From assembly GCA_017541145.1 (NCBI GenBank), contig JAFXZT010000128.1:1-34357 (forward strand): DNA of 34,357 nucleotides. The letters run 5' to 3'. Position numbers and translations under genes: made by a program. How positions within the stretch are numbered: the stretch's first letter is position 1; each line of letters begins with the position of its first letter. Under the pieces are notes generated by a model. That model was not told the DNA's origin. It did no database searches and saw only the letters and a list, made by a program, of their open reading frames with translations. Below are positions 1-34,357 of the stretch, in pieces. Source of the stretch: Bacteroidales bacterium (GTDB lineage: Bacteria > Bacteroidota > Bacteroidia > Bacteroidales > UBA3824).

Positions 1-1
1 C

Positions 2-85
2 ATCGTCAACCGCTCTCACATCGGCTACAAAGGAGCATTGCAGTTTTTGGAGAGGATATACTCTGCAAGCGTGGGAGGGAAATAA
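2..85 (+). CDS. C-terminal end of a nitrogenase component-1-like protein (partial)
   Basis: The window opens inside a reading frame that ends with TAA at 83-85. The last 27 residues include RSHIGYKGALQFLERIYSA. The block GYxGxxxLxExIY is the usual C-terminal signature of nitrogenase/oxidoreductase component 1 proteins (NifK/NifN type). The beta-like subunit at 20015-21313 ends in the same way (GYTGGIRLIEDIY). I therefore infer that another component-1 subunit gene lies to the left and that the nitrogenase-like locus extends beyond this window. Only the tail is visible, so its subgroup and partner cannot be named. A GC-rich hairpin with a T-run follows about 30 bases downstream. Confidence 0.55.
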   Translation: MVNRSHIGYKGALQFLERIYSASVGGK

Positions 86-118
86 TTGACAATTCACAAT
101 TGACAATTGATAATTGAC
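86..118. repeat. AATTGACA-type short intergenic repeats
   Basis: Short tandem units of the type AATTGACA / AATTCACA / AATTGATA follow the stop codon at 85. The same kind of repeat occurs after the stop codons at 5698 and 19906 in this window. They are self-complementary at the octamer level and look like slippage-prone intergenic filler. No gene function is assigned. Confidence 0.6.
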
Positions 119-146
119 GGGCGGAGAAAACTTCGTCCGTTTTTTT
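117..146 (+). terminator. Rho-independent terminator after the left-edge gene
   Basis: ACGGGCGGAG pairs with CTTCGTCCGT (two G-U pairs) around an AAAA loop, followed by a run of seven T. It ends the transcript of the nitrogenase-like gene that enters from the left. The T-run overlaps the -33 element of the next promoter. Confidence 0.7.
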
Positions 147-175
147 GGTGGATTGTCATTAAAATATTATCTTTG
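144..175 (+). promoter_or_regulatory. Bacteroidota-type promoter of the frameshifted ATPase gene
   Basis: TTTG (144-147), 20 bp, then TATCTTTG (168-175), 26 bases before the ATG at 201. This matches the TTTG/TAnnTTTG consensus of the Bacteroidota primary sigma factor. Confidence 0.7.
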
Positions 176-200
176 CCAAAAATAACCAACATCAATTGCT

Positions 201-1810
201 ATGGAAGATTTTGAACCGCCGGTACTCAGCCGTTTACCGTTGAGCCTTCAAAGTTTTGAAGACCTGAGAAAACGCAATTACATTTACGTTGACAAGACAC
301 AATACGTTTATATGCTTGTCAATCAGGGCAAAAGTTATTTTCTCGCCCGTCCGCGCAGATTTGGCAAAAGTCTGTTGTGCAATACATTGCGTGCATATTT
401 CGAGGGCAAAAAGGAACTTTTTGACGGTTTGAAAATCTCACATTGGGAAAAAATTGGACAAAATATCCGATATTTTATTTGGATTTTGCCGACGGGGATT
501 ATTCTATCGGCTCGTACACTTTGGTTAACAAAATCAGAACTGCACTTATCAATTTTGAGGCTGAAAACGGCATTGCTTTTGATGAAAGTTCCATTATAAT
601 CAACGAAGAGACCGACCCATTAAAGAACGAGGCTATGAAACTATCGTTTCGTCTCGACAGCGACCTGAAAGCGGTTTACGAAAAAACAGGGCTTGGAACA
701 GTTTTTATAGCCGACGAATATGATAATCCACTGATTAAAAGTGTTGATTTGGATACCGACAAGGGTATTTACCGTGGATTTTTCTCTGTTTTGAAATCTG
801 CGGACAAATACATCAGGTTCGCATTCCTCACAGGCGTAACAAAATTTGCCAATACTACTGTATTCAGCGGTAATAATCAACCTGTTGACATTTCATTTGA
901 CGTTAATTTTTCGGCGGTTTGCGGCATCACTCACAATGAATTGATGGATTATTTTTCTAACGAAATCCAAGCCTTTGCCGACAAAAAGAAAATCTCCTTC
1001 GACGAGATGGTTTCGCAGTTGAAACGTTGGTATGATAGTTACCTTTTCCACGAGGATGGCACAAAGGTATTTAATCCCGTAAGCCTTTTTAATGCGTTAC
1101 AAAAGAAGGATTTGCAGAATTATTGGTATCAGACGGGAACTCCGACATTCTTGATGCAGAGGCTTCGCAGCACCAATTACGACTACCGACTTCTTGACGG
1201 CGATGTCAAATACGACAAAAATCGTTTGATAAACTACAAAGACGGCGACTTTTCGGAACTGATTCCGCTTTTGTATTACAGTGGCTATCTGACGATTAAA
1301 TCTGTTGAAGAGGACGAAATTGCCGAATACACACTCGGTTTCCCAAACAATGAAGTGAAAATCAGTTTCTTAACAAATATTTTCGACGAGTTTTACCATT
1401 CCGACGTTCAGAGCGGTTTTAATTATTTGGATTTCACCCGCGATTTTCGTTCGGGCAATGTGGAAAGCGTTTTGAAACGTTTTCAAGCCCTTTTTGAAAC
1501 TCTGCCATACGCCAACGACAAGAATGTTGCGCTTATTGAGCGAGATTTTCAAAACATCATATTCTTGGTATTCAGCATTTTGGGCTACAATACAATCTCC
1601 GAGCCGCACTTCTCAAAAGGTCGCGCCGATGTCATCTTAATCAACAAGGACTTTGTGTACATCTTTGAATTTAAAGTTGACCAAGACGCCCAAACCGCCC
1701 TCAACCAAATCAACCTGAAAAACTACGCCGGTCGCTACAATATGGACGGACGCAAGATTTTCAAAATTGGCGCAAACTTTTCAAGCAAAGAGAAGAATCT
1801 GACGGATTGA
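201..1810 (+). pseudogene. AAA-ATPase-like / PD-(D/E)XK (DUF1703-type) protein, frameshifted
   Basis: Two overlapping frames together make one protein of the AAA-ATPase_like plus PDDEXK_9 family. The first frame (201-599) holds the N-terminal YVDKT motif and the Walker A-like PRRFGKS. The second (from about 443 to 1810) holds a Walker B-like FIADEYDN and the C-terminal nuclease motif RADVILIN...FEFKVD. The frames join smoothly if one A is added to the run of six A at 448-453: ISHWEK then continues as NWTKYPIFYLDF. So this is a one-base deletion in a homopolymer, either a real inactivating mutation or a sequencing error. The rest is intact, which points to a recent event or an error. These proteins are multicopy in Bacteroidota and their physiological role is not established. 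A paralogue lies on the other strand at 2282-4021. Confidence 0.8.
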
Positions 1811-1863
1811 GTGGTGGAAGAGGATTGATGTTTTTGGAGATAAGATAATGCTAACCAAATATG

Positions 1864-2280
1864 TCAATTGTCAAACCAAAACACCATTCGAGCCGGTTCT
1901 CCCTCTTCATCACAAGTTCGCATATAATCATATATAAATTCGTATGTTTTTAACCAATCCGGATCATAGATAGTATCTTCTTTTGCGTGATATTCGTGGA
2001 TAACTTCATCCACGGTATCCAAGCATTCTCGCAGTTCATCAGTATAAAGATAACTTGGTGTGTGTGCGTCAGATTGAAAATCTTTATATGCTCTATAAAT
2101 GCTTTCACATACATCTCCCGGCAATCCACGAGGAGGATAAAGTGGTTCAATCGCACTTCTTGTCCCTGCAAGTATTCCGAAAACTCCATACAATCTATCG
2201 CCATCGAACTCACCTGCATATTTATATTTCTTGTTTTTTCTACTTTTATATTCAATATGTATCCAAATATCTGTTCCCAT
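1864..2280 (-). CDS. Hypothetical protein, MGTDIWIHIEY type
   Basis: A 138-residue soluble protein when the ATG at 2280 is used; an upstream in-frame start at 2295 would lie inside the preceding gene. The N-terminus reads MGTDIWIHIEYK and the tail is acidic (MRTCDEEGEPARMVFWFDN). There is no signal peptide, membrane segment or catalytic motif that I recognise. Similar short MGTDI-starting proteins occur as hypothetical accessory or phage-associated genes, but I cannot assign a function. It starts 2 bp after the stop codon of the DUF1703-type ATPase at 2282-4021 on the same strand, so the two are probably cotranscribed and could be functionally linked. Confidence 0.65.
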   Translation of the reverse strand: MGTDIWIHIEYKSRKNKKYKYAGEFDGDRLYGVFGILAGTRSAIEPLYPPRGLPGDVCESIYRAYKDFQSDAHTPSYLYTDELRECLDTVDEVIHEYHAKEDTIYDPDWLKTYEFIYDYMRTCDEEGEPARMVFWFDN

Positions 2281-2281
2281 T

Positions 2282-4021
2282 TTACACCTCCTCAATCTTC
2301 ACCATCTCCACCCCCTTAAACACCATCACAACCTTATGCAACGCTGTTCCCTCGGTCATATTCTGCACCTTTTTATCTTCGGCATAAATACTCAACTGCG
2401 CCGCCGCTTCGTCGAATTTGTCAGTAATGTCTTTTTCAGAAGAATTAGTCGTAACGTACTTAAATTCAACGATGAAACTATGTTGAACATCTTTAAAACG
2501 CTTGTCGGGCATAAGGAAAATGTCGCAGTAGCCGTGGTTCATCTCCACTTCGGGACACATCAGGTAGTACGGACAGAGCGACAGGTACGCCATAAAATAG
2601 CCTTGGATATTCCTCTCGCCCTCGATGGCATTGCGGACTGACGAACATTCCTTGTATTTTTCGGCGATGTATGTAAACATTTCCCGCCATTCGCCAAACA
2701 TTGCGGCATTGTCAAAAGTGTCTTGAAGATGCGAAATGTTGACTTTTGCGCTTTGGTCGTATTGATTGAGAATATAGCGGTAATACTGTTTGCGGATGTT
2801 ATTGTTGGGAATCGAAAGTTTCATTCTGAACCCAAAACTGCCTCTTATGGTCAACATTCCGTAATAATACATCAACGATATAAAATTCTCATCGTCAATA
2901 AGTTCTGTTGCGGGGAAATGCTCTTTTACCACACCCAACACATATTCCTCGTTGGCGGCTTTGTGGATAAGACTGTCGCGGAGGTCGTTGCCCATCAGTT
3001 TTTCGAGTTTCACAAGATGGTCAAGTTTACCGTAATCCATCATTGAGTTTGGCGCAGTCATATCGTCGGGGAAAGTCCCTTTTTTGATATATTGATTCAT
3101 ATAATACAACACCATCATACCGTTGTACATTGATGGTTCGTTGTTCTCAAAACTCTTCAACGAGAAACAGAAATTGTTGCACCAAGGTTTGATTGTGGAA
3201 ATTATGAAGTCGGTCTGTTGCTGCAAATCGCCTTTTATCATACCCACAGAGTGATAATATTTTATCATCTCCTTGACGTCCGTTTCCGAAAAACCGAGCA
3301 ATTGGTTCAAATCAGAATCTTGTGAAACGTAAGATGCAATGTTAAAACCGCTTGTCAAATCGTCGAGCGTAACAGGTGAAACACCCGTCAGAAAAATCCT
3401 CTCAAAACTGCCTTTGAAAATCTTGAAAAGGTCTCTGTAAAAGCCTTCGCCGTGGGTGATTGCCTTATAAACTTTTTCGCCGTGGAGCGATAGAATTGTA
3501 TTGGTAAAATTGTCGTATTCGTCCACAATCAGGTACATAGGGATTTTTTTCAGTTGCGCCTGACCGATGATATAAATTAATTTGTGGGTTGCGCTTTTGC
3601 ATTGGGCGGTTTTTCCTACGAAGTTGTCGTCGTAAAATTCCGCATATTTTTGTGCAAAAGCATCCAAAACAGCACAGCAATATTCGTTGAATTTTGTCTC
3701 TACTTCATCAATGCTGCCCGAAACTTTTGAAAAATCTAACCGCATTACCTGATAAAATCCTCTCCGCTCTGTTGGGTGCTCGTGAATCCAAAGACCTGAA
3801 AAAAGTTCGTCAAAACGGTCTTTGTTTTTGATGTCGTAATAAGCCTCTAACATACTCACAAACAGACTCTTACCAAACCTTCTCGGACGTCCGAAAAACA
3901 AATAACTGTCGCCGTCCTCTAAGACGGAGATAAACTTTGTCTTGTCCACATAATAGAGGTTGTCCCGACGGATTACCTCAAAATCACTGATGCCCGAAGG
4001 CAGATGTTTAATCTTTCCCAT
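2282..4021 (-). CDS. AAA-ATPase-like / PD-(D/E)XK nuclease (DUF1703-type) protein
   Basis: Full-length member of the AAA-ATPase_like plus PDDEXK_9 family, 579 residues from the ATG at 4021. The start at 4051 is rejected because it overlaps the promoter -7 box. Seen: N-terminal LPSGISDFEVIRRDNLYYVDKT, Walker A-like FGRPRRFGKS, Walker B-like LIVDEYDNF, and a C-terminal nuclease-fold core with D in GYCDIFLMPD and ExK in FIVEFKYV. Known: such proteins are abundant in Bacteroidota and are thought to be ATPase-nuclease fusions, possibly linked to mobile DNA or defence. Role is inferred only. It is the first gene of a two-gene unit with the small protein at 1864-2280, and it is an intact paralogue of the frameshifted gene at 201-1810. 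Confidence 0.85.
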   Translation of the reverse strand: MGKIKHLPSGISDFEVIRRDNLYYVDKTKFISVLEDGDSYLFFGRPRRFGKSLFVSMLEAYYDIKNKDRFDELFSGLWIHEHPTERRGFYQVMRLDFSKVSGSIDEVETKFNEYCCAVLDAFAQKYAEFYDDNFVGKTAQCKSATHKLIYIIGQAQLKKIPMYLIVDEYDNFTNTILSLHGEKVYKAITHGEGFYRDLFKIFKGSFERIFLTGVSPVTLDDLTSGFNIASYVSQDSDLNQLLGFSETDVKEMIKYYHSVGMIKGDLQQQTDFIISTIKPWCNNFCFSLKSFENNEPSMYNGMMVLYYMNQYIKKGTFPDDMTAPNSMMDYGKLDHLVKLEKLMGNDLRDSLIHKAANEEYVLGVVKEHFPATELIDDENFISLMYYYGMLTIRGSFGFRMKLSIPNNNIRKQYYRYILNQYDQSAKVNISHLQDTFDNAAMFGEWREMFTYIAEKYKECSSVRNAIEGERNIQGYFMAYLSLCPYYLMCPEVEMNHGYCDIFLMPDKRFKDVQHSFIVEFKYVTTNSSEKDITDKFDEAAAQLSIYAEDKKVQNMTEGTALHKVVMVFKGVEMVKIEEV

Positions 4022-4048
4022 AATGCTGTGCGTTTTTCGGATTTGACG

Positions 4049-4079
4049 CAAAGTTAATAAATAAAGTTTGAAATGCCAA
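4049..4079 (-). promoter_or_regulatory. Promoter of the DUF1703-type ATPase gene
   Basis: On the minus strand TTG (4079-4077), 20 bp, then TAACTTTG (4056-4049), 27 bases before the ATG at 4021. The perfect spacing decides the start codon, because the longer alternative would begin within this element. The -33 element overlaps the stop codon of the ATPase remnant at 4080. Confidence 0.7.
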
Positions 4080-4240
4080 TTAATTTTTCAAAATCGTCTT
4101 TGCTCTTTTGGTGTTGCCGGTGGCGGCTTTTACTTCGAGGAGGACACACTCGTTGTTTCGACGGATTACAAAATCAAACGCTTCTTTTCAGGATTATTTT
4201 TCCAATCCAAAAGCGTCTGTTCAATCTTCCTTTGTAACAT
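4080..4240 (-). pseudogene. AAA/DUF4143 ATPase remnant with large internal deletion
   Basis: Reading the minus strand from ATG at 4240 gives MLQRKIEQTLLDWKNNPEKK and then a stop. This matches the N-terminus of AAA_14/DUF4143 ATPases; compare MILKRKIYSQLLDWKQ in the intact gene at 8211-9566. Immediately after, in another frame, comes DFVIRRNNECVLLEVKAATG...AKTILKN followed by a stop at 4080. That is the PD-(D/E)XK-like C-terminus of the same family. The middle of the gene, including Walker motifs, is missing. So a gene of roughly 400 codons has collapsed to about 55 codons by internal deletion. Two copies of a 33-bp repeat lie just upstream (4260-4312), as in the intact gene. Confidence 0.75.
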
Positions 4241-4259
4241 ATTATTAATCAAATGTTTG

Positions 4260-4312
4260 ACATTTTTTCAAGGGACTTTTCTCCTGAAACTTACATTTTT
4301 TCAAGGGACTTT
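4260..4312 (-). repeat. 33-bp tandem repeat (two copies) upstream of the DUF4143 remnant
   Basis: ACATTTTTTCAAGGGACTTT occurs at 4260-4279 and again at 4293-4312, a period of exactly 33 bp. On the minus strand the repeats lie directly upstream of the remnant's ATG (4240). The arrangement mirrors the 33-bp repeats before the intact DUF4143 ATPase at 9566. Confidence 0.75.
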
Positions 4313-4443
4313 GCAAATGATTGGTTAAAAATGTTGTCGCAAAATTTTATACTTCCTCACCCCAAAAATATCATCATCTGCAATAAAAATTTTCTATAAT
4401 CTCCAACATTTTCAGCAAAATTCTCCAATTCTCTCACTTCTTC
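4313..4443. other. Non-coding AT-rich spacer
   Basis: About 130 bases with no convincing reading frame. Two TCTCCAA-type words (around 4401 and 4422-4428) recall the TATCCAA half-sites of the promoters further right, but the match is weak. Confidence 0.4.
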
Positions 4444-4474
4444 TTGCCAAATATCTCATCCATCGCTAACTTTG
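4444..4474 (+). promoter_or_regulatory. Promoter of the micro-ORF / transsulfuration operon
   Basis: TTG (4444-4446), 20 bp, TAACTTTG (4467-4474), 22 bases before the ATG of a 40-codon micro-ORF at 4497. It is the best promoter in front of the beta-synthase gene at 4721. A second bare TAATTTTG at 4657-4664 has no -33 partner at the right distance. The palindrome seen at four other promoters in the window is not clearly present here; a TTCTCCAA (4421-4428) with a 15-bp spacer is only a loose match to the upstream half-site. Confidence 0.6.
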
Positions 4475-4496
4475 CAATCGTAAAAATTCATAAACA

Positions 4497-4619
4497 ATGA
4501 CAGATTTTTCTACATATAACTTCAATTATCGCGAGGATTTCACCCTTGAGAATCCAACACATTCTTTGGGTGCATTCATCGGATATGATCGATGTAGCGA
4601 TGTCTGTTGTTTCTTTTAA
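4497..4619 (+). CDS. 40-residue Cys-ending micro-ORF (leader peptide or peptide precursor)
   Basis: ATG at 4497 opens a 40-codon frame that begins MTDFSTYNFNYRED and ends GYDRCSDVCCFF before TAA at 4617-4619. It sits 22 bases downstream of a good TTG-N20-TAACTTTG promoter and about 100 bases before the beta-synthase gene, so it should be the first frame on that mRNA. Three Cys codons lie within the last eight. Downstream are two weak hairpins (GGGGA 4624-4628 with TCCCC 4645-4649; TGCAA 4651-4655 with TTGCA 4662-4666) and then T-rich sequence. This would suit a cysteine-sensing attenuation leader for a cysteine-making operon. The alternative is a small precursor or metal/thiol-binding peptide with a Cys-rich core. 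No homologue is recognised. Confidence 0.5.
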   Translation: MTDFSTYNFNYREDFTLENPTHSLGAFIGYDRCSDVCCFF

Positions 4620-4720
4620 TATTGGGGATATTATATCTTCTTTTTCCCCCTGCAATTAATTTTGCAAAACTTTTCTTTATCCATATACATAGTCTTTTTT
4701 TTAAATAACATTGCATAATT

Positions 4721-5698
4721 ATGGCAGTTTATAACAACATTTTGGACACTATCGGCAATACGCCGGTTGTTCAACTTTCGCACTTGAACACGGGCGTTAG
4801 TAGCCTGTTCTTAAAACTCGAAAATCAAAATCCGGGCGGCAGCATCAAGGATCGCACAGGCTTGAATATGATTGTTCAGGCGGAAAAACGTGGCGACATC
4901 CATCCCGGCGATCTTATTGTAGAGGCTACGGCGGGCAACACAGGTCTTGGTCTTGCACTTGCAAGTCGTTTGAAGGGCTACAAGTTGCTCCTTGTGATCC
5001 CCGACAAAATGAGCACCGAAAAAATAAACCATCTCAAAGCCCTTGGCGTTGAGGTAGTTATCACTCGTAGCGACGTGGGTAAGGGTCATCCCGAATATTA
5101 TCAAGATCTTGCGGCAAGAATTGCCAACGAGCGTGGCGGATATTTCATTAATCAGTTTGAAAACCCCGACAATCCTGACACTCACGCACATACCACCGCC
5201 CCCGAAATTTGGGAACAAATGGAGCACAAGGTTGACGCCGTAGTTGTGGGTGTAGGTTCATCGGGTACGCTAACAGGTCTGACAAAATTTTTCAAGGAAG
5301 TAAGCCCGCAAACAGAATTCATTCTCGCCGACCCAAAAGGCTCTGTGCTTGCCGATTACATCAATCTCCACAAACTCCGCAACGATGCAGGATCGTGGTT
5401 CGTGGAAGGCATAGGCGAAGATTTCATCCCGAAAATCGCTGATTTTTCGCTCGTCAGAAAGGCGTATGAAGTAACCGACGAGGAGAGTTTTTCGGCGGCA
5501 AGACTCTTGCTCCGTGAGGAAGGAATTTTGGCGGGATCATCAACGGGAACGCTTCTGAGTGCCGCCCTGCGCTACTGCCGTGAACAAACCACTCCCAAAC
5601 GCGTGGTGACAATCGCCTGCGACAGCGGCAACAAGTATCTCTCAAAAATGTTCAACGACAGTTGGCTCAACGAAAAGAATTTGCATTTGAGCATTTAG
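4721..5698 (+). CDS. PLP-dependent beta-synthase, cystathionine beta-synthase / CysM-like
   Basis: 325-residue fold-type II PLP enzyme. Seen: IGNTPVVQL near the N-terminus, PLP lysine K43 in GGSIKDR, asparagine loop EATAGNTG, and phosphate loop GVGSSGTLTG. The C-terminal part (VEGIGEDFIP, and DSGNKYLSKMFNDSWL at the end) is more typical of cystathionine beta-synthase than of CysK. No CBS domains follow. Likely reaction: serine or O-acetylserine plus homocysteine to cystathionine, in the cytosol, comparable to MccA of Bacillus. The next gene is a cystathionine gamma-lyase-type enzyme, which supports reverse transsulfuration from homocysteine to cysteine. O-acetylserine sulfhydrylase activity is the alternative. 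The gene follows the Cys-rich micro-ORF and is separated from the next gene by an AATTCATA-type repeat. Confidence 0.85.
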   Translation: MAVYNNILDTIGNTPVVQLSHLNTGVSSLFLKLENQNPGGSIKDRTGLNMIVQAEKRGDIHPGDLIVEATAGNTGLGLALASRLKGYKLLLVIPDKMSTEKINHLKALGVEVVITRSDVGKGHPEYYQDLAARIANERGGYFINQFENPDNPDTHAHTTAPEIWEQMEHKVDAVVVGVGSSGTLTGLTKFFKEVSPQTEFILADPKGSVLADYINLHKLRNDAGSWFVEGIGEDFIPKIADFSLVRKAYEVTDEESFSAARLLLREEGILAGSSTGTLLSAALRYCREQTTPKRVVTIACDSGNKYLSKMFNDSWLNEKNLHLSI

Positions 5699-5753
5699 AA
5701 TTGACAATTCATAATTCATAATTCATAATTCGTAATTCATAATTCGTAATTGT
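5699..5753. repeat. AATTCATA/AATTCGTA tandem repeats between two operon genes
   Basis: Six to seven near-copies of a short unit (AATTCATA or AATTCGTA), starting at the stop codon of the beta-synthase and running up to the ATG at 5755. Related to the AATTGACA repeats at 86-118 and 19907-20000. It separates two genes that otherwise look cotranscribed. Confidence 0.7.
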
Positions 5754-5754
5754 T

Positions 5755-6909
5755 ATGACAGCATTTTCAACAAGGGCGATCCATAATGGTGAAGAACCCG
5801 ATTTCAGAGACGGGGCAAGCGGCGATGTGGCTGTTCCGATTCATTTATCAACAACGTTTGCAAGGCTCAGAGCCGACTCACCCACAGCTGGTTACGAGTA
5901 CACACGCAGCCTCAATCCAACTCGCAAGGCGTTGGAGGAAAAACTTGCAGCCTTAGACGGCGCAAAGTATGGTTTGGCGTTTTCGTCCGGCTTGGCGGCG
6001 GCGTCCACGGTGATAATTTCGCTATTGAAGGCGGGCGACAATGTGATTGGTTTCGACGACCTTTACGGCGGCACTAGGCGACTTTTGAGCAATGTTTTTG
6101 TGAATTTTGACATCTCCGCAACCTACGTGGACGCCACAAAACCCGAAAACATCGAAAACGCCATCACCCCTAAATCCAAACTTATTTGGATAGAATCGCC
6201 GACCAATCCGCTGATGAAGTTGGCGGACATCAAAGCCATTGCGCAAATCGCTAAAAAACACGGACTTATACTCGTGGTTGACAACACTTTCCTCTCGCCG
6301 TATTTTCAACAGCCGTTGAGTTTGGGCGCTGACATCGTGGTTTACAGCACAACCAAATACATCGGCGGACACAGCGATGTTCTCGGCGGCTCTGTGGTGC
6401 TCAACAACGAAGATTTTTACAAAAAAATCGCTTATAATCAGAACGCTGTGGGTGCGGTGCTTTCGCCGTTCGACAGTTACCTGACCCTCCGTGGCGCCAA
6501 AACCCTCGCCGTGCGTATGGAACAGCACCAAAAAAACGCATTGGCTTTGGCTGAATTTTTGGAAAAATCGCCCAAGGTGAAACGTGTGCATTATCCGGCG
6601 TTGAAATCGCATCCGCAGCACGCTCTTGCAGAGGCTCAGTCGTCGGGTTCGAGTGGAATTTTCTCGTTTGAACTCGTTGGTACATTGGACGATGCGCAGA
6701 ATTTCCTCTCAAAACTCAAACTCTTTGCCACGGCAGAAAGTCTCGGCGGCGTAGAAAGTCTCATCGAGATTCCGGCGATAATGACCCACGCCTCCGTGCC
6801 CAAGGAAGTCCGCGAACAGAACGGCATTTCTGACACGCTGATTCGCGTTTCGGCAGGCATCGAGGATACCGATGATTTAGTGGCGGATTTCCGTCAGGCG
6901 TTGGGCTAA
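5755..6909 (+). CDS. Cystathionine gamma-lyase-like PLP enzyme (Cys/Met metabolism family)
   Basis: 384-residue member of the Cys/Met metabolism PLP family (fold type I). Seen: TRAIHNGEEPD at the start, YEYTRSLNPTR, the cofactor-stacking region FDDLYGGTRR, WIESPTNPLMKLADI, catalytic Schiff-base lysine K201 in YSTTKYIGGHSD, and the C-terminal ESLGGVESLIEIPAIMTH. Length is normal for cystathionine gamma-lyase, cystathionine gamma-synthase and MetC. The pairing with the upstream beta-synthase favours cystathionine gamma-lyase (cystathionine to cysteine, 2-oxobutyrate and ammonia), i.e. reverse transsulfuration. Family members interchange activities easily, so gamma-synthase or homocysteine gamma-lyase activity is possible. 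It is followed after 39 bp by a methyltransferase gene. Confidence 0.85.
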   Translation: MTAFSTRAIHNGEEPDFRDGASGDVAVPIHLSTTFARLRADSPTAGYEYTRSLNPTRKALEEKLAALDGAKYGLAFSSGLAAASTVIISLLKAGDNVIGFDDLYGGTRRLLSNVFVNFDISATYVDATKPENIENAITPKSKLIWIESPTNPLMKLADIKAIAQIAKKHGLILVVDNTFLSPYFQQPLSLGADIVVYSTTKYIGGHSDVLGGSVVLNNEDFYKKIAYNQNAVGAVLSPFDSYLTLRGAKTLAVRMEQHQKNALALAEFLEKSPKVKRVHYPALKSHPQHALAEAQSSGSSGIFSFELVGTLDDAQNFLSKLKLFATAESLGGVESLIEIPAIMTHASVPKEVREQNGISDTLIRVSAGIEDTDDLVADFRQALG

Positions 6910-6948
6910 ACAGTTGAATTGTAATTTGCAGCAAAATTGATTAAAAGT

Positions 6949-7773
6949 ATGAAAAAAATCAGACCCGAGTTTCAGGAGGATGTTTCTGAAACTCTGTTGA
7001 TTCCGTTGTGTATGCGTGCCAAGGAATCGCAAAAGAAAAATCCGATTATCAAGGACAGGATTTCCGAAAAAATTCTTTCAAAATTGGATTACGACTTTAA
7101 AAAATTTGCGGCAGATGAGCGATGTCAACTCTGTATCTCTATTAGAACCAACTACTTCGACAATGCTTTGAAAGAATTTGTAAGCAAATACGATGATGCA
7201 GTGGTGGTGGTTGTGGCGTGCGGACTCGACCCAAGAATTGAGCGTGTGGCAATCAACAAAAAATATCAGACTTATCAAATTGATTTTCCCGACGTGATAA
7301 AATTTCGCCGCAAACTGTTGCCCGAAAGTCCTGAAAACAAGTACATTTCGGGCAACATCACCAACGACGAATGGGTCAAGGACATCAAGGAAAACCACAA
7401 CGAAAGGCATTTTTTGTTCCTTCTCGAAGGCTTGTCGATGTATCTGAGCGAGGCACAGGTGAAACAGTTTTTCAAGACCGTTGACGAGAATTTCAGCAAT
7501 GCGGAGATTCATATTGAGCGTGTCAACAAACTCCTCAGCCGCACCCAAAACGTCAAGTCGGTGAATCAGACCAAGGCGGTTTTCAATTGGGGTTGCGACG
7601 ACCCTTTGGAAATCGAGCATTGGGGCAACTCGTTCAAATTCAAGGGCGAATACTATTATTATTCAGTTCCAAAACTCACCGAACTACGTGAACGTATCGG
7701 AAATGATGCGATTCTCTACCAAACCGATCCTGAATACAACCGCTCAATCGGCATTTGGAAGTATGAAAAATAG
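6949..7773 (+). CDS. Class I SAM methyltransferase, LCM (leucine carboxyl methyltransferase) family
   Basis: 274 residues from the ATG at 6949; an in-frame TTG at 6937 is less likely. Seen: SAM-binding motif VVVACGLDPRIERVAI at about residues 85-100, followed by YQIDFPDVIKFRRKLLPE and LFLLEGLSMYLSE. This is the order of motifs in the LCM/PPM1-TcmP family, whose members methylate carboxyl or hydroxyl groups of proteins or small molecules. Substrate unknown. As the third gene of a transsulfuration operon it may either supply S-adenosylhomocysteine, and so homocysteine, or methylate a sulfur-containing product. Three esterases lie in the neighbouring cluster, so methyl-ester chemistry is conceivable, but that is inference. 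A strong terminator follows directly. Confidence 0.8.
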   Translation: MKKIRPEFQEDVSETLLIPLCMRAKESQKKNPIIKDRISEKILSKLDYDFKKFAADERCQLCISIRTNYFDNALKEFVSKYDDAVVVVVACGLDPRIERVAINKKYQTYQIDFPDVIKFRRKLLPESPENKYISGNITNDEWVKDIKENHNERHFLFLLEGLSMYLSEAQVKQFFKTVDENFSNAEIHIERVNKLLSRTQNVKSVNQTKAVFNWGCDDPLEIEHWGNSFKFKGEYYYYSVPKLTELRERIGNDAILYQTDPEYNRSIGIWKYEK

Positions 7774-7784
7774 AAAGTTTTTTT

Positions 7785-7818
7785 CGGAGTGATATTTTCC
7801 TGTCACTCCGTTTTTTTT
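7785..7818 (+). terminator. Rho-independent terminator closing the transsulfuration operon
   Basis: CGGAGTGA (7785-7792) pairs with TCACTCCG (7803-7810), followed by eight T. It starts 12 bases after the stop codon of the methyltransferase gene. Confidence 0.9.
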
Positions 7819-7891
7819 GTCTGAAATTTAAACGTGACAAAAATTTATTCCGAAATATTTGCCTTGTTTCAGACAAAAAAAGTGTTAAAAC

Positions 7892-7982
7892 TTATCCCTA
7901 AGTCATTTTTTTTACCACTTAGGGATAAAGAATAGGTCGATTCTTTATCCCTAACTCATTTTTAAAACGACTTAGGGATAAA
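7892..7982. repeat. Twin hairpins with TTATCCCTAAGT arms
   Basis: Two adjacent inverted repeats share the same arm. Arm TTATCCCTAAGT (7892-7903) pairs perfectly with ACTTAGGGATAA (7917-7928). Then TTTATCCCTAA (7944-7954) pairs with TTAGGGATAAA (7972-7982). Both loops contain TCATTTTT. The stems are AT-rich and lack a terminal T-run, so they are not classic terminators. They look like a duplicated palindromic repeat, either a protein-binding site or a remnant of a small mobile repeat. Confidence 0.7.
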
Positions 7983-8210
7983 TTATGCTTTTTCTTCCTA
8001 TGCCTAACATCAGTCCCCATATATATTTGTGTATGTCTTTGGTATTGGCAAAATACGGTCACTGATTCGTGATAAATAGTTCAAAAATATTAACACAGCA
8101 AAGTTACTGATTATTTTTGATTTACCAAAACATTTACTGCTCTCCGCAAAATTCAGCCCTCAAAAGCCGTTTGTATCTTCACTTCTCCGCCTCGAAACTA
8201 TCAAACCGCC
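7983..8210. other. Non-coding spacer between terminator repeats and ATPase
   Basis: About 230 bases with no supported gene. A TATATTTG word near 8023-8030 resembles a -7 box but has no -33 partner or downstream frame. The AAA/DUF4143 gene on the minus strand ends at 8211 without a clear terminator. Confidence 0.4.
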
Positions 8211-9566
8211 TCACATCAGTCCCGCCATATACACCGGCAGAAATAGCACGCCGTTTTCTTCTTTGAGGTCGCCTGTGTGAAGCACCACGGGCGTGGAAAC
8301 ATAATCGTGAAAACGTTCTGTCATCTTTTTTAGCGATGAAAAAGTATAGTTCTTGCCGCTTTTGACCTCTACGGGGACAATGTTGTGGCGGCTTGTAACA
8401 CGGCTTTTCGCCAAAAGGAAGTCGATTTCCATACGTTCCTGAGCATTTTCGGAGTTTTTGGAGTAAAAATACAAGTTGTGCCCTTTGGCTGTAAACATTT
8501 GGGCAACAATGTTTTCCATCAACATTCCTTCATTGATATCGAGTTTTGAGAGAAGTATTTTTTGATAAACCTCGTTGGTGACGATTCCGCGCTCGTCAAA
8601 GGCGTGACTAATCAACAGTCCCGTGTCGTTCATATAGCATTTGAGGGTGGTGCGTTCCTCGTTCATTTTCAAACCTATATTTGGTGCGGTGCTGTTGTAA
8701 CAGATGTTTACCACACGCGAATCTTTGAGCCAAAAAAATGCATCGTCCAAGTCGCGGAACTTTGCGTCGGGCTTTACCGACGAAAGTTTGAATTTTTTTT
8801 CGTGGCGCGACAGTTGCGGCGGTATTTGGTCGAAAATTGACACTACTTTTTCCGCCTGTTCCGCAGCGTAGTTAAAAATATCGTTGCGATAAATATTCAG
8901 GATGTCGCGTTTTTCAGTGTCAACGGCATCAAAATCTTTGGTTTCAACGTATGTTTTCACAGCCTGAGGCATTCCGCCCACAATCATATACTGACGGAAA
9001 ATATCCATCGCCTTACGGTGAAAAACTTGTCCCATCGGACGTTTTTCGTTGTACATCTTGGTGATGAAATCCCACAGCATCTCGTTGTCAGTAGCCCACA
9101 AAAACTCTTCAAAATCCATCGGATACATTTTCAAAGTGCGTTCTTCCGACGGTACAACAATGCCTTTGAGGTTTTTCTTGATGCTGACGAGCGAGCCTGT
9201 TTCTATATAGTCGTAGCGACCGTCGGCAACCAAAAACTTGATGGCGGCACGGGCGCGGGGACATAATTGGATTTCGTCGAAGATTATCAGCGACTTACGT
9301 TCTATCAGTTTCACCTTGTAATGTTGCGAAAGATAAAAGAAAAGCGTGTCCAAGTCCTCCAAATAGATGTCGAACCATTCGCGGACAGCCGCCGACGCCT
9401 TGTTGAAATCTATAAGGATATACGACTCATATTCGTTTTTGGCAAATTGTTCCACAATGAAACTCTTGCCAATGCGTCTTGCACCCTCAATCAGCAAGGC
9501 TACACTACCATTCCTATTTTGCTTCCAATCAAGCAGTTGCGAATATATTTTGCGTTTCAGAATCAT
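8211..9566 (-). CDS. AAA ATPase with DUF4143 C-terminal domain
   Basis: 451 residues from the ATG at 9566; the upstream in-frame start at 9629 lies in repeat DNA. Seen: N-terminal MILKRKIYSQLLDWK, Walker A EGARRIGKS, Walker B SLIIFDEIQLCPRA, then a helical middle and a PD-(D/E)XK-like C-terminus with MEIDFLLAKS and VPVEVKSGKNY. This is the AAA_14 plus DUF4143 architecture, cytosolic and multicopy in Bacteroidota. The biological role is unknown; links to mobile elements or defence have been suggested for relatives. Its own start is preceded on the minus strand by four copies of a 17-bp word at 33-bp spacing, which may be an autoregulatory array. A deleted relative with a similar array lies at 4080-4312. 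Confidence 0.85.
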   Translation of the reverse strand: MILKRKIYSQLLDWKQNRNGSVALLIEGARRIGKSFIVEQFAKNEYESYILIDFNKASAAVREWFDIYLEDLDTLFFYLSQHYKVKLIERKSLIIFDEIQLCPRARAAIKFLVADGRYDYIETGSLVSIKKNLKGIVVPSEERTLKMYPMDFEEFLWATDNEMLWDFITKMYNEKRPMGQVFHRKAMDIFRQYMIVGGMPQAVKTYVETKDFDAVDTEKRDILNIYRNDIFNYAAEQAEKVVSIFDQIPPQLSRHEKKFKLSSVKPDAKFRDLDDAFFWLKDSRVVNICYNSTAPNIGLKMNEERTTLKCYMNDTGLLISHAFDERGIVTNEVYQKILLSKLDINEGMLMENIVAQMFTAKGHNLYFYSKNSENAQERMEIDFLLAKSRVTSRHNIVPVEVKSGKNYTFSSLKKMTERFHDYVSTPVVLHTGDLKEENGVLFLPVYMAGLM

Positions 9567-9574
9567 AATCTTGC

Positions 9575-9690
9575 ACCTTTTTGAGATTTTTCTGAGTGCA
9601 AATTTACACCTTTTTGAGATTTTTCGCAAGCCGATTTTACACCTTTTTGAGATTTTTCTGAGTGCAATTTTACACCTTTTTGAGATTTTT
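9575..9690 (-). repeat. 33-bp tandem repeat array upstream of the DUF4143 ATPase
   Basis: The 17-bp word ACCTTTTTGAGATTTTT (AAAAATCTCAAAAAGGT on the minus strand) starts at 9575, 9608, 9641 and 9674, an exact 33-bp period. The 16-bp segments between copies are partly conserved; two begin CTGAGTGCAA. The array ends 9 bases before the ATG of the ATPase (9566). Read on the minus strand it encodes an 11-residue repeat (KSQKGVxxxxE) in an open frame at 9563-9898, which I consider fortuitous. Confidence 0.85.
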
Positions 9691-9889
9691 GAATCTCCAC
9701 CGCCTTGTAACTCTCAAAATTTCTCTCTTTTGACGAGAATTTGATGACGAATTTTACAATGCGCTTGTTGGAATCAAGCAAAAATAATCCCTTTTTTAGA
9801 TTTTTTCTTGACAAATATTTTTCTGTCGCTCCGTTCTTTTCGGCTGAAATTAAAATATATTTTCTAAAAATTTTAACTCCTTTAAAATA
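9691..9889. other. Non-coding spacer before the esterase promoter
   Basis: AT-rich stretch. An open frame on the minus strand (9563-9898) crosses it but its C-terminus is just the 33-bp repeat and it has no recognisable domain, so it is not called as a gene. Confidence 0.4.
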
Positions 9890-9943
9890 ATTATCCAAAT
9901 TTAGAAATAATATTGGATAATATATCTAAAATAACGAAATTTG
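9890..9943 (+). promoter_or_regulatory. Promoter with operator: esterase 1
   Basis: ATTATCCAA (9890-9898), 14 bp, then TTGGATAAT (9913-9921): a clear inverted repeat. TTG (9913-9915) is also the -33 element, 20 bp before the -7 box GAAATTTG (9936-9943, one mismatch to TAnnTTTG). The palindrome TGGATA-ATA-TATCTA (9914-9928) is one base short of perfect. The same layout occurs at 17028-17080, 18354-18405 and 23654-23705. Confidence 0.7.
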
Positions 9944-9971
9944 CAGCATTAACCAATTAAATTTTAAGGCA

Positions 9972-10721
9972 ATGAAGATAGAATATCACAAAACTTGGAG
10001 TAACAACCTCGGTAGAGAGATTGAGTACAAAACTTACGGCGAAAGCGGTCGCGGTGTTTTGGTTTTTCCTTCGCAAGACCAACGTTTCTACGAATGGGAA
10101 GACAACGGTATGATTGAAGTTTTGGCTCCTATGATTGAAGCCGGTGAATTTCATCTGATTTGCTGCGACAGCATCGATGCCGAAACTTGGAGCCGCACCT
10201 CTGGCGATTACAATGAGCGTATCACGCTGCACGAAAAATGGTTCAACTATATCACTGACGAACTAATTCCAATGATCAACAACGGAAAAAAACTTTTAGT
10301 AACCGGTTGCAGTATGGGTGGTTACCATGCAGGAAACTTCTTTTTCCGTCGTCCTGAATTGTTCGATGGAATTATTTCGCTCAGCGGACTTTTTCACGCT
10401 GATTATTTTTTTCCTAACTACCAAAACAAACTGATTTACTTGAATTCACCGCTTGATTTCCTAAATGATTTAAGCGAAAGGAACATCAAAGTAGGACTTT
10501 ACCAAAACAAAACTATGATTTTTTGCTGCGGACAAGGTAACTACGAACGCGTAACCGGCAGCAGCACAAACAGATTAAAAGACGTTTTAGAAAAATTCAA
10601 ACTCAACGCTTGGTTCGACATTTGGGGCAAAGATGTCAGCCACGACTTTTATTGGTGGCGTCGTCAAGCTAAATACTTTTTTGAAAAAATAGCCTACGAA
10701 CATATCGGCAAGGCAGCATAA
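9972..10721 (+). CDS. Alpha/beta-hydrolase, esterase D-type (esterase 1)
   Basis: 249-residue cytosolic protein (no signal peptide) of the putative esterase family PF00756. Seen: N-terminal MKIEYHKTWSNNLGREIEYK, nucleophile S114 in TGCSMGGYHAGNFFF, and likely catalytic H224 in DVSHDFYWW. Substrate unknown; relatives hydrolyse small esters or thioesters such as S-formylglutathione, or trehalose/siderophore esters. It is a close paralogue of esterase 3 at 16177-16905: the catalytic Ser and His fall at identical residue numbers. It is the first gene behind the palindrome-bearing promoter, but a strong terminator-like hairpin (10732-10775) separates it from the rest of the cluster, so downstream genes may depend on readthrough. 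Confidence 0.85.
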   Translation: MKIEYHKTWSNNLGREIEYKTYGESGRGVLVFPSQDQRFYEWEDNGMIEVLAPMIEAGEFHLICCDSIDAETWSRTSGDYNERITLHEKWFNYITDELIPMINNGKKLLVTGCSMGGYHAGNFFFRRPELFDGIISLSGLFHADYFFPNYQNKLIYLNSPLDFLNDLSERNIKVGLYQNKTMIFCCGQGNYERVTGSSTNRLKDVLEKFKLNAWFDIWGKDVSHDFYWWRRQAKYFFEKIAYEHIGKAA

Positions 10722-10731
10722 AAAACTCAAA

Positions 10732-10775
10732 AAAAATGTAGTATTTCACTTCTTTTGATGAAATACTACATTTTT
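10732..10775 (+). terminator. Strong terminator-like hairpin between esterase 1 and esterase 2
   Basis: AAAAATGTAGTATTTCA (10732-10748) pairs perfectly over 17 bp with TGAAATACTACATTTTT (10759-10775), loop about 10 bases, ending in five T. The A-tract on the other side makes it potentially bidirectional. It probably ends most transcripts of esterase 1 or acts as an intra-operon attenuator. Confidence 0.75.
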
Positions 10776-10847
10776 AAATTGCACGAACAAAATAGCGGCA
10801 TATATATTTTTGTGCCGAGAAAAAAATTAGGAAAACATCAAAAAAAA

Positions 10848-11597
10848 ATGGTAGAAAAATTCGATTTTTGGTTTGAATCAGCACATGAAAACCGCAGGAT
10901 TCACCTCTACTTACCGGACAATTATTACAATTCGGACGAAAAATATGCCGTCTTATATATGTTTGACGGGCACAACCTCTTTTTTGACGGCGATGCCACA
11001 TTCGGTAAATCGCTCGGATTAAAAGAGTTTTTGGACAACTATTGGAAAAAACTAATCGTCGTGGGAATTGAATGTGCCAAAGACGATTGGACACGCGTTT
11101 GCGAATACTGTCCCTACGAACTCGACAGTCAGATTTACGGACATATTCCGGGCAGAGGTTATAAAACTTTCAAATGGATTGAAACCTCACTAAAACCGCA
11201 CATCGACTACCATTACCGCACAGTGCCTTTTCGCGAAGCAACAGCCATTGCAGGCTATTCTATGGGCGGAATGATGGCACTTTACGGCGCAATTCATTTC
11301 AACCATATTTTCTCAAAGTCGGCGGTGATTTCACCTGCAATCGCCCCCGCAATGGATGCATTCAGATACGAAATAAACACGGGCGTTTTGAACCTCGACA
11401 CAAGGATTTTCTTCTCATGGGGAAGCGTTGAACAACAGCGTAACAGCGGAATCGAAAACCGTATCCGCGAGATTGAATGGCTCGTTCAACAAAAAGGCGC
11501 GAAAACTTATCTTTTCAAAAACGAGGGCGGTGACCATAACGAAGCAAGTTGGCAACACGAAATACCTACATGGATGTGGTTTTTATGGGAGAACTAA
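10848..11597 (+). CDS. Alpha/beta-hydrolase, esterase D-type (esterase 2)
   Basis: 249 residues from the ATG at 10848. The longer frame from 10755 begins inside the terminator hairpin and adds residues without family similarity. A TATTTTTG box (10805-10812) lies 35 bases before this ATG and may be its own promoter. Seen: RRIHLYLPDNYY, VLYMFDGHNLFF, nucleophile S138 in AGYSMGGMMALYG, and a likely catalytic His in GGDHNEASWQHEIP near the C-terminus. No signal peptide, so cytosolic. It belongs to the same broad esterase family as its neighbours but is clearly divergent from esterases 1 and 3. The ATP-grasp gene starts 3 bp after its stop, so the two are translationally coupled. Confidence 0.85.
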   Translation: MVEKFDFWFESAHENRRIHLYLPDNYYNSDEKYAVLYMFDGHNLFFDGDATFGKSLGLKEFLDNYWKKLIVVGIECAKDDWTRVCEYCPYELDSQIYGHIPGRGYKTFKWIETSLKPHIDYHYRTVPFREATAIAGYSMGGMMALYGAIHFNHIFSKSAVISPAIAPAMDAFRYEINTGVLNLDTRIFFSWGSVEQQRNSGIENRIREIEWLVQQKGAKTYLFKNEGGDHNEASWQHEIPTWMWFLWEN

Positions 11598-11600
11598 CAA

Positions 11601-12800
11601 ATGAACGTAATATTTTTATCACCAAATTTTCCGTTGCATTTTTATAATTTTTGCAACAGACTCAAAGCCTTAGGCTGCAATGTTTTAGGAATTGGAGATT
11701 GTCCCTACGAGAATCTTAATAACAACGTAAAGTCTTCATTGACAGAATATTATTACGTCAGCTCTTTGGAAGATTACGACCAAGTAATGCGTGCGACGGC
11801 GTTTTTCACGTTCAAATACGGAAAAATCAACCACATAGAATCACAAAACGAATATTGGTTACAAACACAGTCGAGATTAAGGGAAGATTTCAACGTTGAA
11901 AACGGAATCCGCACCGCCGAACTTGAAAAAGTGAAATTAAAATCACAAATGAAAAAAAGTTACGCCAAAGCCGGAATCAAAACTGCGCGTTGTCTGTTGA
12001 TAGATACGCAAGGCAAAGCCATAAAATTTGCCAAAGCCGTTGGTTTTCCGGTAATTATAAAACCTGACAACGGCGTGGGCGCAAGCAACACATACAAGAT
12101 TAACGATTTAAGCGAACTTAACAACGTATTAAATAAAATTGATTGTCAAAACAAGGTGAATATCATTGAAGAATTTGTTCCGGGACACGTGGAAACTTTC
12201 GACGGAATCACCGACAAAGAAGGCAACATTTTGTTTTGTACGGGACAAGTTATGAAAATCACACCGCTTGCAATGCTTAGCGGCAACGGCGAAAACATCA
12301 GTTTCACAACCAATATGCAAAAATCTGATTTATTGGAAATTGGAGCAAAAGCGGTGAAAGCCTTCAACGTAAAACAGACGTTTTTTCATTTTGAATTTTT
12401 CCGTCTTGACCAAGACAAAGAAGGTCTTGGCAAAAAGGGCGAAATCATTGGTCTTGAAGTCAATATGCGTGCTCCGGGCGGCTACATTCCTGACAAAATG
12501 AATTACGCTTACGATGTTGATGTTTATCAAATTTGGGCGGAAAGTCTTGTATTTGGAGAAAACCGCAGTTTCAAAAACTATAATTTTAAACGGTATGTAA
12601 CGCATTACGGACGAGGAGCAAATGTTTCGTACCGAAATTCGGCGGAAGAAATCCGTAAAAAATTCTTTGATCGTCTTTTGATAGAAAACATACCTCCAAA
12701 AAGTATTTCTGGCGGTATGGGTGCGCAAGTGTTTATACTTAAATCACAGAGCATAAAAGAGTTGGAACAAGACGGAGATTTTATTTTAGCAAAGAAATAA
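11601..12800 (+). CDS. ATP-grasp carboxylate-amine/thiol ligase 1
   Basis: 399-residue ATP-grasp enzyme. Seen: an N-terminal preATP-grasp domain (MNVIFLSPNFPLHFYNFCNR), the glycine-rich ATP-binding segment GFPVIIKPDNGVGASN at about residues 147-162, IIEEFVPG, and metal ligands E286 and N288 in GLEVNMRAPGG. The family joins a carboxylate, via an acyl phosphate, to an amine or thiol. The substrate cannot be read from sequence. It is a paralogue of the second ATP-grasp enzyme at 14920-16155, sharing blocks such as SLTEYYxV and FKYGKIxxIES, with E286/N288 at the same positions. The adjacent gamma-glutamylcysteine ligase suggests a glutathione-synthetase-like step, but with a different partner. 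Confidence 0.85.
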   Translation: MNVIFLSPNFPLHFYNFCNRLKALGCNVLGIGDCPYENLNNNVKSSLTEYYYVSSLEDYDQVMRATAFFTFKYGKINHIESQNEYWLQTQSRLREDFNVENGIRTAELEKVKLKSQMKKSYAKAGIKTARCLLIDTQGKAIKFAKAVGFPVIIKPDNGVGASNTYKINDLSELNNVLNKIDCQNKVNIIEEFVPGHVETFDGITDKEGNILFCTGQVMKITPLAMLSGNGENISFTTNMQKSDLLEIGAKAVKAFNVKQTFFHFEFFRLDQDKEGLGKKGEIIGLEVNMRAPGGYIPDKMNYAYDVDVYQIWAESLVFGENRSFKNYNFKRYVTHYGRGANVSYRNSAEEIRKKFFDRLLIENIPPKSISGGMGAQVFILKSQSIKELEQDGDFILAKK

Positions 12801-12816
12801 ACAATATAGAAAAAAA

Positions 12817-14136
12817 ATGTTTCATACAGAACATCCTGAAATAGCAAAACTTTTGCTTACAGGCAATTTCGGCATAGAGCGTGAGACTTTGCGCGTTAAG
12901 GAAGACGGACGAATGAGTCATCTTCCCCACCCGTTTAATCCAGACAACAGTCATATTGTCAGAGATTTTTGCGAAAATCAAGTGGAAATAAACACCTCGG
13001 TAAAGACTTCAACGCAAGAGGTATTTAACGAACTTAAAAGTCATCACGAAGAAATTTTAGACATTCTCTCAAAACTACCTGAAAAAGAAACCGTTTGGCT
13101 TTCAAGCAATCCGCCTTTCATTGAAAACGAAGAGGATATTCCCGTGGCAAAATTTTTCGGTAAAAGTTCTGACAAAACAGCTTACCGCGAATACCTTTCC
13201 AACAAGTACGGACGCTATAAAATGGCATTTTCGGGCATCCATTTCAACTATTCGTTTTCAGGAAACCTCCTTAGAAAAAATTTTGAAATTGAAACGGGAA
13301 TTTCTGTCGGAAAAGGCGAGGAAACTCCTGAATATCAAAAATACAGCGACACATTGTATCTCAACCTCGCCGAAAACTGTTTGAAACACGGTTGGATAAT
13401 CGTAGCACTGACTGCCGCGAGTCCGCTTTCTGATACTTCATTTTGGGCTCCGGGCGTAGAAAATTCAACCGTTTTTTCGGGAATGTCGTCGATAAGATGC
13501 TCTGAATTAGGCTATTGGAACTTTTTTGTCCCGACTCTCGACTATTCAAGCAAAGAGGGTTACGCTGACAGCATTGAACGCTATGTTAAAAAAGGATTGA
13601 TTTCCGCTCCATCGGAACTCTACTACCCTATCAGACTAAAACCAAAAGGCAAAAATTTGTTGTCAACACTCAGATTATCAGGAATTAACCATATCGAACT
13701 CCGCTCCATAGACTTAAATCCGCTAACGGAATACGGAATCGATGTTCACGATATAGAATTTTTGCAACTTTTCTTGGTTTATCTTGCAAGCATTCCGAAC
13801 CAAAGACTTGATGACAACGACCAAGTTCAATCAATTCAAAACATAAAATCGGCGGCGCATTTTGATATTGTTAACACCAAAATTATGTATCCTTCAAAAC
13901 GCGCTTTAAGCATTACAAATGCCGTGTTTGAATTTTTGGATTCTATGCAATGGTTTTTCTCTCAGATAGATACGGGACAGAATCAGCATATTTATGACGT
14001 AATAGATTTTCAACGCAAAAAGTTTTCTGACCCGGACAAATACAACTACGCTCAAATAATTTTTAAAAAATACTCAGGGGATTTTGCTAAGAAAACCTTA
14101 GAAGAATCCATTTTAAATCGAAACAGAAATGTGTGA
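12817..14136 (+). CDS. Glutamate-cysteine ligase (GshA / GshF N-terminal type)
   Basis: 439-residue glutamate-cysteine ligase of the GshA family (PF04262). Seen: GNFGIERETLRVKEDG near residues 16-31, DFCENQVEINTSV, KMAFSGIHFNYSF, and SGINHIELRSIDLNPL. Reaction: glutamate plus cysteine plus ATP to gamma-glutamylcysteine, in the cytosol. Its length fits the catalytic half of bifunctional GshF; here the ATP-grasp partner is a separate gene rather than a fused C-terminal domain. It is flanked by an ATP-grasp ligase (16 bp upstream) and overlaps a class II amidotransferase gene by 8 bp, so it is tightly coupled. The neighbours resemble an EgtA-EgtC pairing more than plain glutathione synthesis. 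A related amine other than cysteine as acceptor cannot be excluded. Confidence 0.85.
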   Translation: MFHTEHPEIAKLLLTGNFGIERETLRVKEDGRMSHLPHPFNPDNSHIVRDFCENQVEINTSVKTSTQEVFNELKSHHEEILDILSKLPEKETVWLSSNPPFIENEEDIPVAKFFGKSSDKTAYREYLSNKYGRYKMAFSGIHFNYSFSGNLLRKNFEIETGISVGKGEETPEYQKYSDTLYLNLAENCLKHGWIIVALTAASPLSDTSFWAPGVENSTVFSGMSSIRCSELGYWNFFVPTLDYSSKEGYADSIERYVKKGLISAPSELYYPIRLKPKGKNLLSTLRLSGINHIELRSIDLNPLTEYGIDVHDIEFLQLFLVYLASIPNQRLDDNDQVQSIQNIKSAAHFDIVNTKIMYPSKRALSITNAVFEFLDSMQWFFSQIDTGQNQHIYDVIDFQRKKFSDPDKYNYAQIIFKKYSGDFAKKTLEESILNRNRNV

Positions 14137-14905
14137 ACTCTTTGGAATTAACAGTAAACGAAAAGTTGAGATAAACTCTTATCTTAAAACTTTTTACAGC
14201 CATAGCGAAAAGCATTATTCAGGTTGGGGATTAGCTTGCATTTACGGCGAGTCGGTATCGTTAGAAAAAGAAGCGATGAAAGCCGAAAGTAGTTTTTATC
14301 TCCGTCAAAGGTTAGCGCATCCGATTATAATCGACAACGCAATCGCCCATATCAGGCTCGCAACCGTGGGTTTGATGTGTTACGAAAATTGTCATCCCTT
14401 TGTAAAACACGACAATATGAACCGCTGTTGGACACTCGCTCACAACGGCACAATATTCGATTTTCCCGAATTAGAGTATTACAAAGCCACACAAGAAGGC
14501 ACGACCGATTCGGAAAGAATTTTATATTATATTATTGACAACATCAACGAATTACAAAAAACTCTCAAACGGAAAGCAAATTTTGAAGAACGTTTTGAAC
14601 TTCTTGACAATCTGTTATTTAAACTAAGTCATAAAAACAAAATCAACCTTTTGATTTGGGACGGCGAGTTTCTGTACGTGCATTACAACTATTCTAACAC
14701 GATGTTTGTAAAAGAGATTGACGATGGTAAGATTTTTTCGACCCGTCCGCTTGAAGATGACGGCAGTTGGCACAAAGAAGAATTTCTTAAACTTCTCGCC
14801 TACCAAAACGGACATCTCGTAGCAAGAGGCAAGCACACTACAAAAGAGTATTCTGCGCCCGTAAGAGATTGGGAATACAGAGATTACGATTATTCATTCC
14901 TCTAA
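14129..14905 (+). CDS. Class II glutamine amidotransferase (YafJ/EgtC-type)
   Basis: 258 residues beginning MCELFGINS, so Cys2 becomes the N-terminal nucleophile after Met removal. Further class II GAT motifs: YSGWGLACIY, AIAHIRLATVG, and LAHNGTIFDFPEL. No synthase or second domain is attached, so it probably acts as a stand-alone hydrolase on a gamma-glutamyl amide. EgtC of ergothioneine synthesis is such an enzyme: it removes the glutamate that EgtA, a GshA-type ligase, had added. The 8-bp overlap with the glutamate-cysteine ligase here makes an analogous add-then-remove gamma-glutamyl cycle plausible. Providing ammonia to a neighbouring ATP-grasp ligase is the main alternative. Confidence 0.85.
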   Translation: MCELFGINSKRKVEINSYLKTFYSHSEKHYSGWGLACIYGESVSLEKEAMKAESSFYLRQRLAHPIIIDNAIAHIRLATVGLMCYENCHPFVKHDNMNRCWTLAHNGTIFDFPELEYYKATQEGTTDSERILYYIIDNINELQKTLKRKANFEERFELLDNLLFKLSHKNKINLLIWDGEFLYVHYNYSNTMFVKEIDDGKIFSTRPLEDDGSWHKEEFLKLLAYQNGHLVARGKHTTKEYSAPVRDWEYRDYDYSFL

Positions 14906-14919
14906 AACTATACAAAACG

Positions 14920-16155
14920 ATGAATTTTATATTTATATCACCGCATTTTCCGCATACATATTGGGAATTTTGCGACAGACTAAAAAAGAACGGTGTTAAT
15001 ACCCTCGGTATTGCTGATGCGCCTTACGATTCTCTCAGCAACGAGGTAAAAAACTCTCTGACAGAATATTACAGGGTTGATAACCTTGAAAATTATGATC
15101 AAGTATATCGTGCGGTGGCTTTTTTTGCTTTCAAATACGGCAAAATAGATTGGATAGAATCCAACAACGAATATTGGTTGGAACAAGATGCACGCCTGCG
15201 CACTGATTTTCACGTTACTACGGGTTTGCAAGAGAGTCAGACGGCAGCCATAAAAGAGAAATCCGAGATGAAAAAATATTACATTTCGGGCAACATTCCC
15301 ACGGCTCGACAATTAAGGGCATCTCAGGGTGTTAAAAATGCGCTTGAATTTGCCGAGATAGTGCATTATCCGCTCATTTGCAAACCAGACATCGGAGTCG
15401 GTGCAGGCGGCACACACAAGATTCATAACGCTGACGAACTTATTGAATTTTACAACAAGGTTGCCGACACACAAAACTATGTAATTGAAGAGTTTATTAC
15501 GGGCGACATCTGCTCGTACGATGCGATAATCAATTCTTCAGGCATTCCGCTTTTTGAATCCATGACCGTTTGGCCGCCCTCGATTATGGACATCGTTAAC
15601 AAGCATTTAGACCTCGCATATTACGTTGATAAAACCATTCCCGAACCGCTCCAAGAGATTGGCAGAAAGACAGTTGAAGCTTTCAACGTTAAAAGCCGCT
15701 TTGTTCATTTGGAATTTTTCCGTTTGGATTCTGATCGCGGAGAATTGGGCAAAAAAGGTGATTTTGTGGCATTAGAAGTTAATATGCGTCCGGCAGGTGG
15801 TTACACTCCCGATATGATAAATTATGCTCATTCAACCGACGTTTATAAGATTTGGGCTGACATGATTTGTTATGACAAATCGCAAGAGGCGAGCGCATAT
15901 TATCACAACGGACGAAACGCACTTTCTTTGCCTTGGCACAATGAATATTATTGCGCATTTGCTTCACGACGGGATTCTCACAATTATGTTCATTCTGACG
16001 AGGAAGTAAAGGAACGCTATAAAAATCAGATGGTTATGTGTGAGCGTATGCCTGAAATTCTCTCCGGAGCAATGGGCAATCAAATGTTCACCGTCCGCCT
16101 CAATAGTTATGATGAAGTAAAAGAATTTGTAAATTTTGTTCACGCAAAGGAATAA
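14920..16155 (+). CDS. ATP-grasp carboxylate-amine/thiol ligase 2
   Basis: 411 residues from the ATG at 14920; the longer frame from 14869 is read from the end of the previous gene and lacks similarity. Seen: MNFIFISPHFPHTYWEFCDR, glycine-rich VHYPLICKPDIGVGAGG, YVIEEFITGD, and metal ligands E286/N288 in ALEVNMRPAGG. It is a paralogue of ATP-grasp ligase 1 with the same residue numbering, yet differs in the substrate region (for example MTVWPPSIMDIVNKH instead of TGQVMKITPLAM), so it may use another substrate. It is 14 bp downstream of the amidotransferase gene and 21 bp upstream of esterase 3. Confidence 0.85.
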   Translation: MNFIFISPHFPHTYWEFCDRLKKNGVNTLGIADAPYDSLSNEVKNSLTEYYRVDNLENYDQVYRAVAFFAFKYGKIDWIESNNEYWLEQDARLRTDFHVTTGLQESQTAAIKEKSEMKKYYISGNIPTARQLRASQGVKNALEFAEIVHYPLICKPDIGVGAGGTHKIHNADELIEFYNKVADTQNYVIEEFITGDICSYDAIINSSGIPLFESMTVWPPSIMDIVNKHLDLAYYVDKTIPEPLQEIGRKTVEAFNVKSRFVHLEFFRLDSDRGELGKKGDFVALEVNMRPAGGYTPDMINYAHSTDVYKIWADMICYDKSQEASAYYHNGRNALSLPWHNEYYCAFASRRDSHNYVHSDEEVKERYKNQMVMCERMPEILSGAMGNQMFTVRLNSYDEVKEFVNFVHAKE

Positions 16156-16176
16156 TTTTTGTATATTTGCCACATC

Positions 16177-16905
16177 ATGAAAATAGAATACAGAAAACAT
16201 TACAGCCATAACCTTGGGCGTGATATGGAATACAAGGTTTACGGACACGGCGGCAAAACTGCGCTTGTGTTTCCATCGCAAAACGGCAGGTTTTTCGACT
16301 ATGAAAATTTCGGAATGGTTAAGGAACTTGCTGATTTTATTGAAAACGGGCGTTTGCGTTTGGTTTGTTGCGATAGTATCGATCCTGAAACATGGAGCAG
16401 CAACAGTTGGGACAAACACGCACGCATTGAGCAACATGAGCGTTGGTATCGTTATATTTGCGACGAATTGATTCCAGAAATCGGTGATGCAGGGCATTTA
16501 ATCTCAACGGGTTGCAGTATGGGCGGTTTTCATTCGGCGAACTTTTTCTTCCGCCGTCCCGACCTTTTTGACACGTTGATAGCGCAAAGCGGACTTTACC
16601 ACGCAAGTTATTTTTTCGGCGATTACAGCGACGAACTTGTCTACTTAAATTCGCCCGAAGATTATCTTTCGTGGATGCCTAACGATCATTATTTTTGGAA
16701 CGAATACCGCAACCGACGAATTATAATCTGTGTAGGTCAAGGTAATTGGGAAGACGACCTTTTGGCTTCAACACGCCGTCTTGACACGATTTTAGCAAAT
16801 CACGGCGTACCAGCTTGGTTTGATTATTGGGGTTTTGACGTTGCCCACGATTGGTGCTGGTGGCGTCCACAGATTAGATATTTCATGGAAAAAGTTTTGT
16901 ATTAA
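16177..16905 (+). CDS. Alpha/beta-hydrolase, esterase D-type (esterase 3)
   Basis: 242 residues from the ATG at 16177, chosen because MKIEYRKHYSHNLGRDMEYK aligns with the start of esterase 1; the frame from 16159 adds six unrelated residues. Seen: nucleophile S114 in TGCSMGGFHSANFFF and likely H224 in DVAHDWCWW, both at the same numbers as in esterase 1. No signal peptide. It is the last gene of the cluster and is followed by a strong terminator. Each ATP-grasp ligase is thus paired with an esterase (esterase 2 with ligase 1, esterase 3 with ligase 2). These esterases might release or proofread an acyl or peptidyl ester. Substrate unknown. Confidence 0.85.
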   Translation: MKIEYRKHYSHNLGRDMEYKVYGHGGKTALVFPSQNGRFFDYENFGMVKELADFIENGRLRLVCCDSIDPETWSSNSWDKHARIEQHERWYRYICDELIPEIGDAGHLISTGCSMGGFHSANFFFRRPDLFDTLIAQSGLYHASYFFGDYSDELVYLNSPEDYLSWMPNDHYFWNEYRNRRIIICVGQGNWEDDLLASTRRLDTILANHGVPAWFDYWGFDVAHDWCWWRPQIRYFMEKVLY

Positions 16906-16912
16906 GTTTTTT

Positions 16913-16957
16913 AACACCGAATTAAATCCTTAACGGTTTTTAATTCGGTGTTATTTT
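16913..16957 (+). terminator. Rho-independent terminator after the ATP-grasp/esterase cluster
   Basis: AACACCGAATTAAA (16913-16926) pairs perfectly over 14 bp with TTTAATTCGGTGTT (16939-16952), followed by ATTTTT. It defines the end of the cluster. Confidence 0.9.
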
Positions 16958-17027
16958 TCTGACAAATACCGATAATAGTTTATTTCTCCGTCATAAAAAT
17001 CTACCATCAAAAATTATTTTAGGAAAA

Positions 17028-17080
17028 TTATCTATATTTTTAGTTCTTCTTGGACAAAATCACCAACCATAATACTTTTG
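17028..17080 (+). promoter_or_regulatory. Promoter with degenerate operator: cysteine synthase
   Basis: TTG (17050-17052), 20 bp, TACTTTTG (17073-17080), then a leader of about 36 bases to the ATG at 17117. The operator is a degenerate copy: TTATCTAT (17028-17035), 14 bp, then TTGGAC-AAA-TCACCA, compared with TATCCAA-N14-TTGGATA-N3-TATCCA at the sister promoters. Confidence 0.6.
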
Positions 17081-17116
17081 TGTCATAATTAATTGTAATT
17101 AAAAGGAAAAAAAATC

Positions 17117-18100
17117 ATGGCACATATTCATCAATCAATAGCAGAACTTGTGGGAAAGACACCCCTTCTGCAACTCAACGGCTACAACAAGGCTAAAGAC
17201 CTGAAAGCCACTTTAATAGCAAAACTTGAATATTTCAATCCCAACCAATCAGTAAAAGATCGCATTGCACTTGCGATGGTTGAAACGGCAGAGAAAGAAG
17301 GCAAACTAAAACCGGGCGATACAATTATCGAATTAACGAGTGGAAACACGGGCGTAGGTCTTGCTGCCGTTGCAGCTGCAAAAGGTTATAAATTTCGTGT
17401 TTACATTCAAGACCAAGTCTCGAAAGAACGTTTTCAGGTGATTCACGCTTTTGGCGGCAAAACGGTAAAACTTTCGGAAGTACCTGAAATTGTAGAAAGT
17501 TTTGAGAAAAACGGTCCGGATTTTATTGAATGTGTCAAAGCCTTGGAGCGTCATGTTGCGGGCGAGAAAAATCTATGGTTTGCTGACCAAACGCGCAATC
17601 CTGCGAATCCGAACATACATTTCAACACCACGGGTCCTGAAATTTGGAACGACACTGACGGCGATGTTGATGCTTTTGTGGCTTGCGTGGGCACAGGCGG
17701 AACGTTGTCAGGGGTTGGTAACTTTTTAAAATCTAAAAATCCTAACGTAAAGGTTTTCGGAGTTCAGCCCACTGAAGATTCGTTTCAATCGCCCGAACGT
17801 CCTAACCAAGAAGAAATTACAGGCGTTCACCCGTTTGAAAACACCAAAGAAGAATACATTCCGGCTAACTTAGACAGAAAAGTTTACGACGGCTATTTTG
17901 AAATTCACACCGACCAAGCATACGAAGCGGCTCGGTTGTTAGCGAAAAAAGACGGCATTCTTGTTGGTGCATCGTCAGGAGCGGCACTTTACGCAGCAAC
18001 ACAACTCGCTCAACGAGAAGAATTTGCCGGCAAAAAAATTGTAGTTTTACTACCCGATACGGGTTTAAGATACCTATCAACGCATTTGTTTGAAGAATAA
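17117..18100 (+). CDS. cysK: Cysteine synthase (O-acetylserine sulfhydrylase)
   Basis: 327-residue fold-type II PLP enzyme. Seen: LVGKTPLLQL, PLP lysine K47 in NPNQSVKDRI, substrate loop TSGNTGVGL, phosphate-binding GTGGTLSGVG, and C-terminal GSSGAALYAA and LLPDTGLRYLSTHLF. Reaction: O-acetylserine plus sulfide to cysteine plus acetate, cytosolic. It is a closer match to CysK/CysM than the beta-synthase at 4721. It stands between the glutamate-cysteine ligase cluster, which consumes cysteine, and the nitrogenase-like genes. Its promoter carries a degenerate copy of the shared operator, so it may supply cysteine for the same response. A terminator follows. Confidence 0.9.
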   Translation: MAHIHQSIAELVGKTPLLQLNGYNKAKDLKATLIAKLEYFNPNQSVKDRIALAMVETAEKEGKLKPGDTIIELTSGNTGVGLAAVAAAKGYKFRVYIQDQVSKERFQVIHAFGGKTVKLSEVPEIVESFEKNGPDFIECVKALERHVAGEKNLWFADQTRNPANPNIHFNTTGPEIWNDTDGDVDAFVACVGTGGTLSGVGNFLKSKNPNVKVFGVQPTEDSFQSPERPNQEEITGVHPFENTKEEYIPANLDRKVYDGYFEIHTDQAYEAARLLAKKDGILVGASSGAALYAATQLAQREEFAGKKIVVLLPDTGLRYLSTHLFEE

Positions 18101-18130
18101 AAATTTTTGGAACGTCATTATTGGCGTGTA

Positions 18131-18262
18131 GGGGCGTACCTTGTGGACGCTCCGCCATATCACATTTGGAACGTAACAAATATTACGGAGCGCACACGTG
18201 GTACGCTCCGTTTTTTTTGTATACTACCGTTGATTTTTTGTAGCATACACAAGGTTCGCCCC
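18131..18262. repeat. Imperfect inverted repeat, MITE-like, around a terminator
   Basis: GGGGCGTACCTTGT (18131-18144) is matched by ACAAGGTTCGCCCC (18249-18262), 13 of 14 complementary positions. TTTGGAACGT appears as a direct repeat near 18107 and 18165. Such GTAGGGGCG...CGCCCC elements are commonly dispersed in uncultured bacterial genomes. No coding potential is supported. Confidence 0.5.
18185..18218 (+). terminator. Rho-independent terminator after cysteine synthase
   Basis: ACGGAGCG (18185-18192) pairs with CGCTCCGT (18204-18211), followed by further T (18211-18218). It lies inside the larger inverted repeat. Confidence 0.85.
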
Positions 18263-18353
18263 AACGCCCACCACAACATTTATCCAAATTTCTCACACAA
18301 TTCCGCATAATTCGAATTAAACATTCTTCAAAATAATTAATATTTAGAAATAA

Positions 18354-18405
18354 TTTCCAAATATTTCTTTTCTCTTGGATAAAATATCCACTAATTCTAA
18401 TTTTG
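18354..18405 (+). promoter_or_regulatory. Promoter with perfect operator palindrome: nitrogenase-like alpha gene
   Basis: TTTCCAA (18354-18360), 14 bp, then TTG (18375-18377) as the -33 element, 20 bp, and TAATTTTG (18398-18405). The 15-bp palindrome TGGATAAAATATCCA (18376-18390) starts inside the -33 element, so a bound repressor would block RNA polymerase. Start codon ATG at 18440. Confidence 0.75.
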
Positions 18406-18439
18406 CCGCATAAAAAACAAACAAACTCTTGAATTGAAA

Positions 18440-19906
18440 ATGAATATTAATTTATCTAATTCCAATTTGTCGGTCCGTGAAACCCGAATTGGGTCTATTA
18501 CGGGCTACATCGGTTCGTTGAAAGACTTGGCGGAAAAATCGCAATGCGGCACGCTGAAAGGCTGTGCGCGGTGTTTTTCGCAGTCGAGCACGTGTCTTTC
18601 GCTATGCGGACTCTCGCAACTCGCCGGCATCAGGGATGTTGCAATCATTCACCACGGACCTTCGGGCTGTTCGGTAACGAGTAGCAACAGTTATTATATG
18701 TCGAAGGTAATGTCCAAAAAACGCGGCGTAACTTCCGACACCGTTTATGTCGGCACTGATATGAACGAAAAGGACACGATTTTCGGCTCAACCGAAGCCT
18801 TAAGAAAAATCATCTTTGAAGTAGACCGACGTTACAAACCGAAAGCAATTTTCGTGTCAAGTAGTTGTGCCACAGGTATTATCGGCGAAGACATCGACAG
18901 CATCGTCGATGAAGTGAAAGACGAAATTGCCGTCCCCGTGGTGGCTGTCCACTGCGAGGGTTTCAAGTCGAAAATTTGGGCTACGGGTTTCGACATTTCC
19001 GACCACGCAGTGTTGCAGGCGATTGTTCAGAAACCGCGTCCAAACGCTCCGAAAAACAACAAAATCAATTTCAAAAACTTCTTTGAATCGGCACGTCCCG
19101 AAATCATCGAAATGTTCAAGAATTTTGATTTGGACCCCGTTTTCCTCTACTGCAATTCCACCGTCGAGGAACTTTCAACACTTTCCGAAAACCTTGCAAC
19201 CACCTGTATCTGCGGCACTTTGGGCAACTACCTCGGCAACGCCCTCGAAGAAAAATACGGCGTGCCATACGTGCGCTCAATCAATCAGTGCGGCATCACG
19301 GGTTTTGAGGCTTGGCTCAGGGAAATTGGCCGCGTCACCAACCGCAGCGAAAAAATTGAGAAATACATCGCCGAACAGCGCGCCATTTATCTTCCTCAGA
19401 TTGAAGAAGTTAAAAAACAACTCGAAGGCTTGACTGCTGTCCTTGGAATGGGTCCGGGCTACACATTCGAAGTGTCGAGGGTTTTGAACGAACTCGGCAT
19501 CAAGGTGGTTTGGGCGTTGGCTTGGCATTACGACAAGAAATATGAAAACGGCGACGTTCCGCCTTCGATGAAATATCTGTTGGACAACGACATAGACTTT
19601 GAAACGTCGGTTGCCGACCAACAGAACTACGAGGTGATGAACATCCTGAGAAAATACAATCCCGATATGTACCTTTCGCGCCATCCGGGCAGCACAGTTT
19701 GGGCGATAAAGAACGGTACGCCTGCGGTTTATGTCGCCGACGAGTATATGATTTTCGGCTACAAGCACACGTTGGAATTTGCAAAAACCGTCCTTGACAC
19801 GGTTCAAAACCGCAGTTTCGAGGCCAACCTTGCAAAACGCTCCAAACTACCCTACACCCAATGGTGGTACGAACAGAATGTGGACAAGTTCTTTGAAAAT
19901 AATTGA
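18440..19906 (+). CDS. Nitrogenase component-1-like alpha subunit (NifD-like)
   Basis: 488 residues from ATG 18440; a TTG two codons earlier is less likely. It belongs to the NifD/NifE/oxidoreductase component-1 family. Seen: P-cluster-type cysteines at C52, C77 (HHGPSGC) and C143 (SSSCATGIIGEDI). C258 aligns with the cofactor-binding Cys275 of NifD, ahead of LGNALEEKYGVPYV. The His442 equivalent is not evident: the region reads GTPAVYVADEYMIFGY. The N-terminus holds extra cysteines (C36, C42, C45, C56). It pairs with the beta-like subunit at 20015. Lack of the His ligand and the sulfur-gene context argue against classical N2 fixation. A methylthio-alkane-reductase-like or other group IV-VI enzyme is possible; exact subgroup is not resolved. 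Confidence 0.85.
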   Translation: MNINLSNSNLSVRETRIGSITGYIGSLKDLAEKSQCGTLKGCARCFSQSSTCLSLCGLSQLAGIRDVAIIHHGPSGCSVTSSNSYYMSKVMSKKRGVTSDTVYVGTDMNEKDTIFGSTEALRKIIFEVDRRYKPKAIFVSSSCATGIIGEDIDSIVDEVKDEIAVPVVAVHCEGFKSKIWATGFDISDHAVLQAIVQKPRPNAPKNNKINFKNFFESARPEIIEMFKNFDLDPVFLYCNSTVEELSTLSENLATTCICGTLGNYLGNALEEKYGVPYVRSINQCGITGFEAWLREIGRVTNRSEKIEKYIAEQRAIYLPQIEEVKKQLEGLTAVLGMGPGYTFEVSRVLNELGIKVVWALAWHYDKKYENGDVPPSMKYLLDNDIDFETSVADQQNYEVMNILRKYNPDMYLSRHPGSTVWAIKNGTPAVYVADEYMIFGYKHTLEFAKTVLDTVQNRSFEANLAKRSKLPYTQWWYEQNVDKFFENN

Positions 19907-20004
19907 CAATGCACAATTGACAATTGACAATGAACAATGAATAATGGACAATGGTTTATTCCGAATGGAATTGTCAATTGTCAATTGTCAATTGTCAACT
20001 AAAA
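19907..20004. repeat. Inverted AATTGACA/TTGTCAAT repeat between the two nitrogenase-like genes
   Basis: After the stop at 19906 come several CAATTGACAATTGACAAT units, and about 60 bases later the complementary ATTGTCAATTGTCAATTG units. The two arms can form a hairpin within the alpha-beta intercistronic RNA, which could tune processing or expression of the beta gene. Same repeat family as at 86-118. Confidence 0.7.
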
Positions 20005-20014
20005 CGAAACGAAA

Positions 20015-21313
20015 ATGGCAAAAATACTTGATAAACAGAGATATAAATGTGCTTTGGCGGCGATGCAGACCGTTCAGGCAATCGACAGAGCGTGCCCGAT
20101 ACTACATTCAGGACCGGGTTGTGCACAGAAACTTTCCGACACAACGGGTTCGTCGGGCTACCTTTCACCGCAGATTTTCCCGTGCACGTCAATCAATGAA
20201 AAAGACGTGGTTTTCGGCGGTGTCAAGAAACTTTCAACAACCATTGAAAACGCGCTCAAAGTAATTGACGCTGACCTGTTTGTGGTGTTGACCGGCTGTA
20301 TTCCCGAAATCGTCGGCGACGACGCACAAGATGTGGTTTCCAAGTTTCAGGAAAAAGGCAAACCGGTGGTTTTTGCACCGTCGGCAGGTTTCAAAGGCAA
20401 CAATTACAAAGGACACGAACAAGTTGTAGATGCGATAGTTACGCAATTTTTGGAACGCTCCGACGACCGCGAAAAAGGTCTTGTTAACCTTTGGGCTGAC
20501 GTGCCTTATCAGGATCTTTTTTGGCTCGGCAACATCCGCGAACTCGAAAACCTCTTGACGGAAATCGGACTGAAACCAAACACAATTTTTGGCTATCAGC
20601 GCGGCATCGAGAACATCAAACGCATACCCAAAGCCGAGTTCAACCTGTTGGTTTCGCCGTGGGTGGGTCTTCAAAATATGAAGACTATGGAAAAACACCT
20701 CGGCATTCCGTACCTGCATTACCCCGTACTGCCCGTGGGCGCAACCGAAACGGGCAAATTTCTCCGCACCGTTGGAAAATTTGCCGGAATCGACAGCGAA
20801 AAAATCGAAAGTGTCATCAAAAAACACGAAGATTATTTCTATTATTTGATTTCGCGTTACGCCGATTTGTTTTTGGAAAACCGCGTGATCAACAAACAGT
20901 TCACCTTGGTTGCCGACGCCCAATATTCATTGGCTATCACCAAGTTTTTGGTGAATGATTTGGGATTGATTCCCGCCCGTCAGTTTGTCACCGACGACAC
21001 TCCCAAAAACTATCAGGACGCCATCACCGACGAATTTCAAAACCTCAACTACGGCATCAAAGCCGATGTTTCGTTTGAGACCGACGGTTACAAAATCCAC
21101 GAGCAAATCCGCAGCCACGATTATCACGGCTACCCGCTCGTCCTTGGCGGCTACTACGAAAAAGAGGTCACCGAATCGTTAAAAGGCAACTTCCTCAACA
21201 TTTCGTGGCCTGTTTTGGACAAAGTGGTGTTCGATAGTTTCTACGCAGGTTACACCGGCGGAATCCGCTTGATAGAAGACATTTACACGGTGGCTGTTCA
21301 ACGATTCAATTAG
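20015..21313 (+). CDS. Nitrogenase component-1-like beta subunit (NifK-like)
   Basis: 432-residue NifK/NifN-type protein. Seen: P-cluster-type cysteines C12 (RYKCALAAM), C36 (LHSGPGC) and C95 (VLTGCIPEIVGDD), all three expected positions, plus C27. It also has PVLPVGATETGKFLR and the C-terminal GYTGGIRLIEDIY. It is shorter than NifK (about 510-520), lacking the N-terminal extension. With the alpha-like subunit it should form an alpha2-beta2 heterotetramer with an intact P-cluster site, receiving electrons from a NifH-like reductase that is not in this window. It is probably cotranscribed with the alpha gene through a 108-bp repeat-containing spacer. Confidence 0.85.
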   Translation: MAKILDKQRYKCALAAMQTVQAIDRACPILHSGPGCAQKLSDTTGSSGYLSPQIFPCTSINEKDVVFGGVKKLSTTIENALKVIDADLFVVLTGCIPEIVGDDAQDVVSKFQEKGKPVVFAPSAGFKGNNYKGHEQVVDAIVTQFLERSDDREKGLVNLWADVPYQDLFWLGNIRELENLLTEIGLKPNTIFGYQRGIENIKRIPKAEFNLLVSPWVGLQNMKTMEKHLGIPYLHYPVLPVGATETGKFLRTVGKFAGIDSEKIESVIKKHEDYFYYLISRYADLFLENRVINKQFTLVADAQYSLAITKFLVNDLGLIPARQFVTDDTPKNYQDAITDEFQNLNYGIKADVSFETDGYKIHEQIRSHDYHGYPLVLGGYYEKEVTESLKGNFLNISWPVLDKVVFDSFYAGYTGGIRLIEDIYTVAVQRFN

Positions 21314-21350
21314 CATTTTATTCATTTTCAAGACAAATAGTTTTTTATGG

Positions 21351-21388
21351 CGGAGCGGGGGCTTGACAAAAGTTTCCGCTCTGTTATT
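21351..21388. terminator. Weak hairpin between convergent genes
   Basis: CGGAGCGG (21351-21358) pairs with CCGCTCTG (21376-21383, one G-U) and is followed by TTATTTAT. It is the probable end of the nitrogenase-like transcript and perhaps of the convergent RloB-like transcript. Confidence 0.5.
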
Positions 21389-22104
21389 TATCTATACTCT
21401 TTGAAAATGCGATAAACGTATGTATATGATTGATTATCTAAATCATTGTTAGCGATTGCATTTTTGATATTTTCTTCGGCACTAGTAATGGCACGATCAA
21501 GATTTCCGACTGTGCAAAGTTTTTCGACCCAAGAAGAATTTTTGACGTAAGTTTCATCTTTCAATATGTTACATAATTTTTTGTCGGTTTTTGGAAAGAA
21601 AGATTTCATATAATCTGATAAAATCCTTTGCAATTTGGATTTTGGACCGCACGATTTAAATAATTCCGTAAAGTTATCAAAATGAAGCAGAAACCAATAT
21701 TCAATACTTGGCATACTATGACAAATAATTACAGAATCATTATGGACATATTCTCCACAAAATCTTTTGAATTTTTCCAATTCAGTCTTTCCTTTCTTGC
21801 GTATATCGTCCAAATCAAACACACAGAAAATTGTTGCTCCTTCATTTTTACTTTGAATTGCTTTTATTATTTCGGGAAATATATTTGCATACTGATTTTC
21901 TGCCCCAAAGTATTCAGGCTCAATTCTGAATTTATATTTGGTAATCTTGGAGATGTGTTCAAAATAGTAACGTTCTGTATTTTTGCCGCCACTGATTATA
22001 AAAGGAAGCAACGGATTGAGTTCGCGTTGCCCCTCCTTAGACAATTCTTTTAACTCTTCAAAGTATTGTTCTTCATCAACACTATCTCTTAAAATTTTTT
22101 CCAT
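21388..22104 (-). CDS. RloB-like TOPRIM protein (AbiLii-type effector)
   Basis: 238 residues, starting 6 bp after the stop of the ATPase gene on the same strand. Seen: LPFIISGGKNTERYYFEHISK, where RloB/TOPRIM proteins normally have EGxxTE, and the TOPRIM acidic motif IFCVFDLDDI. The family (PF13707) occurs next to RloA-type AAA ATPases in restriction and abortive-infection loci (AbiL, related to PARIS AriB). The likely role is the toxic nuclease-like effector released or triggered by the ATPase on phage infection. Oddity: the usual first Glu of the TOPRIM motif appears to be replaced by Gly, so catalytic competence is uncertain. Confidence 0.75.
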   Translation of the reverse strand: MEKILRDSVDEEQYFEELKELSKEGQRELNPLLPFIISGGKNTERYYFEHISKITKYKFRIEPEYFGAENQYANIFPEIIKAIQSKNEGATIFCVFDLDDIRKKGKTELEKFKRFCGEYVHNDSVIICHSMPSIEYWFLLHFDNFTELFKSCGPKSKLQRILSDYMKSFFPKTDKKLCNILKDETYVKNSSWVEKLCTVGNLDRAITSAEENIKNAIANNDLDNQSYTYVYRIFKEYR

Positions 22105-22110
22105 AATATT

Positions 22111-23412
22111 CTAATTCATAGTTGCACCAAAACGCTTGTTTCTATATGCCTCACGAATAGATGACAGACGGTTAACACCCCGAAAATCAGTTAACTTATA
22201 CAAATCTGTAACACCCGACTTCTTTTTTTCCGTGAACCAAACCGAATCTTTACGGATTAAGTTGTTAATCAAATCCAAAAGTCCGTCATTATGAGTTGTA
22301 ACAATAAGTTGTGACGTTGAATTTGCTTTCAAAAACTCAAAAATCATTCTTTCTAAAAGTTTTGGGTGTAGCGATGTTTCAATCTCATCAATTGCCAAAA
22401 AAGCATTTTTTTTCAATGCGTTGTATAATGCCGCTTCCATACCAAAGATTCTGATAGTACCCTGGGATTCTTTATCTTTGCCAAGTTTGAATTGGTATGA
22501 TTCTTTTCCATTTTCGTTTTCAACAGTGTGTTCAAAAAAGGCATCAATTTTTGTATAAAATGCCTTGTCAGACACATTGACGTCTGAAACATATTTTTTT
22601 AAATTGGCAGCGACGTCATTAGCAAATAACGATTCAAATAAATCATTTGGAATAGGCTTTTTCGTTACATTTGTCTTAATATCCGTAATATTAAAATCAA
22701 CTGCATTTAAAAAATTAACCAAATAAGATGTTAGTTCGTTATCATCGACAATTTTTCTAAGCGCGTAATTTGTAAGTTTAGTATCGGGGGCAATCATTTC
22801 TATAAAATTCTTTATAAGATAGTCAGTTGCAGTATCGACAAAAGGAATAATTGCATTCACTTTTCTGCGTGCTGCAAAGAATGACATATTTTTCAAGCAA
22901 TTGAGTTCGATTGTTTCTCTGACTGCCTCGCTAACTTTTAGTTTAGAACTACTACCAAACTCTATGACAGATCTGTTATTATCAAGAAATCTTTTAAAAA
23001 GCATGGTAGGTTGAGTGTTTTCGTAATAAGATAATTTTTCAAGGTAAACTTGATTTCTATCAAGCTCCAACTGATAACGATATTTTGTTTTCGATACCCA
23101 AAATATCAAATCAAACATTGTTGGTTTCGTTACAGAAATCTGGTCAAGTTTAAAAGGTTCAACTTGTGTTGCTTGATCAGGATCTTTCGTACTGTTGAAC
23201 CAAAAATGATACAAAAAGTCAAATGCGTATAGCAAATTTGATTTTCCTGACGCATTATAACCATACACTATGGCAAAACGCAACAGCCGTGTGTTGTCGT
23301 TGATTTTCACTACTTGATAATCCTCGGCAAAACGATCGTTTGATGCCTCGAAACTGAAAGTAACTTCGTCTTTGAACGAGAGAAAATTTTTTATTGTTAG
23401 TTTTTGTATCAT
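22111..23412 (-). CDS. RloA-like AAA ATPase (AbiLi-type, SMC/OLD-like)
   Basis: 433-residue ABC/SMC-class AAA ATPase. Seen: MIQKLTIKNFLSFKDEV at the start, Walker A VYGYNASGKSNLL, Walker B FLAIDEIETSLHPKLLERM, and a switch His in LIVTTHNDGLLD. These are the features of RloA/AAA_15-21 proteins, which pair with RloB TOPRIM proteins. Likely a phage-sensing or restriction-type ATPase acting on its partner; cytosolic. It has its own Bacteroidota promoter (23442-23474) and no operator palindrome. The pair sits between the nitrogenase-like alpha/beta genes and nifB, in the opposite orientation, so it probably inserted into a formerly continuous cluster. Confidence 0.8.
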   Translation of the reverse strand: MIQKLTIKNFLSFKDEVTFSFEASNDRFAEDYQVVKINDNTRLLRFAIVYGYNASGKSNLLYAFDFLYHFWFNSTKDPDQATQVEPFKLDQISVTKPTMFDLIFWVSKTKYRYQLELDRNQVYLEKLSYYENTQPTMLFKRFLDNNRSVIEFGSSSKLKVSEAVRETIELNCLKNMSFFAARRKVNAIIPFVDTATDYLIKNFIEMIAPDTKLTNYALRKIVDDNELTSYLVNFLNAVDFNITDIKTNVTKKPIPNDLFESLFANDVAANLKKYVSDVNVSDKAFYTKIDAFFEHTVENENGKESYQFKLGKDKESQGTIRIFGMEAALYNALKKNAFLAIDEIETSLHPKLLERMIFEFLKANSTSQLIVTTHNDGLLDLINNLIRKDSVWFTEKKKSGVTDLYKLTDFRGVNRLSSIREAYRNKRFGATMN

Positions 23413-23441
23413 TTTTGTTTGCGCTATTTTGATTAACGCTG

Positions 23442-23474
23442 CAAATATAAAAATAAAATCCTATTATTACCAAA
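23442..23474 (-). promoter_or_regulatory. Promoter of the RloA/RloB pair
   Basis: On the minus strand TTTG (23474-23471), 21 bp, then TATATTTG (23449-23442), 29 bases before the ATG at 23412. Confidence 0.65.
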
Positions 23475-23653
23475 TTTTATTTTGGAAATTTGCACAAAAA
23501 ATGCAAATTTTAAAAATAAATTATCAAATATCGGTATTGCTGTTAATTTGTAGGTGACAATTTATTCGCCAAAAAAAATTATTTCCTTTTTTGATTTGTA
23601 ATTTTAAATTCTTAGTTAAAACTTTCTACACGACACTCCGATTATAGAAATAT

Positions 23654-23705
23654 TATCCAAATATCTTATTTTGTTTGGAATGATATTCCACACGTTATAC
23701 TTTTG
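23654..23705 (+). promoter_or_regulatory. Promoter with perfect operator palindrome: nifB-like gene
   Basis: TATCCAA (23654-23660), 14 bp, TTTG (23674-23677) as -33 element, 20 bp, TACTTTTG (23698-23705). The 15-bp palindrome TGGAATGATATTCCA (23676-23690) occupies the same position relative to the promoter as TGGATAAAATATCCA at 18376. AGAAATA precedes the upstream half-site in both. Confidence 0.75.
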
Positions 23706-23731
23706 CATCATCAAACAAAAATCTATCGACA

Positions 23732-24595
23732 ATGAGTAAAGACTTAGAAATAAATCATCCGTGCTTTTCAAAAGGCAACGCCACCACAGGAAGGATTCAC
23801 TTGCCGGTGAGCCCCGCTTGCAATATTGGTTGCAGGTTTTGCCACAGGGTTTTGAACGACACCGAAAACCGTCCGGGTGTTACAGCCAAGGTGATTACGC
23901 CCGAACAGAGCATCACCGTTTTGGAAAAAGCGTTGAAAATCTGTCCCGACATCCGTGTTGCGGGCATTGCGGGTCCGGGTGACACGCTTGCCACTAACGC
24001 CGCATTGGAAACATTCAGGCTGATTGACAAGCATTTTCCGAAATTACTCAAATGTATGAGTACCAACGGATTGTTGCTCAACGAAAAAGCCGACGAGGTG
24101 ATTGCTGCCAACATCGATTCTCTGACTGTTACTGTAAACGCAGTTGACCCCGAAATAGAAGCAAAACTCAATAAGTTTATCATCTACCACGGCAAAAAAT
24201 ACGACGCTATTGAAGGTGCTAAGATATTGATTGAAAACCAATTGAAAGGTATCAAGAAAATCGCCGACAGCGGAATTACCGTAAAGGTCAATACAGTTTT
24301 GGTTCCGAAAATCAACGGCAGCCATATCGCAAAAATTGCCGAAACGGTAGCCGCTGCGGGCGCGACAATTTACAATATCATCCCGCTCATACCCACTTTT
24401 GAACTCAAAAACGAAAAAGCGCCGCTCTGTTTTCAGATAGAACAGGCACGCAAGGACGCCGAAAAATTCATCGGAGTTTTCCGCCACTGCAACCGTTGCC
24501 GCGCCGACGCTGTGGGCATTCCGGGCAAAAGCGAATTTTCAAAGGAAGTTTACAGTCAGGACTTTAAATTGGAGGAGACTTTTTCGCATGGATAA
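23732..24595 (+). CDS. nifB: NifB, radical SAM FeMo-cofactor precursor synthase
   Basis: 287 residues, radical SAM. Seen: HPCFSKG with C11, the SAM-cluster motif C30-N-I-G-C34-R-F-C37, RPGVTAKVITPEQ, and the NifB-specific C-terminal HCNRCRADAVG with C253 and C256. NifB fuses two [4Fe-4S] clusters with a SAM-derived carbide to make NifB-co, the core of nitrogenase cofactors. The lack of a fused NifX domain makes it the short form found in many anaerobes; the NifX-like domain is encoded by the next gene, overlapping by 8 bp. Its presence means that the nitrogenase-like enzyme nearby probably carries a NifB-derived cluster. It has the same promoter/operator as the alpha gene. It could also serve other component-1 proteins elsewhere in the genome. 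Confidence 0.9.
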   Translation: MSKDLEINHPCFSKGNATTGRIHLPVSPACNIGCRFCHRVLNDTENRPGVTAKVITPEQSITVLEKALKICPDIRVAGIAGPGDTLATNAALETFRLIDKHFPKLLKCMSTNGLLLNEKADEVIAANIDSLTVTVNAVDPEIEAKLNKFIIYHGKKYDAIEGAKILIENQLKGIKKIADSGITVKVNTVLVPKINGSHIAKIAETVAAAGATIYNIIPLIPTFELKNEKAPLCFQIEQARKDAEKFIGVFRHCNRCRADAVGIPGKSEFSKEVYSQDFKLEETFSHG

Positions 24596-24947
24596 GAGCA
24601 AAATTTTCAGGGTGGCGGTGGCTTCTACCGACGGTTATACCGTTGACACTCACTTCGGTAGGGCTAATGACTTCTACATTTATCAGTATTTGATAGACGA
24701 ATGGATTTTTGTAGAAAAACGCAATGTAAAACCCGTGTGCCAGGGCGGTCAACATTCCATCGCAGCAATGGAACATAATGTAGAACAATTCGCAGACTGT
24801 CAGTATGTTGTGGCTTCCAAAATCGGTACCGGCGCGATGTCGGTGTTGCAACAAGAACACCTCCAGGCGATGGCTTTGCCCGGCGATATCAACGAGGCGT
24901 TGGAAAAGGTTTCAACATATAACGAGATACAGAAATTGTTTGGATAA
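24588..24947 (+). CDS. NifX/NafY-like cofactor-binding protein
   Basis: 119 residues of the dinitrogenase iron-molybdenum cofactor domain family (PF02579). Seen: VAVASTDGYTVDTHFGRANDFYIY, here as FRVAVASTDGYTVDTHFGRA then DFYIYQ, the family signature, followed by the C-terminal VVASKIGTGAMSVLQQ region. Proteins of this family bind NifB-co or FeMo-co and carry it to an apo-enzyme or scaffold. The gene overlaps nifB by 8 bp, so the two are translationally coupled, as if the fused NifB-NifX of other bacteria had been split. With no NifEN genes in the window it may hand the NifB product directly to the alpha/beta proteins. Confidence 0.85.
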   Translation: MDKSKIFRVAVASTDGYTVDTHFGRANDFYIYQYLIDEWIFVEKRNVKPVCQGGQHSIAAMEHNVEQFADCQYVVASKIGTGAMSVLQQEHLQAMALPGDINEALEKVSTYNEIQKLFG

Positions 24948-25106
24948 ACCTTAATTATTTCTCTTTCAACGCCTCTATTTTTTTTTGAATCAAGCTTCAC
25001 AACAGGATACTGATAATTATCTATTTCAAACCTTTATTTTCTCGATTTTTAAGTTTGTTTTGATTAACAACTTTGCGCTCTTTTGAAAAGAAGTCGATAA
25101 TTTCTA
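24948..25106. other. Non-coding AT-rich spacer after the nifX-like gene
   Basis: No supported gene or hairpin terminator. A minus-strand frame (25064-25270) covers part of it but is not credible because it runs through the structured element. Confidence 0.4.
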
Positions 25107-25203
25107 TTGACAGAGGAAGTTGCCTTACTTGCGATAATTAACATCAACGATGTAAGGTAATTGGTTGAGGGTAAAAAAATCACCCTCAACGTGCCTCTGT
25201 TAA
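25107..25203. other. Candidate structured RNA: three-way junction
   Basis: Three nested or adjacent stems fold into a three-way junction. The outer stem is TTGACAGAGG (25107-25116) with CCTCTGTTAA (25194-25203), one mismatch. Hairpin 1 is TTGCCTTAC (25120-25128) with GTAAGGTAA (25152-25160), loop 23. Hairpin 2 is GTTGAGGGT (25164-25172) with ACCCTCAAC (25182-25190), loop 9. All three junction linkers are 3 bases. Strand and function are unknown. It lies about 270 bases before the chemoreceptor gene. Confidence 0.45.
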
Positions 25204-25475
25204 GTTTTTGAGCGTAAGCGCGTTCTTCAATTTTTTTCATACTATATAATCTTTTTAATTCCGGTTTCATTTCCTAATCAACTCTATTTTTTAGTTAGGC
25301 ATCTTAAATATTACCAAAAAATTTAAAATTAAATTAAAGTCAAAAAACTTTTTTTTAAACGATAATTACGTTTAAGAGGATTGTCGGAAATAATAAATTA
25401 ATGTTTTAATTTTGGCTTTCGGCAAAAAATTTGTTAAAAATTATAATGTTAATAATATAAAAACAGCTTAAAATT
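25204..25475 (+). promoter_or_regulatory. Leader of the chemoreceptor gene with TAATTTTG box
   Basis: Very AT-rich. A TAATTTTG box at 25407-25414 is preceded by TTG at 25381-25383, a spacing of 23 rather than about 20, so the promoter call is weak. It lies 61 bases before the ATG at 25476. Confidence 0.35.
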
Positions 25476-27284
25476 ATGCAGGGAATTTTTGATTTTTTTA
25501 CACGAGGAACGTTAAAAGGCAAGGTTTTAACAGGTTTGTGTGCGGCGGCTTTGCCATTGGTAGTTATGGCAATTTTTATGTTTTTTAAAACAACAACTAT
25601 CAATTCGCATGCTAACAGCCTCGCTAACAAATATTTGGAAATTGTAAAAATGTGTGATGCAACTGACGAAACAAGCTATTTGGCTGTATTACAAATAGAA
25701 GAATATGTCAGAGACCGTGCAGATCACGAATTAGAGGGAAATATCGGTTACATGGACGATGCCGCTGCATATTTGGATACTTTGCACCAACTTCTTGACG
25801 ATAAGGCATTTAATGACAGTTTGCGTATTTCTTTACACGGTCTTGAAGAGGTAAGAAGCGATTTCAAAGAGATTTTTACTACAGGATGGCACGCCAACGA
25901 AAAAAGACTTGATACATGGGAAAAAATCACTGAAATCAGAGAAGAATTAACAGACAACCTTTTGAATCTCAGTAGCAAAGGTAATGACATCACGGCTGTA
26001 CTTGCTGAAAGAGCCGTTAGAATGATTCATGATGCTACACAAATGGATTCTCTTGATATTGACGGTTCGTTTGACAATAATAAAATTAAAATTTCGAGAG
26101 TACTTTCAAGGCTTTCTCAAACTGCGCCTAATTCCGAAATGCAAACTATTAATTCCCAGTATGCTCAAATATCGGAACTTGCTAAAACATATACTCAAAA
26201 TTCTTTGATTGCTTTTGAAAATATGCATGCAATCAGTCAAAAAAGTTTTGACGGATACAATTATCTTTACGAAATTCAGCAAGTAATTTCAAATTTGGTT
26301 GACAGTACAGCAAGCGATATCGAAACTTCGTTGTCTTACACTAAACTATTGATAATAATCGGATTGCTGATTTCGCTGTTTTTACTTTTTGTAACAGCAC
26401 AAATCATGATACAAAAGACAGTAGTACCACTGAAAAAAGGTATCCAAGCGGCTACTGATCTCTCGGAAGGAAATCTTAATATCAAGATAGAACAATCTGA
26501 TTCAAAAGACGAAATCGGACAGTTGATAAATTCCATGTCACGACTTTTGGAAAATATCAAACATATCATAAAGTCAATTACCGATTGTTCTGAAGAAATT
26601 TCTGCTGCAAGTACAAGACTAAACAAAGCAAGCGGTTTTATGACATCGTCAGCCAACGACCAAGCAGCTTCGGCAGAGGAGGTATCCTCATCAATTGAGG
26701 AAATGTCAGCAGCAATCAGTCAAAACAACGACAACGCACGCGAAACCGAACATATCGCCGTAAATACTTCTAAAACAATTAAGAAATGCAGCGAAACAGC
26801 CGAAAATTCTGTTAGAACAATGAACCTGATTGCTGACAAAATTTCGATTGTTGACGAAATTGCATTTCAAACAAATCTTTTGGCTCTTAATGCCGCAGTT
26901 GAGGCCGCAAGAGCAGGCGATCACGGTAAAGGTTTTGCAGTTGTAGCAGCCGAAGTCAGAAAACTTGCTGAACGAAGTGCAATTGCCGCTAAAGAAATTG
27001 ACGTGGTTTGTAAAGAAGGTCAAGCTGTAGCAAAAGATACCGGCGAGACGTTTACCTCGGTATTGCCTGATATTCAGAAGACTTCGGTGCTGGTTCAGGA
27101 AATTGCAGCTGCATCTTCAGAACAGGCAATGGGCAGCAACCAAATCAATACTGCCGTTCAACATCTTAACGAGACCACTCAACAATTTGCATCATTGGCT
27201 CAAGAGATGTCGGACAACAGTAATGTACTTTCCGACCTTGCTGAAAAACTTTCGGAACTTATTAAATTCTTTAAAACAAATTAA
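25476..27284 (+). CDS. Methyl-accepting chemotaxis protein
   Basis: 602 residues. Seen: short basic N-terminus, TM1 at about residues 17-37, a helical extracytoplasmic sensor domain to about residue 288 (likely 4-helix bundle), TM2 at about 290-311, a HAMP domain ([20 protein letters not shown] and onwards), then the coiled-coil signalling domain. The conserved tip is at about residues 457-480 ([22 protein letters not shown], seen as [10 protein letters not shown] then [12 protein letters not shown]). There is no C-terminal CheR-tethering pentapeptide (ends LIKFFKTN). The ligand is unknown. No other chemotaxis gene lies nearby; in a phylum without typical flagella it may serve gliding, or a non-motility Che pathway, or the organism may be flagellated. 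A long terminator follows. Confidence 0.9.
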
Positions 27285-27296
27285 AAAAGAAATTAT

Positions 27297-27365
27297 CAAC
27301 AACGGAAAAAACAGAATACACGAATTTTATAAATTTTCCATTCTGTGATTTCCGTTGTTTTTTTA
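27297..27365 (+). terminator. Long-stem terminator after the chemoreceptor
   Basis: AACAACGGAAA (27298 onward) pairs with TTTCCGTTGTT (ending about 27359); an inner ACAGAAT...ATTCTGT pair extends the structure. It is followed by TTTTTTT. Confidence 0.75.
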
Positions 27366-27585
27366 TTATTTTAGTTAATTCAACATCATAAAATTACCGC
27401 TAAAAACACCGTAATTGTTAGAAAAGCGGACTTTCAAACCTTCCTGAATTTTTATCTTTTGGAGTAACCTCATCAAAAACAACGGAATCGCATTGTCAAC
27501 AAGATTTTTACACTGAAAATCAAGAAACATCGAAAGGCATATTTTTTGCAAATAAAATTAAACAATAATCTTAAATAAAACTATT
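27366..27585. other. Non-coding spacer
   Basis: About 220 bases without a supported gene or a full promoter motif; presumably the leader of the next gene. Confidence 0.4.
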
Positions 27586-28227
27586 ATGAATTATTTTAAA
27601 ACAAATCTTTGCTTAATTGCGCTGATGCTGATATCAATGAGCATTTCTGCGCAAAACACTTATCCGGAAGAAAAACGAAATGCCGAATATGCCATAACGG
27701 TAACTTACAACGGTCAAAAACCCGGAATCAACGATTTTATCAACGCGATACTTGATGAACCCGAAGACGAATACAACGGAGCTCTTGCCGAGACGTGGGA
27801 AAATTACAAAACAAATAAACCGTTAGGAGACTACAAAGTAACAGTTGACGCCAAAAACGGTTATGTTAGTTTTGAACAAAAAAGCGATGACGGCTACGTC
27901 GCAAAAACAGAATTTTGCTATTGGAATTGCTCTGACACAAAGCATAAAGTTGTGGCTCAATCACTTCAACTTTACCAAAACGGTAAAATTGTTGAAACAG
28001 AATTTACAGGCGTAAATTTCTTCATCTACAACAATGCTGCAAAAAAACTTTATTACAGTACAACATCTGACATGAATATTGATTTGGAAATTGACGGAAA
28101 TGTTTACGGCATTGCGTACAACCTTCCGCGCGTAGGAAAAGACATCACCGCCAATGTATATTCCAAAAATGGCAAAAAAGATGTTGTTATAAAATGGAAC
28201 GGATTGCGTTTCGATAAACAGAAATAA
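27586..28227 (+). CDS. Secreted hypothetical protein
   Basis: 213 residues with an N-terminal Sec signal peptide (MNYFKTNLCLIALMLISMSISAQN; hydrophobic core at about 7-21, cleavage probably after SISA), so periplasmic or exported. The mature part is beta-rich with YAITVTYNGQKPGINDFINAI and ends VVIKWNGLRFDKQK. The ending resembles, in outline, the WDGxxF modules of the lipoproteins further right, but the likeness is limited. No catalytic motif is recognised. A terminator follows, so it is likely monocistronic. Confidence 0.75.
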   Translation: MNYFKTNLCLIALMLISMSISAQNTYPEEKRNAEYAITVTYNGQKPGINDFINAILDEPEDEYNGALAETWENYKTNKPLGDYKVTVDAKNGYVSFEQKSDDGYVAKTEFCYWNCSDTKHKVVAQSLQLYQNGKIVETEFTGVNFFIYNNAAKKLYYSTTSDMNIDLEIDGNVYGIAYNLPRVGKDITANVYSKNGKKDVVIKWNGLRFDKQK

Positions 28228-28255
28228 ATTTTAGTTTTTTTTAACATCAATTATA

Positions 28256-28296
28256 AAAAATGGAGCAGCGAACGGATTTTTTGTTGTTCCATTTTT
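28256..28296 (+). terminator. Terminator after the secreted protein gene
   Basis: AAAAATGGAGCAGC (28256-28269) pairs with GTTGTTCCATTTTT (28283-28296) including G-U pairs, ending in five T. Confidence 0.75.
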
Positions 28297-28416
28297 AGTT
28301 TAAAAGAGAATCCCGTGGTTTTCTGTGATTATTTTTATATTTTAACAGGAAACATCAAACAAAACAAAAATCAATTAGAAACAAAATAAATTATTAACAC
28401 AAAAATTTTATACAAT

Positions 28417-29355
28417 ATGAAAAAATTATCATTATTAATCCTTTTTGCAGTTTTTACTGTATTTGGAGCAAAAGGCCAAAACTTGTTGAAAACCGATTGG
28501 TCAACAGGAGATATGCATCTTTACTGTCACGAAGTTAACGGTTCAACCTACACATTTTCAGTTGGATTTATTCATGATGCCGGTGGTGACTTAATTCTGA
28601 AAAAAGTTTCGGAAAATGTATTTGAAGCGGTTAATCCAGAGAACTTTAAATACGGTGCAACTTACGTGAAAGCCACACTAAAAACCATTAATTGTCCAAA
28701 AACGGGAAGTACAAAATATTTTCGTTTTGAAGACGCAAAAGGCAATCTCCTCGGCATTTTCCCACAATACAACGATAATTATTCCGACATGACTACGATG
28801 ACCGACGTTTTGGAAGGCACTTACAAAGGCAACGACGGCAAAACTTATATTTTCAACGGTAAAACATTGACAATCAACGGTCAAAGTTCTGAAATTGAAC
28901 CATTGCAATGTGAATTCGGATACGTAAACGGTTTCAAATACAAAGGCACAAAATATTGTTTCAAAATTTCAGAAAAAGGCATAAACCTCTATACCACAAA
29001 CACGGATGATTCAGAATTTGAATACAAACCGGACAAACTTTGGGTAAAACTTACTTCGGAAGACAAGACAAACGACGGACGTTGGACTGTTACAAAAAAC
29101 AAAATTGTATTGGAAGCTTATGTCGGATATTATACAAAAAGTCTTGCAAGAATAATGCGCAACGAAATTTATGCTCGTCACGGTTATAATTTTAATTCTG
29201 CTGACTTGAAAACATATTTTGGTAGCAAGCCGTGGTACAAACCCGTTGCAAACAATTCTCAAGTAAAACTCTCTGAATTGGAACAACTTAACATCGAAAT
29301 TTTGAAACATTGCGAAAATAATTTTACATGGACAGACAATAATGTAGATAAATAA
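28417..29355 (+). CDS. Secreted protein with C-terminal YARHG domain
   Basis: 312 residues. A signal peptide (MKKLSLLILFAVFTVFGAKGQN) is followed by a beta-rich middle domain (GTYKGNDGKTYIFNGKTLTI) and a C-terminal YARHG domain: SLARIMRNEIYARHGYNF, then LKTYFGSKPWYKP, at about residues 243-280. YARHG domains (PF13308) occur in extracellular or periplasmic proteins of many bacteria and are thought to bind a cell-surface component, but no biochemical function is firmly known. It sits among secreted and lipid-anchored proteins that probably decorate the same envelope. Confidence 0.8.
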   Translation: MKKLSLLILFAVFTVFGAKGQNLLKTDWSTGDMHLYCHEVNGSTYTFSVGFIHDAGGDLILKKVSENVFEAVNPENFKYGATYVKATLKTINCPKTGSTKYFRFEDAKGNLLGIFPQYNDNYSDMTTMTDVLEGTYKGNDGKTYIFNGKTLTINGQSSEIEPLQCEFGYVNGFKYKGTKYCFKISEKGINLYTTNTDDSEFEYKPDKLWVKLTSEDKTNDGRWTVTKNKIVLEAYVGYYTKSLARIMRNEIYARHGYNFNSADLKTYFGSKPWYKPVANNSQVKLSELEQLNIEILKHCENNFTWTDNNVDK

Positions 29356-29445
29356 TCAATCAAAAAAATTATTACAAATTATATAAAAACTCAAAATAAT
29401 TTCTACTTTAGCGGCATTGATTTATCATACAAACAACTGAAAACC

Positions 29446-31050
29446 ATGAAAAAAAACAACCTTATCATCTTAGCCCTCGTACTTGCATCGTGCGGCGGCT
29501 CGCAACAACAAAATCAAAATTCCGTTGAAAACAATTCTCAAAACGCAACAGAACAGTCTGAAATTCAGAACTTTGAAAATATCGAAGGCAATCCGGCTTA
29601 CGATGTTTCCAAGATGTTGAACTCGCCGAATAGCGATTGGTCTTATACTCCGGACAAAAATAAATTGAAATTTTCGTTCAATTCTCAAGACGAAGAATAC
29701 GACCTTGATGTTACAAATACTGTACAATGTTACCCGATGGACGGCGGCGGATATTTGGCAATTCACACGATTACAAAAGAAGGTTTTCTTGGTGACGGTT
29801 TTATCGACGAAGTTGCAAAATTTGATGTTTACACCTATCAAGACGGCAAATTAACGCCCCAAAAAGATGTTCTGCCACAGCCTAAATATCAGGATTTTGA
29901 AGCTAACGACGAACTGCTTGCAAAGGGGCAAAAAACTTGTTTTGAAAAGGAATGTAAAAAACAAGAAGATTACATCTACAGACTATTTACGGGTCAGAAA
30001 ATACAAGTCGGCGCATTGGAAGATGAAGCTTTTCCGAACACTTTTTACGAATGGGACGGTAAAAAATTTGTACCGATAAATTCAACTTCTGACACTCGAA
30101 AATACAATGTAGCACGCCCCGGCGCACTTGCGATACTGCAAACCGGCTCTACTGCTCCCAAAGATCTGAAAGGTTATCAAACCGAAAAGAAAGGTAACAA
30201 CCTGATTTTCAAACGCAACGGTAAAGACGAATTTATTTTGTCACTTGGAGCAAACGATGCAATTGATACAATCACGATTGTTGGCGAACGACTTACTTAC
30301 GCGATGTGTTCTGCGGGAAGTTGCAATCCGTTCGGCGTGGGATTTTCGCCCGTAGACGACAGTTTCGGAATGCAATACAGCGGCGTAAACGACTATTTTG
30401 TTTTCAAAAATGGCGTTTGGGTACGTGTAATTGAAAACGAAGACGGTATCATTGAATTTTACACCACGAAAGACGCGCTCAAAAACGAAAAAGGGTCAGA
30501 AGGCAAAACTGTAAAACCATCGTCAGAAGATCCGTTCAGCGGCAAAAGTATTGCTGACGAAAAAGCAAAAGTTTCACTCGTAAAGATTTACAAAAGTAAC
30601 TCATTTTGTGAAACTTGCTTTCAAAAATCCGACGAGGAAAATGTTGCGAAAATCCGTAAGATGTACAACGATATTGTCAACAACAAAGATTTAATCAAAA
30701 AGAGCATAGAAATCGAGGATGAAGAATCCGGCTATCCTGCCGAATACAATTATTTTTATAACAACGACAAACTTGTTATGATTGAATTTTCATCAGGCGA
30801 CGGTACGATGTATGACCAAAAAATCTACATGGAAAACGGTTATGCGTATTTCAGTTTGGTAGAAACAACATATCCCGACAATTCAAAAAAAGTTGAAAGG
30901 ATTTATATTTGTGCAGGAAAAATTTTCAAGTATCTTGACAACAACAAAAAAGAACTTGATGTAAATCGTGACGACGATGCAGTAAGAGCTCAAACGAGCT
31001 TGAACACAATTGTTAACACCGCATTGAAGCACGAAAAAGAAGCAAAATAA
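29446..31050 (+). CDS. Lipoprotein with one WDGxxF module
   Basis: 534 residues with a lipoprotein signal (MKKNNLIILALVLASCGG; lipobox LASC, lipidated Cys at about 16), followed by a Gln/Asn-rich linker. Seen: one copy of a module beginning VTNTVQCYPMDGGGYLAIHT and ending TFYEWDGKKFVPI at about residues 90-210, then a second beta-rich region (NDYFVFKNGVWVRVIE) and a charged C-terminal half without a recognised domain. Likely anchored in the outer or inner membrane and facing periplasm or surface. It is 29 bp upstream of a related lipoprotein gene, so probably cotranscribed. The function is unknown. It contains two cysteine pairs (CSAGSC, CETC). Confidence 0.75.
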   Translation: MKKNNLIILALVLASCGGSQQQNQNSVENNSQNATEQSEIQNFENIEGNPAYDVSKMLNSPNSDWSYTPDKNKLKFSFNSQDEEYDLDVTNTVQCYPMDGGGYLAIHTITKEGFLGDGFIDEVAKFDVYTYQDGKLTPQKDVLPQPKYQDFEANDELLAKGQKTCFEKECKKQEDYIYRLFTGQKIQVGALEDEAFPNTFYEWDGKKFVPINSTSDTRKYNVARPGALAILQTGSTAPKDLKGYQTEKKGNNLIFKRNGKDEFILSLGANDAIDTITIVGERLTYAMCSAGSCNPFGVGFSPVDDSFGMQYSGVNDYFVFKNGVWVRVIENEDGIIEFYTTKDALKNEKGSEGKTVKPSSEDPFSGKSIADEKAKVSLVKIYKSNSFCETCFQKSDEENVAKIRKMYNDIVNNKDLIKKSIEIEDEESGYPAEYNYFYNNDKLVMIEFSSGDGTMYDQKIYMENGYAYFSLVETTYPDNSKKVERIYICAGKIFKYLDNNKKELDVNRDDDAVRAQTSLNTIVNTALKHEKEAK

Positions 31051-31079
31051 ATTAAACAAACCCAAAATCAATATCAAAC

Positions 31080-32204
31080 ATGAAAAAACAGTTATTAATA
31101 CTCTCAATTCCGGCTTTGACATTGCTTTCCTGCGGCGGAAATCCAAATCAAAGTCAAAACAACACTCAAACTGCCGACACCGCAACTAATTGCAGCACAA
31201 CAACCGACAATACGGCTACACCAAAAGAAGAAAGTGTTTTGCAACAAGTATGGAATCAAATAAAATTCGACGGCAAAGATTGCGTTCATGAACCGGATTT
31301 TCAAGGAGATACAATTAAATTTCAAGCCGAATGCGGTCAGTATATCGAAGGCAACATCTATTGTTTTGCGTTAGAAGGAAATGCTTACAAAGTTTTGTTA
31401 CATTTTTTCTCTTATCCGCTCAATCCGGTGGAATCGGAAGACAAAATGGATAGTTTCAACGATTTGTACCTAAAACAATTTGACTTCAAAGACGGCAAAC
31501 TTACTGAATGTACAATTCAAGACGAACTAAAAAGGTATAAAGTTAACAGCAATATCTATTACAAAAACAACATCCTGAATATCACAAATTACGAAACCAA
31601 TGAAGAAGCAGATTTTGTTTGGGACGGCAAAAAATTTGTAATTCAGCCAAAACAAGAATCTCAAACCGTAAATGCGAAGGATATTTTTATGAAAAAACAT
31701 CCGGAAATCAAATCAATCGAATGGTATCAGGAAACCCCGCTAAAATGTTACGGCTATCCGGAAGAGGCTTGTGAAGGCTGCAACTCAAGCGAAGCATTGG
31801 CATGTTATCCGCTAAATGACGGCGGTTATCTTGTAGTTTTTGAAAGTGCATTCGGCGGTCCGGGCTGCTCTACGGAATACAGTTTTTATACACAAAAATT
31901 TTTAAACGACAAATTTACCAACGTTGACAAAATTTTGCCGTTACCACAATTAGACGATTTATTAAATCCCGACAAAACAGCAAATTACAAACAAGATATT
32001 GACGAATTCAGAAAACTTTATGAAAAGTCACCGGATAATTATTTGTGTTACGAGTTTCAACCGCCTAAGACACTTACAGTAAGACTTCATGCCTGGGACT
32101 GCGAAGAAGCAATTCTCAATATGGACAAAGTAATGCTTGATCCGTATCAAAACGACAAAGTGCCTCAATACAAATGGGATGGTGAAAAATTTGTAAAAGA
32201 ATAG
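31080..32204 (+). CDS. Lipoprotein with two WDGxxF modules
   Basis: 374 residues; lipoprotein signal MKKQLLILSIPALTLLSCGG (lipobox LLSC) and a Thr/Asn/Gln-rich linker. Two modules follow. The first contains GNIYCFALEGNAYKVLLHFF and ends DFVWDGKKFVIQ. The second contains ALACYPLNDGGYLVVFES and ends QYKWDGEKFVKE at the C-terminus. The module layout is the same as in the neighbouring lipoproteins: a CYP/CFP-GGYLVxxx core, a charged Gln/Lys-rich helix, and a closing WDGEKF. No enzyme motif is seen. The stop (32202-32204) is about 25 bases before the next start at 32229. Role unknown; a surface binding or structural role is inferred only. Confidence 0.75.
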   Translation: MKKQLLILSIPALTLLSCGGNPNQSQNNTQTADTATNCSTTTDNTATPKEESVLQQVWNQIKFDGKDCVHEPDFQGDTIKFQAECGQYIEGNIYCFALEGNAYKVLLHFFSYPLNPVESEDKMDSFNDLYLKQFDFKDGKLTECTIQDELKRYKVNSNIYYKNNILNITNYETNEEADFVWDGKKFVIQPKQESQTVNAKDIFMKKHPEIKSIEWYQETPLKCYGYPEEACEGCNSSEALACYPLNDGGYLVVFESAFGGPGCSTEYSFYTQKFLNDKFTNVDKILPLPQLDDLLNPDKTANYKQDIDEFRKLYEKSPDNYLCYEFQPPKTLTVRLHAWDCEEAILNMDKVMLDPYQNDKVPQYKWDGEKFVKE

Positions 32205-32228
32205 ATGTCAACAAAAAAAATAACAATC

Positions 32229-33938
32229 ATGAAAAGACAAATATTAATACTCACCATTGCCTCAGCGACACTGGCATCTTGCGGCGGTGGAAATACAACT
32301 CAGAATTCGGGCATAACAGCGGATACCGTTGCAACTGTTGCCTCACCCTCGGAAATCAACAAACAAATTTGGAATCAGATAATCAAGGACATCAAATTTG
32401 AAGTTGACTTAAAAGACAATCATTTTGAGAACAACAAAACTTCCGACGGTGTTGACATCAAATACGAAGGTGCGGAAATGAGCAATTATTTTGCATACAA
32501 ATATTTTCCGTTGAAATCCGGCGGTGCAAAAGTTTACTCTTACATCACGGATTTCTTTCCGACCGATGGAAGTAAAAACCGTTTTGAATTTAAGGCATAT
32601 ATTTTTAAAGACGGCAAACTACAAGCAACCGCGTTAGAACCCGATTTGCAAAAACAAATTGAAAAATCCACCGACTTGGAAGACCGCCGCAACCTTTTTA
32701 CAGATAAAGGAATCAAGTTTGCCGCAAGCGATGTAACATTCAATTGGGACGGAGAAAGTATGCAGAAACAACAGCCGGAACTTTTTGCGTGCGAAATTTT
32801 GAAACAAATATTCAAAGATCCCAAAGAATATGAAAGAGTAGCCAATGAAATTCAAAAAAAATATGCCGAAGATGCTTCAACCGAAGAATGGGGTTTGAAA
32901 GAACATCTTACATTTACAGCACAGCCCGACGACATGTATCCGGAAGAAGGCTATTTGGATTGTTTTCCGATAAAAACAGGCGGATATTTTGTGTTGTATT
33001 CCACGATGTCGTGCGGAGATTACGAACATTGGACGTATTATCCTTACGTTTACAAAAACGGCACACTCAGCGACGGCAAAACCATAATGCCGCATCCGGA
33101 AATCAACGACTTTTATTCCAACGCTGACAAATTTCCGAAAGAAGCGGCAGAAGTATTGAAATTGGCGGTTCAAAATCAAGAATACAGTTTCAACAACGAC
33201 AAAGGCAAAATTACACTCACAGTAAGTTTTACGGCGATGGAATTGGACGAGCGCGGAGGAGTTTTCCCGAAACCGCTAAAAGGATTTAACCGCAAACAAG
33301 GATTACTTTTTCCTGATATCCAATACCATTGGGACGGAGAAAAATTTGCCAGAAATGCAGACAACAAACCGTATAAAGAAAATTTGCAGTATTTTGAAGT
33401 AATTCCGGAAAAATGGAAATCAACACTTGCCTACAAAGTAGCGCAAAAATTGAATTTGGAATACGACAACGAAGCAAGCGAAAACAACTATTTTTACAAG
33501 TATTGGAACGACCAAATGGATGCGCCCCGATATTGCGTGATGTGTTTTCCGCGCAAAGACGGAAGTTATTTGGTTTTGACCGGATACAACGAAATTTCGC
33601 TCAGAGAATACAAAACATATATCTACAACAACGGCGAGCTTTCTGAAACCGATTTCAAATTGCCGAAATGTGAACTTTCAGAAGTTTTGGACGAAAAAAA
33701 ATGTCAAGGACTAGAACAAGAAATCTCAGCACTTGAAGAAGCGTACAAAAAAACGCCACAGTTTATAACGGCATACAATATAAATCCGGCTCCGGAGCAA
33801 CAAACCGTATCAATTACATTCTCAATGACTTGGGAGGCAGACATCCCTTCCGAAATACGTCAAAAACTTTGGGGTATCGGCGATTGGCAAACCAATCCGA
33901 AATACAAATGGGACGGCGAAAATTTTGTAAAACAATAA
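32229..33938 (+). CDS. Lipoprotein with three WDGxxF modules
   Basis: 569 residues from ATG 32229. The frame from 32205 adds eight residues before the signal peptide and is less likely. Lipoprotein signal MKRQILILTIASATLASCGG with lipobox LASC. Three modules follow: YFPLKSGGAKVYSY...TFNWDGESM, then DCFPIKTGGYFVLYST...QYHWDGEKF, then MCFPRKDGSYLVLTG...KYKWDGENFVKQ. The signal region and linker are close to those of the upstream lipoprotein, so the set arose by gene duplication and module gain. It has no recognised catalytic motif. It is the last gene of a three-gene series and is followed by a shared terminator. Confidence 0.75.
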   Translation: MKRQILILTIASATLASCGGGNTTQNSGITADTVATVASPSEINKQIWNQIIKDIKFEVDLKDNHFENNKTSDGVDIKYEGAEMSNYFAYKYFPLKSGGAKVYSYITDFFPTDGSKNRFEFKAYIFKDGKLQATALEPDLQKQIEKSTDLEDRRNLFTDKGIKFAASDVTFNWDGESMQKQQPELFACEILKQIFKDPKEYERVANEIQKKYAEDASTEEWGLKEHLTFTAQPDDMYPEEGYLDCFPIKTGGYFVLYSTMSCGDYEHWTYYPYVYKNGTLSDGKTIMPHPEINDFYSNADKFPKEAAEVLKLAVQNQEYSFNNDKGKITLTVSFTAMELDERGGVFPKPLKGFNRKQGLLFPDIQYHWDGEKFARNADNKPYKENLQYFEVIPEKWKSTLAYKVAQKLNLEYDNEASENNYFYKYWNDQMDAPRYCVMCFPRKDGSYLVLTGYNEISLREYKTYIYNNGELSETDFKLPKCELSEVLDEKKCQGLEQEISALEEAYKKTPQFITAYNINPAPEQQTVSITFSMTWEADIPSEIRQKLWGIGDWQTNPKYKWDGENFVKQ

Positions 33939-33944
33939 AAACAG

Positions 33945-33979
33945 AAAAATCGGATTATTCACAATAGTCCGATTTTTTT
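33945..33979. terminator. Bidirectional terminator between convergent genes
   Basis: AAAAATCGGATTA pairs with TAGTCCGATTTTTTT around a short loop. The A-tract on the left and T-tract on the right suit termination from both directions. Confidence 0.8.
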
Positions 33980-33988
33980 ATGACATTT

Positions 33989-34357
33989 TTACAAATTCAA
34001 CGTCTGATTTACAACTTCAACAGAAATTTGGAGTTTTTCGGCAATCTGTTCCGGCGACATGCCCAATTCTGAAAGCAGTTTAATTGACGTTGCCAATTGA
34101 TTTTGCTGTTCTCGCAATTGACTTTGCTGTTCCTGCAATTGTTGACGGCTTTCTTGCAATTGACTTTGCTGTTCTTGCAATTGACTGTCTTTTTCTTGCA
34201 ACTGATGCTGGCTTTCCTGCAACTTTTGACGGCTTTCCTGTAATTGTTGACGGCTCTCTTCTACCAAAATATGTAAAGCCTCGTTTTCGTCGGTCACGTA
34301 TTTTACATTCTGAAAATGGATTGACATCTCATCTTCTATTTTCATAACTTTTCTAAC
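33989..34357 (-). CDS. C-terminal part of a coiled-coil, probably Rpn/PDDEXK-type transposase-like protein (partial)
   Basis: An open frame on the minus strand ends at 33989 and is still open at the window edge, so the ATG at 34345 may be internal (the codons before it read VRKV). The visible part starts MKIEDEMSIHFQNVKY and continues into about eight copies of a heptad-like Gln-rich unit (LQESRQQ, LQEQQSQ), a strong coiled coil. It ends with a small helical motif (LSELGMSPEQIAEKLQIS). That tail is typical of PD-(D/E)XK nuclease family transposase-like (Rpn/PF12784) proteins. The nuclease domain would lie outside the window. The repeated DNA (CAATTGACTTTGCTGTT-like units) is prone to length change. 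Confidence 0.6.
   Translation of the reverse strand, partial: VRKVMKIEDEMSIHFQNVKYVTDENEALHILVEESRQQLQESRQKLQESQHQLQEKDSQLQEQQSQLQESRQQLQEQQSQLREQQNQLATSIKLLSELGMSPEQIAEKLQISVEVVNQTLNL

Follow-up and report, generated by a model that had tools for sequence, protein, structure and literature searches.

A rumen-bacterium gene run apparently equipped to make a small sulfur-containing peptide

The pairing of a glutamate-cysteine ligase gene with a class II amidotransferase gene recurs in distant anaerobes, and this is the main new result of the analysis of a Bacteroidales genome fragment (the window, i.e. the whole analysed stretch of 34,357 nucleotides). In the window, which comes from a rumen bacterium, the pair lies within seven genes on the same strand (9972-16905) that together seem equipped to make a small peptide containing sulfur. 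More broadly, and tentatively enough that we would sooner bet against it, an undescribed low-molecular-weight thiol pathway may be common to gut anaerobes from two or more phyla (Bacteroidota and Bacillota), with a glutamate-cysteine ligase coupled to a gamma-glutamyl amidohydrolase at its base; in rumen Bacteroidales, RizA-like peptide ligases would extend it to a new Cys-containing peptide. The seven genes are:

est1, 9972..10721, + strand, alpha/beta hydrolase, paralogue of est3 (PF00756, 24.6 bits, cut-off 22)
est2, 10848..11597, + strand, alpha/beta hydrolase of a different subfamily (PF00756, 65.4 bits)
agr1, 11601..12800, + strand, putative ATP-grasp ligase (four weak ATP-grasp models at 23-26 bits, two exceeding their cut-off)
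gcl, 12817..14136, + strand, putative stand-alone glutamate-cysteine ligase (PF04262, 198.3 bits, cut-off 27)
gat, 14129..14905, + strand, class II amidotransferase, probable gamma-glutamyl amidohydrolase (PF13230, 117.4 bits, cut-off 23)
agr2, 14920..16155, + strand, putative ATP-grasp ligase with an L-amino-acid-ligase fold (PF13535, 29.8 bits, cut-off 27)
est3, 16177..16905, + strand, alpha/beta hydrolase, often a partner of agr2 (PF00756, 36.1 bits)

All seven genes were present at the position and on the strand given in the original prediction. The packing it had described for the six genes at 10848-16905 (-8 to +21 bp), with est1 ahead of them, was confirmed from the ATG starts at 10848, 11601, 12817, 14129, 14920 and 16177: the successive gaps from est2 to est3 are +3, +16, -8, +14 and +21 bp, and 126 bp separate the end of est1 from the start of est2. 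The predicted overlap of gcl with a stand-alone class II amidotransferase gene amounts to 8 bases shared with gat. The five-gene order est2-agr1-gcl-gat-agr2 is kept in five Bacteroidales loci and recurs in L001, L004, L062 and L009. Since it recurs in other loci the arrangement is not an assembly accident, and conservation of the set beyond its source genome, proposed earlier as a check, was thus found.

Judged by its PF04262 match and its catalytic residues, the gcl product (439 residues, without a fused second ligase) is a putative glutamate-cysteine ligase. The metal ligands E21, E23, D50, E57 and E294 correspond to E27, E29, D60, E67 and E328 of E. coli GshA and are invariant in 15/15 sequences, as are the cysteine-pocket residues F51, Y123 and L127 (E. 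coli F61, Y131 and L135), compared with the residue list in PMC12817896. The position of Gln144 in E. coli GshA is occupied by an invariant Met in gcl (Met136) and by Gln in all four PDB relatives, and the alignment contains an invariant Trp at position 242; because of these two residues, the acceptor could be something other than cysteine.

In gat, the class II residues C2, R76, N106-G107 and D127 were invariant in 10/10 alignment rows (the L004 row is trimmed just past the start codon, which leaves the reading of Cys2 unaffected). Presumably, Cys2 serves as nucleophile and Asn-Gly as oxyanion hole, while Arg and Asp hold glutamine. Structure matches included PDB 1te5 (E 4.8e-25) and EgtC (4zfj, E 2.9e-7 for the whole chain, with no single stretch significant), and on the EgtC equivalog model gat scored 40.4 bits against a cut-off of 218.65, too low for assignment as EgtC. 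On these grounds gat is a probable gamma-glutamyl amidohydrolase.

To what extent gat accompanies a ligase was apparent from its neighbors: in 18/21 loci, a count that omits L003 where gat lies at the contig start, gat abuts or overlaps a GCL-type gene. A search with its own profile was positive in 15/391 Clostridia, 12 of these 15 having a GCL-type gene in contact with gat and on its strand, and the same contact was seen in 6/6 loci from outside this sample that had originally been found via agr2. No GCL accompanied gat in L199, L203 and L207. Three kinds of ligase occur as partners, namely PF04262 gcl, GCL2 (weak TIGR01436 match in 2/3 tested) and GCL3 (PF04107 at 42-61 bits in 5/5; TIGR01436 at 132-149 bits in 4/4, under the cut-off of 463), and in L143 GCL2 and gcl are fused into a single protein of 887 residues. 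As its partners are of three kinds, gat most likely acts on the product of these glutamate-cysteine ligases. Among the 391 Clostridia, seven genomes carried both gcl and gat (10 and 15 positives, respectively; p 2.8e-9), the score cut-off behind the 10 gcl positives having been chosen post hoc with the scores already seen. The compared loci vary in length and some, including L144, L148 and L208, are cut by contig ends; gcl without gat in the retrieved stretch was found in L108, L109, L142 and L150, and also in the contig-end-cut L144 and L148. The linked pair of the original prediction is therefore real and conserved. Neither this pairing nor the seven-gene set was found described in the open-access literature searched, in agreement with the earlier statement that no characterised pathway with this exact set was known.

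The surroundings of the pair agree with the proposed thiol function. Sulfur-amino-acid genes were enriched, lying within 6 kb in 13/27 loci (25 genomes in all; L199, counted among the 13, is doubtful and resembles a general amino-acid ABC ATPase) and being absent within 6 kb from 14/27, as against 0/6 distant gcl loci, hand-picked from 19 more distant gcl hits, and 12/75 agr-only loci, 8/12 of which share one recurrent arrangement. In the window, the operon appears to sit in a sulfur-salvage island with cysteine-synthase-type enzymes and a Mar-like reductase:

4721..5698, + strand, second cysteine-synthase/CBS-type PLP enzyme (PF00291, 253.8 bits)
5755..6909, + strand, cystathionine gamma-lyase/synthase-type PLP enzyme, as read from the translation
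17117..18100, + strand, cysteine-synthase/CBS-type PLP enzyme (PF00291, 232 bits; TIGR01136, 330 bits, cut-off 344)
18434..19906, + strand, MarD-like (methylthio-alkane reductase) subunit (9FMG, E 1.4e-88; Cys270 and Arg428-His429 kept)
20015..21313, + strand, MarK-like partner subunit (PF00148, 230.5 bits; assigned to MarK from position only)

Two relatives of the PLP enzyme at 5755..6909 that lie in other loci gave scores of the OAH sulfhydrylase and cystathionine-lyase types.

The two ATP-grasp proteins are paralogues, as predicted, with 46% identity between agr1 and agr2. The nearest folds to agr2 are dipeptide-forming L-amino-acid ligases, with a whole-chain structural match to RizA/BL00235, so that a peptide-ligase role of the agr proteins is supported by fold and a dipeptide-forming activity is predicted. 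The "three esterases" of the original prediction stand as three hydrolase genes, of which est1 and est3 are paralogues (53% identity) and est2 is different (21-25% to either). In est1/est3-type sequences (n=78), S120 and H230 are invariant. An esterase gene was located within 400 bp of agr2 in 52/80 loci; these are the best 80 of 476 and the set therefore favors close relatives.

The seven genes did not hold up as a single indivisible pathway. An ATP-grasp relative (E 1e-20) was absent from 8/8 gat genomes without short-type gcl, and at E 1e-30 from 8/10 short-gcl Clostridia (G670, G378, G462, G639, G574, G632, G683 and G732). The gcl/gat pair thus does not need the ATP-grasp and esterase genes. 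These form a module of their own, as 19/24 searched genomes with the ATP-grasp gene gave no match to gcl at E 1e-5. Of the proposed product, a gamma-glutamylcysteine-derived peptide or ester-linked thiol, the peptide is a candidate in line with the conserved gcl-gat pair, the cysteine pocket and the agr fold, while the ester-linked thiol found no support.

We propose a gamma-glutamylcysteine make-and-trim pair as the core, with agr and esterase steps attached, a scheme whose chances we put slightly below even. In a first step gcl, supplied with cysteine by the sulfur-salvage island, would link the glutamate gamma-carboxylate to cysteine with ATP, an activity its catalytic residues suggest. The RizA/BacD-like agr1 and agr2 would then act on gamma-Glu-Cys, activating its free cysteine carboxylate and appending one or two amino acids or amines, the fold of agr2 being seen and its substrate conjectural, while the gamma-glutamyl cap would shield the cysteine amine. 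Subsequently gat, with its catalytic residues in place, would cut off glutamate to yield a Cys-X peptide, or recycle the capped peptide. In the least certain step, est1 and est3 might act on an acyl group of the ligase product, either hydrolysing or transferring it; est2 is given no step in this scheme. Est1/est3-type hydrolases, the candidates for this step, partner ATP-grasp ligases in many genomes.

Alternatively, gcl could bank cysteine as gamma-Glu-Cys and gat free it on demand, with the ATP-grasp/esterase genes forming a separate peptide pathway that shares the sulfur island by chance. Such a storage cycle is unlikely, though it has real points in its favor: the gcl/gat and ATP-grasp/esterase modules separate freely, and five Clostridia carry GCL3 and gat only, 4/5 of them having genes for a methionine transporter or cysteine synthase no more than 6 kb away. 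No second ligase is in view at the GCL3-gat pairs, which speaks against the make-and-trim scheme. Yeast Dug2p/Dug3p, moreover, cleaves the gamma-Glu bonds of GSH and gamma-Glu-Met according to PMC7617739. However, tightly coupled making and cutting of one dipeptide would be futile unless regulated, and within the genus agr1 follows gcl exactly, both being present in the same 5/18 genomes (one gcl is partial at a contig end).

Ordinary glutathione synthesis, with one ATP-grasp enzyme as glutathione synthetase and gat for turnover, is improbable. GshF N-terminal domains are the nearest solved structures to gcl, but the GshF model NF002688 gave 265.1 bits against a cut-off of 425 and, with no fused ATP-grasp domain either, gcl is not a bifunctional GshF. 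The ATP-grasp profile touches 7ta5, a chain named glutathione synthase (E 2.6e-5), yet matches an L-amino-acid ligase far better (4wd3, E 2.7e-19); no GshB/GshF model matched agr1 or agr2 at E 0.001, and the second ATP-grasp enzyme and three hydrolases would be left unexplained. Equally improbable is that gat is a glutaminase supplying ammonia to the ligase for amide formation. Class II amidotransferases commonly play this role and the presumed glutamine-binding residues are retained, but GCL-type enzymes, to which the partners belong, use amino acids directly, and gat scores, albeit under the cut-off, on the model of a hydrolase, EgtC. A chance stack of unrelated mobile modules inside the sulfur island is very unlikely: each module also occurs alone, but the five-gene order persists in the five Bacteroidales loci, gcl-gat-agr recurs in L112 (Bacillota), and L142 (Clostridia) has an agr1 orthologue (62% identical) near gcl with two intervening genes.

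The low-molecular-weight thiols of strict anaerobes are poorly known, and many of these organisms are believed to lack glutathione. A ligase/amidohydrolase pair that spans three GCL kinds, often beside cysteine and methionine genes, suggests that gut and rumen bacteria have a sulfur function in common. As it adjoins a methylthio-alkane-reductase-like system in the window, the pair may also reveal the destination of salvaged sulfur.

Taken together, the make-and-trim pair joined to peptide ligases is read as a new variant of the EgtA/EgtC and Dug3 logic. In ergothioneine synthesis the glutamate-cysteine ligase EgtA caps cysteine and the class II amidohydrolase EgtC uncaps it; the same combination is seen here, with GCL3 partners scoring on the EgtA model and gat on that of EgtC. 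In contrast to that pathway, gat stays far under the EgtC cut-off, ATP-grasp ligases take part instead, and EgtB/EgtD were absent among the scanned window proteins, as the original prediction had it. Like GshA/GshF, gcl belongs to PF04262 and has the same catalytic residues, but it lacks a fused second ligase and carries Met in place of Gln144. The nearest known systems to the agr ligases are the L-amino-acid ligases RizA, BL00235 and BacD/YwfE. Compared by description (PMC7617739), Dug2-Dug3 resembles gat in being of amidotransferase type and would share with it the cleavage of gamma-glutamyl bonds in sulfur peptides, whereas gat, unlike the yeast system, is bacterial and coupled to a synthesising ligase.

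The seven genes named in the original prediction were found as described, all on one strand, and are listed here with the other features of the window.

9972-16905, one strand: esterases est1 and est2, ATP-grasp ligase agr1, PF04262 glutamate-cysteine ligase gcl, class II amidotransferase gat, ATP-grasp ligase agr2 (a paralogue of agr1), esterase est3 (a paralogue of est1, with est2 of a different type)
18434-21313 and 23732-24595: MarDK-like (methylthio-alkane reductase-like) genes and a NifB-like gene
21388-23412, minus strand: RloB-like gene (PF13707) adjoining an AAA ATPase
443-1810, 2282-4051 and 8211-9629: AAA-ATPase/PD-(D/E)XK (PF09820, PF08011) and AAA_14/DUF4143 proteins
28417-33938: YARHG-domain protein (PF13308), then three large ORFs

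The AAA ATPase beside the RloB-like gene matches AbiLi and the RloB-like gene matches AbiLii, making the two a probable abortive-infection pair. The three large ORFs have lipoprotein-like starts as judged by eye, and the first (29446-31050) had no Pfam match.

The direct evidence on the operon consists of gene content, pairing, residues and fold, from which we infer every reaction step. We read gcl and gat as a single unit in which cysteine is given a gamma-glutamate cap and afterwards loses it: gcl would attach the cap, in this lineage the ATP-grasp ligases would lengthen the capped cysteine, and gat would take the cap off again. No description of the gcl/gat/ATP-grasp/esterase set was found in the open-access literature searched.

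To characterize gcl, it was aligned with E. coli GshA (1v4g), and E21, E23, D50, E57, E294, R296, R227, H142, F51, Y123 and L127 of the window protein were found aligned and invariant across 15 sequences. An excerpt of PMC12817896 names F61, Y131 and L135 as cysteine-binding and I146, R235 and H150 as glutamate-binding residues; it assigns them to S. agalactiae, and since its numbering of the metal site agrees with the E. coli chain, they were used as E. coli numbering. The I146 position is not conserved in gcl. The four PDB relatives all carry Gln at the Gln144 position, where gcl has an invariant Met; at the Thr242 position (Val in the two GshAB chains) gcl has an invariant Trp. Because gcl keeps the cysteine-binding residues but carries Met at Gln144 and Trp at 242, its sequence makes cysteine the likely, though not certain, acceptor. 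In gat, Cys2, R76, N106-G107 and D127, which we take to be the catalytic residues, were present in 10/10 aligned rows. Its closest solved structure is 1te5, of unknown function, and the match to EgtC, the uncapping enzyme of the ergothioneine pathway, reached E 2.9e-7 over the whole chain with no single stretch significant.

A search of Clostridia with the gat profile by itself yielded gat in 15/391 genomes (every match E 6e-87 or better), and all 15 loci were examined. Twelve of these gat genes abut or overlap a same-strand GCL-type ligase gene: gcl alone (1 of 12), gcl together with a second kind, GCL2 (5 of 12, one split across two contigs), GCL2 alone (1 of 12) or GCL3, a PF04107 ligase (5 of 12). 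The other three (L199, L203, L207) lack an adjoining GCL-type gene; the L203 genome carries gcl on a separate contig and that of L207 has a gcl match of GshF length. Adding the window, L001, L004, L062, L009 and L112, which came via agr2 and not the gat profile, contact was seen in 18/21 loci, the distance between mechanical ORF ends ranging from -101 to +24. As one amidotransferase is tied to three glutamate-cysteine ligase kinds, the pairing is best explained by gat acting on their common product.

gcl itself was matched in 29/391 Clostridia at 1e-20. Ten of them, all at E 3.5e-79 or better, count as short-type relatives and the other 19 are at 4e-52 or weaker, a divide chosen after the scores were known; many of the 19 lie in 765-790-residue frames, as in GshF. 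Ordinary glutathione production, for which GshA- and GshF-type ligases are used, is the less likely alternative. Neighbourhoods were examined for all ten short-type genomes and for the matches in G354, G369 and G355. GCL2, of about 460 residues, adjoins gcl in 6/10 short-type Clostridia; it had no Pfam match (5/5 tested) and scored 27-41 bits on TIGR01436 (plant-type glutamate-cysteine ligase) in 2/3 tested. Of the 391 Clostridia, seven have a strong GCL2 match (E 2.3e-117 or better), and six of these seven also hold short gcl (hypergeometric p 3.1e-10). At L143:1775-4438 (minus strand) a natural 887-residue fusion of a plant-type-like (GCL2) and a GshA-type (gcl) ligase adjoins gat. The L149 genome, which has gcl-gat, also carries an OLE RNA (L149:13573-14210, 418.7 bits).

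Among sampled Bacteroidota gcl is rare (2/296 genomes including the 4.6 Mb source genome; the second match, 30% identical, lies within a 769-residue open frame), and strong gat was found in 1/375, the source genome, with three further matches at E 1e-25 to 1e-17. The nearest named relative of the source genome is L001, labelled as a goat abomasum Bacteroidales (agr2 96%). Among the best 80 of 476 agr2 relatives, the order est2-agr1-gcl-gat-agr2 is retained in L001, L004, L062 and L009, the last labelled as Prevotellaceae. The main rival reading is a cysteine storage cycle, in which gcl and gat would work without peptide extension. On the side of the ATP-grasp genes, gcl occurs in 5/18 genus genomes, the source included and one as a fragment at a contig end, and agr1-type matches (44-47% to agr2) in exactly these five (G000, G001, G010, G011, G016); agr2-type matches, some partial, occur in 14/18.

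Cysteine-synthase, OAH sulfhydrylase or cystathionine-lyase, methionine-ABC and sulfite-reductase genes were counted at up to 6 kb from gcl or gat, and were found in 13/27 loci (one of the 13 doubtful), against 0/6 distant gcl relatives and 12/75 agr-only loci from the best 80 of 476. In L112 a T-box leader (656-884) lies upstream of OAH sulfhydrylase, a B3/4 protein, gcl, gat and agr2. Downstream of the window operon a cysteine-synthase-type gene is followed by nitrogenase-like genes; no MarH/NifH was seen by eye among the listed window ORFs. In eight loci labelled as Paludibacteraceae/Bacteroidales (L025, L031, L033, L040, L041, L042, L045, L047) the order methionine-ABC (7/8), cysteine synthase, agr2, est3 recurs, with MarD-like and MarK-like genes after est3 where the contig extends far enough; this recurrent arrangement connects Mar-type sulfur salvage with the ATP-grasp/esterase module. 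Compared with solved chains, the first nitrogenase-like protein of the window matches MarD of methylthio-alkane reductase (9FMG, E 1.4e-88; 9d9u, 7.7e-88; next-ranked chain 1.2e-33), and it retains Cys270 and Arg428-His429, a Cys and Arg-His pair suggested as a MarD hallmark in an excerpt of PMC12552129.
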